Shown one piece after another: positions 1 through 64,000 of a stretch of DNA of 64,000 nucleotides. Numbering within the stretch: position 1 is the first letter of the stretch; each line of letters opens with the position of its first letter. The stretch is from Sandaracinaceae bacterium (GTDB lineage Bacteria > Myxococcota_A > Polyangia > Polyangiales > Sandaracinaceae). The stretch is from positions 62,001 through 126,000 of the forward strand of contig JAHBWG010000013.1 of the NCBI GenBank assembly GCA_019637095.1, read 5' to 3'. The notes under the pieces are model-generated. The model was not told the origin of the DNA. It did not search any database and worked only from the letters and a program-made list of their open reading frames with translations. The position numbers and the translations under genes were made by a program.

Positions 1-759
1 GATCTCGAAGAGGATCGCGCCGAGCGAGTACACGTCCGAGCGCCGGTCCACGCGGCTGACCTCGCCGCGGAGCTGCTCGGGCGACATGTACCCAGGCGTA
101 CCGAGCACGGAGCCTTGCCCCGTCGTCGCCGCGTTCGAGGCGTCGAGCAGGCCGTGCTCTCGCGCGTCGTCGCGCCCGACGAGCTTCACGAGGCCCCAGT
201 CGAGCACGTAGACCTCGCCGAAGTCGCCGAGCATCACGTTGCTCGGCTTGAGGTCGCGGTGGACCACGCCGCGCCGGTGGATGAAGTCGACGGCGAGGCA
301 GACCTGGCTGAACGCGGTCAGGAGGCGGCGCCGGCCCCAGCGCCGATCGGCGGCCGGGTCGCCCGCGGCGAGCCAGGCGATGACCTCCTCGAGGCTGACG
401 CCGCGCACGCGCTTCATCGTGAAGTAGAGGTTGCCGTCCGGGTCGACGCCGAAGTCGTAGATGGGCACGACGGCGGGGTGCTCGAGCTGCCCCTGGATGC
501 GCGCCTCGCGGACGAAGCGCCAGCGACGCGGCGAGCCGGTGTCGCTCTGCCGGATGATCTTCATCGCGACCTCGCGGCCGATCGCGCGGTCCCGGTAGAG
601 CCTGACCTCCCCCATGCCGCCGGAGCCGATCGTGCCGAGCTCCTCGTAGCGCTCGTGGAAGCTCGGCGCGCGGCGCTGCGTCTCCTCGAGCTCGACGAGG
701 TCGCGGCCGTCGATGTCGAGGGAGTGCGCCGTACCGAGGAAGGGTGGTTGCGCGCTCAC
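1..759 (-). CDS. Ser/Thr protein kinase (Hanks type), 3' part missing
   Basis: Cytoplasmic eukaryotic-type protein kinase, cut by the left window edge, so only about 253 N-terminal residues are visible. The glycine-rich loop reads GTIGSGGMGEV, the ATP lysine lies in EVAMKII, the catalytic loop is HRDLKPSN, and the DFG position is DWG (LDWGLVK). The activation segment has GTPGYMSPEQ, followed by the start of RSDVYSLG. A short disordered lead of about 35 residues precedes the fold. DWG in place of DFG is frequent in bacterial PknB-like kinases and does not imply inactivity. The GTG start at 759 overlaps the stop of the upstream FHA gene as GTGA, so the two are probably translationally coupled. 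The FHA protein is a natural candidate partner or substrate. The C-terminal domains are unknown because of the truncation. Confidence 0.9.
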   Translation of the reverse strand, partial: MSAQPPFLGTAHSLDIDGRDLVELEETQRRAPSFHERYEELGTIGSGGMGEVRLYRDRAIGREVAMKIIRQSDTGSPRRWRFVREARIQGQLEHPAVVPIYDFGVDPDGNLYFTMKRVRGVSLEEVIAWLAAGDPAADRRWGRRRLLTAFSQVCLAVDFIHRRGVVHRDLKPSNVMLGDFGEVYVLDWGLVKLVGRDDAREHGLLDASNAATTGQGSVLGTPGYMSPEQLRGEVSRVDRRSDVYSLGAILFEI

Positions 760-1742
760 TCGAGCACCACCTCCGCGCCGTCGGCCAGGACGAACCGCGT
801 GCCGCCGCCGCCCTCGCTGCGCACGATGAGCGCGGGACCGTCGAGCCCGATGCGCGAGAGGTCCTTGCGCACGCGGTGGAGCAGCACGTTGAGGTGCGTG
901 CGATCCACGCGCTTCTTGCCCCATACGCGCGCGAGCACGATCTCGTCGTCGACCGCGTCGCCCGCGCGGAACGGCTCGGGGGGCTGCAAGAGCACCGCGA
1001 TCAGGTCGCAGCGGCGATCCGTGAGGTAGATCGTGTGGACCTCGCCCGCGAGCGTGAGGTGGAGCCGCCCGCCGCGGGGCAGGAACTCGAGCTGCGCGCG
1101 GCTCACCTTGTCGGAGCGCTCGAGCGAGGCGGTGCTGCCGCTCGAGAGCTCGCCGCCGGTCACGACGCGCACGCTCGCGCCGCCGACGGTGAGCGCCTGG
1201 CCTCGCCGGACCTTGACCGACTCGCCGGGGTCGAGCTCCGTCTCGCCCACGCGGGTGGCGACGGAGACCTCGACCTCGAGCCCCCCGTCGGTCGCGCGCA
1301 GGCAGATCGCGCCGGGCGGCCAGCCCTCGACGAAGAGGTCGTCCTCGGGGCTGCCGCCGACGAGGAACGGCGAGTGCGCCATCCCGAAGAGGCCGCCGTC
1401 GGGGCCCTCGAGCACCCACACCGACGCGCCGGCCGGCGGGCTCGTGACCTCGCCGGGCTGGCGACCGACCGAGAACGTGGTGCCGAACAGCTCGATGCGG
1501 TCGCCCTCGGCGAGCTCGCGGTCGCGCTCGAGCGGCTCGCCGTTCACCACCGTGGGGTTCGTGCCGAGCGGGACGAGCCGCGGCCCCTTGCCGTCGAGGT
1601 AGACGAGCGCCTGGCGCCGGCTCGCCTGCTCGCTGCGCAGCACGATGTCGCAGTGCGGCGAGCGCCCGACGACCAGCCCGCCGGGCGTGATCCGTTTGGC
1701 GAGCGAGCTCTCGCCCTTGAGCCACCAGGTCGCGCCGGACAC
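756..1742 (-). CDS. FHA domain protein with C-terminal winged-helix domain
   Basis: Predicted 328-residue soluble regulator. Residues about 15-95 look like a forkhead-associated phosphothreonine-binding domain: VGRSPHCDIVL, then SRRQALVYLDG, then PTVVNG and LAEGDRIELFGTTFSVG. A second FHA-like beta region follows (SPFLVGGSPEDDLFVEG). The last 100 or so residues resemble an OmpR/PhoB-type winged helix (LTDRRCDLIAVLL, then VDRTHLNVLLHRVRKDL). A longer frame extends upstream, but GTG at 1742 starts exactly at the FHA fold and leaves room for the divergent gene at 1800. The gene is joined to the downstream kinase by a GTGA overlap. The likely role is reading kinase phosphorylation and acting on transcription; this is inferred from architecture only. 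Confidence 0.85.
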   Translation of the reverse strand: MSGATWWLKGESSLAKRITPGGLVVGRSPHCDIVLRSEQASRRQALVYLDGKGPRLVPLGTNPTVVNGEPLERDRELAEGDRIELFGTTFSVGRQPGEVTSPPAGASVWVLEGPDGGLFGMAHSPFLVGGSPEDDLFVEGWPPGAICLRATDGGLEVEVSVATRVGETELDPGESVKVRRGQALTVGGASVRVVTGGELSSGSTASLERSDKVSRAQLEFLPRGGRLHLTLAGEVHTIYLTDRRCDLIAVLLQPPEPFRAGDAVDDEIVLARVWGKKRVDRTHLNVLLHRVRKDLSRIGLDGPALIVRSEGGGGTRFVLADGAEVVLE

Positions 1743-1799
1743 GGCGGGAGCATACTGAACTCGGGGCGCCGACGCCGGCACAATGGTACCCTCGCCGAC

Positions 1800-2345
1800 A
1801 TGCGCGCTCTGTCGTTCGCCACGCTCGTCCTCGCGCTGTCCGTTCCCGCCGCGGCGCAGGAGCGCCCCGGGGCGAGCGCGTACGTCCAGCGCGTCCAGCA
1901 GGGCATCGCGCTCCTGACCGCGGGCGACGCGGGCGGCTCGATCAACGTGTTCCGTCAAGCGGTCCAGCTCGACGGGAACCGGCCGGAGGCGATCTACTAC
2001 CTGGCCTGTGCGAACCGGCTGACGGGGAGCCTCGAGGAGGCGGTGCGCGGGTTCGAGCGCGCGGCGGACGTCGCCGAGAGCGAGCCCCGCTGGCGCGCGC
2101 GCGCGCTGCAGGGCGTGTCCGAGACGCTCGAGCGGATGCACGGGCGCGTCGAGGACGCGCGCCGCGCGTGGCAGGCGTACGTGCAGTTCGCGGATCGGAA
2201 CGCGACGGTCGCGCACCCGCAGCTCGGGCGCGCGCGCATCCAGGCGATCGACATGATGATCGAGCAGGAGCGGGTCTACGTGGACGTCCGCGCGCGCATC
2301 GCCGCGCGCGAGCGCGAGAACGCGACCGGTCCGTCGCGCCGTTGA
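1800..2345 (+). CDS. Exported TPR-repeat protein
   Basis: Predicted 181-residue protein. Residues 1-19 form a Sec signal peptide (short basic start, hydrophobic core, cleavage near AAAQ). Two or three degenerate tetratricopeptide repeats follow (AGDAGGSINVFRQAVQLDG; PEAIYYLACANRLTGSLEEA; VRGFERAADVAESEP), then a helical tail. It is probably a periplasmic scaffold. The ATG at 1800 is preferred because it starts the signal peptide; the open frame continues upstream only as an artefact of high GC. A TACCCT hexamer at 1787-1792 ends 7 nt before the ATG, suggesting a leaderless transcript. It is divergent from the FHA gene with 57 bp between starts. Confidence 0.83.
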   Translation: MRALSFATLVLALSVPAAAQERPGASAYVQRVQQGIALLTAGDAGGSINVFRQAVQLDGNRPEAIYYLACANRLTGSLEEAVRGFERAADVAESEPRWRARALQGVSETLERMHGRVEDARRAWQAYVQFADRNATVAHPQLGRARIQAIDMMIEQERVYVDVRARIAARERENATGPSRR

Positions 2346-2347
2346 GG

Positions 2348-2722
2348 TCAGGTGGCCAGCGCCGCGCGCCTGCGTCCGCGGGCCTCGGCGGCGACGCGCG
2401 CGATCACGGCGGCCGCGCCGAGGGTGAGGGTGAGCGCGCCCAGCCACAGCCAGGGCGCCGCGCCGTGGTAGGCGTGCGCCTCGCCGATCCGCAGGCGGCT
2501 CATCGCCGCGAAGCCGCGCGTGAGCCCGCACGTCGGGCACGCCGCGCCGCTCGCGCGCACCGGGCACGGGGGGGTGAGCTGCACCTCGCCGCGCTCGATC
2601 GCCTCGGGGCTGACGGCGACCGAGATCGCGACGGGCGCGCCCGCCACGAGCAGCACGAACGCCGCGGCGAGCGCGACGCCGAACAGCTCGGCGCCGTCGC
2701 GTCGCGCGAACCAGGCGCTCAC
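2348..2722 (-). CDS. DUF2752 family membrane protein
   Basis: Predicted 124-residue integral membrane protein. It carries the DUF2752 hallmark CPTCGLTRG at residues 62-70, between a first hydrophobic helix (about 14-37) and a second (about 92-113). Family function is unknown; the paired cysteines suggest metal or redox chemistry, but that is conjecture. The GTG at 2722 overlaps the TGA of the upstream gene (2719-2721) as GTGA, so it is probably co-translated with the DUF4190-like protein. It converges with the TPR gene, with only 2 bp between the stop codons. Confidence 0.9.
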   Translation of the reverse strand: MSAWFARRDGAELFGVALAAAFVLLVAGAPVAISVAVSPEAIERGEVQLTPPCPVRASGAACPTCGLTRGFAAMSRLRIGEAHAYHGAAPWLWLGALTLTLGAAAVIARVAAEARGRRRAALAT

Positions 2723-3384
2723 GGCGCGGGCGGCGGATCGACCGGATCCACGGACGGGTCGGGCGCGACCGGATCGAGCGGCGCGAGGCCGGGATCGATG
2801 CCCGGATCGATGCCGGGATCGACGGGCGGCGCCGGCGTCGCGGGGGGCTCCCACGCGGGCGGCGGCGTCCAGGGCCGCGTGCGGTTCATGTCGTTCGCCA
2901 TGAGGCAGCCGATGCCGGCCCACGGCAGCACGATCGTGATGATCGCGACGACGATCGCGATGCCGCTCACGACCGAGCCGCCCATCGCCAGGCCCTTGCC
3001 CTCGAGCGCGTCCGACTGCTCCTTGATCCGCTTGAGCGAGACGAGCCCGCAGACGAGCCCGGCGATCGAGGGGACCAGCGCGACGAGGCCGAGCGCCGTC
3101 GCGCTGAAGGCGCAGACCGGGCAGCACGTGCCGAAGAACATGAGCACGACGTTCACGAGGCCGCCGAGCGCGCCGAGGATCCCGCAGACGAGCGAGACGA
3201 CCGCGAGCGCGTCGGTGCGCGGGCCCTGCGGCGGACCCGCCATCCCGCCCGGCGTCGGGCCCTGTCCCGGCGGTCCGAATACCCCGGGCCCACCTCCCGG
3301 CGGTCCGTAGCCACCGCCGGGCGGCGCGCCCGGCATCCCGCCGTACGGGCCAGGCCCCCACGGCCCCCCCGGCCCGGACGCCAT
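2719..3384 (-). CDS. DUF4190-like membrane protein with Gly/Pro-rich N-terminus
   Basis: Predicted 221-residue protein. Residues 1-55 are a low-complexity Gly/Pro-rich cytoplasmic tail. Two pairs of hydrophobic helices follow (ALAVVSLVCGILGALGG, and after a KRIKEQ loop, GGSVVSGIAIVVAIITIVL), as in DUF4190-type small membrane proteins. The C-terminal tail is Pro/Asp-rich with a repeated DPGI motif. Start ATG at 3384. It is the first gene of a two-gene unit with the DUF2752 protein. No enzymatic motif is visible; a role at the membrane as scaffold or adaptor is only a guess. Confidence 0.83.
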   Translation of the reverse strand: MASGPGGPWGPGPYGGMPGAPPGGGYGPPGGGPGVFGPPGQGPTPGGMAGPPQGPRTDALAVVSLVCGILGALGGLVNVVLMFFGTCCPVCAFSATALGLVALVPSIAGLVCGLVSLKRIKEQSDALEGKGLAMGGSVVSGIAIVVAIITIVLPWAGIGCLMANDMNRTRPWTPPPAWEPPATPAPPVDPGIDPGIDPGLAPLDPVAPDPSVDPVDPPPAP

Positions 3385-3495
3385 CAGGCTCTGCTCCAGA
3401 CGCGCACGAGGCTCGACCGTATCCCAGCGCGACCGCTCGCGAAAGTGGCTTCGCGCGGCGTTCCCGGCGCGCGCGCGCGGGAGTAGCCTCTCCGC

Positions 3496-5151
3496 ATGCG
3501 TGGATGGACGACCGTGGCCGCGCTCGCGCTCGCGCTCGGCGGGTGCGACGACGCCGGTGGAGCGAGCGCCGATGGAGGCGGCGGCGCGGACGCGGGGCGC
3601 CGTGACGCGGGGCCGCGCCAAGACGCGGGGCCGCGCCCGCCGCCGCCAGCGCCCGCGTGCGCTGCGGCACCCGGTGGAGGCTCCGCGACGGTCGCCGCCC
3701 CCGAGCTCGTCGCCGAGCTCGGCGATCGCTGGCACGAGGGCTGGCTCGGCTCGCCCGCGGTCGCGGACCTCGACGGCGACGGCACGATGGAGATCCTCGC
3801 CGCGCGCCACGGCCTGCTGTTGGGCTGGCACCTCGACGGCGCGATCGTCCTGCGGGTCGAGGTCGAGGGGCGGATCTGGGCGAGCCCGATCGTCGCCGAT
3901 CTCGTGCCGGACGCGCCGGGCCTCGAGGTCGCCTTCGCGGCGCGCGGGCGGGTGCACGTCGTCGGCGCGGACGGGAGCGCGCGCTCCGGCTTCCCTGTCG
4001 AATGGCAAGACGAGCTGCGCTCCCTCGCGGCGGGCGACGTCGACGGCGACGGCCGGCTCGACCTCGTCGCGGTCACCACGCGCCCGCTCGCGGGGGGCGG
4101 CCAGCGCGACATCGTGATCGCGTGGCACGCCGACGGCCGCGTCGTCGACGGGTTCCCTCCGAACACCACCGGCGCCGCGGGCTGCGACGACGCCTGCTAC
4201 GTCACGGGCGGCTACGATCAGAACGTCGCCGTCGGCGACCTCGACGGCGACGGCGCCGCCGAGATCTTCGCGACGCAGGACAACGCGTACCTGAGCCTGC
4301 ACGCGGGCGACGGCCGCGCGTTCGACGCGGCGAGCATCTTCCGCGGCCGGACCAAGTTCTCCGGCGTGCGCTTCCTCCACGACTACGCCGAGGCGCAGCA
4401 GGGCTGGGCGCCGAACGAGGACACCGCCTCGCAGGCGCACTTCACGAACTCCGCGCCGGCGATCGTCGACCTCGACGGCGACGGCACCCGAGAGCTCGTC
4501 GTGCTCGGCTCCGTGCAGAACGCGGCGCAGACGGATCGGCTCCGCGGCGTCGCGCTCTGGGCGATCCGCGCCGACGGCACGCGCCCGAGCGCGTGGACCA
4601 CGCCGTTCCACGCGCCCGACTACCTCGCCGGGCTGTGGGACTACGAGGGCACCAACGTCGTCGCGGCGACCAACCAGGTGACGGTCGCCGACATCGATCC
4701 GGCGCGCGAGGGGCCGGAGCTGATCTTCGCCGGGTTCGACGGGCGCATCCACGCGGTGAGCGCGCGCGCCGAGGGGCTCTGGCAGACCGAGTACACCGAC
4801 TCGGAGCGCGTGCTGACCGGCGGGGTCGTCGTCGCGGACCTGTCGGGCGACGGCGCGCCCGAGCTGGTCTTCACGTCGTACTCGCCCGACCCGGGGCTGA
4901 GCGCGCTCTTCGTGCTCGCCGCGAACGGTGAGCTGCTCCACCGCGTGGCGCTCCCCGGCCGCGGCGCGATGCCGGTGCCGACGATCGCGGACGTGGACGG
5001 CGACGGCCAGCTCGAGATCGTCGTCGCGCTCAAGGACGGCGAGGATCGCGTGCGCCAGGTGCAGGTCTACACGGTGCCCGGCTCGGGCACCGCCTGCCTG
5101 CTCTGGCCGACGGGCCGCGGGAACCTCCTGCGCAACGGGTGGGTCCCGTAG
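3496..5151 (+). CDS. FG-GAP/VCBS repeat lipoprotein
   Basis: Predicted 551-residue exported lipoprotein. The signal peptide ends in LALGGC with the lipid-modified Cys at residue 17. An Asp-Ala-Gly-rich linker runs to about residue 50. The body contains at least five DLDGDG/DVDGDG-type calcium-binding loops (VADLDGDGTMEI, GDVDGDGRLDLV, GDLDGDGAAEIF, VDLDGDGTRELV, ADVDGDGQLEIV). These are typical of integrin-like beta-propeller blades that bind ligands outside the cell. A TAGCCT hexamer at 3484-3489 lies 6 nt before the ATG. It converges with the downstream kinase, with a 4-bp gap. Confidence 0.9.
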   Translation: MRGWTTVAALALALGGCDDAGGASADGGGGADAGRRDAGPRQDAGPRPPPPAPACAAAPGGGSATVAAPELVAELGDRWHEGWLGSPAVADLDGDGTMEILAARHGLLLGWHLDGAIVLRVEVEGRIWASPIVADLVPDAPGLEVAFAARGRVHVVGADGSARSGFPVEWQDELRSLAAGDVDGDGRLDLVAVTTRPLAGGGQRDIVIAWHADGRVVDGFPPNTTGAAGCDDACYVTGGYDQNVAVGDLDGDGAAEIFATQDNAYLSLHAGDGRAFDAASIFRGRTKFSGVRFLHDYAEAQQGWAPNEDTASQAHFTNSAPAIVDLDGDGTRELVVLGSVQNAAQTDRLRGVALWAIRADGTRPSAWTTPFHAPDYLAGLWDYEGTNVVAATNQVTVADIDPAREGPELIFAGFDGRIHAVSARAEGLWQTEYTDSERVLTGGVVVADLSGDGAPELVFTSYSPDPGLSALFVLAANGELLHRVALPGRGAMPVPTIADVDGDGQLEIVVALKDGEDRVRQVQVYTVPGSGTACLLWPTGRGNLLRNGWVP

Positions 5152-5155
5152 AAGG

Positions 5156-6130
5156 TCAGGCCACGGCGAGGTGGGCGAGGTCCTCGCGCACCGTGGCGAT
5201 CGCGTCCTGCGCGGGCGCGCGGTGGCGCAGCGAGGCGGCGATCTCGCGCTCGGTCGCGCGGCGGTCTCCGACGAGCGGGAGCAGGGCACGCGCCAGCGCG
5301 CGCGCGGAGCCGAAGCGATCCTCGGGGGCGCGCGCGAGCGCGCGCGTGACCACCGCGTCGTAGCGCAGGTCGAGGTCGCACAGGAGCAAGCCGAGCCGCG
5401 GCGCGTCCTCGCGGATGATGCGCCGGAGGAGGTTCGCGACGTTGTCCCCGGTGTAGGGGACGCGGCCGCTGATGAGCTCGAACATCGTCGTGCCGAGCGA
5501 GAACACGTCGGCGCGCGCGTCGACGTCGGGCTTGCCGCGCGCTTGCTCCGGCGAGCAGTAGGCGGGCGTCCCGTAGACGCGCCCGCGCTCCGCGCGCCGC
5601 TCCTCCTCGGAGGCCTCGTCGGACGCGCAGACGCCGAAGTCGAGCAGCCGCACGTCGAGGTGCCCGTCGAAGGTGCGCGACAACACGACGTGCTCGGGCT
5701 TGACGTCGCGGTGGACGTAGCCGCGCGCGTGCGCGGCGTGGAGGATCGCCGCGGCCCGCAGCGCGATCGCCGCGACGTGGCGCGGCGGCAGGGGCCCGGC
5801 GCGGCGCAACAGGCGCGCGCAGCACTCGCCCTCGAGCCGCTCGAGCACGAGGTAGGGCGAGCCGTCGTCGAGCATCCCCTCGTCGTACACGGGCACGATG
5901 CCCGGGTGCGCGACGCGCCGCGCGACCTCGGCCTCGCGCCGCATGCGGCGGATCAGCTCCACGTTGAACGCGAACATCTCGCGCAGGACCTTGACCACCA
6001 CCGCCTGGCCGGTCGCGAGATCGTCCGCCTCGAACACCACCGAGGTCCCGCCGATCCCGAGCGCGCGACCGAGGTGGAAGCGGTCGTCCAGCACATGGCC
6101 CGTCAGCTCCGCTCGATCCGTCCCCGGCAT
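5156..6130 (-). CDS. Ser/Thr protein kinase with altered catalytic loop
   Basis: Predicted 324-residue cytoplasmic kinase without a transmembrane segment. It shows a glycine loop GIGGTSVVFEA, an ATP lysine in VVVKVLRE, a catalytic loop HRDVKPEHV, DFG intact as LDFGVC, and GTPAYCSPEQARG. The asparagine normally found in HRDxKPxN, which helps hold magnesium, is His here; whether the enzyme is fully active is unclear. The C-terminal helices are ordinary kinase C-lobe followed by about 40 extra residues. ATG at 6130 is supported by a promoter (6139-6168) placing transcription at or close to the start codon. Confidence 0.92.
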   Translation of the reverse strand: MPGTDRAELTGHVLDDRFHLGRALGIGGTSVVFEADDLATGQAVVVKVLREMFAFNVELIRRMRREAEVARRVAHPGIVPVYDEGMLDDGSPYLVLERLEGECCARLLRRAGPLPPRHVAAIALRAAAILHAAHARGYVHRDVKPEHVVLSRTFDGHLDVRLLDFGVCASDEASEEERRAERGRVYGTPAYCSPEQARGKPDVDARADVFSLGTTMFELISGRVPYTGDNVANLLRRIIREDAPRLGLLLCDLDLRYDAVVTRALARAPEDRFGSARALARALLPLVGDRRATEREIAASLRHRAPAQDAIATVREDLAHLAVA

Positions 6131-6138
6131 CGATGCGT

Positions 6139-6168
6139 GTTGTCGCCTCGCGCCGATCGACCGGTCAA
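6139..6168 (-). promoter_or_regulatory. Putative sigma-70-type promoter of the kinase gene
   Basis: On the minus strand TTGACC (6168-6163) is followed after 18 nt by GACAAC (6144-6139), then 8 nt to the ATG at 6130. Spacing fits a housekeeping promoter whose transcript would begin at or within a few bases of the start codon. The -10 resembles the TACAAC found before the starts at 33363 and 35799. Confidence 0.5.
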
Positions 6169-6185
6169 AATATCGGCGCGCGGCG

Positions 6186-7484
6186 CTAGATCTCGGGCGG
6201 CGCGTCCGGCTCGCAGCCCTCGCCGTCGGCGCCGGGGACGACCACGTCGACGTCGCGCACCTCGAGGCGGCTGCGGCCCGAGGCGCGGAAGAGGATGCGC
6301 ACCGGGAACACGCGCCGCGTCGGCGAGGGCTCGAGCCCGCTCGCGTCGAGGACGAGCCCGAAGGTCAGCCGCGTGCCGGGCACGACGCCGAAGAACGACG
6401 CGCCCTCGATGCGCCGGACGTTCTCGGGAGGGCTCGCGCGCAGCGCGCGCACGCCGCGCAGGATCACGCTCGCGTCGACGCTGTCGCCGGGGCGGTCCTG
6501 CGCGATCGCGTCGACGTCGAGCGGCACCTCGGACGCGATGAACTGCACCGCCTCGACGATCTCCTCGCCGATGCGGTCGCCGCGCGAGCCGATGTCGAAG
6601 AAGAGCGGCGCGCCGCCGCGATCGAGGCTCCGCGTGTCCGCGGCGAGCTGGCGCAGGTGCGCGTCGGGGGACGGACGGCCCGGGTCGCGCGCGGCGAGCG
6701 GGACGATGAGGACGCCCGCCGCGAGCACCGCGTCGACCGTCTCGCGGTAGCCGTGCGGCGCGGGCTCGAACGTGTAGGGCGCGATGGGCGGCACGCCCGG
6801 CGGGCCGTTGTGCATCGGCGCGTCGGTGACGAGCATCACGATCGGCAGCGCGTCGGGCCGGAAGCACGCGCCGCCGTAGCCGCCGCTCGGGCACCCGAAC
6901 GACGGCGGGACGAACCCGGGCGTCGACGGCTCCCCGTAGCCCTCGCCCGTCACGACCTGATAGAGCCCCTCGATCGCCGCCTCGGGGTCGTCGCGGTTGC
7001 CCCACGTCGGCGTTCCGTCGAAGGCGGACTCGACGCGCGTGACGTCGGGGGTGATGGGCGAGCGCAGCTCGTACGGCCGCACGGTCGGCGGCCCGTGCGG
7101 CGCGACCGGGAACTCGCCGAAGATCGCGAGCCCGAACGCCGCGTCGGGGATCGCCGCGCGCACGCTCGGCACCACGCGGCCCCGCAGCCCGCTGCGCACC
7201 GCCTCGATCTCGTCGCGCATGCTGCCCGTCGAGTCGATGAGGAACATCAGGTCGATCACCGCGAGCGAGGCGGGGACGTCGAGGTCCGCGACCACCTCGC
7301 CGACCTCGATCGGGACCTCGACGCACGGGCGCGGCGGCGGCCCGGCGTCGATCCCCGCGTCGATCCCCGCGTCGACGTCCGGCGCCTCGAGCCCCGTCTT
7401 GGACCCGCAGCCGGCGACGAGCGTCGCCGCGACGAGCGCGACCGAGCGGACCCGGCTCCCGTCAGGGCGTCGTCGGGTTCTCAC
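6186..7484 (-). CDS. VWA domain lipoprotein (paralogue A)
   Basis: Predicted 432-residue lipoprotein. Signal peptide with TLVAGC, Cys at residue 26, then GSKTGL and a VDAGIDAGIDAG linker. A von Willebrand factor A domain starts near residue 72 with the metal-ion motif IDSTGSM (D84, T86, S88), consistent with cation-dependent ligand binding outside the cell. A conserved block shared with the neighbouring paralogue includes PPSFGCPSGG and CFRPDALPIV. The GTG start at 7484 gives a 23-nt overlap with the upstream paralogue's stop, so they form one transcription unit. No membrane segment other than the signal is visible. The ligand is unknown. Confidence 0.87.
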   Translation of the reverse strand: MRTRRRPDGSRVRSVALVAATLVAGCGSKTGLEAPDVDAGIDAGIDAGPPPRPCVEVPIEVGEVVADLDVPASLAVIDLMFLIDSTGSMRDEIEAVRSGLRGRVVPSVRAAIPDAAFGLAIFGEFPVAPHGPPTVRPYELRSPITPDVTRVESAFDGTPTWGNRDDPEAAIEGLYQVVTGEGYGEPSTPGFVPPSFGCPSGGYGGACFRPDALPIVMLVTDAPMHNGPPGVPPIAPYTFEPAPHGYRETVDAVLAAGVLIVPLAARDPGRPSPDAHLRQLAADTRSLDRGGAPLFFDIGSRGDRIGEEIVEAVQFIASEVPLDVDAIAQDRPGDSVDASVILRGVRALRASPPENVRRIEGASFFGVVPGTRLTFGLVLDASGLEPSPTRRVFPVRILFRASGRSRLEVRDVDVVVPGADGEGCEPDAPPEI

Positions 7485-8712
7485 AGCCTTCCCCGTCCTC
7501 GCCGGGGATCACGATCTCGATGATGCGGCTGCCGAGCCGCGTGCGGCCGTCGCCGCGGAAGACGATCTCCAGCAAGTAACGTTGCGTCGTCGCGCCGGGC
7601 ACCACCGCGCCGGGGACGATGCGCAGCTCGAAGATCACGCGCGTGCCGGCGAGCACGCCGCGGAAGACGCCCGCCTCGCGATCGATCGACTCGACGTTCG
7701 CCATCGGCTCGGCGCGCAACGGGACCACCGCCTCGACGAAGTCGCGCGGGTCGACGTCGTCCGAGCGATCGGGATCGACGAGCACGGTGTCGACGTCGAA
7801 GCGGATGACGTTGGCGAGGATCTCGATCGCCTGGATCACCGACTCGCTCAGGCGCTCGCCGCGCTCTCCGATGTCGAACACGATCGGCCCGTCGTCGCCG
7901 ATCGTGCCGGTGTCCCGCGCGAGCGTGACGAGGTCCCGCCGGTCCTCCGGCCGCCCGGAGAAGAGCCCGATGACGCGCGCGTCGATGCTCTGGAGCGCCT
8001 CGAGCGCCTGCCGGTACGTCTGGGGCGTCGGGCTCACCGAGCACGCGCCCGCGTAGGGCTCGGAGCCGCCGGGGCCGTTGTGGAACGGGGCGTCGGTGAA
8101 CAAGAGGATGATCGAGAGGGCGTCGGGTCGGAAGCAGGGATAGCCGACGCCGCCCGACGGGCAGCCGAACGAGGGCGGCACGTAGCGCCCGAACCCCTCG
8201 CCCGTCGCCGTCATGTAGAGCGCCGGGACCTGCGACTCGGGGCGGTCACCGCCGCTCTGCAGGCGGATCGTGTCGATCGCGGCCTGCACGCGGTTCACGT
8301 CCCCCGTGATCGGGACGACGAGCCGGAACGGGTCGTCACCGGACTGCCCGCACGCGCCCTCCGGGAAGTCGGCGAAGACGCCGGCGCCGAGCATCGAGTC
8401 GGGGATCGTCCGGGCGATGCCGGGCGCGATCGTGTCGCGCAGCCGCTCGCGGATGCGGCTGATCTCGGCCTCCATCGAGAGCGTCACGTCGATCAGGAAG
8501 AAGACGTCCGCGCGCGCGAGCTGCGCCTCGATCTCGAGCGGGAGCAGGATGGGGCCGCCGTCGGGGACGACCTCGACGCAGGGGTACACCACGCCGGCGT
8601 CCGTGCCGGCGTCGACGCCGGCGTCGACGTCGGGGACGTCGAGCCCCGTCTTCGCACCGCAGCCGGCGCCGAGCGCGGCGAGGAGCGCGATGGGGACGAG
8701 GCGCTGACGCAT
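7462..8712 (-). CDS. VWA domain lipoprotein (paralogue B)
   Basis: Predicted 416-residue lipoprotein, a tandem paralogue of the next gene downstream. Lipidation Cys at residue 18 (LGAGC), followed by GAKTGL and VDAGVDAGTDAG. The VWA metal site reads FLIDVTLSM (D75, T77, S79). Shared blocks include PPSFGCPSGG, CFRPDALSII, LFTDAPFHNGP and a C-terminal PGEDGEGCE. The open frame runs far upstream, but ATG at 8712 begins a proper signal peptide, so it is chosen. Together with the phosphatase gene at 8757-9803 these may be one minus-strand operon. Confidence 0.87.
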   Translation of the reverse strand: MRQRLVPIALLAALGAGCGAKTGLDVPDVDAGVDAGTDAGVVYPCVEVVPDGGPILLPLEIEAQLARADVFFLIDVTLSMEAEISRIRERLRDTIAPGIARTIPDSMLGAGVFADFPEGACGQSGDDPFRLVVPITGDVNRVQAAIDTIRLQSGGDRPESQVPALYMTATGEGFGRYVPPSFGCPSGGVGYPCFRPDALSIILLFTDAPFHNGPGGSEPYAGACSVSPTPQTYRQALEALQSIDARVIGLFSGRPEDRRDLVTLARDTGTIGDDGPIVFDIGERGERLSESVIQAIEILANVIRFDVDTVLVDPDRSDDVDPRDFVEAVVPLRAEPMANVESIDREAGVFRGVLAGTRVIFELRIVPGAVVPGATTQRYLLEIVFRGDGRTRLGSRIIEIVIPGEDGEGCENPTTP

Positions 8713-8756
8713 CCCTCGGGAACCTAGCGTCCCGCGCCTCGGACGTCGAGGGCGTG

Positions 8757-9803
8757 TCAGTGACGCATGAGCCGTTCTTTGGCCATCCGCGCGCGCGCCT
8801 TGTCTCGAGAGAAGAGCGAGACGTAGTCGAGCTCGACCTCGGCGACGGGCGCCGGCTCGGGCAGGTCGCGCGCGGCCTCGGCGAGCTGCTCGACGAACGC
8901 GGCGAGCGTCGCGTAGGTCGTGGCGAAGTGGGTCTCCTCCACCGCGTCGAACGCGTCGAGCAGACGCGCGGGCCCCTCGGGCTTCACGTAGCCTCGCCGC
9001 GCGACGTCCGAGAAGCTCGCGACGAGCGCGTCCGCGGTGAACCCGTGGTGGATCACGAGCTCGGCCGCGACGCGCAGGACCCCGAGCGGATCGATCGCGC
9101 CCTCGCCGAGCAGGACGAACGCGGGCTGGAGGTAGTTGTAGAACGGGCACACGCGCGGCCCGAACGCTTCGAAGCCGTCGGGCGCGCTGACGCGGTCGAG
9201 GTGGATGAAGATCCGCCGCGTCGTGTCGAAGCGCGGCACCTTGCCCGCGAGCCGCACGATGCGCGGGAGGTCGTCCTCGTACACGCCCGCGCGCTCGAGC
9301 ACCTCCGCGAGCGTGTCCGCGCTCACGCGGCCCGCGCACAGATCCGCGTAGAGCGAGTAGATGAACGCGTCCGCCTCGGCGTCGTCGCCGAACATGAACT
9401 CGTCGATCGCCTCGGGGAGCTCCGCGCGGCTGTCGAAGAGCGCGCCGAGCTTGTAGCCGACCTGATCCTTCACGAACCGGAACCTGCCGCGCAGGATGTT
9501 GGAGAGCTGCGGCTTGAGGGTGAAGCCGTCCCAGGTGATTCCGTCGAGGCGCAGCTTCGCCTCGAGCACGCGGCGGAGCTGCTCGGGGCTGCCCGAGACG
9601 ATGTAGATCCCGAGCGGCTCGGTGGCGTGGATCTCGCGCAGCAGCGCCGCCGCGCCGGGGACGGTGCGCTTCTGCGCGGCGGACTCGAACGCGGTGCGCA
9701 GCAGATCGCGCACGGTGTCGAACTCGGTGCGCAGGTACGTCTTGTCGAGGTCCCAGCGGTAGACCCGACGGTTCGCGCCGACGATGCCGTCACGCCTCGC
9801 CAC
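8757..9803 (-). CDS. HAD-superfamily phosphatase domain protein
   Basis: Predicted 348-residue cytoplasmic protein with HAD motifs in order: motif I DLDKTYL (about residues 18-24), motif II IVSGSP, lysine motif III in the stretch around FVKDQVGYK, and motif IV FMFGDDAEADAF. This supports an aspartyl-phosphate phosphohydrolase. The C-terminal 150 residues have no recognised domain. Substrate unknown; the lipid phosphatase-like App1/DUF2183 group is a possible relative but not demonstrated. GTG at 9803 is only 29 bp from the divergent start at 9833, so the promoters must overlap or this start is somewhat too far upstream. Confidence 0.8.
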   Translation of the reverse strand: MARRDGIVGANRRVYRWDLDKTYLRTEFDTVRDLLRTAFESAAQKRTVPGAAALLREIHATEPLGIYIVSGSPEQLRRVLEAKLRLDGITWDGFTLKPQLSNILRGRFRFVKDQVGYKLGALFDSRAELPEAIDEFMFGDDAEADAFIYSLYADLCAGRVSADTLAEVLERAGVYEDDLPRIVRLAGKVPRFDTTRRIFIHLDRVSAPDGFEAFGPRVCPFYNYLQPAFVLLGEGAIDPLGVLRVAAELVIHHGFTADALVASFSDVARRGYVKPEGPARLLDAFDAVEETHFATTYATLAAFVEQLAEAARDLPEPAPVAEVELDYVSLFSRDKARARMAKERLMRH

Positions 9804-9832
9804 GGTGCGAGGATGGTATCCTCCCCGGGCTC

Positions 9833-10522
9833 ATGCACGCCGAAACGAAGCGCTCCTGCGACCTCCTCATCGTGGCGGCGCACGCGCCCGACATGGCGGG
9901 GCTGCGATCGCACCTGTCCGATCAGCTCATCGGAGAGATCCGCGGGCTGTCCGTGCGCGGCAAGGCCGTGGGGCTCGGCATGGCCGCGGCGGGCGCCGCG
10001 ACGGCCCGCGGGATCCTCGCCGTCTCTCCGCGCGCCGTGCTGCTCCTGGGCTCGTGCGGCGTCTACCCGAACCTGCCGCAGTACCGGCCGCACGACGTGC
10101 TGGTGTCGAGCCGCGTGCAGCTGGTCAGTCACGCCGTGAACGCGAAGAAGAGCGCGTTCCCCGGCCCGATGCAGACCGCGCTCGAGTGCAACCCGCTGCT
10201 CGCGGCGGGCCTCGCGTCGAGCGGCGGCCGCGTGTTCGTGGCGCCGCTCGCGTGCACGCTGGCCAAGACGGTGGACGACCCGATGGCGGCGACGATCCAC
10301 CCGGTGACCGGCTGCGAGGCGGAGAACCTCGAGGCCTTCGCGGTGGCGACGGCGTGCAAGGCCGCGGACCTGCCCTTCGCCGCGGTGCTCGGCGTGAGCA
10401 ACATCGTCGGCTCGACGGGCGAGCACGACTGGCGGCAATTCCACCGCGCCGCGGTGAGCGCGGCGGCCGAGGCGATCGTCACCTGGATCCAGCGCGGCGC
10501 GCAGGGGCTCCCCCACGGTTGA
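9833..10522 (+). CDS. Nucleoside phosphorylase-superfamily protein (futalosine/MTA nucleosidase-like)
   Basis: Predicted 229-residue cytoplasmic enzyme resembling the purine nucleoside phosphorylase/nucleosidase fold. An N-terminal strand LLIVAAHAPDM is followed by VLLLGSCGVYPN (the phosphate or ribose loop region), then ENLEAFAVATACKAADLP with the glutamate that normally contacts ribose, and VLGVSNIVG. Layout is closest to futalosine hydrolase or MTA/SAH nucleosidase types, but substrate cannot be set from sequence. TATCCT at 9817-9822 sits 10 nt before the ATG. No menaquinone-pathway neighbours are visible, so the specific name is withheld. Confidence 0.75.
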   Translation: MHAETKRSCDLLIVAAHAPDMAGLRSHLSDQLIGEIRGLSVRGKAVGLGMAAAGAATARGILAVSPRAVLLLGSCGVYPNLPQYRPHDVLVSSRVQLVSHAVNAKKSAFPGPMQTALECNPLLAAGLASSGGRVFVAPLACTLAKTVDDPMAATIHPVTGCEAENLEAFAVATACKAADLPFAAVLGVSNIVGSTGEHDWRQFHRAAVSAAAEAIVTWIQRGAQGLPHG

Positions 10523-10590
10523 GGGATCGGGCTGGACGCAGGCGGTCGGCTCGATCCAACATCAACGCAGCCGCTTGGGCGTGACTCGAC

Positions 10591-11319
10591 GTGAGCGATG
10601 GTGAGAGCAGCGTGACGACCGACGCGAGCCCCTCGGAGCGCCCCTCCGCGCCGCCGGTGTCCAAGCAGCGCCTCGCCGCGCAGCTCCTCGACGCGGCGGA
10701 CGTGGCGTTCCTCGAGGCGCTGCGCAAGGCGGGGCTGCTCGCCGAGCTCGACGACGACGAGCTCCTGCGGCTCGCGAGCGAGGTCGACGCGGCGGGCGCG
10801 GAGTCGCGCAAGGTCGAGCTGCTCGAGCTCTACTACGAGATCGGCGACGCCGAGCGCCGCGAGGCGCGCCGCGGCGCGGACCGCTTCTTCATGCAGCGGG
10901 TCGGGCAGCCGGCGACGGCGTCCGGGCTCGTCGGGCGGCTCAGCGTGCTCACGCCCGAGCTCGGCGGGATCGCGCTCGAGCGCATCGGCGGGCCCGACGG
11001 CCCGCTGGTCCTGCGCGCGGGCGATCACTTCTGCGCGGTCCTCGACGAGAACGAGGAGGAGATGGACACCGACCAGGTGGACCTCTCCGAGATCGAGGGC
11101 AAGGCCGACGTGCCGATGGTCACGGTCCGCGGGCTCGTGCGCTCGACGAACGTCCTGCTCGACCGGCACGGCATCCGCGAGCGGCTGATCTCGCTGCGCG
11201 GCGACGAGGACCGCGAGCTCTACGTGCGGCTCGGGGTGACCGAGGCGCTCGCGCTCTGCCGCGACGGCTACCTCGAGGACGAAGAGCCCGAGGACGTGAT
11301 GGAGCTCGGTGCCTGGTGA
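10591..11319 (+). CDS. Hypothetical acidic protein
   Basis: Predicted 242-residue soluble protein, not recognised. The first 25 residues are Ser/Pro-rich; the rest is strongly acidic and largely helical, with LLDAADVAFLEALRKAGLL and LDDDELLRLASEVDA near the N-terminus and an EDEEPEDVMELG tail. No signal peptide, membrane helix or cofactor motif. The GTG at 10591 follows a 68-bp gap from the nucleosidase-like gene on the same strand, so they could be cotranscribed. It converges with the anti-sigma gene 12 bp away. Confidence 0.65.
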   Translation: MSDGESSVTTDASPSERPSAPPVSKQRLAAQLLDAADVAFLEALRKAGLLAELDDDELLRLASEVDAAGAESRKVELLELYYEIGDAERREARRGADRFFMQRVGQPATASGLVGRLSVLTPELGGIALERIGGPDGPLVLRAGDHFCAVLDENEEEMDTDQVDLSEIEGKADVPMVTVRGLVRSTNVLLDRHGIRERLISLRGDEDRELYVRLGVTEALALCRDGYLEDEEPEDVMELGAW

Positions 11320-11331
11320 GCTGCGGCGCCT

Positions 11332-13257
11332 TCAGCGCGCGCCGCGAGCGAAGGGTCCGGTCGGGACGTGCGGCGGCTTGCGCGACGCGCTGGTGCGCTG
11401 GCCGAAGCTCGTCGAGATGACGGCGCCGAGGCCGGCGAGCGCCGCCGCGCCGACGACGAGCGTGCCGAGCGTCGGCACCAGACCGACGCCGAACAACACC
11501 CCGAGGCCGACGCCGAGCTGAGCGACCGGGCGGTCCTTCGTCACGCCGAGCGGCAGTACGCTGCCGAGCCACCACGCGGCGGTGGCGAACCCGACGCCGC
11601 CGCCCACCACGAGGAGCGTCCAGAGCACGGCCGTGCCGGGGATGCCGATGACGGTGAGCACGAGGACCGAGCCGATCATCACGGCGGCCGAGCAGCCGAA
11701 GAACCCGCCGAACGCGCTGCGCACCGGGCGGTCCGCCAGCTCGGCCCGCAGGTTCGTGAAGCGCGGGCGGTAGGCGCCCAGCAAGAACAGGCCGAAGAGG
11801 AACGCGAGCACGTTGAAGAGGGCCCAGCGGAACACGTTCGGCAGCGCGTCGCTCCCCTTGCGCAGGTGGTGGAAGCGCGACGGGCCCGTCGCCGTCCGGC
11901 TCGCGCCGGAGGTGTCGAGCACCGCGCCGTGGACCGTCGCGCCGTCCGCCACCGAGACCTGGCCGCCCATCGCGTTGACGTCGCCGTGGACGCGCGCGCC
12001 CTCGGCGAGCCGGATGTCACCGCCCATCGTGAGCACGTTGCCGATGACCTCGCCCGTCACGTCCGCGCTGCCGCCCATCGTGACGACGTCGCCGTAGGCG
12101 CGCCCCGCGAGCGTGACGTCGCCGCCCATCGTGACGACGTCTCGGACCTCCTCGCCCGCGCGGATGACGACGGGCGCGCCGAAGGTCACGCGATCGTCGA
12201 CCGCGCGCCGAGGCGCGGGCCGCGCGGCGCTCGCGGGCGGCGGCGAGGCCGGCTCGATCGTCGCGCGCTCCGCGGGCGCGGCGGGCGCATCGGGGGCCGC
12301 GGGGTCCGAGGACGCGGTCTCGGACGCTGCCGTGTCGGACGCTGCCGTGTCGGACGCTGCCGTGTCGGACGCTGCCGTGTCGGACGCTGCCGTGTCGGCG
12401 GGCTCGATCGGCTCGGCGCTCGCGCCGTCGTCGGGGCGCACGACGAGCAGCCGGGGCCCGGGGCGCACGACGACCGCGCTCGTGGCGAGCAGGGCCTCGA
12501 CGACCTCGTCGAGCGGCGCGTCCTCGACGTGCAGCGTGACGAGCGGCTCCTCCGGCAGCGCGACCAGCACGCCGAGCCCCGCGGAGCCGACCGCTTGGCG
12601 CAGCGCCTCGCCGAGCGGCTGGCGCTCGACGCTGACCGACACGCGGGGCGAGGGCTCGGGCCAGCTGCCCTCGACGCGGTAGGCGTGCGCGGAGCCTGCG
12701 GGCGCCGCGACGAGCGCGAGCCCGGCGAGCGCCAGCGTCGTGAGCGTCGCGCCCGGGCGGAGCGGCCGCTCGCCGAGGAAGAGCCGCATCGGCACGACGA
12801 GGCCCAGCCCGAGCACCAGCGCCCCCGCGGCCACCGAGATCCAGCCGCCCGGGATGCCCGAGGTGACCACGTGGTCCGCCGCGCGCACGAGCGTGTAGAG
12901 CTGCGCGCCCCCGCTCGAGAGCCCGCCGAGCGAGCTGGCCTCGGGCAGGCTCAGCACCGCGAGCGCGGCCGCGGTGAGCCCGCCGAGGCCGGCGCCGATC
13001 CACAGGCTGCGCGCGCTCGGCGCGTCGCCCGGCGCCGGCGCCTTGGCCATGGCCTTCTGCACCATCGCGTCGACGTCGAGATCCGGCAGCACGCGCTCGA
13101 GCGCGCGCGTCGCGTCCGCCGCCGCGAGCTGCTCGAGCGCCACGCGCTCGGCGCACTGCGCGCACTCGTCGAGGTGCGCGAGCGCCTCCTCCGGCACGAG
13201 GTCGTCTCGGCCGGTCGCGAGGGCCTCGAGGGCCACCTCGTCGAGGTGCGCGGTCAC
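11332..13257 (-). CDS. Membrane anti-sigma factor with STN-like domain and bactofilin-like repeats
   Basis: Predicted 641-residue protein of unusual architecture. Residues 4-36 form a zinc-binding anti-sigma motif (H28, C32, C35 in HLDECAQC). Transmembrane helices follow near 80-150 and just before 205. A secretin/TonB short N-terminal (STN)-like domain covers about 210-285 (SVERQPLGEALRQAV; LDEVVEALL). A DTAAS repeat linker comes next. Beta-roll repeats follow, with VVTMGGDVTLAG, VVTMGGSADVTG, VLTMGGDIRLAEG and VNAMGGQVSVADG, as in polymer-forming bactofilin-like proteins. Three or four C-terminal membrane helices end it. The GTG at 13257 overlaps the sigma factor stop as GTGA. It probably sequesters the upstream ECF sigma factor in response to an envelope signal. 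Confidence 0.85.
   Translation of the reverse strand: MTAHLDEVALEALATGRDDLVPEEALAHLDECAQCAERVALEQLAAADATRALERVLPDLDVDAMVQKAMAKAPAPGDAPSARSLWIGAGLGGLTAAALAVLSLPEASSLGGLSSGGAQLYTLVRAADHVVTSGIPGGWISVAAGALVLGLGLVVPMRLFLGERPLRPGATLTTLALAGLALVAAPAGSAHAYRVEGSWPEPSPRVSVSVERQPLGEALRQAVGSAGLGVLVALPEEPLVTLHVEDAPLDEVVEALLATSAVVVRPGPRLLVVRPDDGASAEPIEPADTAASDTAASDTAASDTAASDTAASETASSDPAAPDAPAAPAERATIEPASPPPASAARPAPRRAVDDRVTFGAPVVIRAGEEVRDVVTMGGDVTLAGRAYGDVVTMGGSADVTGEVIGNVLTMGGDIRLAEGARVHGDVNAMGGQVSVADGATVHGAVLDTSGASRTATGPSRFHHLRKGSDALPNVFRWALFNVLAFLFGLFLLGAYRPRFTNLRAELADRPVRSAFGGFFGCSAAVMIGSVLVLTVIGIPGTAVLWTLLVVGGGVGFATAAWWLGSVLPLGVTKDRPVAQLGVGLGVLFGVGLVPTLGTLVVGAAALAGLGAVISTSFGQRTSASRKPPHVPTGPFARGAR
12321..12395. 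repeat. Five perfect 15-bp tandem repeats
   Basis: The unit CGGACGCTGCCGTGT occurs five times without a mismatch, encoding DTAAS five times on the minus strand in the linker of the anti-sigma protein. The unit is a multiple of 3, so copy-number change would alter linker length without a frameshift. Confidence 0.97.
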
Positions 13258-13889
13258 GTCGCGGCCTCCGCCGTCTCCTCCAACGCCGCCCGCAGGCGCT
13301 TGCGGCCTCGGTGCAGCCACGTCATCACCGTGCCCATCGGGACCTCGAGGGCCGCGGCGATCTCTTCGTAGCTCGACCCGTGCGAATGGTACAGGACCAC
13401 CGCGGCCCGCATCGCGTCGGGCAGGGTCGCGAGCGCCGCCTCGAGCTTCTCGGTCTCGAGCTTCGCCATGACGACGCGCTCCGGGCTCGGCGCCTCGCTC
13501 GCGACCCACTCCTGCGCGGACTCGCCGTCGGCGAGGAAGGTGCGCCGCTCGAGGCCGCGGCGCCGCAGCCGGTCGCGGCAGACGTTGCGCGCGACGGTGA
13601 GCGCCCACGTCCGGAAGCTCCCGCGGGACGGATCGAACTTCTCGATCGCCACGACGATGCGCTCGAGCGCCTCCTGCGTGGCGTCGGCGGCCTCGACGGG
13701 GCCGGCCACGAAGCGACACACGTCGTGGATCGCCCGGGCGTGCTCGCGCAGGAGCGCCTCGAGGGCTCGGCGATCCCCCGAAGACGCGCGCTCTTCCAAC
13801 GACTGGTCGATCCCGGCCCTCCGCTCGGCGGAGTATGCCGGGCGAGCCGTCGGGTTCATCCACCAAGCGAGGGAGAGGGCGCCGCTCAC
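13254..13889 (-). CDS. ECF-family RNA polymerase sigma factor
   Basis: Predicted 211 residues (201 if the ATG at 13859 is used; neither start has a clear ribosome site). Region 2 contains DATQEALERIVVAIEKFD and FRTWALTVARNVCRDRLRR. Region 4 contains LPDAMRAAVVLYHSHGSSYEEIA and then VPMGTVMTWLHRGRKRLR, the helix-turn-helix for the -35 element. Length and the lack of region 3 fit the ECF class. It is translationally coupled to the downstream anti-sigma protein. It is divergent from the VIT-domain genes, which are plausible targets. An ECF-like GGAAACTT lies in the shared upstream region. Confidence 0.92.
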   Translation of the reverse strand: MSGALSLAWWMNPTARPAYSAERRAGIDQSLEERASSGDRRALEALLREHARAIHDVCRFVAGPVEAADATQEALERIVVAIEKFDPSRGSFRTWALTVARNVCRDRLRRRGLERRTFLADGESAQEWVASEAPSPERVVMAKLETEKLEAALATLPDAMRAAVVLYHSHGSSYEEIAAALEVPMGTVMTWLHRGRKRLRAALEETAEAAT

Positions 13890-13931
13890 GAGGGGCCCTA
13901 CGAAGCAGGGCCCCCGCGTATTTCGGGCGGT

Positions 13932-13974
13932 GGAAACTTCCTCGGCGCCGCGTGGTCGAGGGCTCTGTTACGCT
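13932..13974 (+). promoter_or_regulatory. Possible promoter elements between the sigma factor and VIT genes
   Basis: The 173-bp divergent region holds GGAAACTTC at 13932-13940, resembling the -35 of many ECF promoters, with GGTCGA about 16 nt further on. A TACGCT (near 13969-13974), like the -10 hexamers before other genes here, lies about 90 nt before the ATG at 14063. Which one is used cannot be decided by eye. Confidence 0.3.
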
Positions 13975-14062
13975 CCCCGCGGCCGCCAAGCTCGGGGGGA
14001 GCGCCCGGGTCGGAGCAGCCGGCGCCCGGGGGCAGCGTGTGGACCGTCTCGGAGGAGAAGGC

Positions 14063-17000
14063 ATGAGAAGAGGGGCTCTGGCCACCGTCCTGGCGCTCGC
14101 CGCGTCCGTCTCGCAGGCCTGTGGGGGCGGCGCCGAGGGCGTCGACGCGACCGTCGCGAGCGTCACGCCGGTGCGCGGCGCGGTGCGGCTCGGGGACGTC
14201 GAAGGCGCCGTCGTCGCGCGCGCCGCGCCGGCGACCGTCGTGCGCACGTCGGAGCGCGGGCTCGCGCGGGTCGCGCTCGACGACGGCCCGCAGCTGCTGC
14301 TCGACCGCGAGACCGCCCTGCGCGTCGACGACGGCGGCGCGGTCACCCTCGAGGGCGGCCGCGTCTTCGCCGAGGCCCAGGCGGGCGAGCCCCTCGTCCT
14401 GTCGACCGCGCACGGCGCGCTGCGCGCCGCCGACGCCTCCTTCTCCGTCCGCGTCGGCGACGGGGCCGCCGAGGTCTACGTCGTGCGCGGCGAGGTGAGC
14501 TGGACGCAGGGCGAGGAGCGCGGGCTCGCGTCGAGCGGCGAAGAGCTCCGGCTCGGCGACGGCGTGACCCGGCGCGCCGCCGTGCTCTTCAGCGACTGGA
14601 CGGGCGGCCTCGCGCGGCCGGGCCCGGCCAGCGAGGTCGGCCCGGCGGGCGTCGGCACGCTCGAGGCGCGCGTCCCCGACGAGGTGGGCCGCGCGCGCTG
14701 GCCGCTCGTCGTGCGCCGCCTCGACGTGCGCGTGCGCATCGACCGCGACCTCGCGATCACCGAGGTCGATCAGCTCTTCTTCAACCCGGCGTCCGAGGCG
14801 GTCGAGGGCCTCTACCGGATCCGCGTCCCCGAGGGCGCGGTGCTCTCTCGCTTCGCGGTCGATCGCGACGACCGGCTCGTCGACGGCTACGTCCGCGAGA
14901 AGGCGCAGGCGCGCGCCGCGTACGAGGCGCAGGTGTACCGCGGCTCGACCGAGGACCCGGCGCTGCTCGAGTGGGACGCGCCGGGCGCGTACCGCGCGCG
15001 CATCTACCCGATCGCGCCGGGCGCGACGCGCCGGATCGTCATCCGCTACGCCGAGTGGCTCGGCGCGCCCGCGGGCGGCGCCGACCGCATGTACCGCTAC
15101 CCGATGGGCGGCGGCGCGCGCGCGCCCCACATCCAGGAGTTCGCGTTGTCGGCCGACGTCGCCGCGTCGGGCGCGTCGCGCGTGCGCGCCGGCATGGGCG
15201 CGATCGTCGAGCAGGGCGCGGTGCGCATCCGCCGCTCGGACTTCCGCCCGCGCTCCGACTTCTGGCTCGAGCTCGTCGGCCGCGAGACGGACGCGCAGCG
15301 CGCGTGGCGCGCCCCGCACCAACCGCCCGCGCGGGCGCCGGACGCGCGGACCGTCGCCAACGAGGCGGACGAGCGCGACTACTTCTACCTCCCGCTCGTG
15401 CTGCCCGCGTCGCTCGCGGCGGCCCCGAGCGCCGGGATGGACGTCGTGGTGGTCGCGGACGTGTCGGCGGCCACGCCGCGCGCGCACCTCGAGCTCGGGC
15501 GCACCGTCGTCGAGTCGCTCGTCGCGCACCTCGACGGCGACGACCGGGTCGCGGTCGTGAGCGCGGATCTCACCGTGCGCTCCGTGGTCGACGGCGAGCC
15601 GGCGGCGCTCGGTGACGCCTCGGCCGAGCGGATCGAGCGCTTGCTCGACGGGCTCGCGCGCGTGCCGGCGGCAGGCGCCACCGATCTGGGCGAGGCGGTC
15701 GCCGCGGCGGCGCGGCTGCTCGATCCGGCGCGCCAAGGCGCGATCGTGTACGTCGGCGACGGCGCGCCGACGGTCGGCGAGCTGCGCGCGGAGGGGCTGC
15801 TCGAGCGCTTCGCGCGCTTGCCCGCGCCGGTGCGGCTCTACGCCGTCGCGGTCGGCAGCGACGCCAACGTCGAGCTGCTCGACGCGCTCACGCGCGGCGG
15901 CGGCCTGACGATGCGGGTCGAGGAGCGCGCGGAGGCGCCGGACGCGGCGATGCGCGTGCTCGCCCACGCGGCGCGGCCCATCGTCCATTCGGTCGAGGTC
16001 GCGCTCGGCGACGGGCTCGACAACGTCTTCCCGCGCCGGCCGATGGACGCGGTCGTCGGCGAGGTCTTCCCGGTGGTCGGGCGCGTGCGCGGCGAGCTGC
16101 CGCGCGCGGTCCGCGTGACCTACCAGCTCGGCGGCGAGGCGCGCGAGGCCGAGATCCCGATCGACGTGCAGGCGACGACCGAGTCGACCGACCTGCGGCT
16201 GCGCTGGGCGGGCGAGCGGCTCCGTCAGCTCCTCTTGCAGGGTGCAGGACGCGAGGACGTGGCGGAGCTCGGCACGCGCTATGGGCTCATCACGCCGTTC
16301 ACGAGCTACTACGTGCCGAGCCGGCGCGAGCTCGCGCAGATGGGGCCGCACGCGCTCGGGCTGCTCGACCGGCCGCTCCTGCGCGTCGGCGGGCACCGCA
16401 CGGCGGGGGAGGAGGTCGGGGCGGTGCTCTTCACCGCCGCCCTCGGGCCGCTCTCGATCGCCGGCTGCCTGAGCGCGGGCAGCGAGGCCGAGCCGGCGGG
16501 CGCGAGCCCCGAGTGGCTCGAGGAGGCCCCGCAGGAGCCGCTCGCGCAGGAAGGCGCGATGGGCGAGCAGGGGGGCGAGGGCCGGCGCACGAACAACCGC
16601 TTCGGCATCGAGGGCGCGCCCGATGACGATCGCGTGATGGCGCGCGAGGCCGCGCGCGACGAGGCGAACAACGCCGGCGCGCTCGGCGCGCTCGGCGCGA
16701 CGACCGGCGCCTGGAACGCGCCGACGACGCCGTTCCCGAGCCAGGCGCAGGCGGCGCCGCCGCCGAGCGCGGAGCCCGCGGAGCGGTCCGCGCGCGCCGA
16801 CGCCACGGCCGCGCTCGGCGGCGACATGGGCGACGAGGTCGGGGGGAGCTTCGGCTTCGGCGGGCTCGGCCTGCGCGGCACGGGCCGCGGTGGCGGCGGC
16901 GAAGGCGAGGGCACGATCGGCCTCGGCGAGCTCGGCACGATCGGGCACGGCGGCGGCTCGGGCTCCGGCTCAGGGTACGGCCGCGGCGCCGGAGGCGGCT

Positions 17001-18784
17001 ACGGCGGAGGCCCTCGCGGTCGCGACGGCGTGGTCCCGCGCGTGCGCACGGGCGAGGCGGACGTCCGCGGCGGCCTCTCCCGCGAGGTGATCCGGCGCGT
17101 GATCCAGCGACACATCAACGAGGTGCGCTTCTGCTACGAGCAGGAGCTCGCGAGCCGGCCCGACCTCGCCGGCCGGGTGACCGTCAACTTCGTGATCGGG
17201 AGCACCGGCGCGGTGCTCACCTCCGCGCTGGTCGCGAGCACCCTCGGCAACGAGCGCGTCGAGGCCTGCATCCTCCAGGCGGTGCGGCGCTGGACGTTCC
17301 CGCAGCCGCCTGGGGGCGGGGTCGTCGCCATCAACTATCCTTTCGTGCTCGAGACCGACGGAAGCCGCGCGCCGGCGGGCGCGGCGCCGCGGCTCGCGCA
17401 ACCGGCGCCGGGCGTCACCGTGGTCACGACGTACGTCGAGGCGGGCGAGCGGCACCGCCACCGCCGCTGCTCGGACGCGGCGAGCCTCCCGCTCGCGGAC
17501 CGGCAGGCGCTCTGGGGCGAGCGGCTCGCCGCCGAGGGCAGCGCGAACGGCTGGGCGCGCCTCTACCACGAGGCGATCCGCGACTGCGAGGCGGACGGCT
17601 GGCGAGAGCGGCGCGCCTTCCTGACGCGGGCGCTCGCGCGCGCCGGCGGCGTCGAGGCGATGACGCAGCTCTACGGCGCGCTCGGCGACGGCGCCGCGCG
17701 CGCGTTCGTCCGCGAGCGCGTCCTCGCGCGCGTGCGCACCCCCGAGGATCTGCGGGCCGTGCGCGCCGCCTTCGGCATGGGCCGCGCGGTGGACTGGACG
17801 CTCGTCGAGCAGATCCTCGAGCGCGCGCCGAACGACGCGGCGAAGGTCCGCGCGATGCGGCGCCTCGTGATGCAGTACTCGTGGAGCTCGGAGCTCAAGC
17901 TCCGGCTGATGCGCATGCTCGAGCGCACGTCGCACACCGCGGAGGCCAAGCGCCTCGCGCAGACCATGCGCGCCGACCCCGCGGCCGACGCGACCGTGCG
18001 CACCGCGATCGGCGAGATGTACCTGCGCCTCGGCGACGAGACGGAGGCGCGGCGCGTGTTCAGCGAGATCGTCGAGTTCGCGCCGCTCGACGAGCTCGCG
18101 CGGCGGCGGCTCGGGGACCTCTACCGCGCGCACGGCTGGCACGAGGAGGCCTACCGGCAGTACCAGACCTTGCGCGAGATCCGGCCCGACGCGCAGGACG
18201 TCTTGCTGTTGCTCGCCCAGGCCGCGGCGGGCGCGGGGCGCGTCGACGAGGCGCTGCGCCTCGAGCACACGCTCATGCAGACCTCGGAGCCCGGCTCCTC
18301 GCAGGGCGTCGCGCGCACCGCGCTCTTGTGGTCGAGCGTGCGCTACGCGCGCCTGCGCAAGACGGCGCGCGAGGCGGGCGATCGCGAGCGGCTCGAGCAG
18401 CTCGACCGGCGCTTCCGCCGCAGCGGCGTGCTGCGTGAGGCGGGGGCGCTGCGCGTCACGCTCGTGTGGTCGCACCCGGACGCGCAGCTCGGGCTCTGGG
18501 TCGGCCTGCCCGGCCTGCCGCCGACGCGCCCGTACGACCTGTCGCCGGAGCACGGGCTCGAGGCGTTCCACCTCGACGAACAAGAGGGCGCGCCCTACCG
18601 CTTCGAGGTGCGCCGCCAGCGCGCCGCCGACGACCTCACGCGCGTCGCCGCGCAGCTCGTCGTCGTCTGGAACGAGGGCGCCCAAGACGAGCAGATCGAG
18701 ATCGTGGAGCTCTCGTTCGAGCCGGGCCGCGAGCGGTTCGCCTGGACGCTGAGCGGCCGGACCCTGACCTCGGTGGAGGAGTGA
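14063..18784 (+). CDS. Giant FecR-VIT-VWA-AgmX/TonB-C-TPR protein (copy 1)
   Basis: Predicted 1573-residue exported protein. Signal peptide to about residue 20 (Cys20 possibly lipidated; the lipobox is weak). FecR-like beta region about 30-180. Vault/inter-alpha-trypsin (VIT) domain about 217-332, with EKAQARAAYEAQVYRG. VWA domain about 458-612; its metal site is DVSAA instead of DxSxS, although GATDLG is kept. A Gly/Ala-rich low-complexity stretch spans about 800-1000. AgmX/PglI-type TonB-C domain about 1003-1096 (VIQRHINEVRFCYEQEL, two cysteines). Helical TPR-like region about 1270-1400, then a beta-rich end. GGAGGAGAAGGC precedes the ATG at 14063. It is cotranscribed with its paralogue and is presumably a cell-envelope adhesion or motility protein. 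Confidence 0.9.
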   Translation: MRRGALATVLALAASVSQACGGGAEGVDATVASVTPVRGAVRLGDVEGAVVARAAPATVVRTSERGLARVALDDGPQLLLDRETALRVDDGGAVTLEGGRVFAEAQAGEPLVLSTAHGALRAADASFSVRVGDGAAEVYVVRGEVSWTQGEERGLASSGEELRLGDGVTRRAAVLFSDWTGGLARPGPASEVGPAGVGTLEARVPDEVGRARWPLVVRRLDVRVRIDRDLAITEVDQLFFNPASEAVEGLYRIRVPEGAVLSRFAVDRDDRLVDGYVREKAQARAAYEAQVYRGSTEDPALLEWDAPGAYRARIYPIAPGATRRIVIRYAEWLGAPAGGADRMYRYPMGGGARAPHIQEFALSADVAASGASRVRAGMGAIVEQGAVRIRRSDFRPRSDFWLELVGRETDAQRAWRAPHQPPARAPDARTVANEADERDYFYLPLVLPASLAAAPSAGMDVVVVADVSAATPRAHLELGRTVVESLVAHLDGDDRVAVVSADLTVRSVVDGEPAALGDASAERIERLLDGLARVPAAGATDLGEAVAAAARLLDPARQGAIVYVGDGAPTVGELRAEGLLERFARLPAPVRLYAVAVGSDANVELLDALTRGGGLTMRVEERAEAPDAAMRVLAHAARPIVHSVEVALGDGLDNVFPRRPMDAVVGEVFPVVGRVRGELPRAVRVTYQLGGEAREAEIPIDVQATTESTDLRLRWAGERLRQLLLQGAGREDVAELGTRYGLITPFTSYYVPSRRELAQMGPHALGLLDRPLLRVGGHRTAGEEVGAVLFTAALGPLSIAGCLSAGSEAEPAGASPEWLEEAPQEPLAQEGAMGEQGGEGRRTNNRFGIEGAPDDDRVMAREAARDEANNAGALGALGATTGAWNAPTTPFPSQAQAAPPPSAEPAERSARADATAALGGDMGDEVGGSFGFGGLGLRGTGRGGGGEGEGTIGLGELGTIGHGGGSGSGSGYGRGAGGGYGGGPRGRDGVVPRVRTGEADVRGGLSREVIRRVIQRHINEVRFCYEQELASRPDLAGRVTVNFVIGSTGAVLTSALVASTLGNERVEACILQAVRRWTFPQPPGGGVVAINYPFVLETDGSRAPAGAAPRLAQPAPGVTVVTTYVEAGERHRHRRCSDAASLPLADRQALWGERLAAEGSANGWARLYHEAIRDCEADGWRERRAFLTRALARAGGVEAMTQLYGALGDGAARAFVRERVLARVRTPEDLRAVRAAFGMGRAVDWTLVEQILERAPNDAAKVRAMRRLVMQYSWSSELKLRLMRMLERTSHTAEAKRLAQTMRADPAADATVRTAIGEMYLRLGDETEARRVFSEIVEFAPLDELARRRLGDLYRAHGWHEEAYRQYQTLREIRPDAQDVLLLLAQAAAGAGRVDEALRLEHTLMQTSEPGSSQGVARTALLWSSVRYARLRKTAREAGDRERLEQLDRRFRRSGVLREAGALRVTLVWSHPDAQLGLWVGLPGLPPTRPYDLSPEHGLEAFHLDEQEGAPYRFEVRRQRAADDLTRVAAQLVVVWNEGAQDEQIEIVELSFEPGRERFAWTLSGRTLTSVEE

Positions 18785-18789
18785 TCGTG

Positions 18790-21700
18790 ATGACGAACGC
18801 ACCCTGGCGCCCGCTCACCGTGCTCGCCCTCGCCTGCGCGCTCGGCGCGGGCTGCGACGAGGACGTCGACCCGGCGCCGACCGTCGCGACCGCGAGCGTG
18901 ATCCGCGGCGGCTTCACCCTCGAGCGCGAGGGGCAGAGCGAGCGCGTGGTCGGCGAGGCGCGCGTCGAGCGCGGCGCCGAGGCGGTCACCGCCGCGGACG
19001 GACGCGGCGTCGTGCGCCTCGACTCGGGCGCGTGGCTGCTCTTCGACCGCGACACCCGCGCGACCTTCGGCGCGGCCGACGAGGCGGGACCCAACGCCGC
19101 GGTCGCGCTCGCGCGCGCGACGCTGACGCGCGGCCGCGTGTGGGTCGACGCGTCGAGCGCGGAGGAGACCACGATCGAGGTCCCGAGCCGCGGCTCCGTG
19201 CGCGCCTCGAACGCGACCTTCGCGATCTCCGTCGGCGAGTCGGGCGCCGAGATCTACTGCGGCTCGGGCGAGATCACCTACGTCTCGCCCGGCGGCAGCG
19301 ACCGGCTCGCGCAGGGCGAGCGCGTCGTGCTCACGGGCAGCGGGGAGCCGCGCGTCGAGCCCGCCGACCTCTGGGACGACTGGACGGGCGGCCTCGCGGA
19401 CCCGGGCCGGAGCCGCTTCGCGACCGCGACCTACCTCGGCGTGCTCGCCGGGCGCCGGCTCGACGAGCAGGGCCACGCGCGCACGGCGCTGCCGATCCGC
19501 GCGCACGAGGTGAACGTACGGGTGCGCGGCGATCTCGCGCGCACCGAGGTCGAGCAGACGTTCTTCAACGCGCGCAGCGACGTGCTCGAGGGCGAGTACG
19601 CGATCCGGCTCCCGCGCGGCGCGATCGTGCAGAGCTTCGCGATCGATCAGGGCGGCGGCTGGCAGGAGGCGGTCGTCAACGCGATGAGCGTCGGCCAGGG
19701 CTACGAGCTGAGCTGGATGGGCTACGGCGTGCAGGGCGCCAAGCTCACCTACGACGGCCCCGATCGGCTGCGCGCGCGCGTCCACCCGATCACGCCGGGC
19801 GCCACCGTGCGGGTGCGCCTCGCGTACACCGAGTGGCTCGACCGCCGCGCCTCGCGCCGCACGTACGAGTACCCGATGCGCGTCGACGGAGAGCCGCCGC
19901 TGCTCGGGGAGTTCATCCTGCAGGTGGACACGTCGGGCACGATGGTCGGCGCGATGCGCGCGGGGATGGGCGCGACCGTCGAGGGCGGCCGCGTCGTCCT
20001 GCGCCGCAGCGACTTCCGCCCGCGCGCCGACTTCTACCTCGACCTCTACGACCCGCAGGCGCAGCCGAACGACGTCGCGACGAGCTACGTCGTGTCCGCG
20101 CCGGCGCAGCAGGGCGGCGGCCCGGCCGCGGAGGGCCAGGAGAGCTACGTGCTCTTCGACCTGCCGACCGAGGCGCTCGTCGAGGCCACGACCGACGCGC
20201 CGCCGCCGCTCGAGCTCGTGCTGCTGCTCGACGTCTCGGGTGAGACGGACCCCGAGGACCTCGAGATCGCGCGCGCCGTGATCGAGGCGGTCCTGCGCCA
20301 GGTCACGCCGACCGATCGCGTGGCGATCCGGCTGGCCGACGTGACGGCGCGCGCGCCCGAGGGCGCGCCGGAGGGCCTCGTCGAGGCCACCGAGGAGAAC
20401 CGCGAGGCGCTCCTCGAGTCGATCGCGCGCGTCACGCTCGGCGGCGCGACCGATCTGGGCCAGTGCCTGCGCGAGGCGGGTCAGCTGGTCGCAGGCCGCC
20501 CGCGCGCGGCGGTGCTCTACCTCGGCGACGGCCTGCCGACGACGGGCGCGCTCGACGCGACCGCGCTGCGCGCGACGCTCGCGACGCTCGACGCGCCGCC
20601 GCGCTACTACGGGCTCGCGATCGGCGACGGCGCGAACCTCGGCCTCTTGCGCCGCCTCTTCGACGGTCACGCCGAGGGCGTGCACGAGCGCACCGAGGCG
20701 GCGCGCGCGGTGATGCAGCTGCTCGCGGACGCGGCGCAGCCGACGCTGCGCGGCGTCGCCGTCGACCTCGGCGAGAACGTCGAGCGCGTGTACCCGCGCC
20801 CGCCGATCCTCGTCGCGAACGGCGCGCACCTGCGCCTCGTCGGCCGGCTCGTCGGCGAGATGCCGCCCCAGGTCACCGTGCGCGGTCACCTCGACGGTCA
20901 GGCGTTCGAGCGGACGCTGAACGTGCGGCAGGGGATCGTGGACGACGACGGCGACGTGCGCCGGCGGTGGGGTCAGAACCGGCTCGCCGAGCTGATCGAC
21001 GAGGACGCGGGCCGCGAGGCGATGGTGGACCTGGGCCTGCGCTTCGGGCTCGTCTCGCCGTGGACCTCGCTCGTCGTCGGCGGCGTGTCGGGCGGCACCG
21101 TCGCGCCGATCACCGGCTTCGATCACGATCCGTTCGCCTACGCGTGGGGCCTGGGCGGCGGCGAGACGGGGGTGAACGCGGCCGAGCTCACGAGCGACGC
21201 GCTCGGCTGGCGCCGCCGCTTGCGCCGCGAGGCGCCCGAGGCGCGCACCGCGCCCGAGGAGACGTGGGTGTCGCGCGTGTCCGAGGGCGAGCCCACGCCG
21301 GCCCCGCGGGGCGCCGGCGGGCGCGCGCCGACGAGCGCGTACGGCGCGGACGGCGGGCTCGCGCGCGCGTCGGTCCAGCGCGCGCTCTCGACGGGCGAGC
21401 GCGGCCCGCGCGGCTGCTACGAGCGCCGCTCGATCGTGCGCCCGGACCTCGCCGGCGAGATGACCGTCGAGGTCGAGGTCGGCAGCGACGGCGCGCCGCG
21501 CGCGGTGCGCATGGTGCGCGAGACGCTCGGCGACGACGACCTGCGCCGCTGCGTCGAGACGGAGATCCGCGGCCTGCGCTTCCCCTCCACGAGCGGCGCG
21601 GGCGCGACCACGGTCACCGTGCAGCACACGCTGAGCTTCCAGATGCCGGAGCGCGAGTTCGGCAGCCGCCGCCAGTGCAGCGACGCGTCGCGGCAGAGCC

Positions 21701-23016
21701 TCGAGACGCGCCGCGCGCTCTGGCGCGAGCGGCTCGCGGCGAACGCGGGCGTCGGCGGCGCGCTCAGCGTGTGGCGCGAGGCCAACGCGCAGTGCGAGCT
21801 CGGCAACTGGCGCGCGCGCCGGACGCTCTTGCACATGATGCTCGACCACTCGGGCCCGGTGCGCGCGCAGGTCGCGCTCTACCGCGCGTTCGCCGGCAAC
21901 GCGTCGATCGAGGACTACCTGCGGCGCGTGATCATGCGCCGCGTGCGCAGCCCCGACGACGTGATCGCGGTGCGCGGCGGGCTCGGCCTCGACGTCCCGG
22001 TCGACTGGACGCTCTTCTCGGACCTCTGGAAGCGCAACCCCGACCCGACGTACCGGCTCGCGCTCGTGCGCCGCTGGCTCGAGGTCGTGCCCGAGGAGAT
22101 GGACCTGCGCCTGCGGCTGCTCGCGCTGCTCGAGCAGACGGGCAACCTCCCCGAGGCCCGCCGCCTCGCGCGCGAGCTGCGCGCGGACCCGCTGGCCGAC
22201 GCGCGCGTGCGCACCCGCGTCGGCGAGTTCTGGCTGCGGCAGGAGGAGGAGCGGGAGGCGCGCCGCGTCTTCAGCGAGCTCGTCGAGCGCACCCCGCTCG
22301 ATCCGTGGGCGCGCCGGCGCCTCGGCGACCTCTACCGCGCGCACGGCTGGGCCGACGACGCCTACCGCGAGTACCGCACGCTCTCGCGGCTGACCCCGAG
22401 CGACGGCGCCGTGCTGCTCCTGCTCGCGCGCGCCGCCGCGGACGCGGGCCGCATCGACGAGGCCTTGCGCCTCGAGCAGCGCCTGAGCGAGAGCACCGAC
22501 CCGGGCGTCGACGAGGGCGCCGCGGGCTACGCGCGTCTCTGGACGACCGTGCGCCTCGCGCGCCTCAAGCTCGACGCCGACGGCGACGAGATGCGCGCCG
22601 CCGTCCGGCGCCGCGAGCGGCAGTCGGGCGCGCTGCGTGAGCCGCCGGCGCTCTTCCTCGCGCTCACCTGGCCGCACCCGGACGACCACCCGGAGCTGCT
22701 CGTGCGCTGGCCGAGCACCGCGGAGGACGTCGGGTGGGAGCCGGTCGAGCTCGGCGGCCGCGACCACGGCATCTACGCGGCGCGCGCGAGGGAGCGCGAG
22801 GAGGGCGAGCACCTGTTCGAGGTGCGCCGCCACGAGTCCGACGAGCTGCGCGACCTGCAAGCCGAGCTGACGTTCATCGCCGGCCTCGGCACCGCGGACG
22901 AGCGCGTCGAGCGCATCCCGTTCACGCTCCCGCGCGACACCCTGCGGCGCCGCTACCGCCTCACCGACGCCGGCGGCCTCACCGAGGTCCCGATCCCGGC
23001 CAACGAGCGGCGATAG
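18790..23016 (+). CDS. Giant FecR-VIT-VWA-AgmX/TonB-C-TPR protein (copy 2)
   Basis: Predicted 1408-residue paralogue of the preceding gene. Signal peptide ends LGAGC (Cys near residue 21). FecR-like region about 30-180, VIT domain about 237-350, VWA about 475-637 with metal site DVSGE and GGATDLG. The AgmX/TonB-C domain is about 851-955, with CYERRSIVRPDLAGEM. TPR-like helices lie about 1097-1237. Compared with copy 1 it lacks most of the Gly-rich spacer. GGAGGAG (18775-18781) sits 8 nt before the ATG at 18790, so that start is preferred over the GTG at 18781 that overlaps the upstream stop. Its last codons form one copy of the direct repeat that brackets the DUF262-HipA cassette. Confidence 0.9.
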   Translation: MTNAPWRPLTVLALACALGAGCDEDVDPAPTVATASVIRGGFTLEREGQSERVVGEARVERGAEAVTAADGRGVVRLDSGAWLLFDRDTRATFGAADEAGPNAAVALARATLTRGRVWVDASSAEETTIEVPSRGSVRASNATFAISVGESGAEIYCGSGEITYVSPGGSDRLAQGERVVLTGSGEPRVEPADLWDDWTGGLADPGRSRFATATYLGVLAGRRLDEQGHARTALPIRAHEVNVRVRGDLARTEVEQTFFNARSDVLEGEYAIRLPRGAIVQSFAIDQGGGWQEAVVNAMSVGQGYELSWMGYGVQGAKLTYDGPDRLRARVHPITPGATVRVRLAYTEWLDRRASRRTYEYPMRVDGEPPLLGEFILQVDTSGTMVGAMRAGMGATVEGGRVVLRRSDFRPRADFYLDLYDPQAQPNDVATSYVVSAPAQQGGGPAAEGQESYVLFDLPTEALVEATTDAPPPLELVLLLDVSGETDPEDLEIARAVIEAVLRQVTPTDRVAIRLADVTARAPEGAPEGLVEATEENREALLESIARVTLGGATDLGQCLREAGQLVAGRPRAAVLYLGDGLPTTGALDATALRATLATLDAPPRYYGLAIGDGANLGLLRRLFDGHAEGVHERTEAARAVMQLLADAAQPTLRGVAVDLGENVERVYPRPPILVANGAHLRLVGRLVGEMPPQVTVRGHLDGQAFERTLNVRQGIVDDDGDVRRRWGQNRLAELIDEDAGREAMVDLGLRFGLVSPWTSLVVGGVSGGTVAPITGFDHDPFAYAWGLGGGETGVNAAELTSDALGWRRRLRREAPEARTAPEETWVSRVSEGEPTPAPRGAGGRAPTSAYGADGGLARASVQRALSTGERGPRGCYERRSIVRPDLAGEMTVEVEVGSDGAPRAVRMVRETLGDDDLRRCVETEIRGLRFPSTSGAGATTVTVQHTLSFQMPEREFGSRRQCSDASRQSLETRRALWRERLAANAGVGGALSVWREANAQCELGNWRARRTLLHMMLDHSGPVRAQVALYRAFAGNASIEDYLRRVIMRRVRSPDDVIAVRGGLGLDVPVDWTLFSDLWKRNPDPTYRLALVRRWLEVVPEEMDLRLRLLALLEQTGNLPEARRLARELRADPLADARVRTRVGEFWLRQEEEREARRVFSELVERTPLDPWARRRLGDLYRAHGWADDAYREYRTLSRLTPSDGAVLLLLARAAADAGRIDEALRLEQRLSESTDPGVDEGAAGYARLWTTVRLARLKLDADGDEMRAAVRRRERQSGALREPPALFLALTWPHPDDHPELLVRWPSTAEDVGWEPVELGGRDHGIYAARAREREEGEHLFEVRRHESDELRDLQAELTFIAGLGTADERVERIPFTLPRDTLRRRYRLTDAGGLTEVPIPANERR

Positions 23017-23021
23017 CCGCG
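22991..23021. repeat. Left direct repeat of the DUF262-HipA cassette
   Basis: 31-bp segment at the 3' end of the VIT/VWA copy 2 gene, containing its stop codon. It matches 26017-26047 at 29 of 31 positions, with a perfect 20-bp core GCCAACGAGCGGCGATAGCC (22999-23018). It looks like an attachment-site or insertion duplication. Confidence 0.75.
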
Positions 23022-23100
23022 CTGAGGGGCCGCAAGTCGCGCTGCGCGCAGTCGGCGCTCGTGGCGCAGCCGAGGGGTCGCCGTGTAGGCTCTCCAAGCG

Positions 23101-24729
23101 ATGAGCGACTCGCTCGAGAGACGCCCCGAGGCGCACGCGCTGACCGTCGAGGAGTTGGTGCTCCGGGCTCGCCGGGGTGAGGTGCGCGTGCCCGTCTTTC
23201 AGCGAGGCCTCCGCTGGGACGTTCACCACGTGCTCGATCTGTTCGACAGTATCCTCCATGGCTACCCGATCGGGTCCCTCCTCTTGTGGGAGCACCCCGC
23301 GGGCGCCGAGAGGATCCGGATGGGGCCGATCGCCATCGACGCGCCGGAGACGCAGACGGCGTGGTGGGTGGTGGACGGGCAACAACGTCTCACCACCCTG
23401 ACCGTTGCGCTGGCCCGCCCGCTCCCCCAACCGACCCAGCCCGACGATCCGTACGTCGTCTACTTCGACGCGGCGGCCAACGCGTTCTGCAGCCCGGCGC
23501 GCGACGAAGAGCCCGCGGTCTCGTGGGTCCCCTGCCCGCTCCTCGGCGACTCCGCGCGGCTCCACCGTTGGATGCTGAGCTGGTCGGGGGCGGGCGACGA
23601 CGCGTGGGTCGACCGCGTCCTCGAGGCGGGCAAGCGGGTTCGCGAGTACGTCGTGCCGTTCTACGTGATCCGCACGGACGACGAGGACACGCTTCGCCGG
23701 ATCTTCGACCGGGTCAACCGGGCCGGAGTTCGGCTCGAGTGGAAGGAGGTCCACGCCGCGCTCTTCGGCGCCCGGGGAGGTCACCCGGCGACCCTCGAGG
23801 CGTTGGCGACCGAGCTCGCCACCGTCGGTCTCGGCCGGCCGGACGAGGACGCGCTGTTGCGCTGCCTCTTCGCGCTGCGAGGGCTCGACCCGACCCGCAG
23901 CCCCGGCGAGCTCATCGAGAAGCACCGCGACCTCCTCGGAGATGGCGCCGCGGACGCGCTCCCGGCGCTCCGGCGCGTCCTCTCGTTTCTGCGCACCGAC
24001 GCGGGCATCCCGCACCTTCGGCTGCTGCCGCGCTCGACCGTGCTCGCTCCCCTGGCCCGCTTCGCGGCGCTGCATCCGGAGCCGAGCCCGCGCTCGCGCG
24101 CGCTCCTCGCGCGGTGGGTGTGGCGCAGCTTCGTCGGTGAGGCGAGCGTGGACGAGCGCACCTTGCTGCGTCGCTCCATCGAGCGAATCGGCGAGGACGA
24201 GGAGGAGTCGCTGCAACACCTCCTCGACCTGTTGCCGAGGGACGCGCCCCCGAAGATCGAACTGGGCGCGCGGTTCGACGCAAGGGCGGCGGGCACGAGG
24301 CTCGCGCTCCTCGCGATGGCGGGCGCCGGACCCCGCGATCTCCGCGACGCCTCCGAGATCGACGTCGCCGCGCTCATCGAGGCGCACGATCTCGACGCGT
24401 TCGTGCCGGTGCTGTCCGCCCGCTCTTCGGCCGCCCGGCGGACGGCGCCCTGGGGACGGCTGCTTCATCCGCCGCTCGCGTCCGCGGACCTGCGAGCGGC
24501 CATCGCGCACGCGCCCGCGGAGGCGTTGGCGTCGCAGCTCGTCTCGGAGCGCGCCGCGAGCGCCCTCGCCCGTGGCGACGACGAGGAGTTCCTCTCGGCC
24601 CGCGAGGGCGCGCTTCGCGCGGCGCTCGCCACGACCGCCGATCGCCTCGCCGGGTGGTCTCGCGGCGACCACGACCGCCCCTCGATCCGCCATCTCCTCG
24701 CCCGCGTGGAGGACGAGGTCGCCGAGTGA
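23101..24729 (+). CDS. DUF262 (GmrSD-type N-terminal) protein
   Basis: Predicted 542-residue cytoplasmic protein. The N-terminal DUF262 fold shows VPVFQRGLRWD (30-40), LFDSILHGYPIGSLLLWE (47-64) and VDGQQRLTTL (91-100). This is the ParB/Srx-like NTPase-nuclease core found in GmrSD type IV restriction and other defence proteins. A further conserved-looking segment FDRVNRAGVRLEWKE lies near 202-216. The C-terminal DUF1524/HNH module of full GmrSD enzymes is not evident; the C-terminal half is helical and unassigned. The ATG at 23101 follows TAGGCT by 9 nt. The stop overlaps the GTG of the HipA gene, so the two proteins are expected in fixed ratio. Confidence 0.87.
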   Translation: MSDSLERRPEAHALTVEELVLRARRGEVRVPVFQRGLRWDVHHVLDLFDSILHGYPIGSLLLWEHPAGAERIRMGPIAIDAPETQTAWWVVDGQQRLTTLTVALARPLPQPTQPDDPYVVYFDAAANAFCSPARDEEPAVSWVPCPLLGDSARLHRWMLSWSGAGDDAWVDRVLEAGKRVREYVVPFYVIRTDDEDTLRRIFDRVNRAGVRLEWKEVHAALFGARGGHPATLEALATELATVGLGRPDEDALLRCLFALRGLDPTRSPGELIEKHRDLLGDGAADALPALRRVLSFLRTDAGIPHLRLLPRSTVLAPLARFAALHPEPSPRSRALLARWVWRSFVGEASVDERTLLRRSIERIGEDEEESLQHLLDLLPRDAPPKIELGARFDARAAGTRLALLAMAGAGPRDLRDASEIDVAALIEAHDLDAFVPVLSARSSAARRTAPWGRLLHPPLASADLRAAIAHAPAEALASQLVSERAASALARGDDEEFLSAREGALRAALATTADRLAGWSRGDHDRPSIRHLLARVEDEVAE

Positions 24730-25979
24730 GCGAGTCGCGTTACGACGTGCTTCTCTCCGACACGGTGGTCGGCGCGCTCTCGGCGCGCGGCGATGGACTG
24801 GTCTCGTTTCGCTTCGACGAGGCGTACGCGGCGCACCCCGCGCGACCCGTCCTCGGACAGGCGTTCGAGGACGACCTCTCGAGGCCCTACGCGGGCAACG
24901 CGGCCGGCGCTCTCCCGGGCTTCTTCGCCAACCTGCTGCCCGAGGGGGCGCTGCGAGGCCTCCTCGAGCGCTCGCTCGGGAGCGAGTGGACAGGCGACGA
25001 CGCCTCCCTGCTGGCCGCGCTCGGAGAAGATCTCCCCGGCGCGGTGCGAGTGCGGCGCAGCTCCGAGCGACCTCGCCCGTCCCCCGCGTCCACGGCCCCG
25101 CTCGCGCTCGTGGACGAGGCGCGAGCGGGCCTCCGGTTCTCGCTGGCGGGGGTGCAGCTCAAGTTCTCGATGCTGGCCGAGCGCGATCGGCTCACGCTCC
25201 CCGCGCACGGCGAGCACGGCGACTGGATCGTCAAGCTCGGCACGGAACCGTACCCGCACCTCGTCGAGAACGAGCACGCGACCATGGAGTGGGCGCGCGC
25301 GTGCGGGTTCGATGTCCCCGAGTGCCGGCTGCACTCCGTCAGCGCGCTGCACGAGCTCCCTCGCCGGTACGCGCCCGAAGGATCCGCCGTCCTGGCCGTG
25401 AGGCGCTTCGATCGTCCCGAGCCCGGAGCTCGGGCTCACCAGGAGGACTTCGCGCAAGTCATGGATCGGACGAAGCCGCCCCGAGGCAACGGGCGCTACA
25501 AGTACGACGCGAAGGTCGAGTCCATCGCTGTGCTGGTCAAGACGATCGTCGGCGACGAAGCGTACTTCGAGCTCGTGCGCCGCCTCGCGTTCATCATCGC
25601 CAGCGGCAACCTCGACGCGCACCTGAAGAACTGGTCACTGAGGTACCCCGACGGGCGGACGCCCGAGCTCTCTCCGCTCTACGACCAGGTCCCTACGCTC
25701 GTCTGGCCCCAGCACGACCGCGAGCTCGCGCTGAAGCTGGCGGGGACGCGTCATCCCGGCCAGATCGACGCGGCACGCCTCCGCTTCCTGGCCAAGAAGG
25801 TCGGCATGAGCGAGGAGCAGACCGTCGCGGTCGCGACGAAGACGATCGCCCGGGCGCGCGAGACGTTCGCCTCCGCGATGGCGCCGCGGATGCCGGACGC
25901 GGCACAGCGCCGCGAGCTCGTCGAGTACTGGGAGACGGTCCCGCTGCTGCGCGACGCTGGCCCGCTCGATCGAGCCTGA
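24726..25979 (+). CDS. hipA: HipA-family kinase-like toxin
   Basis: Predicted 417-residue HipA-type Ser/Thr kinase. The N-terminal part has the HipA lobe signature YAGNAAGALPGFFANLLPEG. The ATP-loop segment is AGVQLKFS (G142, K146). The catalytic stretch is GNLDAHLKNWSL (G294, D297, H299, K301, N302), and the second metal-binding aspartate is D320 in SPLYDQV. All key residues of active HipA kinases are present. Canonical HipA phosphorylates aminoacyl-tRNA synthetases and is neutralised by HipB; no HipB-like helix-turn-helix gene is adjacent. The GTG start at 24726 overlaps the DUF262 stop. The DUF262 protein may therefore be its partner or regulator, which is inference. Confidence 0.92.
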   Translation: MSESRYDVLLSDTVVGALSARGDGLVSFRFDEAYAAHPARPVLGQAFEDDLSRPYAGNAAGALPGFFANLLPEGALRGLLERSLGSEWTGDDASLLAALGEDLPGAVRVRRSSERPRPSPASTAPLALVDEARAGLRFSLAGVQLKFSMLAERDRLTLPAHGEHGDWIVKLGTEPYPHLVENEHATMEWARACGFDVPECRLHSVSALHELPRRYAPEGSAVLAVRRFDRPEPGARAHQEDFAQVMDRTKPPRGNGRYKYDAKVESIAVLVKTIVGDEAYFELVRRLAFIIASGNLDAHLKNWSLRYPDGRTPELSPLYDQVPTLVWPQHDRELALKLAGTRHPGQIDAARLRFLAKKVGMSEEQTVAVATKTIARARETFASAMAPRMPDAAQRRELVEYWETVPLLRDAGPLDRA

Positions 25980-26016
25980 TCCTGGGACCTCCGTGCGGCC
26001 GCCCGCGTCGGTGAGG

Positions 26017-26047
26017 CGATCCCCGCCAACGAGCGGCGATAGCCCCG
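26017..26047. repeat. Right direct repeat of the DUF262-HipA cassette
   Basis: Partner of 22991-23021 (29 of 31 identical, same orientation). It lies in non-coding sequence between hipA and the next gene, and looks like a displaced copy of the end of the VIT/VWA gene. Confidence 0.75.
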
Positions 26048-26125
26048 GCGGCGTGACGGACGCCGCGCGCTCGCACGACCGCCGGCGCCCGCGCCGTGCT
26101 ATGAGTGCCGCGCGGAGGGAGCACG

Positions 26126-26692
26126 GTGTTCGATCGTTACGAGGTCGGCGGGCTCGAGCTCACGGTGCACCACTGGCACGCCGTCCCCGCCGAGCGTCGC
26201 CGCGCCACGGACGCGGAGCGCGAGGCGCTCGCCGCCACGCTCCGGACGGACGAGGGCGCGCGGCAGCGGCTCCGTCGCTGGCTCGCCGAGGCCGGGTTCG
26301 AGCTCGCGCACGTCGACGAGGTCGACGCGCTGCTCGACGCGGCGCGGGGCGGGCGGGTCGTCCTGTGCGCCCGCCCCGTCGAGCGGCCGGTCGTGCAGGT
26401 GTTCGACGGCGAGTCCGACGCCGACGCGGACGCGACGCCCCCGCCCGCGCCCGAGCACGACTGGATCGAGATCGAGCTCACCGACGAGGACGACGTCCCG
26501 CTGCCCGGCGTCGCCTTCGCGCTGACGCTGCCCGACGGGACCGTCCGGCCCGGCATCACCAACGACCGGGGCCGCTTCCTCGTGCCCCGCACCGACCCAG
26601 GGCAATGTCGCTTGCGTTGGACACGCTTGCACCCGGTCGAGCGCGCGCCGCGGTTCGTCGCCGCGCTCGCCGCCGGCCTGACCGACGTCTGA
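26126..26692 (+). CDS. Small protein with carboxypeptidase-regulatory-like segment, secretion-associated type
   Basis: Predicted 188-residue soluble protein. The C-terminal half has the beta-sandwich pattern seen in proteins linked to type VI-like secretion: IELTDEDDVPLPGVAFAL, LPDGTVRPGITNDRGRF, then a PGQCRL ending. The N-terminal half is helical without a known domain. GGAGGGAG upstream supports the GTG at 26126 rather than the in-frame GTG at 26105. It precedes the OmpA/metalloprotease gene by 19 bp and is probably cotranscribed with it. The secretion link is an inference from similarity of motif; no T6SS structural genes are in the window. Confidence 0.65.
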   Translation: MFDRYEVGGLELTVHHWHAVPAERRRATDAEREALAATLRTDEGARQRLRRWLAEAGFELAHVDEVDALLDAARGGRVVLCARPVERPVVQVFDGESDADADATPPPAPEHDWIEIELTDEDDVPLPGVAFALTLPDGTVRPGITNDRGRFLVPRTDPGQCRLRWTRLHPVERAPRFVAALAAGLTDV

Positions 26693-26711
26693 CCGCGCCG
26701 CGAAGGACACG

Positions 26712-29555
26712 ATGACCCGCTTCACCCGCCGCGACTTCGACACCGAGCACGACCTCGCCACCGGGCAGCTCCACAAGTTCGTCCTGAAGGAGCTCCACGG
26801 CCACGTCCTCGAGGTGAGCTCGGTCCACTTCCACTTCGACAGCGCCGTGCTCTTGCCGAACCTCACGCCGCCGCCCGCTCCTGCTCCCGACGCGGCGCCG
26901 CCGCCGGCCGAGGAGGCGAGCGCCGACGGCGAGGACGAGGGTCCGAGCGAGACCGACCTCGCGGTGCCCGGGCTCGCCGTGCTGCGCGCGATCTACCTGC
27001 AGGCCGAGGAGCACCCGGCGCAGAAGATCCTCATCACCGGCCACACCGACACGTCGGGGGGCGCCGCGTACAACGTGACGCTCGCCCACCAGCGGGCGAT
27101 GAGCCTGAAGCACGCGCTGCTCGGCGAGCGCGACGAGTGGGTGGCGATCGCGCACGCCAAGCATCGCGTCGAGGACTACCAGCAGATCCTCACCTGGGTC
27201 TCGAAGGTCTGGGCGGCCGACTGCGACCCCGAGGGCATCGACAACATCCACGGCAGCCGGACCACGCGCGCCGTGCGCAACTTCCAGGCGCTCTACAACG
27301 AGGAGTTCGAGGCCGAGATCACCGTCGATGGCGTCGTCGGCCCACAGACTTGGGGCGCCATCTTCGACGTGTACATGGAGGTCCTCGCGGACATCCTCGA
27401 TGTGGACGTCGATCAGCTCCCCGCCGAGCGCGCGCGCCTCTCGTTCGTCGACGCGGGCAAGCCGGGCGTCGGCTGCGGCGAGCACTTCCCCATCGACCTG
27501 CCGGGCGTCGACGGCCGGCGCAGCGGGCTCAACCGGCGCGTCCAGGTCCTCTTCTTCGACCCGGGTGAGGAGCCGCTGCTCGACTGCCACCCCGCCGCCG
27601 ACCAGTGTCGCCCCGACGACTGCGAGATCTACAGGAAGCGGCACCACTTCTTCTTCCCGATCGACGTCGCGCCGGTGCCGCTCCTGCCGCGCTACCGGCT
27701 CGAGGTCGAGCTCGGCGACATCGACAAGCTCTTTACGCCGATCGTCGCCGAGACGCACACGGATCCCGGCGTGCGCGAGCGGCTGCAGGCGGTCGGGTTC
27801 CTCTACTCGCCGCTCACGCACGCGGACATCGCGGATCGCGCCGAGCACGCGTGGGCGCACTTCAAGAAGGTCTACGAGAAGAGCGACGACGCGTCGGCGG
27901 TCGCCCACCTGCGCGACCGCGTCGAGCAGCTGATCGTCGACGGCAAGGCGCTGCCGCCCAAGGGGGAGCTCAAGAAGCTGCGCGTGCCGGGCGCGTATTG
28001 CGTGACGCCCGCGCAGATGGCGGCCGGCTTCTTCGGCACCAACGCCGCCGGCCACCGCTACCGCGAGGAGTCGAGCGTCTGGCGTGACAACGACTCGATC
28101 GGGCGCGTCCCGATCCTCGGCAAGCTCGAGGCGAAGTTCCGGCGCGGGTGGCGTCCGGCGGGCGGCGTCTCGCTCCACTTCCAGCTCGACACGCCCGACC
28201 CGATCCCGGCGGGGCACGCCTGCGCGCGCGAGCCGCTTCGGCAGGCCACGACGACGAGCACGAACGACAACGCGGCGCCGCCGCCCGCGACGGTGACGTT
28301 CACGATGACCGGGCACCCCCACGGCTACGTGGACGCGCAGCTCACCTCGAAGCCGCCCTCGGACCCGCTCGCCGACAACGTCCACAAGGACTTCGGCGGC
28401 AAGCGCGGCGACGTGGTGCGCGGGGTCGACCCGGTGACCAACCTCTTCGAGGTCGGCAACCGCCGCACGTACTTCGAGGGCGAGCTCGACTACGCCGATC
28501 CGTCCGCCTCGAACCACGCGCACGCCGTGAAGGCGGTCACCAACGATCGCGGCGAGGCCGTGGCGATCTTCATGCCGTCCTTCATGGGAGGCGATCGCTA
28601 CAAGCTCCGCGTGTTCGTCGATCCGCTGCGGGGCCGTCCCTCGAACGGGCGCGTCAAGCCGGCGGTCGTGAAGGAGACGGGCACGCTCGTCGTCTGGCGC
28701 ATCTTCCGCATCAGCAAGTACCTGCGCTGGCCGTATCCCGCGGGGACGACGGCGCAGCAGAAGGCGCGCTGCTACGGCGACCTCGACGACTTCGACATGG
28801 CGGCGATCGCGACCGAGTACAAGAAGGCCTGGCTCGAGGTGGAGCTCGAGCCCGAGGCCCGGGCGCCGACGAACCTCACCGCCGCCGATCACCTCGGGGC
28901 GATCCAGTACGCGAAGGCGAACGCGCGGCCGGCGACGACGCAGCGCTACGACCTCGGCGCGCTCGTGCTCGAGACCGGCACGAGCGCGGGGGTGATCGAG
29001 CTGCGCACCGCCGCGCAGTACGACGCCGCGCCCAAGGCGCCGCCGCCGCCCGGCGGCTGGCCCTCCGCCGTCTCCGACCCGAGCTACTGGAACAACATGA
29101 GCCGGATCTTCCACGAGCTGAAGACCGAGCTGCTCCACTACTTCACCCGCAACGCGATCAGCGGCCTGACGATCCTGCAGGCGCCGGCCGTCTCGAGCTT
29201 CACGCCGAGCCCTCCGCCCGGGATGCCGGCGACGCCGTACGGCAACAGCGGCTGGGGCACGGATCGGCGCGCGTGCTGGGTGATCTTCGGCCACGACGCC
29301 TACTTCGGCTGGATGCCCTACGACCACACCGCCAACGCGCTCCACGAGACGGGGCACGTGGTGTACGGCGTGCACCAGTACACGAGCACCACGCAGGTGA
29401 GCGTCAACACCGGGGCGACGTTCGACGCGCACGACTACACGGACCTCTGCATCATGGGGTACATGAAGTGCGACCCCGACTTCTGCGGTCGCTGCGTGCT
29501 CAGCCAGGCCGGCTGGGACACGAGCCGCCTGTCCGCCAACCCCCCGGGGCCGTAG
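26712..29555 (+). CDS. OmpA/peptidoglycan-binding protein with metzincin-like C-terminal domain
   Basis: Predicted 947-residue multidomain protein without an obvious signal peptide. An OmpA-like segment spans about 35-280 (VSSVHFHFDSAVLLPN; ITGHTDTSGG; LNRRVQVLFFD). A peptidoglycan-binding domain is inserted at about 176-223 (SRTTRAVRNFQALYNEEF; VDGVVGPQTWGAIFD). The long middle is unassigned. The C-terminal domain carries a zinc protease site HETGHVVYGVH: H878, E879, H882 and H888 match HExxHxxGxxH except that the glycine is one residue later. CIMGYM (M915) could be the Met-turn. It may be a cell-wall-targeted protease or effector. Followed after 3 bp by the next gene. Confidence 0.82.
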   Translation: MTRFTRRDFDTEHDLATGQLHKFVLKELHGHVLEVSSVHFHFDSAVLLPNLTPPPAPAPDAAPPPAEEASADGEDEGPSETDLAVPGLAVLRAIYLQAEEHPAQKILITGHTDTSGGAAYNVTLAHQRAMSLKHALLGERDEWVAIAHAKHRVEDYQQILTWVSKVWAADCDPEGIDNIHGSRTTRAVRNFQALYNEEFEAEITVDGVVGPQTWGAIFDVYMEVLADILDVDVDQLPAERARLSFVDAGKPGVGCGEHFPIDLPGVDGRRSGLNRRVQVLFFDPGEEPLLDCHPAADQCRPDDCEIYRKRHHFFFPIDVAPVPLLPRYRLEVELGDIDKLFTPIVAETHTDPGVRERLQAVGFLYSPLTHADIADRAEHAWAHFKKVYEKSDDASAVAHLRDRVEQLIVDGKALPPKGELKKLRVPGAYCVTPAQMAAGFFGTNAAGHRYREESSVWRDNDSIGRVPILGKLEAKFRRGWRPAGGVSLHFQLDTPDPIPAGHACAREPLRQATTTSTNDNAAPPPATVTFTMTGHPHGYVDAQLTSKPPSDPLADNVHKDFGGKRGDVVRGVDPVTNLFEVGNRRTYFEGELDYADPSASNHAHAVKAVTNDRGEAVAIFMPSFMGGDRYKLRVFVDPLRGRPSNGRVKPAVVKETGTLVVWRIFRISKYLRWPYPAGTTAQQKARCYGDLDDFDMAAIATEYKKAWLEVELEPEARAPTNLTAADHLGAIQYAKANARPATTQRYDLGALVLETGTSAGVIELRTAAQYDAAPKAPPPPGGWPSAVSDPSYWNNMSRIFHELKTELLHYFTRNAISGLTILQAPAVSSFTPSPPPGMPATPYGNSGWGTDRRACWVIFGHDAYFGWMPYDHTANALHETGHVVYGVHQYTSTTQVSVNTGATFDAHDYTDLCIMGYMKCDPDFCGRCVLSQAGWDTSRLSANPPGP

Positions 29556-29558
29556 CCC

Positions 29559-30986
29559 ATGAGCGTAGAGATCGAGGTCACGTTGGGGCGCGCCCGCCTC
29601 GTCGCCGGCGAGGACGCCTCCTTCCGCCTGACCGTCGCGAACCGCGGCGCCGCCGACGCCACCGTGCGCGACCCGGCGCTCGACGGCGAGTGGCCCAAGC
29701 TCGAGGTGCTCGAGCCCTCGGGCTTCCGCGTCGCGCACGCCGGGCGTCACGATCGCACGCGCGCAGCATCGCACGACTTCTTGCCCCCGCCGCTGCCGGA
29801 GCGCGTGACGCTCGCGCCGGGGCAGGCGGCCGAGGCGGACGAGCGCTTGCTCGCCTGGGTCGGCCCGCTCGCGCCGGGGCGCTACGAGGTGCGCGCGCAC
29901 CTCGAGGCGGACGGGCTGGCGCTGCGCTCGGCGACGGTCCCGCTCGAGGTCGACCCGCTCGCGCCCGCGGACGTCGAGCTCGTCGGCCCGCACGCCGGCC
30001 CGGCCGACCTCGCGTACGCGCTCGTGACGCACGAGGAGCGCGACGGAAGCCGCGAGCTCCTCTCGTGGCTGCACGAGCTCGACTTCGAGGGCCACCTCCA
30101 CGCGGTGGCCGTGCAGCGGCTCGGGCGCGTCGGCCATGACGCGAGGGGCTCGGTGACGCGCGCGGGCTCGCCGTATCCCGGGCAGTGGATCGTCTGGGTC
30201 GAGGCGGGCCGGCTCGCGGGGTTCTTCCACCTCCAGGGCCGCGCGCTCGCGCGGCTCGACGCGCCGCTCCCGCCAGGCGCGGCGCTCGTCGGGCCGGCGC
30301 TCGTCGAGCTCGAGGGCTGCGACGGAAGCGCGCCGCCGCGCGCCGAGGTGCTGGTGCACACGCCGGGGCGCGCGTTCGTCGCGTGCGTCGCGCCGGACGG
30401 CGCGGTGCGCGAGGGCGCGAGCTGGGCGCTCGAGGGCGAGCTCGAGTGGGGGCGCGCGACGCTGCCCGAGGCCAACGTCCGCGAGGCCTTCGTCGCGCTC
30501 CGCCGGCGCGACGCGCTGGAGATCGTGCGGCTCGCCTGGGACGCGGACGGCGACCCCGCGAGCCCGCAGCCGATCGCCACGCGGCCCCTCGGGCGCGTCC
30601 TGGGCGCCGACGCGGCGCTCGGTCCGGACGGTCGCGCCGCGGGCGCCCTCGTCACGCGCGCGCCGCGCGGCGAGGGCGAGCCGACCGACCGCTACGAGCT
30701 CGTGCGCTTCGTCCTCGACGCGGGCGGCCGGCCCGAGGTGAGCGCGCGCGCGCTCGCGTTCGATCCGCCGCGCGACTTCGTCCGCGCGCTCGTCGGCGCG
30801 CGCGGGGACGGCGAGGCGAGCGCGTTGCTCCAGGGCGTCGGCGGCGCGTACTTCACCGCGACGGCGGCCGGCCTCGTGGCGGCGCCGCGCCTCGCCGGTG
30901 CGCCGCTCGCGGTGCGCTACTGGGGCGGCGCGCCGTGGGCCCTCGCCGGCGTCGATCGCGGCCTCGCGTGGCAGAGGCTCGGGTGA
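29559..30986 (+). CDS. Unknown protein with N-terminal Ig-like domain
   Basis: Predicted 475-residue soluble protein. Residues 1-130 look like an immunoglobulin-like beta sandwich (LVAGEDASFRLTVANRGAAD; LAPGRYEVRAHLEA), similar in layout to CARDB or BsuPI-type domains. The remainder is a regular alternation of short beta strands (for example EIVRLAWDADGDP and ELVRFVLDAGGRPEV) suggestive of a beta-propeller, without recognised family. ATG 29559 lies 3 bp after the metzincin-like gene and the stop overlaps the next GTG, so it belongs to this operon. It could act as a specific partner or inhibitor of the protease, but that is speculative. Confidence 0.72.
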   Translation: MSVEIEVTLGRARLVAGEDASFRLTVANRGAADATVRDPALDGEWPKLEVLEPSGFRVAHAGRHDRTRAASHDFLPPPLPERVTLAPGQAAEADERLLAWVGPLAPGRYEVRAHLEADGLALRSATVPLEVDPLAPADVELVGPHAGPADLAYALVTHEERDGSRELLSWLHELDFEGHLHAVAVQRLGRVGHDARGSVTRAGSPYPGQWIVWVEAGRLAGFFHLQGRALARLDAPLPPGAALVGPALVELEGCDGSAPPRAEVLVHTPGRAFVACVAPDGAVREGASWALEGELEWGRATLPEANVREAFVALRRRDALEIVRLAWDADGDPASPQPIATRPLGRVLGADAALGPDGRAAGALVTRAPRGEGEPTDRYELVRFVLDAGGRPEVSARALAFDPPRDFVRALVGARGDGEASALLQGVGGAYFTATAAGLVAAPRLAGAPLAVRYWGGAPWALAGVDRGLAWQRLG

Positions 30987-31714
30987 AGGCGCTGGTCGCG
31001 GTCGCGCTCGCGCTCGCGACGTCCTGCGGCGGCGACGACGCGCGCGCGCCGAGCACGGCGAGCACGCCGAGCGCGCCCGCGGGCGAGCGAGGCGGCGCGA
31101 GCGCGACCGCCGCCGCGCCGGTCCGGGACCTCTGCGGCTCCCCGGACGAGGCGCGCCTGCGCGCGCTCCACCCGGAGCTGCCCGCCTGCTTCTCCCGCCG
31201 CTACGTCTTCCTCGAGGCGCGCGTCGCGGGTCACGACCTGCTCGTGCTCGCGCACGACGCGGACCCGTGCTGCACCGACGTGCCGAGCCCCGCTACCGAC
31301 GCGGGGGCGCACGTCTTCGTCGACGGCGCGCCTCGCCCCTCGCACGACCCGATCGCGCTCGGCGCCGCGCCCGCCGACGCGGATGAGGCGCTCGCGTGGC
31401 TCGTCGCCGAGCTGCTCCGGCTCCACGTCACCGACCCGCGCGTGGACGCGGCGGGCGCCGAGCGGCTGCGCGCCGCCTGGCCCGCGGCGCGCGCGGCGAT
31501 CGACGCGCACGCGCCGGGCCTGCGCGCGGAGGGGGCGACCTTCCGGCTGCGCGCGCTCGCCGAGGCGCGCGAGGTCGAGCGCGGCATCGACTGCCGCTCG
31601 CTCTCCGTCTGGGAGGCGGAGCTCGACGCGAGCGGCGTGCGCGCGCGGCGCGCGGCGTTCTATTCGGCGGGCCGCGCGATGGGCGCGCCGTGCCCCGGCG
31701 ATCCGCTGCCCTGA
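30983..31714 (+). CDS. Putative lipoprotein, unknown function
   Basis: Predicted 243-residue exported protein. The N-terminus is a short signal peptide ending LALATSC (Cys near residue 15), followed by a Thr/Ser/Ala-rich linker. The mature part has six or so cysteines (for example DLCGSPDE, LPACFSRRY, DPCCTD, GIDCRS) and no known domain. The GTG at 30983 overlaps the upstream stop as GTGA. It is the last gene of the OmpA/metzincin operon. It may be an outer-membrane-anchored partner of the upstream proteins. Confidence 0.75.
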   Translation: MKALVAVALALATSCGGDDARAPSTASTPSAPAGERGGASATAAAPVRDLCGSPDEARLRALHPELPACFSRRYVFLEARVAGHDLLVLAHDADPCCTDVPSPATDAGAHVFVDGAPRPSHDPIALGAAPADADEALAWLVAELLRLHVTDPRVDAAGAERLRAAWPAARAAIDAHAPGLRAEGATFRLRALAEAREVERGIDCRSLSVWEAELDASGVRARRAAFYSAGRAMGAPCPGDPLP

Positions 31715-31843
31715 TCACCGTCGTGACGTTCGCGACGGGAGCCTTCGCCGCATCGCCGACGGCGGCGGCGTGGGGGGGGGACGGTCGCCGACGAGCCGCC
31801 TCGAGGCCGTGGCGGTCGCCCGGTCGCCCGTCATACTAGGCCC

Positions 31844-32632
31844 GTGGAGGGGGGCGCAGTCATCGCGATCGTGCTCGTGGTGGTCGCCGTGGCGGTCATC
31901 GCGACGGCGGCGCAGAAGGCTCGGAAGCGCGCCGGGTTCCACGCGCTCGGCCCGCTGTTCGACGGACCCGCGACGGTGAGCGAGGAGGCGTCCAGCGTCA
32001 CCGGCGAGATCGACGGACAACGCGTCACCGTGCGGTTCACCATGCGCGGGAGCGGAAGCAACAGCACGTCCTGGACGGAGGTGGACGTCACGCACGGCGT
32101 CATCGACGTGGACCTCGCGCTACGCCCGCACGGCTGGAGCGAGGATCATGCGATCGCCGCAGGCCGCGCGATCGATCTGCAGACCGGGCACCCTGCCTTC
32201 GACGACAGGTTCGTCGTGGAGGCGGCCCCCGCGGACGTCGTGCTCGCCGCACTCGATGGGCCGACCCGTGAAGCGCTGCTCGCCCTCGACGCGTCGTGCG
32301 ACGTCGTGACTCCGGCCGCTGGCCAGCTCCAGATCGGCCAGCGCGGCTGGCTGACGGACCTCTCCGTGTCCCGACCGCTCGTGGGTGCCGCGGTGCGGCT
32401 CGGCACGGCGCTGCGCGCCGCGCGGAGCGAGATCGGGCACGGCGACCGGGGCGCGAGCGCCTACCGCGACGCGCCCGACGCGCGCGGGGAGGCACGTCGG
32501 CGCGCGGAGCTCGAGGCGCTGCGGGCGCTCAGGGCCGAGCGCAGCGCGCATCAGGTCCGGGTCGGGGTGGTGGCCGTGGTGCTCCTCGTAGGCCTGGTGC
32601 TCATCTTCGCTCTCTGGAGCGGGTTCGAGTGA
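31844..32632 (+). CDS. Membrane protein with N- and C-terminal helices
   Basis: Predicted 262-residue protein with one transmembrane helix at residues 5-22 (VIAIVLVVVAVAVIATAA) and another at the C-terminus (about 242-258). Between them is a mixed alpha/beta region of about 200 residues with DGQRVTVRFTMRGSGS and TGHPAFDDRFVVEAAPADVV, a pattern reminiscent of DUF3137-like proteins but not firmly assignable. The GTG at 31844 follows CATACT (31832-31837) by 6 nt, suggesting a leaderless transcript. Its neighbours do not indicate a pathway. Confidence 0.75.
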   Translation: MEGGAVIAIVLVVVAVAVIATAAQKARKRAGFHALGPLFDGPATVSEEASSVTGEIDGQRVTVRFTMRGSGSNSTSWTEVDVTHGVIDVDLALRPHGWSEDHAIAAGRAIDLQTGHPAFDDRFVVEAAPADVVLAALDGPTREALLALDASCDVVTPAAGQLQIGQRGWLTDLSVSRPLVGAAVRLGTALRAARSEIGHGDRGASAYRDAPDARGEARRRAELEALRALRAERSAHQVRVGVVAVVLLVGLVLIFALWSGFE

Positions 32633-32717
32633 CTGAGGCGGCTCGGCGAGTCGCGAGCGCGGGCCGCCGAGCCCGCACCGACGCGGGCGCGGCGAGCGTT
32701 CGGAGCCGCCGCGGTGG

Positions 32718-33218
32718 TCAGCGCGCGCGCGGGTCGGGGATCGGCGCGGTCGTCGGGCCCGGACGCGGCTGGCCCTCCTCGCTGCAGCAGTCGCGGCAGG
32801 TCCGCGCGTAGCACTGCCCCTCGCGGACGCAGCAGTACTCGTCTGCCCCGCACTCGACGGCGCCGCAGGTGGTCGGTCCGGCGAGCCGTCCTTCGCCGAG
32901 CTCGGCCTGACCGAGCGGAGGATCCGCCGGCAGATCGACCGTGACCTCGCCCGGCTCGCCCGGGTCCGGGCGCGGCATGTCCGGGTTCGTCGGCGTCGGC
33001 GTCGGCACGTGCGGCGGCCGGCCGATCGCGGCCTCTTCGACCGGCGGATCGTCCAGGGTCGGAGGCAGGCTCGGCATCGAAGCGTCCGGCATCGGCGGCA
33101 CCTCGCCGAGCGACCCGCTCTCGTCGCCGACCTCCATCATGCAGGCGCCGTATCCGACCAGCCCTGCCACGAGCACACCGAGGACGATCGCTCCGAAGAT
33201 GATGTGACGTCTCTCCAT
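32718..33218 (-). CDS. Membrane-anchored protein with Cys-rich C-terminus
   Basis: Predicted 166-residue protein. A basic start is followed by a hydrophobic helix at about 7-25 ending in YGACMM, then a Pro/Asp-rich linker. The C-terminal Cys cluster TTCGAVECGADEYCCVREG and CYARTCRDCC resembles small disulphide-rich extracellular domains. The ATG at 33218 has a strong GGAGGTGCAGCC upstream, which fixes the start inside a much longer artefactual frame. It is divergent from the PilZ gene and convergent with the membrane protein at 31844. Function unknown; probably periplasmic or surface. Confidence 0.78.
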   Translation of the reverse strand: MERRHIIFGAIVLGVLVAGLVGYGACMMEVGDESGSLGEVPPMPDASMPSLPPTLDDPPVEEAAIGRPPHVPTPTPTNPDMPRPDPGEPGEVTVDLPADPPLGQAELGEGRLAGPTTCGAVECGADEYCCVREGQCYARTCRDCCSEEGQPRPGPTTAPIPDPRAR

Positions 33219-33362
33219 GGCTGCACCTCCCGTGTGCTCGAGCCGGAGATGGGCGCCGCGCGCCGGTTGACCAGAGGGAAAAAGCACGCGCCGCCGCCGC
33301 GTCCCCGCGCGGGGCGCCGCTTTCTTGGGGACGCGCGGCCCGACGGCGTACAACCGAGGGCG

Positions 33363-33860
33363 ATGAGCAGCCTCCCTCTCGGTGTGGTCCACGAGCGCCG
33401 CCGCCGCCGCCGCTATCCCGTCGACGTCGCCTGTCAGGCGGTCACCGACTACGACTTCTTCCTCCTCGGCGAGCAGATCGCCGATCTGTCGGAGGAAGGT
33501 CTCTTGCTCCGCTCGGACGGGACGCCCGCGGAGCTCGGCGAGCGCGTGCTCGTCTCGTTCCGCCCGCCCGGCTCCGTGCAGTGGATCGACGCGGAGGCCA
33601 CCGTCGTGCGCCTCGTGACCGGGACGCAGCCAGGCGCCCCGGGGGTGGGGCTGCAGCTCCACGACCTCGCCCCGTTCGAGCAGGGGCTGCTCGCCGCGTC
33701 CCTCGAGCTGTCGCGGCGGGAGCGCTCGGGCCCGCGCCCGATCGTCTCGGTGCGGCGCCGCGCGTTCCCCGGCGAGGTCGCCGCGCGCGCGGTCGTCGCG
33801 ATCCGGCCCACGCACCCGCCGACGGTCAACGGCATCGCCCAGGTCGTCGTGCTCCGCTGA
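33363..33860 (+). CDS. PilZ domain protein (c-di-GMP receptor)
   Basis: Predicted 165-residue cytoplasmic protein. The PilZ c-di-GMP signature is present: an arginine-rich RRRRRRYPVDV (residues about 12-22) followed by IADLSEEGLLL, matching RxxxR and (D/N)xSxxG. The barrel continues with VLVSFRPPG and AEATVVRL and PGVGLQL. The C-terminal 50 residues are extra. The upstream region has TTGGGG (33325-33330), 18 nt, TACAAC (33349-33354), then 8 nt to the ATG. Likely links c-di-GMP to motility or surface traits; a chemoreceptor-like gene follows on the same strand. Confidence 0.88.
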   Translation: MSSLPLGVVHERRRRRRYPVDVACQAVTDYDFFLLGEQIADLSEEGLLLRSDGTPAELGERVLVSFRPPGSVQWIDAEATVVRLVTGTQPGAPGVGLQLHDLAPFEQGLLAASLELSRRERSGPRPIVSVRRRAFPGEVAARAVVAIRPTHPPTVNGIAQVVVLR

Positions 33861-33941
33861 GCGCCCGGCGGCGCTTGCAGAGACGCGAGCCCGAACGGTA
33901 CCCTCGGCCGCTCGCGGCACCCGCACTTGGCACGACGCCCG

Positions 33942-35759
33942 ATGGATTTCTTCGAGAAGCTCACGAAGAGCTCGACGTTCTACCCAGGCGCGATCGTCGC
34001 GATCCTCGGCCTGCTCGCCGTGGCGTGGCCCGACAAGGCGGGCGGGACGCACGTCAGCCAGCTCATCGCGTGGATCGCCGGCGTCGTCGGGATCGGCATC
34101 GTCATCCTCGGCATCAAGGGCGTGCGCGCCGAGCCGCTCGAGGCGGCGCTGCGCGACGTCACCGAGGGCCGGCCGCCGCAGCGGCCCGCCACGCCGGACG
34201 CCACCCTCACTCGCTTGTACGACCAGCTCGGCGTGCTGGCCGGACAGCTCGGGCGCGCGCAGACCGAGCGCGACGAGCTCACCCGCCGCGCCGCGCGGCT
34301 CGAGGACGAGCTCGACGTCGCCAAGCGCGCCGCGGCGCAGGCCGACGAGGTCGCCCGCGTCTCGCGCGACCGCGAGGAGCTGCGCGCGCGCCTCACCGAG
34401 ATGGAGTCCCAGATCGCGCGGGCCACCGACGAGCTGCGCACCGCCGGCACGCGCCTCGCCAAGGGTCAGAAGGAGATCCGCGACGCCGAGGGGCTCGTCG
34501 CCGACCAGGTCGACAAGCTCTCCGCAGGCTTCGGCGAGCAGATGGCCGCGGTCGAGCAGACGATCGACTCGATGCAGGGCATCAGCGCCGCGCTCCACCA
34601 GATCGCGCAGCACGTCGAGGCCCTCGCGTCGAACGCGGAGGAGAGCTCGAGCTCCATCCTCGAGATGACCGCGACCAACGACGAGGTCGCCGAGAACATG
34701 GCCAACCTCGCGAACAGCGTCCGCGAGACGGTCAGCTCGATCGAGGAGATGACCTACTCGATCAAGGAGGTCGCGCGCAACGTCGACGCCCTCTCGCTCA
34801 CCGCCGAGGAGACCTCCTCGTCGATGAACCAGATGGACGTGTCGATCGATCAGGTCCAGTCGAACGCGAACGAGACGGCGCGCCTCTCGGAGGAGGTCGC
34901 CGCCGACGCCGAGAAGGGCGCCGAGGCGATCCTCAAGACGATCGACGAGATCAACCGCATCAAGGTGACGAGCTCCGAGGCGGTCGAGGTGATCTCGAAC
35001 CTCGGGAGCCGCATCGAGGCGATCGGCGACATCCTCAACGTGATCGACGACGTCGCCGAGCAGACGAACCTCCTCGCGCTCAACGCCGCGATCATCGCCG
35101 CGCAGGCGGGCGAGCACGGCAAGGGCTTCGCGGTCGTCGCCGACGAGATCAAGGACCTCGCCGAGCGCGCCGGCGCCTCGACCAAGGAGATCGCCGAGCT
35201 CATCAAGACGATCCAGAACGAGTCGAAGAAGGGCATCAGCGCGGTGCAGCTCGGCGCGGCCACCGTCGACCGCGGCGTCGAGGTGAGCGCGGAGGCGGAG
35301 CGGGCGCTCAAGAAGATCCTGAGCTCCTCGCAGAAGTCGACGAGCATGGTGCGCGCGATCGCCCGCGCGACCGTCGAGCAGGCCAAGGGCAGCAAGCAGG
35401 TCACCGACGCGATCGGGCGGATCGCCGAGACGGTGCAGCAGATCGCGGCCGCCACCGCGGAGCAGGCGCGCGGCTCGGAGCTGATCATGAAGAGCGCGGA
35501 GAAGATGCGCCTCATCACGCAGCACGTGGAGCGCTCGAGCCAGGAGCAGGCGCGCGGCGGCCGGCAGATCTCGCAGGCGATCGAGAACATCAGCGGGATG
35601 GTCAACGAGCTGCACCAGTCCCAGCGCGTCCAGGCCCGCGGGGCGGAGCAGACGCTCGCCGCGGTGCGTCGGATCCACGAGCTGACCCGCGCCTACGAGA
35701 TCCACGTCCGCGAGCTCAGCCGAGCGGCGGAGCGCCTGCGCCGCGTCGAGCTCGGCTGA
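33942..35759 (+). CDS. Methyl-accepting chemotaxis protein, membrane type without ligand domain
   Basis: Predicted 605-residue receptor. Two transmembrane helices near residues 15-60 are separated by only a few residues, so there is no periplasmic sensing domain. A long coiled coil follows, then the MCP signalling domain with hairpin tip [13 protein letters not shown] and [15 protein letters not shown] (about 373-405). A HAMP domain is not evident. The ATG at 33942 is preferred to the TTG at 33927. TACCCT at 33899-33904 may be its -10. Such receptors sense membrane or cytoplasmic cues and signal to CheA/CheW, neither of which is in this window. Confidence 0.92.
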
Positions 35760-35798
35760 ACGGTAGCGGCGCGCGCGGCGTGCTACAACGCGGGTCCT

Positions 35799-36512
35799 TT
35801 GTTCGGGATCGGCGCAACGGAGCTGGTGATCATCGGCGTCGTACTCTTGATCGCCGTCGGGCCTTCGCGGCTGCCGAAGCTGCTGAAGGCGGTGGTGAGC
35901 GCGTACCGCGAGTTCCGCCGTGCGACCCGGGAGCTGCGCGCGAGCACCGGCATCGACGAGATCTTGCAGGACGAGGACCTGCGCGACCTGCGCAAGCCGC
36001 TCGTGATCCCCGAGCTCAGCCCCACGAAGAAGCCCCTCCCCGCGAAGCCGGCGCCGACCAAGGCGCGCTCGCTCACCTACACCGAGCGCCTGCAAGAGAG
36101 CCCGCCCGAGGGCGTGGACCTCGCCGAGCTCCGCTACCTCGAGGCGCGCCCGAGCCCCGAGGAGCAGGAGGCGATCCGCGCGGCCAAGGAGGCGAAGCTC
36201 GCGGACGAGCAGCAGGTCATCGCCGCGAAGATCGCGGCGGCCGAGGCGGCCGAGGTCGAGCCGCTGAGCGACGAGGAGATCGCGGCGCGCGTGGCGGACA
36301 AGGCGGCGGCGCGTCAGGCGGAGCGCGAGGCGATCGCCGCGAAGATCGCGGCGGCGGACGCGGCCGAGGTCGAGCCGCTGAGCGACGAGGAGATCGCGGC
36401 GCGCGTGGCGGACAAGGCGGCGGCGCGTCAGGCGGAGCGCGAGGTGATCGCTGCCAAGCTGGCCGCCGCGCAGCCCCCCGAGCCCGAGCCCGCCGCGGAG
36501 GACGAGCGCTGA
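35799..36512 (+). CDS. tatB: Sec-independent translocase TatB-like protein with repeated tail
   Basis: Predicted 237-residue protein. The N-terminal membrane helix and amphipathic helix read GIGATELVIIGVVLLIAVG, then PSRLPKLLKAVVSAYREFRR, matching TatA/TatB with the TatB-like GPxRLP. The C-terminal tail is much longer than usual and has a 38-residue charged helical unit in two copies plus a partial third. The TTG start at 35799 is supported by TACAAC at 35784-35789, 9 nt upstream, and by the exact fit to the Tat N-terminus. The stop overlaps the tatC start (TGATG). It forms the Tat export complex with the next gene. No tatA is seen nearby. Confidence 0.9.
   Translation: MFGIGATELVIIGVVLLIAVGPSRLPKLLKAVVSAYREFRRATRELRASTGIDEILQDEDLRDLRKPLVIPELSPTKKPLPAKPAPTKARSLTYTERLQESPPEGVDLAELRYLEARPSPEEQEAIRAAKEAKLADEQQVIAAKIAAAEAAEVEPLSDEEIAARVADKAAARQAEREAIAAKIAAADAAEVEPLSDEEIAARVADKAAARQAEREVIAAKLAAAQPPEPEPAAEDER
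36216..36443. repeat. 114-bp tandem duplication inside tatB
   Basis: Two adjacent 114-bp units (36216-36329 and 36330-36443) differ at about 4 positions and encode a 38-residue unit containing EVEPLSDEEIAARVADKAAA. A partial third unit follows. The near identity points to recent expansion. Confidence 0.95.
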
Positions 36513-37396
36513 TGGCCGCGCCCGACGACGACGATCCGCGTCCCGAAGACGACGTCGAGATGGGGTTCTTCGAGCACCTCGCGGAGCTGCGCACGCGGCT
36601 CATCCGGGCGCTCGTTGGCATCCTGCCCGGGGTCGCGGTCGGCTGGATCTTCCGCGAGACGGTGTTCGAGTGGCTCGCGATCCCGTGGAACCGCGCGCAC
36701 GCGGACGTGGACATCGACGTGGACCGCCTCTGGGTCTGGTTCACCAACCCGGTGAGCGACCCGACGCTGACGACGGTCGAGCGCGTGCCGCTCCACTACA
36801 CGGGCCCGATGGACCCGTTCGTCGCCTACCTCGTGATGGCGGCGATCGTGGGGCTCTTGCTCGCGAGCCCGTGGGTCTTCTGGCAGCTCTGGGGCTTCAT
36901 CGCGCCCGGTCTCTACCGGCGCGAGAAGCGGCTCGCGCTGCCGTTCGTGCTGTCCTCGACCGTGATGTTCGTGTTCGGCGTGTACTTCGGCTTCACGCTC
37001 GTCCTGCCGCTCGCCTACCAGATCTTCCTCGACTACGGCGGGGATGTCGGGACGCACATCGTCTTGACCGAGATGGTCACGATGGATCGTTACCTCATGC
37101 TGACCTCGCGCCTGCTCATCGCGTTCGGGCTGACGTTCGAGGTGCCGGTGGTGATCACGTTCCTCTCGTTCGCCGGCGTCCTGAACTGGCGCCAGCTCGT
37201 GCGCTTCGGGCGCTGGTGGCTCGTGATCTCGACCGTGCTCGCGGCGATCCTGACGCCGCCGGACCCGGCCTCGCAGATCATGATGGCGGTGCCGCTGAAC
37301 CTCTTCTACTGGATCTCGGTGGTGCTCGCGTGGCTCTTCGGGCCCAAGGTCGACAAGCTCGAGGGCGGCAAGACGGCCGAGGGCTACGAGCGCTGA
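36512..37396 (+). CDS. tatC: Twin-arginine translocase subunit TatC
   Basis: Predicted 294-residue inner membrane protein with the TatC pattern. The N-terminal cytoplasmic segment is FFEHLAELRTRLIRAL; six membrane helices follow. The first periplasmic region is longer than in E. coli TatC (FTNPVSDP to PLHYTGPMDPF), and WQLWGFIAPGLYRREKR is the conserved cytoplasmic loop. Helices five and six end in TPPDPASQIMMAVPL. It recognises twin-arginine signal peptides together with TatB. The ATG overlaps the tatB stop. The 3' end overlaps the convergent gene at 37384 by 13 nt. Confidence 0.95.
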   Translation: MAAPDDDDPRPEDDVEMGFFEHLAELRTRLIRALVGILPGVAVGWIFRETVFEWLAIPWNRAHADVDIDVDRLWVWFTNPVSDPTLTTVERVPLHYTGPMDPFVAYLVMAAIVGLLLASPWVFWQLWGFIAPGLYRREKRLALPFVLSSTVMFVFGVYFGFTLVLPLAYQIFLDYGGDVGTHIVLTEMVTMDRYLMLTSRLLIAFGLTFEVPVVITFLSFAGVLNWRQLVRFGRWWLVISTVLAAILTPPDPASQIMMAVPLNLFYWISVVLAWLFGPKVDKLEGGKTAEGYER

Positions 37397-37782
37397 AGCG
37401 GCGGGGCGCTCATCGCCGGGCGCAGGTAGACGGTGACGTGCGCCTGCGTCGGCTCGGTCTGCGGGGGGAAGCGCGCGGCGGTGATCACCTCGACGACGCA
37501 GCGCTCCGCCGGCGTCGGCGCGCCGAGCAGGCCGTGCTCGATCACGACCGTGGCGTCCGCCTCCACGCGGACGTGCAGGTGCACGACGTCGTCGCTCGTC
37601 TCGGCCTGGCACCGCGCGAACGCGCGCCCCGGCCACGCGAGCTCCAGGGTGCGCGCCATGATCGGGCCGCGCTCGTGGGTCACCTGCACCCGCGGCGGGC
37701 GCGGCGCCTGCGCGGCAGCCCGCGGGTCGAAGGTGGCCACCGCGAAGAGGAGCGAGGCGAGCACGAAGAGCCGGCGCCGCAT
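37384..37782 (-). CDS. Small exported protein, TonB-C/AgmX-like remnant fold
   Basis: Predicted 132-residue protein. Signal peptide at residues 1-26 (MRRRLFVLASLLFAV, cleavage after AAAQ). The mature part has two cysteines in FARCQAE and AERCVVEVITAARFP, spaced like the paired cysteines of AgmX/TonB-C domains in the VIT proteins at 14-23 kb, with intervening beta strands. An upstream in-frame GTG (37794) would add four residues. The 3' end overlaps tatC on the opposite strand by 13 nt. Function unknown; export to the periplasm is likely. Confidence 0.7.
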   Translation of the reverse strand: MRRRLFVLASLLFAVATFDPRAAAQAPRPPRVQVTHERGPIMARTLELAWPGRAFARCQAETSDDVVHLHVRVEADATVVIEHGLLGAPTPAERCVVEVITAARFPPQTEPTQAHVTVYLRPAMSAPPLQRS

Positions 37783-37947
37783 GGTCTCGCCCACGATGTA
37801 CCCGCGAGAGGGTGCTTGTCCATCCGGTCGTCGAATGTACGGCGTGATGGCATCCGGTGTTCGGAGTGGGCGTGGCTGCCCACTGTTTCATCGCGTTCCT
37901 GCTGGTCCAGCGCTTGCCAAGTGCTTGGTCAGGAGGAAACGACGACC

Positions 37948-38211
37948 ATGCGCAAGCCCCGCAGCTCCCACACCGCCGCCTGGAAGTTCCAGGTCTGGGC
38001 CTCGTTCGTCATCGCGACCGCGTTCACCGGCGCGGGCATCCTGTACCTGCCGGTCGACGTCTGGACCAAGGGCTTCCTCGCGATGGGCCTGCTCTTCACG
38101 ATCGGCTCCTGCTTCGGCCTCGCCAAGACGGTGCGCGACGACCACGAGGCGGAGCGCGCGGAGGTGGACGAGCCGCTCCGCGTCGCGCACCCGTTCCGCA
38201 ACGCCGCGTGA
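37948..38211 (+). CDS. YiaA/YiaB-type two-helix membrane protein
   Basis: Predicted 87-residue inner membrane protein. Two helices (about 13-34 and 43-62) are connected by YLPVDVWTKGF. The second ends GLLFTIGSCFGLAKTVRDDHE, the conserved end of the yiaA/B two-helix family. Family function is not established. AGGAGG at 37931-37936 provides a clear ribosome site for the ATG at 37948, which excludes the longer artefactual frame. A short palindrome CCAAGTGCTTGG (37917-37928) lies just before the ribosome site. Confidence 0.87.
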   Translation: MRKPRSSHTAAWKFQVWASFVIATAFTGAGILYLPVDVWTKGFLAMGLLFTIGSCFGLAKTVRDDHEAERAEVDEPLRVAHPFRNAA

Positions 38212-38251
38212 GCGACACACCTCGGCGCGGACTCGTCTATGCTCACCGGCG

Positions 38252-39538
38252 ATGCAGACGACTCTCCTGTCGAGACGCGCCGCTCCCGCGCTCTTGGCCG
38301 CGGGGCTCGGCGCGTGCTCGCTCGTCGCGCCGTTCGGCGATCTGCGCACGGGAGACGTCGATGGGGGGACGGCCCGAACGGACGGCGGGATGTGCCTCAC
38401 GCGGCCCATGCCCCCGATGGAGGAGCCGCTTCCGTCCGGTATGGGGGCGGAGGTCTGCAACCGCGAGGACGACGACGCCGACGGCCTCGTCGACGAGGAC
38501 TTGCTGGTCGTCGAGGCGGTGCGCGCCGTCCCGATGTTCCGCGCCGCGCTCGACGCGCGCGGCATGCGCGGCGGGGGTGACGACCGGCTCGCGGTGGTGG
38601 CCACCCTCGGCGAGGGCGTCGTCGAGCGGCTCGCGATCGCCGAGATCTACCTCGCCGACGGCGTCGACCCGCTCGTGTCCACGCTCCTCGAGGGTGAGGT
38701 CGGCGGCTTCGACGGCGCGCGCGTGCGCGACGGGTACGCGATCGCGTTCGCGCTCGGCGGCGACGTCCGCTTCGGCGTCGCGCGTGACTGCGATCTCTCC
38801 TTCGGCGGCGTGATCACGATCGCGAGCGGCAGTCCGTCGCACGTCCGCGTCGAGGCGGTCACGCCGCTCAGCGTGCTGGTGACCTGGGAGGCGGCGGGCG
38901 GCGAGATCGGCGTGGCGCTCGTCGACGTGCGCGAGGGCCCGCGCGTCGACGTCATGCACCCGAACGCGCTCGCGGACGTAGGGCTCTCGATGGGCCGGGA
39001 CCCCGACGCGTGGGTCGACGGCAGCGGCAACGCGCAGGTCGCGTTCGCGGCGCGCGACGGCGAGGGCTTCGAGGGCGTCTACTTCCGCACGGTCGGCGGC
39101 GCGCTCGGCGGCCTGACGACCGCGGCGCGAGCCGGCGGCTTCTTCGGCGACGCGCCGTTCACCGACCCGCACGGCGCGACCTCGAGCACGGGCGCGATGT
39201 GGATCGTCTTCGATCAAGAGCCCGTCGCCGGCAGCGCGTTCGTGACCGGCAGCGCGATCACCGCGCGCCGCTACGGCCCGCCCGCCGAGGTCCTCGGGCT
39301 CGCCGCGAGCGACACGCCCGACGTCGGCATCCTGCTCGACTTCGCGGGCCGCGCCGTGATCGAGCGCGTCGGCCCCGAGGCCGGCGGCTCGATCTCGCGC
39401 GACAGCATGCCGCCCTCGCTCGGCGCCGAGCGCTGGCGCGACCTCGTCGGCGTGCCGCGCGGGCGCACCCGCTACGTCGCGCTCGGCACCCGCGGCGGCG
39501 GCGCGCTCGTCATGCAGCGCGTCGGCTGCTTCGACTGA
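38252..39538 (+). CDS. Lipoprotein with MopE-like Asp-rich motif
   Basis: Predicted 428-residue exported protein. Signal peptide with lipidation site GLGAC (Cys near residue 22). A short linker is followed by EVCNREDDDADGLVDEDL (about 68-85), like the Cys/Asp-rich metal-binding motif repeated in MopE-type surface proteins. The rest is beta-rich with repeated DGxxxVAF-like turns (GNAQVAFAARDGEGF), perhaps a propeller. TATGCT at 38238-38243 is 8 nt before the ATG at 38252. Probably displayed on the outer membrane; ligand unknown. Confidence 0.82.
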   Translation: MQTTLLSRRAAPALLAAGLGACSLVAPFGDLRTGDVDGGTARTDGGMCLTRPMPPMEEPLPSGMGAEVCNREDDDADGLVDEDLLVVEAVRAVPMFRAALDARGMRGGGDDRLAVVATLGEGVVERLAIAEIYLADGVDPLVSTLLEGEVGGFDGARVRDGYAIAFALGGDVRFGVARDCDLSFGGVITIASGSPSHVRVEAVTPLSVLVTWEAAGGEIGVALVDVREGPRVDVMHPNALADVGLSMGRDPDAWVDGSGNAQVAFAARDGEGFEGVYFRTVGGALGGLTTAARAGGFFGDAPFTDPHGATSSTGAMWIVFDQEPVAGSAFVTGSAITARRYGPPAEVLGLAASDTPDVGILLDFAGRAVIERVGPEAGGSISRDSMPPSLGAERWRDLVGVPRGRTRYVALGTRGGGALVMQRVGCFD

Positions 39539-39700
39539 AGGTCGAGCTCGAGCTCCGCGGAGCGGATCGAGGTCGACCTCGACCCGCTCGAGTCGGCCCT
39601 TTCGCAAGACCGCCCTCGACCGGCGCGATGGGCGGGGACGAGGTCGCGATCGTCGTCGACGCGGGCTGGACGAGACGCGATGAGCGCCGCTATCTTCGCC

Positions 39701-40306
39701 ATGGTGGACGACGCGGCGCTGCTCGCGGGCTGGCGCGCCGGGGACCGCGCCATGGGGGAGCAGCTCTTCGAGCGGCACTTCGCCACCCTCTATCGCTTCT
39801 TCGGCAACAAGGTCGACGCCGCGGACGTGGGCGATCTCGTCCAGAAGACCTTCCTCGCGTGCGTCGAGGCGGCCGACACGTTCCGCGGCCTCTCCTCGGT
39901 GCGGACGTTCTTCTTCGCGGTCGCGCGCCATCAGCTCTACCACCACTACCGAGCGCGCCGGCGCGCCCCGGACCTCGACGTCGGGGTCACGTCCGTCGCC
40001 GACCTCACGCCCTCGCCGAGCTCGCTCGTGGCGCGCGCCGAAGAGCAGCGGCTGCTCGGCGAGGCGTTCACCCGGATCCCGCTCGAGCTGCAGATCGCGC
40101 TCGAGCTCCGGTTCCTCGAGGGCCTGCGCGGTCCCGAGCTCGCGCAGGTGCTCGACATCCCCGAGGGGACCGTCCGGAGCCGCCTCCGGCGGGGCATCGA
40201 GGCGCTCCGAGCGCAGGTCGAGGCGCTCCCCGGCGCGCTGACGGAGCGCCGGGCCGCGCTCGTGAGCGTCGAGACGTGGTCGCGCGACGCGCCGCCGAGC
40301 TCGTGA
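39701..40306 (+). CDS. ECF-family sigma factor coupled to a kinase
   Basis: Predicted 201-residue sigma factor. Region 2: FERHFATLYRFFGNKVD, then VGDLVQKTFLACVEAADTF and VRTFFFAVARHQLYHHYR. Region 4: IPLELQIALELRFLEGLRGPELA, then IPEGTVRSRLRRGIEALR. TATCTT at 39691-39696 lies 4 nt before the ATG at 39701, so I prefer that to the ATG at 39680 seven codons earlier. The stop overlaps the GTG of the kinase-ATPase gene by 4 nt, with no anti-sigma gene adjacent. Kinase-linked ECF groups are known; phosphorylation probably controls this sigma factor, by inference. Confidence 0.92.
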   Translation: MVDDAALLAGWRAGDRAMGEQLFERHFATLYRFFGNKVDAADVGDLVQKTFLACVEAADTFRGLSSVRTFFFAVARHQLYHHYRARRRAPDLDVGVTSVADLTPSPSSLVARAEEQRLLGEAFTRIPLELQIALELRFLEGLRGPELAQVLDIPEGTVRSRLRRGIEALRAQVEALPGALTERRAALVSVETWSRDAPPSS

Positions 40307-43300
40307 CGCCTCGCTTCGAGATCCTGCGCGACCTCGGCCGCGGCGGGATGGGGCACGTGGAGCTCGTGCGCGACCGGGCGAGCGGAGAGCTCTTCGCGTG
40401 CAAGCGCCTCACGCGCTTCGACGCGGCCCGCGCCGCCGCGCTGAAGCGCGAGTACCGCCTCGTCGGCGGGCTCGTCCACCCGAACCTGGTGCGACAGTAC
40501 GAGCTCGGCGAGGACGAGCGCGGCCTCTATCTGCTGATGGAGGTCGTCGACGGCGTCGACCTCGTGGCCTTCTGCGGCGGGCGGATCGGGGCGAGCCTCG
40601 CGCTCGCGCTCGCGCTGCCGCAGCTGCTCGCGGCGCTGCGGTTCCTGCACCAGCGCGGGCTGGCGCATGGCGATCTGTCGCCAGCGAACGTGCTCGTACG
40701 CCGCGATGGCCGGCTCAAGCTGCTCGACTTCGGGCTGAGCGCCGCGCTCGACGGCGCGCCACGCGCCCACGGCGGGACGGCTGGTTACCTGGCGCCCGAG
40801 CGGCTGCGCGGCGCGCCGCCGAGCGCCGAGGGCGATCGCTTCGCGCTCGGGGCCTTGCTCGCCCACGCCGCGCCCGGGCGGCTCCCAGGGGGGGCGCTCG
40901 ATCGGGCCGTCCACGCGCTGCGGCATCCCTCGCCCGAGCGGCGCCCGCCGATCGAGGCGCTCGAGCGAGACCTGCTCGCCGAGCTCGGCGCGACACCGCC
41001 CGAGCGGCGCCGCGCCGCCGGCGCGCCGCTGCGGCGAGACGGGCTCGAGGCGCGGACCCTCGGGACCGTCCTGGGACGGCCGGGGGAGCTCATCGTGCTC
41101 CGCGGTCCGTCGGGCATCGGCAAGACCACGCTCGCGCGCGCCGTGTCGGCGCGCGCCGCCGAAACGGGGCTGAGCGTCGCCTGGGCCCGCGCCCGCCCCG
41201 AGGAGCGCGTCCCCTTCAACCTGATCGACCCGCTCGTCGACGACCTCGTCGAGCGCCTCTCGCGCGAGCCGGCGCCCGCCGGCGTCCGGGCCGCCGCTGC
41301 GCGCGCGGCCGCGTCGTTCCCAGCGCTCTTCGAGATCGCGGGTCGCGACGCCCACGCGGAGCGGGTGCGGCGCGCGGTCCACGCCGAGCTGTTCGGCGGC
41401 GCGCCGAAGGCTCCCTCGCGCGCGAGCCTGTTCGAGGACCTCTGCGTGCTGCTCGAGGCGGTCGACCCGAGCGCCCCCGGGCGGCTGCTGGTGCTCGACG
41501 ATCTGCAATGGGCGGACGCCGACTCGCGCGCGTTCGTGCGCGCGTTCCTCGACCAGCCCCCGAGGCGCACCTCGCTGCTCGCGACGGCCGTCTCAGCCGA
41601 CGGATGGCAGGAGCTCGGCGCGGTCGTCATCGACGTGCCGCCGCTGCCGCCCGACGAGGTGTCGCGATACCTCGAGGTTCGAAGAGGGCTCGCGCCCGAG
41701 CGCGCGCGCCACGTCGCCGCGACCTGTCGAGGGCTGCCGGCGCTCGTCGAGCTCGCCCTGCGCGCGGGGCCCGAGAGCGCCGATCCGCTCGGCGACGCCG
41801 TCCGCTCGGTCGTTCGCGACGGCGAGGCCGACGAGAAGCGCGCGCTCGCGATGCTCCTGGTAGCGAGCGCGCCGCTCACCGCCGCGGAGTGCGACGCGTC
41901 TCTGCGGATCCTCGACCTCCTCGCGCGGCGCGGCCTCGTCGCGCGGACCGGCGCGCGCGTCGATCTCCGCCACGACGCGCTGCGTGAGCCGCTGCGCGCG
42001 GCGCTCGGCCCGGACTGGCTGCGGGCCGCCCACGAGCGGCGCGCCGAGCGACTGCTTCGCGCGCGGCCGCCGGACGCGGAGCTCGTGCGTCAGCTCCATG
42101 GCGCCGGTCGCATCGACGAGGCCGTCTCGCTCGCGCGGCGCGCCGCCGAGGACGCCGAGCGCCGGCGCGCGTACGATCTGGCCGCGGAGCTCCACGCGGT
42201 GGTGCTCGAGCGCGAGCCCACGCTCCAGACGCGGGTCCTCCGGGCGGATGCTCTCGAGCGCGCGCAGCGGTTCGACGAGGCCGCCGCCGAGTGGGCCGAG
42301 CTCGCGAGGCGCGCGCGCGGCGAGGCCCGCGCGAGGCTCCACCTCGCGGAGGCCCATGCGCTCCTCGCCGCGCGGCGCATCGCCGACGGACGCGCGCGGA
42401 TCGACGCGGCGCTCGAGGCGCGTGGAGAGCGCGCGCTCGGGCGAGGCCGCGCCGGACGCGTCTCGACGCTGGCGCGGTTCCTCGTCGGGCCGCTCCTGCC
42501 CCTCGGTCGAGTCCCGGGGTGGCCCGGCGTCCCCGCGCCGGCCGCGCTCGAGCGCGCCGAGGACCGCCTCCGCAGCGCCGCGCTCATCGGCTACTTCGAC
42601 ACCATCGCGGGGCTCGAATTCCTGCTCCAGGCCCGCGACGGGTTCCACGCGGGCGGCGCCGCGGAGCAGGCCGCCTGGTGTGAGCTGTTGCTCGCGTTCT
42701 TCGCACGCTTCGGACACCCGCGCGGGCGTTCGCTCTCGCTGCGGTATCGGCGGGCGGCGGCGCGGCGCCTCGAGGGCGTGATCGTCGAGAGCCCCATCGT
42801 CCGCTCGTTCCCCGAGTTCTTGCGCGCGTACGACGCGCTGCGCGACGGCGAGTTTCGGCACGCGATCACGCGGTTCGATCGCGTCCTCGACGCGACGCGC
42901 GATTCGCGCGAGGCGCGCTCCTTCGAGGTGCAGCTCACCACGAGCTTGCGCACGAGCGCGGTGCTCGCGACCCAGCGAGTCGACGACGCGGAGGCTGCGG
43001 TGGCGGCGTTCGAGACGTTCGCGCGCGAGGGCGTGACGATCGCGATGCAGTGCCACGTGGAGACCGCGCGGGCGCTCGTCCGGACGTGGCGCGGGCGCTT
43101 CGAGCTGGCCGTGGAGAGCATGGAGCGGCTGCGGGCGAGCTGGCCGGCCGAGCCCCTCACGGTGCAGGCGATCTTGATCGAGGTCTACTCCGCGCTGCCG
43201 TCGGTCTTGCTCGGCGACGCGGTCCGGGCCCGCGCGCGGCTGCGCGCGGCGCTCGAGCGCGGCCGCCGCTTCGCGATCGAGGGCACCGCGTACGGCCCGA

Positions 43301-43677
43301 TCGTCGGGGCGGTCGCCGCCGCGACCGAGCTCGCGGCGCACCACGCGGGCGGGCGCGCGACGCTCGGTCAGGCCCGTCGATGGGCGCGGCTGGCCGCGTC
43401 GCGTCCGTCGGTCCTCACGGGCCTGGGCCATCGCGTCCTCGCCGCGCTCGACGGGCTCGACGGGCGTCACGCGAGCGCGCGCGCTCGGCTCCTCCACGCC
43501 GAGCGCGAGGCGCGACGGCTCGACCAGTCGATCGACTTCGCGCTCGCCCGCTTCGCCCGCGGCCGGCGAGAGGGGCGCGCCTCGCTCGAGGCCGACGCGC
43601 GGGCGGCGCTCGCCGACGCGTGCGCGAGCGAGCGCCTGCTCGTGGAGACGACCCGGCTACGCCTCGCCGTGCGCTGA
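40303..43677 (+). CDS. Ser/Thr kinase fused to AAA ATPase and TPR-like region
   Basis: Predicted 1124-residue cytoplasmic signalling protein. Kinase domain residues 1-230: GRGGMGHVELV, lysine in LFACKRL, catalytic loop HGDLSPANVLV (Arg of HRD replaced by Gly and Lys by Ser), DFG intact (LLDFGLS). AAA/NACHT-like ATPase from about 255: Walker A GPSGIGKTTLA (about 268), Walker B LLVLDDLQWAD (about 395). The C-terminal 500 residues are helical repeats typical of TPR or MalT-like sensors. The layout resembles kinase-ATPase-TPR regulators of myxobacteria. The GTG at 40303 overlaps the sigma factor stop, implying co-production and direct regulation. Confidence 0.92.
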   Translation: MTPRFEILRDLGRGGMGHVELVRDRASGELFACKRLTRFDAARAAALKREYRLVGGLVHPNLVRQYELGEDERGLYLLMEVVDGVDLVAFCGGRIGASLALALALPQLLAALRFLHQRGLAHGDLSPANVLVRRDGRLKLLDFGLSAALDGAPRAHGGTAGYLAPERLRGAPPSAEGDRFALGALLAHAAPGRLPGGALDRAVHALRHPSPERRPPIEALERDLLAELGATPPERRRAAGAPLRRDGLEARTLGTVLGRPGELIVLRGPSGIGKTTLARAVSARAAETGLSVAWARARPEERVPFNLIDPLVDDLVERLSREPAPAGVRAAAARAAASFPALFEIAGRDAHAERVRRAVHAELFGGAPKAPSRASLFEDLCVLLEAVDPSAPGRLLVLDDLQWADADSRAFVRAFLDQPPRRTSLLATAVSADGWQELGAVVIDVPPLPPDEVSRYLEVRRGLAPERARHVAATCRGLPALVELALRAGPESADPLGDAVRSVVRDGEADEKRALAMLLVASAPLTAAECDASLRILDLLARRGLVARTGARVDLRHDALREPLRAALGPDWLRAAHERRAERLLRARPPDAELVRQLHGAGRIDEAVSLARRAAEDAERRRAYDLAAELHAVVLEREPTLQTRVLRADALERAQRFDEAAAEWAELARRARGEARARLHLAEAHALLAARRIADGRARIDAALEARGERALGRGRAGRVSTLARFLVGPLLPLGRVPGWPGVPAPAALERAEDRLRSAALIGYFDTIAGLEFLLQARDGFHAGGAAEQAAWCELLLAFFARFGHPRGRSLSLRYRRAAARRLEGVIVESPIVRSFPEFLRAYDALRDGEFRHAITRFDRVLDATRDSREARSFEVQLTTSLRTSAVLATQRVDDAEAAVAAFETFAREGVTIAMQCHVETARALVRTWRGRFELAVESMERLRASWPAEPLTVQAILIEVYSALPSVLLGDAVRARARLRAALERGRRFAIEGTAYGPIVGAVAAATELAAHHAGGRATLGQARRWARLAASRPSVLTGLGHRVLAALDGLDGRHASARARLLHAEREARRLDQSIDFALARFARGRREGRASLEADARAALADACASERLLVETTRLRLAVR

Positions 43678-43706
43678 TGCCTCGACGCGGAGCGCGCGCT
43701 GCGCGC

Positions 43707-45950
43707 TCAGCGCCCGTTGGTAGCGAACCGATGGAGCCGGATGTCCGACAGGGCGCCGCCACTGCCGATCGTGGTCTCGAGGACGAGGTCACCGTGACCC
43801 TGGTACGCGCCGATGTTGGGCATCCAGACGCAGTCCTCGCCCGACTCGCACAGGCCGTTGTCGTTGCCGACCCCGTCGTCGAAGCGCTCGTAGGCGTCTC
43901 GCAGCAGCTGCGCCGTGCAGCGCCGCGTCGTGGCGTCGAAGCTCGTCCCGCCCCAGCGCGTGCACGCCTCCGCGGTCGTCTGATCCGGGAACCGGTGCGT
44001 GAGGACGTCGTCGCCCGTCGGGACGGTCGCGCGGCCGCGCAGGATCGTGTCTCCGGTCGCGAGCGCGAACTCCGGCGGGCCGAGGAGGCCCCCCGCGCTC
44101 GCGCCGTACTCGACCGTCGCGCCGCCCGAGGCGACCGGGACGCAGTTCGCGTCGGTCACCGCGGCACCCGGGATGGTCGACCAGGCGCAGTCGGACATCG
44201 CGTCGTCGACCCGCAGGACCCCCGAGAGCGTGGCGCCGTGCAGGAAGTAGAAAGCGCGATGCGGATACTGCGTCGCCACGACGTGGTGCAGGAGGTTGTC
44301 CGGTTGCTCCACGTAGAACGCGGTGGTCGTCGAGCTGAACGGGAGCGTGGCGTCTCGCTCCGAGTCCACGGCGACGCCGTGGGTCATCGTCGTGAACCCT
44401 CCGGGCTGTACGCCGCGCCCGCGCGCGCCCCGGCTGACGTAGCCGAGCACCGCCGAGTAGCCGTCGGCCCAGAGCGCCGCGCTCCCGCCGGGCTCGTTCG
44501 GCTCGTCCTGCGTCAGGCCGACCCACACCTGCCCGGTGCCGGTCCGCAGGTTGCCGCTGTTCGTGACGTGGACGTCGTAGAACGTGGTCCCCGGCGCCTG
44601 CGCGTCGTGCCGGATGACGGGGACCGAGCCGCTGAACGGGTAGTCGCGGATGTCCACGTGCATGATGCGGCCACCGTTCACGCGGCCGAGCCGGATCCCG
44701 CCGCCGACGAGCTCGACGTGACGGACGGTGACGTCCTCCACCGACGACGCGGTGGTGGCGAGGACGAGGCTCCCTCCCGTGAGGCGCAGGTCCTCGAGGA
44801 CGCCGTGGCGGCCGCTCCTGAGGAAGACCGCGTCGCCGCCATTGTTCGTCGCCTCGACGTCGACGGCGCGGAGGTAGTCGCCCTGCAGCTCGAGGCCGAT
44901 CCGGCCGTTGTCCCGCACCGTGACGTGCTGCGCCCGCCCGTGCCGCCAGGTCGTGAGCTGAACGCCCTCGTTGGTGGCGTTGGTGACCGTCACCTCGTGG
45001 ACCGTCGTGACGTACGCGCCGCCCGACACGAGCCCGTCGAGGTGGCCGGTCGCGTCGATCGCGCCCTCGAACCAGGCGCAGCGCGGACGCAAGCCGCTCA
45101 CGACGTACTCGCTCGCGCCGCCGCCCCGCAGCGCGACGCCGGGCATGATCACGAAGGCCGCGCGGGCGATGTCGCGGAATTCGTACGTCGCGTTCGCGGC
45201 CTCGGTCGCGACGTAGATGCGGTCCGACGTCGTGTTGAGCCCGCCGTCGTCGTCGATGACGATCGCGTCGTTCCACCAGCGCGTGGAGGCGCTGGTGAAG
45301 CTGCCTGCGCCGCTGGCGGTGACGGAGTTCATGCGGAACGCCGAGCCATCGGCTTCGAGGAGATCGCCGAGCCCCTTGCCGTCGGCGAAGCCCGTGGAGA
45401 TCGCGCGCGCCACACCCGCGTCGTCCTCGCAGGTCCAATCGAACGCGCCGAGGGCGTCGCTGATGGTCACGCCCGCGCACGAGACCATGCCCGTCAGCTC
45501 GATCGCGCGGAGCGCGCCCGCGTGGAAGCAGCCGGCGACCGAGCTCGTGTCCGTGAGATCGCACGGCGCGCCGCTCGCGCCGAGCTCATCCGCCCCATCG
45601 GCCACGACGCACGTCATGAACGCCTCACCTGCGCTCGGGTAGAGCGGCCGCACGGCCTCCGCGGTGAGGCCCGCGTCCGCGGTCGCGGCGTCGAGGTCAC
45701 CTGCGTCCGCCGCGGCGGCGTCGGTGGCGCTCGCGTCGGTGGTGCTCGCGTCGGCGGCGCCGGCGTCGCTCATCGTCCCGGCGTCGCGCGCGCCCGCGTC
45801 GAACGCCGACGGTCCCCCGTCGAGGTGCATCGGCGCGGCGTCGCCGGCTCCGCCGCCATCGACGGTCTCGCCGCCGCCGCAGCCCGCGCAGAGCATCGAC
45901 GCCACCACGCTCCCCCAAACGTACCCGCTCCCACGCATCGTCGACCGCAT
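43707..45950 (-). CDS. Right-handed beta-helix lipoprotein
   Basis: Predicted 747-residue lipoprotein. Signal peptide ends MLCAGC (Cys near 24), followed by an Asp-Ala-Gly/Thr-rich linker of about 70 residues. The body has tandem beta-helix rungs (VHEVTVTNATNEGVQLTT; AQHVTVRDNGRIGLELQ; LRAVDVEATNNGGDAVFL; VEDVTVRHVELVGGGIRLG), as in polysaccharide-binding or lyase folds. No catalytic set is evident. The C-terminus has an Asp/Cys turn NDNGLCESGEDC. GGAGGAAGG immediately before the ATG at 45950 supports this start over the GTG at 46007. Probably an extracellular glycan-binding protein. Confidence 0.85.
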   Translation of the reverse strand: MRSTMRGSGYVWGSVVASMLCAGCGGGETVDGGGAGDAAPMHLDGGPSAFDAGARDAGTMSDAGAADASTTDASATDAAAADAGDLDAATADAGLTAEAVRPLYPSAGEAFMTCVVADGADELGASGAPCDLTDTSSVAGCFHAGALRAIELTGMVSCAGVTISDALGAFDWTCEDDAGVARAISTGFADGKGLGDLLEADGSAFRMNSVTASGAGSFTSASTRWWNDAIVIDDDGGLNTTSDRIYVATEAANATYEFRDIARAAFVIMPGVALRGGGASEYVVSGLRPRCAWFEGAIDATGHLDGLVSGGAYVTTVHEVTVTNATNEGVQLTTWRHGRAQHVTVRDNGRIGLELQGDYLRAVDVEATNNGGDAVFLRSGRHGVLEDLRLTGGSLVLATTASSVEDVTVRHVELVGGGIRLGRVNGGRIMHVDIRDYPFSGSVPVIRHDAQAPGTTFYDVHVTNSGNLRTGTGQVWVGLTQDEPNEPGGSAALWADGYSAVLGYVSRGARGRGVQPGGFTTMTHGVAVDSERDATLPFSSTTTAFYVEQPDNLLHHVVATQYPHRAFYFLHGATLSGVLRVDDAMSDCAWSTIPGAAVTDANCVPVASGGATVEYGASAGGLLGPPEFALATGDTILRGRATVPTGDDVLTHRFPDQTTAEACTRWGGTSFDATTRRCTAQLLRDAYERFDDGVGNDNGLCESGEDCVWMPNIGAYQGHGDLVLETTIGSGGALSDIRLHRFATNGR

Positions 45951-46134
45951 CCTTCCTCCCCGGGCGCTCGCGCCGAGGGCGCCACGCGGCTCGGGTAGTG
46001 CCCGCACGACGCGGTTCGATCACGCCCACGAGACGATCGCTCGGCGCGCCGCTCGCCGTGAGCCGAGGGCCCCCTGCGTCGCGACCCCGCCGCGCTGGGA
46101 TTGGGGAGGGGTGCGAAGCACCCTCGAGAGACCT

Positions 46135-48114
46135 TCAGCCCATCGCTTCGCGCGCGAGCGCGGCGACGCGCTCCGGGGTGAGCCCGAAGTGGGCGTACGC
46201 CTGCTCGTACGGCGCCGAGACGCCGAAGGTGTCGATGCCGGCGCTCGCGGCGACCCTCCAGCGCGACCAGCCGAAGGTGACGCCCGCCTCCACCGAGACG
46301 CGCGGCGCGGTGCCGAGCACCTCGCCGCGGTAGGCCTCTGCCTGCTTCGCGAAGAGCTCCCAACACGGCATCGACACGACCGCCGCGGCGACCCCGTCCG
46401 CCGCGAGCCGGTCGGCGGCGGCGAGCGCGAGCTCGACCTCGGAGCCGGTCGCCAGGAGCGTCACGTCGCGCGCGCCCTCCGGCTCGCGCACCACGTACGC
46501 GCCGCCGCGGCAGCGGTTGAGCGTCGGGTCGCCCGAGGTGCGCACCGCGGGCAGGTCCTGGCGGGTGAGCGCGAGGACGGATGGTCCGTCGCGCCGCTCG
46601 AGCGCGAGCTCCCAGCACTCCAGCGTCTCGACCGCGTCGGCGGGCCGGAACACGCAGACGTTCGGGATCGCGCGCAGCGCCATCAGGTGCTCGATCGGCT
46701 GGTGCGTCGGGCCGTCCTCGCCCAGGCCGATCGAGTCGTGCGTCATCACGTAGATCACGCGCTGCTCCATCAGCGCGCTCAGCCGCAGGGCGGGGCGCAG
46801 GTAGTCCGTGAAGACGAGGAACGTGCCGCCGAAGGGGATCACCCCGCCGTGCAGCGCCATGCCGTTCATCGCGGCGCCCATCGCGTGCTCGCGCACGCCG
46901 TAGTGGACGTAGCGCTCGCCCCACGCGCCCTTGGCGACGACGCCGACGCCCTTGGCCTTGGTCTTGTTCGAGCCGGTGAGGTCCGCCGAGCCGCCGACGA
47001 GCTCGGGCACCACGCCGCACAGCACGTCGAGCGCGTCGCCGCTCGAGACGCGGGTCGCCTTCTTCGGCGCGCTCGCCATCCACGCCGCCTTCGTCTCGCG
47101 CACGGTCGCGGCGAGGCTCGCCGGAAGCTCGCCTCGGAGCGCGCGCGTGAGCTCGGCCCGCCGGGCGTCGCCCTGCGCCGCGAGCCGCGCCTCCCAGGCC
47201 TCGCGGGTCGCCTTCCCGCGCGCCCCGATCGCGCGCCACGCCGCCGCGATCGGCGCCGGGATCTCGAACGGCGGGTGCGGCCAGCCGAGCCGCTCGCGCG
47301 CGCCCGCAATTTCCTTTGCGCCGAGCGGCGAACCGTGCGCGGACGCGGTGTTGGCCTTCGTCGGCGCGCCGTAGCCGATCGTGGTGCGGCACGCGATCAT
47401 GCTCGGCCGGTCGGTCACCGCGAGCGCCTCGGCGATCGCCGCCTTCACCGCGGCGGGGTCGTGCCCGTCGCAGCGCGTGACGTGCCAGCCCGACGCGGTG
47501 AAGCGCGCGAGCTGATCGTCGCTGACCGCGAGGTCCGTCGCGCCGTCGATCGAGATGTGGTTGTCGTCGAACAGCACGGTGAGCTTCGACAGACCCAGGT
47601 GTCCGGCGAGGCTGATGGCCTCGTGGCTGATCCCCTCCATCAGGCAGCCGTCGCCCGCGATCACGAACGTGCGGTGGTCGACCAGCGCGTCGCCGAAGCG
47701 CGCCGCGAGGTGCCGCTCCGCGAGCGCCATCCCGACCGCGTTGGCGAGCCCTTGCCCGAGCGGCCCGGTCGTCGTCTCGACGCCGGCGGCGTGCCCGTGC
47801 TCGGGGTGCCCGGCGGTCTTGCTGCCGAGCTGGCGGAACGCGCGCAGATCGTCGAGCGTCAGGTCCTCGTAGCCGGCGAGGTGCAGCAGCGAGTACAGCA
47901 GCATCGAGCCGTGCCCGGCGCTCAGGATGAAGCGATCTCGATCCGGCCAGTCGGGGCGGCTCGCGTCGAAGCGCAGGAAGTCGCGGAACAGCACCACCGC
48001 CACGTCCGCCATGCCCATGGGCATGCCCGGGTGGCCGGAGTCGGCGGCCTGGACGGCGTCCATCGAGAGGGCGCGGATCGCGTTGGCGAGGTCGGCGTGG
48101 GTAGGCTCGGACAT
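46135..48114 (-). CDS. tkt: Transketolase
   Basis: Predicted 659-residue thiamine-diphosphate enzyme of the non-oxidative pentose phosphate pathway, transferring two-carbon units between ketoses and aldoses. Conserved parts: [20 protein letters not shown] (H28), [15 protein letters not shown] (H68), [20 protein letters not shown], the ThDP/Mg motif GDGCLMEG (154-161) with DDNHISIDG, and [18 protein letters not shown] in the pyrimidine-binding domain. Length is normal for bacterial transketolase. The ATG at 48114 begins the conserved N-terminus, whereas the frame is open further up. It is monocistronic as far as visible. Confidence 0.96.
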
Positions 48115-48160
48115 GGCGCCGCTTTTCCCCCGCGCGCGCGCCCTCGTCAATAGCGCCTGC

Positions 48161-48676
48161 TCACGAAGGATCGGGCCCGCGCGCGAGCGCGCTCAGCGCC
48201 TCGGTGTACGGGACCGCGCGGCGCTCTCCGAACACGTCGACCGCGAACAGGATCGCGACCAGCACGATCAGCGCGAGGCCGAGCCCGCTCGACCAGTCCT
48301 GCTTCACGAACAGGATCAACGCCATCGCGACCAGGCCGATCACCGCCCAGCCGATCTTCAGCCGCGGCCAGTTCGCGTTGACGCGCGTCATCCGCGCGCT
48401 CTCCTCGGCGACGAGCGTGCTCGCGTCCGCCTCGTAGCGGCGGGCGATCTCGTCGGCGAGCCGGCCGTTGTGCGCGATGAAGAACGGGCCGACGGTGGCG
48501 GCCATCACCCCGACGATCGCGAGCGGCAGCGCGAGCCCCCAGACGAACCCGCCCTCCTGCGTGCGCCAGACGTAGACCGCGAAGCCGCAGAGGCCGATCC
48601 CGGTCGCGATGATCGCCGCGCCCGCGAGCCGCTCGCCGCGGAAGTACTCGTGCATCACCTCGAGGAAGTCGCTCAT
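48161..48676 (-). CDS. Small multi-helix membrane protein
   Basis: Predicted 171-residue membrane protein, not recognised. Hydrophobic helices lie near 20-37 ([17 protein letters not shown]), 45-65, 109-123 and 133-148. The loop between the second and third is charged ([15 protein letters not shown]). The start at 48676 is chosen because upstream residues are not membrane-like and would overlap the divergent gene. It sits 46 bp upstream of tkt on the same strand and could be cotranscribed with it. Confidence 0.75.
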
Positions 48677-48738
48677 GGCGCCGGAGCGTACGCCTTCGCG
48701 ATTCCAAAGTCCGAGGCTTGGGGTATCCTCGTGCCCGC

Positions 48739-49431
48739 ATGTCGATGGCACAGAGGGCGCTCGCGGCGGCGGGCGGGTATCTCCGGCGCAACCCGAGCGA
48801 GATCGGGCGCGCGGTCCGCAACCTGATCGGCCTGCGCTGGGGCGTCCCCGTCGACGCGCTGCGCTGGCTGATGGAGCAGGTCGCCAAGGGCGGCAAGATC
48901 GAGGACCCGGTGATCACCGAGGTGCCGCCGGGCCTGCGCGTCACCGCGAGCGTCGACCTGATGAAGACGCCGGTGCGCGCCTCCGCGGTCGTCTACATCG
49001 ACCGTGTCGTGATCGATCCCGATCAGATCCGCATGGTGGTGCGGCTCGAGGAGATCTGGATGGAGGTCATCGGCGACGCGACGACGCCGGTCGCCGCGCT
49101 GTTGCGCAGCGGCGCGCTCGACCTGAGCAAGCCGGGTGAGCTCGCGCGCTACATGGATCTCCCGCCCGTGATCGTGGAGGCGGTCGACAACAAGCTCACG
49201 CTCGACCTGATGCGCGAGCCGAAGATCGGCGACAACCCGGTCGTGCGCCAGGCGCTCTCGATCGTGACGCCCTTGATCACCATGCACGGGATCCAGACGG
49301 AGGACGAGCACCTCAACGTCGTCTTCCGCGCGTTCCCGCGCGGCTTCGGCGAAGCGGCCGGCGCGATCCGTACGCAGCTGCTCCGCCCCGGCATCCGCCG
49401 CGTCCGCGGCCTCATCCCGAGCTTCCTGTAG
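48739..49431 (+). CDS. Hypothetical protein
   Basis: Predicted 230-residue protein with no recognised domain. The N-terminal 40 residues are amphipathic (AQRALAAAGGYLRRNPSEI; AVRNLIGLRWGVPVDALRWL). The middle alternates beta strands (LRVTASVDLMKTPVRASAV; RMVVRLEEIWMEVIGD) and ends in a basic helix. No signal peptide, but a peripheral membrane role is possible. TATCCT at 48724-48729 is 9 nt before the ATG. The gene ends 73 bp before the insertion sequence, which has not disrupted it. Confidence 0.75.
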   Translation: MSMAQRALAAAGGYLRRNPSEIGRAVRNLIGLRWGVPVDALRWLMEQVAKGGKIEDPVITEVPPGLRVTASVDLMKTPVRASAVVYIDRVVIDPDQIRMVVRLEEIWMEVIGDATTPVAALLRSGALDLSKPGELARYMDLPPVIVEAVDNKLTLDLMREPKIGDNPVVRQALSIVTPLITMHGIQTEDEHLNVVFRAFPRGFGEAAGAIRTQLLRPGIRRVRGLIPSFL

Positions 49432-49504
49432 CCGCTAGCCAGGGGCCTGGGGGACCCACGCGCATCCGAGCCAAGCGGCGCACCCGCGTCTCGTGGGCGC
49501 CCGC

Positions 49505-49527
49505 GCTAGCCGGGCGCGGATCCCGGC
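49505..49527 (+). repeat. Left terminal inverted repeat of the ISKra4-type element
   Basis: GCTAGCCGGGCGCGGATCCC followed by GGC. It pairs with the reverse complement of 50941-50964 with one gap and one mismatch. Confidence 0.8.
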
Positions 49528-49589
49528 AGTAGGGCTGGCGGCTGGAAAACGATCGTGACCCTGTAGTGGGTGCAGGCGGGGAGAGAAGC

Positions 49590-49650
49590 GGGGTACCTCC
49601 TGGAGGTGACCTGAACACCGACCGGGTTTGCCGCCCGGAGGAGGTACCCC
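49590..49650 (+). promoter_or_regulatory. Inverted repeat burying the transposase ribosome-binding site
   Basis: GGGGTACCTCCT (49590-49601) is perfectly complementary to AGGAGGTACCCC (49639-49650), which contains the ribosome site directly before the ATG at 49651. A 12-bp stem with a 37-nt loop would hide the site, as in other IS that block translation of read-through transcripts. Confidence 0.7.
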
Positions 49651-50932
49651 ATGGCGAACATGATCGAGATGTCGAGCGCGCGCATCCTAGAAGCGGCGCG
49701 CGAGGCCGCTGCGCGAGGCGACGTATCGGCGACAGCGCTGGCCGAGAGCTCGGCCGGCTCGCTCTCAAGCGGCGCTACGTGTGCTGTGCGACGTGCGAGG
49801 TCGGCATCGCGCCGGCGCAGCGTGCGCTGGGCCTCGGGGACGGCGAGTTCACGCCGCGCTTCGAGAGGTCTGCACGATGCTGGGGACGACGGTGCCGCAC
49901 GGGATGGCCGTCTCGCTCGCGAACAAGGTCTGCGGGATCGACCTGAGCATCAAGGCGATGGAGGACGTGGTCGAGCGACGCGGCGCCGAGGTGCAGAAGC
50001 GCGACCGCGCGCAGGCCGAAAGGCTCGCGCCGTTCGACGCGAGCGGGCTTCCGGTGCCGCAGCAGGAGCGCCCTGTGGACGCGGTGCCGCCGAGCGCGGC
50101 GCCGAAGGTCGCGTACCTCGAGGTGGACGGCGTGGTGCCGATCACGCGCGAGGAGCTGACCGGTGATGAGCTGACGGACGAGGATCGCCGAGCGCAAGAG
50201 CGAGCGACGGCCGAGAAGGCACGCGGCGGCAAGGCGCGGCGCTTCCGGATCGTAGGGCGCGAGGTGAAGAACGCGGTGCTCTATGACGGCAAGGACTGTG
50301 TCGCCGAGAGCGTCGGTCGCGGGTGCTTGCTCGCCAAGACGTACGTGTCCCACCTCGGCGACTGGGCGTCGTTCGCGGCGCTGCTCTGGGTCCAGATGCT
50401 GCGGCTGCGCTTGGACCAGGCGGAGTTGCTCGTCGTCCTCAGCGACGGCGCGGAGTGGGTGCGCTCGCTGTGCAACTGGCTGCCGATCCGCGTGATGCTG
50501 ATCCTCGACCTCTTCCACGTGAAGCACCGGATCTGGGAGGTCGCTAACGCGCTCTACGGAGAGCGCACGCCGGAGGCCGCGCAGTGGGCACGTACCCAGT
50601 GCGATCGCGTCGAACGTGGTCGCGCCGCCGACGTGATCGAGACCCTGCGCTTCACGCGCTCGCGGCGCGCGAGGGTCAAGGAGCTCGTCGACAAGCTGCG
50701 CGGCTACCTCACGGACAACCTGGACCGGATGGACTACCCGGCCTACCGCGCTCGTGGCCTGCGTGTCGGCAGCGGCGCGGTCGAGAGCGCGAACTTCCAC
50801 GTCACCGGCAGCCGTCTCAAACTCCAGGGCATGCGGTGGTCGGCCGAGGGGGCCGGGCACATGGCCGCTCTCCGCGCTGACCTGTTCAACGGCCGCTGGG
50901 AGTCGCGGACCCGCGAGATCCTGGCCGCGTAG
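49651..50932 (+). pseudogene. ISKra4-type transposase, frameshifted
   Basis: Coding similarity runs through three frames. The N-terminus (MANMIEMSSARILEAAREAA) starts at 49651. The zinc-ribbon segment (RRYVCCATCEVGIAPAQRA, GDGEFTPRF) is in a second frame from about 49740. The catalytic core is in a third frame from about 49865 (EVCTMLGTTVPHGMAVS) to the stop at 50932. The core keeps the DDE-like residues: SDGAEW near 50440, LDLFHVKHRIWE near 50510, and GLRVGSGAVESANFHVTG near 50770, then LQGMRWSAEGAGHMAALRAD. Two shifts make an intact protein unlikely; programmed frameshifting at two sites would be unusual. Confidence 0.82.
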
Positions 50933-50940
50933 ACCCGATC

Positions 50941-50964
50941 GCCGGGAGCCGCGCCCGCGCTAGC
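50941..50964 (-). repeat. Right terminal inverted repeat of the ISKra4-type element
   Basis: Reverse complement reads GCTAGCGCGGGCGCGGCTCC then CGGC, matching the left end apart from one extra base and one substitution. It starts 8 bp after the transposase stop. Confidence 0.8.
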
Positions 50965-50973
50965 CTCGAGCGC

Positions 50974-51005
50974 TTGACAGCCCTCGTGGGGGGGGGGGGT
51001 AGAGT
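50974..51005 (+). promoter_or_regulatory. Promoter with a 12-G spacer tract
   Basis: A consensus -35 TTGACA (50974-50979) is followed by a 20-nt spacer ending in 12 consecutive G (50988-50999) and a -10-like TAGAGT (51000-51005), 37 nt before the ATG at 51043. Spacer length would change with tract slippage; loss of 3 G would give 17 bp. It begins 9 bp outside the IS right end. Confidence 0.55.
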
Positions 51006-51042
51006 CCCGTCGCTGCCCCGTCGGGCCGCGATAGGGGGCTGA

Positions 51043-52299
51043 ATGCGGGCGTCTCGGGTTCTCCAAGCCACGATGGTGCTGGCGCCGTTGCTACTGGGCG
51101 TGGACCGACCCATCGGCTGCGGCGGGACTGCCCGGCTTCTTCAGGTGGAGGGGATGACAGGGGCGCGGTCCGGCGATCTGGCCGTTCGGGGCTCGACGCG
51201 TACACTGTCGGAGGTGCTGCTGGCCGCCGAAGGTCCCTACGTGCCGTTCGTCCGCGTGCACTGGCGCGGCGACCCGAACAGCTACGTCGACGTCTTCGAC
51301 GTCCCAGTGCTCACGCAGGCGACGGACGGCGCACCGTTCGCGAACGTCGTCCGCCTGCCCTATCCGGAGCCGGCGACGAGTCCCTTCGTCGCCGCGTACG
51401 AGCCGGGCCCCTCGTTCGACGCGGCCGCGCTTCCCCTGCAGGTTCCTCGCTGGCGGGGCGGCCGCGCGCTGCGGATGTACGACCGCGGAGAGTGCTCGGG
51501 CGCGGTGAGCTGGCGCGAGTTCGCCGAGGCCCTCGCGACCGGCTTCGATGTCGCCTTGCTCGAAGCGGACGAGGCGCGCCCTGCCGGTTTCTGGATCCTC
51601 ACCTACACGCTGCGCCAGGAGCTCTTCGACGACCGCGACGACTTCACCTGGACGCGCCCGTATCGCGTACGGGTCCCCGGCACCGAGCTCCGGGTGGTCG
51701 TCGGTTTCAGTGTCCGAGGCCGCTTCATCGTCGTCGATCGACAGCTCAAGTACCACTTGATCGACGGCGCGATCATCCTCCCCGATGGCACGCGAGAGCC
51801 GCTCCCCGCGGACTTCGCGAGCCGCGCCGAGCCGGCCATCGACGCGGGGGTCCTCGCCGTGCTCGCGCAGCCGCTCGACCGACGCGTTCCCCTGCCGCCC
51901 GCGGCGCTTCGCTGCACGCCGGGCGAGGGGGCTGACGCGGACTGCTTCGTTCGTTTTCGTGCGGCGGTCGAGCAGGAAGCCCGCGCCAGTGAGGGGAGCG
52001 TCGAGCCGCACAACCTGCGCTGCGTCCCGGTCGCGTCCGGTCGAGACGAGTGCCGATTCGTTCCCAACGTGTACCGCGTCAACCACCGCGTCGACGGCGT
52101 CGAGGTCGTCCTCTCCGAGCGACCTCGGTTCTTCTCCGGAGCCGACCCGCTCGTCAAGCTGCTCGAGGACGAGGGGACATGTCACGGGGCTCGCGTCGGC
52201 CCCTCGACCCCCGCGATCTGCGTGCACGACGCGCTCACCGAGCTCCATCGGCCGGGCGTGCCGATGTGCGGCGACGCGCTGCTCCCGATCCCGGACTGA
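51043..52299 (+). CDS. Exported protein of unknown function, possibly phase-variable
   Basis: Predicted 418-residue protein. Residues 1-27 form a signal peptide-like segment (LQATMVLAPLLLGV) with a Cys at 26. No domain is recognised, but the central beta-rich part has FRVRVPGTELRV-like strands and residues such as LTYTLRQELFDDRDDF and FIVVDRQLKYHLIDG; it shows a faint likeness to DUF2330 proteins, one of which lies broken at 53.4-55.1 kb. Six cysteines lie in the second half. GGGGG at 51034-51038 may serve as ribosome site. Expression may be switched by the G tract in its promoter. The next gene follows 2 bp later. Confidence 0.78.
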   Translation: MRASRVLQATMVLAPLLLGVDRPIGCGGTARLLQVEGMTGARSGDLAVRGSTRTLSEVLLAAEGPYVPFVRVHWRGDPNSYVDVFDVPVLTQATDGAPFANVVRLPYPEPATSPFVAAYEPGPSFDAAALPLQVPRWRGGRALRMYDRGECSGAVSWREFAEALATGFDVALLEADEARPAGFWILTYTLRQELFDDRDDFTWTRPYRVRVPGTELRVVVGFSVRGRFIVVDRQLKYHLIDGAIILPDGTREPLPADFASRAEPAIDAGVLAVLAQPLDRRVPLPPAALRCTPGEGADADCFVRFRAAVEQEARASEGSVEPHNLRCVPVASGRDECRFVPNVYRVNHRVDGVEVVLSERPRFFSGADPLVKLLEDEGTCHGARVGPSTPAICVHDALTELHRPGVPMCGDALLPIPD

Positions 52300-52301
52300 G
52301 C

Positions 52302-53126
52302 ATGCGGTGGCGGGCAGCGACGATCGCGCTGGTCGCGGGGCTCCTGGCTGGCTGTCTCTCGCGCCACGATCGTGACGGAGCGCTCGACGCCGACACCGGC
52401 GCACAGCTCGACGCTGGCCCGCGGCCCGACGCCGGCCCCTGGCTCGACGATGCGATGGCGGCCGACGGGATGAGCCCGCCTCGCGATGCCGGGTTCGAGC
52501 CCGAGGAGTGCCTTCCGCCGTCCGATCCGCCGTGCTTCTGCTACTCGGAGTCGCGGCGACCCTCGGACAACATTTGCATCACCCCGCGCGCAGTGGAGGT
52601 CGAGGTGTGCGACGTCGGCTACGGCTGCCCGGTCCCCGGTTGGCTCTGCAACTACCTGCCTGGCGAGAGCTTGGGGCGCGAGCCGAGGCGCCTGCACGGG
52701 TTCTGCACCGAGCTCGCGATGTGTGCCTGGCTGCGCGAGCGCGAATGGACGCCGCGCTGCTACTACGACGACGGCACGCCCCACGAGACGGGGGAGCTCA
52801 TGCGCACGGCCTGTCAGGAACAGGACATCGGCCGCGCCATCGTCTGCGGCCCCGAGTGCGGGGTGTGCGCCGGCGGTCGCGTGTGCGTGGGGCTCTCCGA
52901 GCGGTCGGGCATCGGGCTGTGCGTGCGCGGCGTCCCCGGCGACTCGCCCGATCGGTGCGGCGAGGGTTACCCGAGCTGCCCCGGCGACTGGGGCTGTTTG
53001 GGGTTCGTCTTGCCGGACGGCGTCTCGCTCGCCAGTCAGGCGAGCGTGTGGCACTCGTGCGTCCCGCGCGACGCGTGTGACGATCTCGCGGGGCGCTACC
53101 CCGAGCGCTTCTACTGCCTTCGCTGA
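52302..53126 (+). CDS. Cysteine-rich lipoprotein
   Basis: Predicted 274-residue lipoprotein. Signal peptide ends GLLAGC (Cys18), followed by the Asp-Ala-Gly/Pro linker LDAGPRPDAGP. The mature domain has about 20 cysteines in short loops (PPCFCYSESR; CDVGYGCPVPGWLC; CGPECGVCAGGRVC), suggesting a disulphide-knotted surface protein. No enzyme motif. The ATG at 52302 is 2 bp after the stop of the preceding gene, so both would be under the same G-tract promoter. Confidence 0.82.
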   Translation: MRWRAATIALVAGLLAGCLSRHDRDGALDADTGAQLDAGPRPDAGPWLDDAMAADGMSPPRDAGFEPEECLPPSDPPCFCYSESRRPSDNICITPRAVEVEVCDVGYGCPVPGWLCNYLPGESLGREPRRLHGFCTELAMCAWLREREWTPRCYYDDGTPHETGELMRTACQEQDIGRAIVCGPECGVCAGGRVCVGLSERSGIGLCVRGVPGDSPDRCGEGYPSCPGDWGCLGFVLPDGVSLASQASVWHSCVPRDACDDLAGRYPERFYCLR

Positions 53127-53147
53127 CGCGGACCATGCGCCTGGACG

Positions 53148-53356
53148 AGGGAGCGCGAGCGGCACGCCCGTGCTCGGCGGCGGCGAGGGAGCTGTCGAGC
53201 GCGCGGCGCAGCGCGTCGTCGCGCGCGACGCAGGTGGAGGAAGAGCCCGCGGATCTCGGCTTCGGCGTCGGCGATGCGTCCGTGGGCGAGCGCGACCGCG
53301 CGGAGCGCCGCGAGGGCGCGCGGCGCCTGGGCGGGCGAGAGATCGAGGGGCTTCAT
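53148..53356 (-). pseudogene. Chimeric gene remnant (TerB-like N-terminus, NTase-partner-like C-terminus)
   Basis: The 311-bp space between 53126 and 53438 holds no intact gene but a minus-strand remnant. From ATG 53356 it encodes MKPLDLSPAQAPRALAALRA then VALAHGRIADAEAEI, like the first helices of TerB-type proteins. After about 53240 the sense continues in another frame as DDALRRALDSSLAAAEHG, close to the end of the 99-residue protein at 55271-55570. The change of frame and the mixed origin indicate a decayed fusion. Confidence 0.6.
53168..53228. repeat. Direct repeat A (about 60 bp)
   Basis: Matches 55284-55344 in the same orientation with only about 4 differences; both copies encode the LRRxLDSxLAAAEHG end on the minus strand. 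The pair brackets the broken DUF2330 gene. Confidence 0.85.
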
Positions 53357-53437
53357 CGACCCGGACCCGCGCACTGCGTGAGCGTGTCTCTCGAGTCGAG
53401 GCATCGTCTGCATGAGCTCACGCTGCCACGGGGGGCC

Positions 53438-55137
53438 TCACGATCGGCGCCACGTCGACTCGCATCCGGCGCCAGGCTCGCGCGAGCCGCGGGCCCTCCC
53501 CGCACGAGCGCCCCGACCGTGGCGGAGTCGCCGCGCGCCGAGGAGCAGCCCGACGGCGAACAGCAGCCCGCCCTGGATCGGCGCGGTGCCACCGGCCCAG
53601 CAGAGGCACCCGCCGCGGGAGCTGCGCCCTTCGCAGGCCGGCGCCTCGGACGCCAGGACGGCGCCGAGCCGGGCGCAGTACGCGCGATCGTCCGCGCGCG
53701 TACCCGACGTGATCGGGACGCGCAGCGCGCCGATCTCCCAATGCTCGGGCGCCTCCCGGCGGTAGTACTCCGCGCTGCACGCGGTGACGCGCCGCGCGTG
53801 ATGGACGTTGTCGTGGTCGTCGAGGCCCTCGTCGAGGCGAAACACCGGATCCACCGTCATGTCCCGAGCCCGGATCGAGGTGTAGAGCCGCGTCAGGTAC
53901 CGGTGCCGGTGGACGAGGTCGTGCGCCTCCTGGCGTGGGGTCGTGATCTCGGCGTCGATGCGAGCCATCAAGCTCACCGGGTCGAACAGCGCGGGCTCGC
54001 CGCAGTGATCCGTCGAGCCGAGGAAGAGGCAGTCGTAGTAGCTCGCCGGGCTCTCGGCGCGGTCCGCGGGTGGGTGGACGTAGCGCTCGAACAGCTCGAG
54101 GAGCCGTGGCTCCGCGCGATAGCCGCGCGCGCTCAGGGCGCGGATGAGCTCGGCCGGATCGGTCTCCCCGGCGAGGTCGTTCACCGAGGGCAGCGCGAGC
54201 GAGATCGCCGGCGTCGGCCCCGCGTAGTCGCGCGCGAACGCCTGGCCGCCGAGCTCGTCGATCGCCGCGTCGAGCATCGGGCGCCAGCTCCGGCTCGCGG
54301 TCCAGAGGTCGGGGTCGGTCGGCTCGAGCTCGACGAGCGAGTAGTTCGCGGGCGTCGCCTGCATCCGGCCGAGGAAGTAGGTCACGATCGGCAGGCGCGG
54401 GACCGTCGCGATCGCGGTGAGCCGGAGCGGCAGACACGCCTCGCGCGTCGGCATCCGCAGGACGACGGGCTGGATCACCCGCGTGTTGGCGTTGGACCGG
54501 AGCCGCAGCGCCACGAACACGTGGCCCGCGGCCGCGTACGGCTCGAGCAGTGAGGCGGACATCACCGGCACGTCGTAGGCGTTGTGGCGGCGCCGAGGAC
54601 GACCGTGTCGTACGGCCCGATCGGGCCCTCGGAGAACACCATCACGCCCGGCTCGAACGCGCTGTCGGTGCGCACGCCCGCGTCGCGCACCTCGGGCGCC
54701 GACGCGTCGACGAACCCGCCGGTCCACGGGTCGCTCATCGTCGGGCCGCCGAACCCGCAGCCGCTCGAGTCGTACGCAGGTGCGCACGAGGACTCGTGGA
54801 CGCACGCGGGCGTGGGGCGACAGGTCCCCTCCGTGATGGTCTCCGTCACGAACGTCGGCGCGGTCACGCGCGCGAGCTCGTCGAAGAGCGCGTCCGCGCC
54901 GATGGAGATCTCCGGCGGCGCCACGACCGGGAGGATCCACGCGAAGTCGTCGTCGTCTCCGGCGTAGTCGACGCGGACGGCCATCGTGAGGGTGCCGTCC
55001 TCTTCGAAGGCGTAGACGATGGACTCGGCCGCCTGATCGATCGGCGCGCTCGAGCAGAAGAAGCCGCCGCAAGCCGACGCCGCGCGCGGCGTCGAGGACA
55101 ACACGAGCACCGCCGTCACAGTGAGTACGCGAGACAT
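53438..55137 (-). pseudogene. DUF2330 family protein, frameshifted
   Basis: The N-terminal part starts at ATG 55137, preceded by GGGGGAGGTG, with a signal peptide and the DUF2330 hallmark ACGGFFCSSAPIDQAAES, then FAWILPVVAPPEISIGADA. It reaches IGPYDTVVLGAA near 54580 and then hits a stop at 54562. The rest (AYDVPVMSASLLEPYAAAGH through to the end) is in another frame to 53438. Compared with the family, roughly a dozen residues between the two parts are missing, so a deletion not divisible by three is the simplest cause. The far C-terminus has a Cys-rich motif, a hydrophobic helix and an arginine cluster (GLLFAVGLLLGARRLR), like a MYXO-CTERM sorting signal. Confidence 0.82.
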
Positions 55138-55270
55138 CGAGCACCTCCCCCAAGCGGGACGACCCCGCATCGGGCGTGCCACCGACCGCCGGAGCGCACC
55201 CGCGTCCGTCCGGCACGACCTGGCACTCCGATGTGAAGCAGGGCCACACGTCGCGCGCGGTGCTTCGAGC

Positions 55271-55570
55271 TCAAGGGGTGGTGCCGTGCTCGGCGGCGGC
55301 GAGGAAGCTGTCGAGCTCGCGGCGCAGCGCGTTGTAGCGCGCGAACGCGTCGTCGACGCTCGGGTCGCGACAGAGCGCGAGGTAGAGCGCGAGCTCCGTC
55401 TCGCGAGGCCAGTCTTCGCCGACGTCGGCGAGCTCCACGCCGAGCGCCGCGAGCCGCGTCGCCGCCAGGGACACGACGAGCGCGGCGCTCGTCACCTCCG
55501 CGCGCGCGCGCGCCGCGAGCCCTGCGCGCACCAGCGCGCCGCCGGGGAGCGCGTCGAGATCAAGCCCCAT
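55271..55570 (-). CDS. Small helical protein, partner of the adjacent nucleotidyltransferase
   Basis: Predicted 99-residue acidic-neutral helical protein with no known family. Its ATG (55570) lies inside the end of the upstream DUF6036 gene (11-nt overlap), so the two are tightly coupled, as in toxin-antitoxin or MNT/HEPN-type pairs. The HEPN RxxxxxH motif is not seen. Its last 25 residues (YNALRRELDSFLAAAEHG) are duplicated in the remnant at 53168-53228. Whether it is antitoxin or toxin cannot be said. Confidence 0.72.
   Translation of the reverse strand: MGLDLDALPGGALVRAGLAARARAEVTSAALVVSLAATRLAALGVELADVGEDWPRETELALYLALCRDPSVDDAFARYNALRRELDSFLAAAEHGTTP
55284..55344. repeat. Direct repeat B (about 60 bp)
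   Basis: Copy of 53168-53228; forms the 3' end of the 99-residue gene. Confidence 0.85.
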
Positions 55571-56093
55571 CGCGCGCCTCGACGAACCGCAGGAACCGGG
55601 CGCGGAGCGCGCCCGCGTCGAGCGCCGGGTAACGGACGAGGCCCGGCTCGATCGCGTCGAACGCTTCTCGCAGCGCCGCGGTCGTGACGTGACCGCCGGC
55701 GAGCATCGCGTCGACGTCGGCGAGGTCCCGCTCGTGCCCGCGCGCGATCTTCGCGAGCGCCTGTCCGCGCAGGTCGTAGTGGAAGAAGCGGACCCCTCCG
55801 TGCTCCTCGATGAAGACGCTCCCCTCGCGCCAGCCGGGAACCGGCGGGAGGAACAGGTCCGGCGAGGCGAGCTCGACGTTCACCGCGAGCTCCTGCTTGA
55901 GCCGCGCGATCGCGTCGAAGACACCCGGCGGCTCGGGATCGAGCTTCAGGTCGACGTCGACGGTGCTCGCGCGCCAACCGAGCAGGAGCGCCGTCGCGCC
56001 GCCCGTCAAGAAGACGTCGCCGGGGCCGCGCGAGCGGCGGCCGAGCTCGCGCAGGAGCCGATGGATCTTCTCGGCGTCGACGGGGGGTCGCAC
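55560..56093 (-). CDS. DUF6036-type nucleotidyltransferase
   Basis: Predicted 177-residue soluble protein with a minimal nucleotidyltransferase core: FLTGGATALLLGWR, then STVDVDLKLDPE, where the two aspartates of the DVD segment would bind metal. This resembles DUF6036/AbiEii-like proteins, several of which act as toxins that modify tRNA or partner proteins. The GTG start at 56093 is the only reasonable one near the conserved N-terminus. It is followed by an overlapping 99-residue gene. Third-position GC is high as in the surroundings, so recent transfer is not evident. Activity and target are unknown. Confidence 0.8.
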   Translation of the reverse strand: MRPPVDAEKIHRLLRELGRRSRGPGDVFLTGGATALLLGWRASTVDVDLKLDPEPPGVFDAIARLKQELAVNVELASPDLFLPPVPGWREGSVFIEEHGGVRFFHYDLRGQALAKIARGHERDLADVDAMLAGGHVTTAALREAFDAIEPGLVRYPALDAGALRARFLRFVEARDGA

Positions 56094-56163
56094 GCGCGAA
56101 GTCTATCGCGCGCGCGCCGAACGAGCCGCACGGGCGTGGCCCGGTCTGCTACCGTGTCGCGCC

Positions 56164-56601
56164 ATGCCGATCGCACGCGCCACGCTCGAGACGTTCGTCA
56201 GCCCCGACGACCTGAAGAAGGTCATCCTCGACTTCGAGAGCTACCCCGAGTTCATGAAAGAGGTCGCGCGCGTCGAGGTGCTCGACCGCTCGCCGAGCGC
56301 GATCACCGCGCGCTTCCACGTGCACGTGAGCTTCGCCGGGTTCGACCTCGACTCGAGCTACACGACCCGGTACGCGATCACGAAGGACACGATCACGTGG
56401 GAGCTGGTCGAGTCGGACTCGATCTCGAAGATGAGCGGCCGCTGGGCGCTGACCGAGACGGACGACGGCGAGTGCAAGGCCGAGTACGAGGCGGAGGTCG
56501 AGACGAACCTCGCGATCCCGCCCGAGGTGCAGGCGGCGTTCGTCGAGGAGAGCCTGCCCAAGCTGATGGAGGCCTTCCGCGACCGCGCCGAGGACCTTTG
56601 A
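56164..56601 (+). CDS. SRPBCC/START-like (polyketide cyclase family) protein
   Basis: Predicted 145-residue soluble protein of the SRPBCC fold, the COQ10/aromatase-like group. Pattern: LKKVILDFESYPEFMKEVARVEV at the N-terminus, alternating beta strands in the middle (ITARFHVHVSFAGFDLDSSY; TITWELVESDSISKMSGRW), and a long C-terminal helix ending in MEAFRDRAED. Such proteins bind lipids or other hydrophobic molecules. TACCGT at 56150-56155 is 8 nt before the ATG. It is followed after 7 bp by a small helical gene. Confidence 0.85.
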   Translation: MPIARATLETFVSPDDLKKVILDFESYPEFMKEVARVEVLDRSPSAITARFHVHVSFAGFDLDSSYTTRYAITKDTITWELVESDSISKMSGRWALTETDDGECKAEYEAEVETNLAIPPEVQAAFVEESLPKLMEAFRDRAEDL

Positions 56602-56608
56602 GGCGGTG

Positions 56609-56890
56609 ATGGAGCTCGTCGACAAAGCCCGCGACGTCCTCGATGGGCTGCACGAGACGATGCAGCGCGCCGAGCCGCTCGTCGACAAGACGATCGACCT
56701 CGTCGACGCGACGCTCGGCCTGATCGGCTCGACGCGGCAGCTCATCGGCAAGGCGAACGACACGCTCTCGCGCTGCGACGCGATCCTCGACAAGGGCCCG
56801 GACCTCGCGGACCAGCTCGGCGAGCTGCTGCGCGCGCAGACGGAGCTCGCCCGCGCGCGGCTGCGCGAGGACGGCGCGAGCGAAGGCTGA
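56609..56890 (+). CDS. Small amphipathic helical protein
   Basis: Predicted 93-residue protein, not recognised. It consists almost wholly of amphipathic heptad-like helices (LVDKARDVLDGLHETMQRA; LVDKTIDLVDATLGLIG), suggesting coiled-coil or membrane-surface association. GAGG at about 56600-56603, at the end of the preceding gene, can serve as ribosome site for the ATG at 56609. Likely cotranscribed with the SRPBCC gene. Confidence 0.65.
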   Translation: MELVDKARDVLDGLHETMQRAEPLVDKTIDLVDATLGLIGSTRQLIGKANDTLSRCDAILDKGPDLADQLGELLRAQTELARARLREDGASEG

Positions 56891-56942
56891 CGCGCGCGGC
56901 GGTCACGACCCATGCCCGCCCACGGGAGCGAGCGGACGGCGC

Positions 56943-56971
56943 TTGCCGCGTCCCATCCAAGAGACTAGTTT
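56943..56971 (+). promoter_or_regulatory. Promoter of the RHH-GNAT toxin-antitoxin operon
   Basis: TTGCCG (56943-56948), 17-nt spacer, TAGTTT (56966-56971). It lies in a patch that is AT-rich for this genome (a run of six T follows) and upstream of the palindromic operator candidate. Confidence 0.5.
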
Positions 56972-56990
56972 TTTCATGGCTGAACATGTC

Positions 56991-57004
56991 GAAACCTGGG
57001 TTTC
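56991..57004. promoter_or_regulatory. Palindromic operator candidate (GAAACC-TG-GGTTTC)
   Basis: Perfect 6+2+6 palindrome just downstream of the predicted transcription start and 16 bp before the antitoxin ATG at 57021. This is the position expected for autorepression by a ribbon-helix-helix antitoxin or its complex. Confidence 0.55.
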
Positions 57005-57020
57005 CCACGACAGGACTACG

Positions 57021-57296
57021 ATGAGCCGCGAATCTCAGATCTCTGCCACCATCTCGGAGGCCACGAAGGAACGGCTCGACCGGTTCACCGAGAGCCACGG
57101 ACTCAAGAAGAACTACGTGGTGGAGCAGGCATTGCTCTATTTCATGGACGCTCGCCGCGAGCTGCCGGACGAAGCCCTCCTGCCCGCTCGCCTCGTCATC
57201 GAAGACGATGCCTTCGACCGCATCGCCAAGCTGCTCACCCGCTCGCCAGCGCCGACGGACGCGCTGCGGGAGCTGATGCGTGGCCAGGACGATTGA
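57021..57296 (+). CDS. Ribbon-helix-helix antitoxin (DUF1778/TacA-like)
   Basis: Predicted 91-residue DNA-binding protein. The N-terminal RHH core reads SQISATISEATKERLDRF, then LKKNYVVEQALLYFM. The C-terminal tail (about 45-91) is acidic and would wrap the toxin, as in TacA-type antitoxins. Start ATG 57021 is chosen because AGGACT precedes it and a palindromic operator lies upstream; the ATG at 56976 would place the palindrome inside the gene. It overlaps the toxin gene by 17 nt. It neutralises the GNAT toxin and represses the operon, by analogy with the family. Confidence 0.85.
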   Translation: MSRESQISATISEATKERLDRFTESHGLKKNYVVEQALLYFMDARRELPDEALLPARLVIEDDAFDRIAKLLTRSPAPTDALRELMRGQDD

Positions 57297-57810
57297 GATC
57301 CGCCCGCTCGCCAAGGACGACGACCGCAGCCGCTTCTCGTGCGGCCAGCCCGATCTCGATCGCTTCTTCGAGCACTACGCCGGCCAGAACCAGTTCACGT
57401 TGCGCCTGGCCGTCACCTACGTGGCAGTCATCGAAGGGGGCATCGTCGGCTTCGCGACGGTCGCGGCGTCGTCGATCGAGCGTGCGCACGTACCCAGCCC
57501 TCGCCTACGCAAGCGTCTCCCCGCATATCCGCTCCCGGTCTTGCGCCTGGCCCGCCTGGGCGTCGACACGCGGGCCCGCGGGCTGGGCATCGGCAAGGCC
57601 CTGCTCCGCTACACGCTGGCGCTGGCGGTCGAGCAGCGCGACCGCACCGGCGGCGTCGGTGTGGTCACCGACGCCAAGGTCGGCGCCGTGAGCTTCTACC
57701 GCGGGTTGGGGTTCGTGCCGCTCGAGGGCGTGCGCGAGGGTCTCTTGCACGGCGAGCCGACCCCGCTGTTCCTGCCCATCGACACCATCGCCTCCGCCTC
57801 GCAGCGCTGA
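57280..57810 (+). CDS. GNAT acetyltransferase toxin (TacT/AtaT-like)
   Basis: Predicted 176-residue acetyltransferase. The N-terminal pattern FSCGQPDLDRFFEHYA (19-34) is typical of TacT/AtaT toxins, which acetylate the amino group of aminoacyl-tRNA and block translation. Acetyl-CoA loop: RLGVDTRARGLGIGKALL (92-109). Catalytic Tyr candidate Y140 in SFYRGLGF. Length matches the family. The GTG start at 57280 lies inside the antitoxin gene. Both key motifs are intact, so an active toxin is expected. Target tRNA is unknown. Confidence 0.9.
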   Translation: MARTIEIRPLAKDDDRSRFSCGQPDLDRFFEHYAGQNQFTLRLAVTYVAVIEGGIVGFATVAASSIERAHVPSPRLRKRLPAYPLPVLRLARLGVDTRARGLGIGKALLRYTLALAVEQRDRTGGVGVVTDAKVGAVSFYRGLGFVPLEGVREGLLHGEPTPLFLPIDTIASASQR

Positions 57811-57857
57811 AGCGCGCGCCATCGACGGCCTCGCGGGCTGCGCGTACGCTGAGGAGC

Positions 57858-59660
57858 GTGCGGTGGTGGTCGGCCGTGGGGCTCGTCACGCTCGCGGGGT
57901 GCGAGCCCGGGACGGTGGACCTCGCCGTCGACCTGCGCACCGACTTCCTCCCCGGGATCGAGTTCGTCGCGGTGCGGACGGAGCTCGGAGGCACCGGCGC
58001 CTCCACCGAGCGGGCCGCCCTGGGTGACCGATCGTTCTTGACCGGAGCGCGGGTCGCCGAGCTGAACGGGCTCGCCCCGGGGACACACTTCGTGCGCCTG
58101 ACGTTGGTCGACGGGTTCGGCGATCCGGTGGCGGAGCGGCCCTTCCTCATCGAGGCGCTCTCGTCTCGTGCGGTGACGGTGGTGGTGAGCCGGAACTGCG
58201 CGGGGCGGACGTGCCCGTCGGGCCAGACCTGCTTCGGGGGTCAGTGCGCCGACGAGCGCTGCCTCTACGACGAGCCGGGGTGCCCGCGCGAGTGCGCGAT
58301 GGCGTCGGACTGTCCCGTCCTCGCGGCGTGCGCGATCGCGCGGTGCGAGGCGGGGATCTGCCTCTACCGCGCCGACGACACGGCGTGCGACGCCGGCACC
58401 TACTGCCGGCCCGAGTGCGGCTGCATCCCGCTGCCGCCGAGCCCGGGCGACGCGAGCGCGCCCGACCCGCTGCGCTTCTGTGGACCGTGCAACGAAGATT
58501 GCACCCGATTCGCGAACGGTACCGGCGCGTGTGTCGAGGGCGCCTGCGTCCTCGTGGCGTGCGCGCCGGGCTTCCGCGACTGCGACGGCGACCCTTCGAA
58601 CGGCTGCGAGGCCCGACCGGAGTGGACCGCCGAGGGCGGCGGAGACCACTGCGGCGACGACTGGGCGCCCGAGGACGGCGACGTGCTCGGCGGCGCGCAC
58701 CGGCGCGTCGGCCGCTTCTTCGTGCGCGAGGACGTGACGGTCAGCGTCATCCCCTTCGACGGCGCCGGAGGTGGCGAGCTCTCGGTCGCCGCCGAGACGA
58801 TCGAGGTCCTCGGCCGCATCGACGCGACCGGCCGCGGAGCGATCGGCGGCGACGGCGGCGGGGGCCGCGGCAGCGGCAACCCGTACTGCGGCGGCGATGG
58901 CCAGCGCGGGAACCCGGGGACCGGCGCGTTCGGCGGGACGCCCGGCGTGGGCGGGCGCGGGCACGGCGGCAACGACCAGAACGACGCGGGGTGTCGCAGC
59001 GCCAACGGCCGCGCCGGCGACCCGGGCGGCGCCGGAGGCTACGCCGCGCCCGGCACGAACGGCGACACGAGCGAGGACGACGACGTGTGGATCGGCTCGG
59101 GCGGCGGCGGCGGAGGCGGCGGCGGCGCGGGCTCGCGCTTCGGCAGCAACAACAACTTCCCCGCCGGCACGGGCGGCGGCGGGGGCGCCGGCGGGCGCGG
59201 CGGCGGGTCGATCCGGCTCGAGGCGCGGGGCGCGCTGCGCATCACCGGCGCGATCGTCGCGCGCGGCACGGTGGACGGCGGCGACGGCGGCGTCGGGCGC
59301 GGACCGTCGGGGTGCGACCGCTACCAGAACCCCGGCGGCGGCCCGGGCGGCCGAGCCGGCGAGCGCGGCGCGAGCGCGGGAGGAGCACGCCGCTGCATCG
59401 ACCTCTCGAGCTGCGGGGGCGGCACCGCCAACACCTGCGGCGGCAACGGCGGCGCGGGCGGAGCCGGCGCGGGAGGCGGCGTGCTCCTGCGCGGGCGCGA
59501 GGTGGTGATCGCCCCGGGCGCGATCGACCTCCGCGGCGGCCGCGGCGCCGACAACGGGGGGTCGCTGAAGGTGCGCTACGCGTGCGCGCTCGACGCCGAC
59601 GGCGACGCGCTCTCGGTCGGCCGCTACGACGCGCGCGCCACCGAGCCGTGTCGTCCCTGA
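57858..59660 (+). CDS. Glycine-rich lipoprotein with Cys-rich N-terminal region
   Basis: Predicted 600-residue lipoprotein. Signal peptide with LVTLAGC (Cys15). Residues about 16-110 form a beta domain, then EGF/disulphide-like Cys clusters (NCAGRTCPSGQTCFGGQC; ASDCPVLAACAIARC). A further region about 240-330 is followed by low-complexity Gly-rich stretches typical of cell-surface Gly-rich repeats (GGDGGGGRGSGNPYCGG; SGGGGGGGGGAGS), and a beta-rich end. TACGCT (57845-57850) is 7 nt before the GTG at 57858, with GAGGAGC next to it. The 3' end is followed by a convergent gene. Confidence 0.85.
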   Translation: MRWWSAVGLVTLAGCEPGTVDLAVDLRTDFLPGIEFVAVRTELGGTGASTERAALGDRSFLTGARVAELNGLAPGTHFVRLTLVDGFGDPVAERPFLIEALSSRAVTVVVSRNCAGRTCPSGQTCFGGQCADERCLYDEPGCPRECAMASDCPVLAACAIARCEAGICLYRADDTACDAGTYCRPECGCIPLPPSPGDASAPDPLRFCGPCNEDCTRFANGTGACVEGACVLVACAPGFRDCDGDPSNGCEARPEWTAEGGGDHCGDDWAPEDGDVLGGAHRRVGRFFVREDVTVSVIPFDGAGGGELSVAAETIEVLGRIDATGRGAIGGDGGGGRGSGNPYCGGDGQRGNPGTGAFGGTPGVGGRGHGGNDQNDAGCRSANGRAGDPGGAGGYAAPGTNGDTSEDDDVWIGSGGGGGGGGGAGSRFGSNNNFPAGTGGGGGAGGRGGGSIRLEARGALRITGAIVARGTVDGGDGGVGRGPSGCDRYQNPGGGPGGRAGERGASAGGARRCIDLSSCGGGTANTCGGNGGAGGAGAGGGVLLRGREVVIAPGAIDLRGGRGADNGGSLKVRYACALDADGDALSVGRYDARATEPCRP

Positions 59661-59693
59661 CGCGCAGCCCCGACCACCCAGGCTCGATGCCAC

Positions 59694-60095
59694 TCAAGGC
59701 TCGGCGGTATCGCTCGACGAGAGCAACAGCTCGGCGAACCGATCGGCACCGGAGTGTTGGCGGCCGACGGCGTCGAGCAGCGCAGAGCTGCTCCGCGTCT
59801 CCGGAAGGCGCCACTCGGGGCGGCCGTCCTCGTCGATCAGCTCGATCGCCGTGGCGTCGATCAGCTCGTACTGGTCTTCCTCGTACCAGTACACCCAACG
59901 ATGGCCGTAGACCGCCACGCGCCAACGATCGAACACCGTGACGTACGCGGGAGTGGTCGGCGCTTCGCTCGGGGAGCGCTGGACGCGCGCGTCGGTCGTC
60001 CAGGTCAAGCGGCCGTCACGGGTGCGCGCGGTCAGCTCCGCGACGACGCCGTCCCAGAACGCCTCGTCGCGCGCGCTCGGGTCATCGATGGTCAT
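59694..60095 (-). CDS. Hypothetical protein
   Basis: Predicted 133-residue soluble acidic protein, no recognised domain. It contains aromatic-rich strands (YVTVFDRWRVAVYGHRWVYW) followed by YEEDQYELIDATAIELID, which might form a small beta fold. The ATG overlaps the upstream gene's end by 14 nt, so they form an operon. No signal peptide. Confidence 0.7.
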   Translation of the reverse strand: MTIDDPSARDEAFWDGVVAELTARTRDGRLTWTTDARVQRSPSEAPTTPAYVTVFDRWRVAVYGHRWVYWYEEDQYELIDATAIELIDEDGRPEWRLPETRSSSALLDAVGRQHSGADRFAELLLSSSDTAEP

Positions 60096-60420
60096 CGGGG
60101 CTTCCTTGCGAGAGGACCTCGGCGCGTGACGACGCGCGCTGCCACGCTAGAGCTCGCTCATAGCGAGCCCGGTCCTTCGCGTGACGGGCCCGCGTGACGC
60201 TCAGCAGGAGGCGCACCTGCTCGGGGGGTCGCGGCGTCGGCCGGCCGTGCGCGTCCGTGAACCGAGCGTCGAGCCACGCGTGCTCCGTCTCCTCGAGGCC
60301 AACCCAGAGCTTATCCATCGCGTCGCGAAGATCGTCGGCGAGCGGATCGTCGTGGTCGTCGAGATCCATCATCGCGCGCTCGAGCGCGAGGTACGCGCGC
60401 AGCCGCCCGCTCAGGGCCAT
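60082..60420 (-). CDS. Hypothetical helical protein
   Basis: Predicted 112-residue soluble protein. The N-terminal half is helical and charged (LRAYLALERAMMDLDDHDDP; LRDAMDKLWVGLEETEHAWL). The C-terminal part is basic. Start ATG 60420 is chosen because the upstream extension of this frame has no natural-looking sequence. It is upstream of, and overlaps, the gene at 59694-60095. Unknown function. Confidence 0.68.
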   Translation of the reverse strand: MALSGRLRAYLALERAMMDLDDHDDPLADDLRDAMDKLWVGLEETEHAWLDARFTDAHGRPTPRPPEQVRLLLSVTRARHAKDRARYERALAWQRASSRAEVLSQGSPDDHR

Positions 60421-60533
60421 GCGCGCCTCTCGGCACCCGGGGTCATTCCGCGAAACAGGTCCACGTCCGGATCGTGCGGCGCGAGGTCGCGCTCGTCCAC
60501 GCTCGCGGTCGTGAAGGGTGGGGCGAGGTCTGC

Positions 60534-60668
60534 TCACGCGGGGAGCGACTCGGCCCGGTCGTAGATGCGCGCGAGCGCGAGCGGCACGCCCGCGAACACC
60601 ACCTCGCCTTCGGGGCCGACGTCGACGAGCTTCCAGCTTCCGTCCGGCTCGCGCGAGAGCCGCGTCAC
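60534..60668 (-). CDS. Possible 44-residue small protein
   Basis: GTG at 60668 is preceded by GGAGG (60677-60673) four nt away and encodes a compact product with PDGSWKLVDVGPEGEVVFAG, then VPLALARIYDRAESLPA. The composition looks natural rather than like noise. It ends 113 bp before the next minus-strand gene. Its reality is uncertain. Confidence 0.4.
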   Translation of the reverse strand: MTRLSREPDGSWKLVDVGPEGEVVFAGVPLALARIYDRAESLPA

Positions 60669-60796
60669 CACACCTCCTCGACCGTGGGGCACTGCCGGGA
60701 CTGGCCGTCGGAGTATCGCGCGGCGTCCCCCGCGGGCCAAGCCGCGGTGCCAGCGGGCGGCTGACGGGGCGGAGCCGGGGTGCTAGCAATCGGCCC

Positions 60797-61404
60797 GTGA
60801 GCGATTCCGCAGAGACGCCGAGCTTCCTCTCCCGCCTGTTCCTGGCCTGGGTGGCCTACTTCCGCACGCTCTTCGACGGCGAGTTCGCCGCCGGCGTGGT
60901 GCGGCTGCGCGCGGGCCAGCCCGCGCTGCCGCCGCCCCGGGAGCTCGACGCGCCGAAGAAGGTGGAGGAGAAGCAGAAGCCCGAGAAGAAGAAGAAGGCC
61001 AAGCCGGCGCCGGTGATCAAGGAGGCGGGGCCGGAGGCCGCGCTCCAGCTCCTGGGCCTGCTCCAGCGCGAGGGGCGCTTCATCGACTTCCTCGAGGAGG
61101 ACCTCGGCGGCGCGTCCGACGCGGACATCGGCGCCGCCGCGCGGGTCGTCCACGACGGCTGCAAGAAGGCGGTGCGCGAGCACTTCACCATCGCGCCGAT
61201 CCACGAGCAGGAGGAGGGCGCGCGCGTGAGGGTCGAGGCGGGCTACGACGCGCACACGCTGCGGCTGACCGGCAACGTCGTCGGCGAGCCGCCGTTCGAG
61301 GGCGAGCTCGTGCATCGCGGGTGGCGCGTGACCGACGTGCGGCTCCCCAAGATGAGCGAGAAGCACGTACCGGACGTGCTCGCGCCGGCGGAGGTCGAGC
61401 TCTC

Positions 61405-61408
<4 letters not shown>
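60797..61408 (+). CDS. DUF2760 protein
   Basis: Predicted 203-residue protein of the DUF2760 family, which accompanies divergent Hsp70 genes in many Deltaproteobacteria-related genomes. The N-terminus is a hydrophobic helix-like LFLAWVAYFRTLFDGEF, then a Lys/Glu-rich linker (KKVEEKQKPEKKKKAK). The core has EAALQLLGLLQREGRFIDFL, EEDLGGASDADIGAAARVV and HDGCKKAVREHF, followed by a beta region with VRVEAGYDAHTLRL and ELVHRGWRV. The GTG at 60797 follows TAGCAA by 7 nt. The stop overlaps the first Hsp70 GTG, indicating co-translation. Probably a cofactor of the Hsp70 pair. Confidence 0.87.
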
Positions 61409-63255
<1,847 letters not shown>

Positions 63256-63256
63256 G

Positions 63257-64000
<744 letters not shown>

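Follow-up and report, generated by a model that had tools for sequence, protein, structure and literature searches.

A duplicated gene end brackets a DUF262-HipA gene pair in a Sandaracinaceae genome and recurs around unrelated inserts

Introduction

Border direct repeats and the targeting of gene ends are typical of integrase islands. The locus described here lies in the window, i.e., the whole 64,000-nucleotide stretch of Sandaracinaceae bacterium DNA that we analyzed. It shares a border direct repeat with integrase-borne islands at gene 3′ ends but lacks an internal integrase and, unlike DNA transposons, inserts of its type show no terminal inverted repeats, conserved ends, or fixed-length duplication. 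Recombinase-free entry is a feature that they have in common with single-crossover or homology-facilitated illegitimate insertion (PMC3240628; T6SS modules, PMC5361080). When Escherichia coli was supplied with linear DNA that was homologous at one end, a duplication was present in 56 of 60 selected clones, and these duplications (109 to 950 bp in the sequenced clones) were attributed to circularization plus a single crossover (PMC3240628). Part of the homologous gene is duplicated in those products, as it is here (PMC3240628). Homology-facilitated illegitimate recombination proper differs in that DNA is usually deleted, whereas one of the sites reported below (G297) lost none and some of the repeats are very short.

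The genes between the repeats also have relatives in described systems. As in HipBA type II toxin-antitoxin modules, the HipA protein is full length, carries a Couple_hipA domain at its N terminus along with invariant residues of the kinase, and is encoded in an overlapping bicistron; however, its partner is a 540-aa DUF262 protein instead of the helix-turn-helix antitoxin HipB. HipAD (DS-6), a validated phage defense system made of a HipA kinase and a DUF3037/DUF1829 partner, likewise joins a HipA-family kinase to a non-HipB protein (PMC13092281), whereas the partner family in the window is DUF262 and the pair is a candidate system. The DUF262 core with its FQR and DGQQR motifs is shared with the type IV restriction enzymes GmrSD, BrxU, and SspE, but the window protein has no detected GmrSD_C/HNH domain and is paired with a kinase. 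The candidate defense operon ptuXYZ also contains a short DUF262 protein without DUF1524, yet there it is accompanied by a PtuA-like ATPase and a BECR-fold RNase and by no HipA (PMC11980606).

Results

Structure of the locus

The features of the locus are listed below in window coordinates.

18796..23016, + strand: VIT-domain/TPR gene, start codon predicted, whose 3′ end is the target (Pfam VIT, E = 2.7e-11; TPR)
22957..22991, + strand: R1a, 35-bp segment of the VIT gene that recurs inverted downstream (32/35 against the reverse complement of 25984-26018)
22991..23021, + strand: R1b, native end of the VIT gene with its TAG stop, first direct-repeat copy (29/31 against 26017-26047)
23101..24729, + strand: DUF262 (GmrSD_N) gene, 542 aa, with FQR and DGQQR motifs (Pfam PF03235, E = 3.2e-26)
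24726..25979, + strand: HipA kinase gene, 417 aa (Pfam HipA_C, E = 8e-44; Couple_hipA, E = 9e-18)
25984..26018, − strand: R2a, inverted copy of R1a, 4 nt past the HipA stop
26017..26047, + strand: R2b, direct copy of R1b (29/31 against 22991-23021)
26126..26692, + strand: next downstream gene, CarboxypepD_reg-like (below the Pfam cutoff), not beside the VIT gene in relatives

Alignment reproduced the repeat pair described in the initial annotation, with 29 of 31 identical bases between 22991-23021 and 26017-26047 and a perfect 20-bp core that includes the TAG of the VIT gene. This core occurs at two sites in the window, both of them repeat copies (0.03 expected), and exact matching across the 9.25-Mb draft genome (197 contigs) returned the same two sites; the repeat is thus unique genome-wide instead of being one of many ordinary coding copies. 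BLAST searches of the genome with 22940-23040 as the query recovered the direct copy of the VIT gene end (E = 2.9e-6), together with an inverted copy of 22957-22991 at 25984-26018 (32/35; E = 4.4e-7). Copy 2 therefore consists of 35 inverted bp followed by 31 direct bp and is not a plain direct repeat, a point missing from the initial annotation. Some 60 bp at the 3′ end of the VIT gene are present again 3′ of HipA, 35 bp of them flipped, and the distance from the HipA stop to the start of copy 2 is 4 nt. The copies show four differences in their coding part, three of them at third codon positions. Plain duplication of a target by a cassette integrating at a gene end, as originally proposed, does not account for the partly inverted copy 2. 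The duplicated gene end on either side of DUF262-HipA is a real insertion scar. An invertible segment between the 35-bp inverted arms was set aside: 3 of the 35 arm positions are mismatched, and no invertase lies between the arms.

The 3-kb interval between the repeats contains the DUF262 and HipA genes alone, the start of HipA overlapping the DUF262 stop by 4 bp, and neither open reading frames nor Pfam matches revealed an integrase or recombinase gene inside it; both points had been made from the sequence at the outset. The structural model of the DUF262 protein (pLDDT 87.8) matches BrxU (E = 8e-11) and SspE (E = 6e-5), and FQR and DGQQR are invariant in DUF262 across distant partners. GmrSD_N is its only Pfam match, with none past residue 217; no HNH or DUF1524 (GmrSD_C) nuclease domain and no DUF3037/DUF1829 domain were found in it. 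HipA has the catalytic residues of the kinase, including K170, N295, D297, and D320, and these four, along with H299, K301, and N302, are invariant in a 25-sequence alignment. No HipB helix-turn-helix antitoxin gene lies next to HipA, which is adjoined by the DUF262 gene only. The PADLOC candidate PDC-M55C matches the DUF262 protein (E = 5e-54), and the open full-text literature searched yielded no mention of PDC-M55.

The VIT gene in related genomes

VIT matches were found in 9 of 10 family genomes, the window's genome counted, and the 3′ end of the gene in one relative (G004) resembles R1b (GAGATCCCGGCCAACGAGCGC...). DUF262, HipA, and the next window genes are absent behind the orthologous VIT gene in all seven relatives whose downstream regions were examined, in line with the original interpretation. 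The VIT 3′ end is single copy in the relatives examined, G001 excepted, and none carries both copies without an insert. In G001 (L061, 485-669 and 1993-2177), the VIT gene end is duplicated over 185 bp with 98.9% identity, ending at the stop, and brackets a different, unrelated 1.3-kb lipoprotein-like insert. Next to the second copy, on its 3′ side, comes a regulator gene whose counterpart in G002 is located further downstream.

The family offers no exact empty site for the window locus because the downstream genes are not beside the VIT gene there: those at 26126-29555 were not seen adjoining it in the family, and those at 26712-29555 were not found there at all. No other family genome has the OmpA-like gene that lies downstream of the module. 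In G006, the VIT gene directly abuts the gene corresponding to that at window position 33372, so the whole of 23017-33360 is variable in the family; this stretch, bounded by the VIT gene and the gene at 33372, represents an insertion hot spot in the family. The empty site that had been expected on the insertion reading is hence lacking at the window locus itself, but congeners provide empty sites at two other loci of the pair (G297 and G155).

The pair across phyla

DUF262-HipA is a conserved overlapping two-gene unit across phyla. HipA directly follows DUF262 in 28 of 30 loci within the class, usually overlapping it, and adjoins it in 30 of the 32 wider loci (L115 to L146) found by a search with the DUF262 alignment as the query, which come from Holophagales, Thermomicrobiales, Proteobacteria, actinomycetes, Riflebacteria, and others. 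A DUF262 relative in G293 (L070/L098) is an exception, with no adjoining HipA. On two Azospirillum plasmids, the genes are present as a lone pair. Genes beside the pair are diverse, unrelated, and frequently housekeeping, and no integrase family was matched by at least two of the 124 flanking proteins. Few defense genes occur in these neighborhoods; placement in defense islands was unsupported by the flanking genes, the pair being solitary, and a PADLOC comparison of flanks with random regions was uninformative, as kinase-type models dominate the control. The open full-text literature searched contained no description of the pair, which is widespread and apparently new to the literature; a single paper there mentions both DUF262 and HipA, and the pair is not its subject. 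Its designation as a transferable unit agrees with its being kept together across phyla amid unrelated neighbors, mostly at lower GC than the flanks (insert below flank at four of five sites).

Scars and empty sites at other copies of the pair

Of 51 pair loci, 5 are tightly bracketed by directly repeated gene ends, versus 8 of 9343 sliding control positions, which are autocorrelated and themselves not insertion sites; about 90% of the pairs have no bracketing repeat. The repeats measure 22, 31, 47, 48, and ∼190 bp, with no fixed length. The G297 module is surrounded by an exact 22/22-bp duplication with zero bases lost, and in all five congeners searched (G292 to G296) its flanking genes overlap at ATGA, with a single repeat copy and no module. 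In G155, two convergent genes have their ends within a 47-bp repeat, copy 2 of which contains the HipA stop; the same two genes are adjacent without the module in the congener G154. The repeated sequence is the 3′ end of a resolvase gene on Azospirillum argentinense p5 and the junction of two genes in a Riflebacteria MAG; the copies in L142 and L114 are diverged (80 to 90%) and gene-like. Among the occurrences of this geometry are one on a complete plasmid and one within an 821-kb contig.

Of 51 differences between coding copies, 30 are at third codon positions (P = 1.7e-4 versus 1/3; P = 0.13 versus 1/2); for the three cleanest cases the figure is 7 of 8. Against a model in which one copy drifts freely, this bias is weak overall (P = 0.13; P = 0.035 in the clean cases). 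Neither terminal inverted repeats nor shared insert ends were found, with at most 7 bases common between events and at most 9 within one. Repeats from 22 to ∼190 bp and the lack of anything common at the insert ends indicate that no defined element is involved. The insert junction lies a few bases from the last stop codon in the window, in G297, and in the kinase-like and Hen1-like inserts described below, and within the last codons of the insert in G155.

Several further repeats were set aside. That at L103 has another partial copy nearby and looks like a dispersed repeat, and that at L095 is of low complexity. An 18-bp repeat at L118 (7856-7873 and 10838-10855) was not counted, both copies lying, by eye, in hairpin-like sequence; it sits after aspS and after HipA and could be a shared terminator element. 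The L096 repeat (G286; 3436-3547 and 7835-7946), a perfect 112-bp repeat around 4.3 kb holding DUF262-HipA and other DNA, was left out of the tight test, its upstream copy being 1.4 kb off. At L112 (G031; 8612-8837 and 12369-12598), copies of ∼225 bp (93 to 95%) lie 3.6 kb apart downstream of the pair and do not bracket it.

The same scar at unrelated inserts

Scanning of a sample of 464 kb of the window's genome and 400 kb of G007, to which the count of scars refers, uncovered gene-end duplications around other genes, named by eye from their translations. A 26/26-bp repeat over overlapping convergent gene ends (G000:C176:91476-91501 and 95175-95200) brackets a lone Ser/Thr-kinase-like gene whose own stop touches the repeat; in G005 and G006, the outer genes flank another gene of ∼1.4 kb. 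A Hen1-like gene group is bracketed by a 187-bp repeat (90%), which its last stop touches, with a third copy 5 kb on. The 3′ end of one gene is thus present three times (G000:C176:151823-151997, 157078-157264, and 161805-162071) with two inserts between, the first being the Hen1-like one, a possible array of successive insertions. The initial annotation had taken the geometry to mark the pair as one transferable unit. That it singles out a special cassette was not supported: since unrelated inserts carry the same scar, it marks insertion in general and not DUF262-HipA.

Discussion

We favor, with moderate confidence, the view that the module entered behind the VIT gene as foreign DNA, by illegitimate joining and host recombination, without a recombinase encoded by the module. 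On this view, a donor fragment with the module would have been attached through its HipA end to DNA of the gene end by illegitimate end joining, the 35-bp flip arising at that joint in the window locus, and the module would have been placed with both neighbors intact. One repeat copy would be the native gene end and the other a slightly different version, either brought along or formed in the course of insertion; the excess of third-position differences fits two alleles, though later drift of one copy is compatible with it too. We infer from the sequence that joining of this kind is the most likely mechanism at the window locus. For the longer repeats, circularization and then one RecA-mediated crossover within the shared gene end would produce geometry of this kind. 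A length of 30 bp is cited as usually needed for RecA in E. coli (PMC2884548), and the window and G297 repeats (22 to 31 bp) are at or under it; these shortest repeats may instead stem from fill-in at staggered breaks, which fits them equally well. Ku-dependent end joining was also considered; Ku was sought and not found in the window's genome.

Extended to all sites, such fill-in would amount to target-site duplication, with the module captured at a staggered break with long overhangs and the copies identical at first, the downstream one having drifted. Homology with the donor is unnecessary in this case, and the exact 22/22 repeat at G297, without base loss, and the 26/26 repeat at the unrelated kinase insert speak for it. 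We nevertheless regard it as somewhat unlikely, for the copies elsewhere differ mainly at third codon positions, repeats of 185 to 190 bp are long for such a process, the flipped 35 bp of the window requires an additional step, and the genome has no detected Ku. A tyrosine or serine recombinase supplied in trans could have integrated the module site-specifically, using the gene end for attachment. This would explain the gene-end targeting and direct repeats that are generally known from integrase islands, and the duplicated gene in Azospirillum p5 is itself a resolvase gene. Such integration appears improbable given that the target genes differ, the repeats range from 22 to ∼190 bp, the insert ends have no common sequence, and no integrase family recurs among the flanking proteins.

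The diverged, gene-like copies in L142 and L114 recall remnants of a tandem gene duplication, the module having inserted between two former copies. This is very improbable, because the empty sites of G297 are single copy, the flanking genes of G155 are adjacent without the module in a congener, and insert-free VIT relatives have one copy. Chance similarity or assembly error, for which the draft state of the genome (197 contigs) might speak, is scarcely conceivable against the genome-wide E values of two adjacent segments (2.9e-6 and 4.4e-7) and the recurrence of the geometry on a complete plasmid and an 821-kb contig. Recombinase-free joining with host recombination thus remains our preferred reading. 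Its extension is tentative and, in its full breadth, doubtful: large myxobacterial genomes may gain minimal modules by a general route that is independent of recombinases, duplicating 20 to 200 bp of a gene end, sparing both neighbors, and often joining at the module's last stop codon, DUF262-HipA being a widespread, undescribed kinase-based defense system spread in this way.

As to function, the analogy with HipAD (PMC13092281) and with DUF262 enzymes acting on modified DNA suggests that HipA is probably a kinase toxin or defense effector held or triggered by its DUF262 partner. On the same analogy, we infer that the pair is a defense or toxin-antitoxin system in which DUF262 stands in for HipB. 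A restriction-type sensor domain replacing HipB would make it a testable, broadly distributed candidate system of either type. The scar can be read as a record of integrase-free entry of single genes and small modules into chromosomes, a reading backed by the empty sites, and the frequency of this route of insertion thereby becomes countable.
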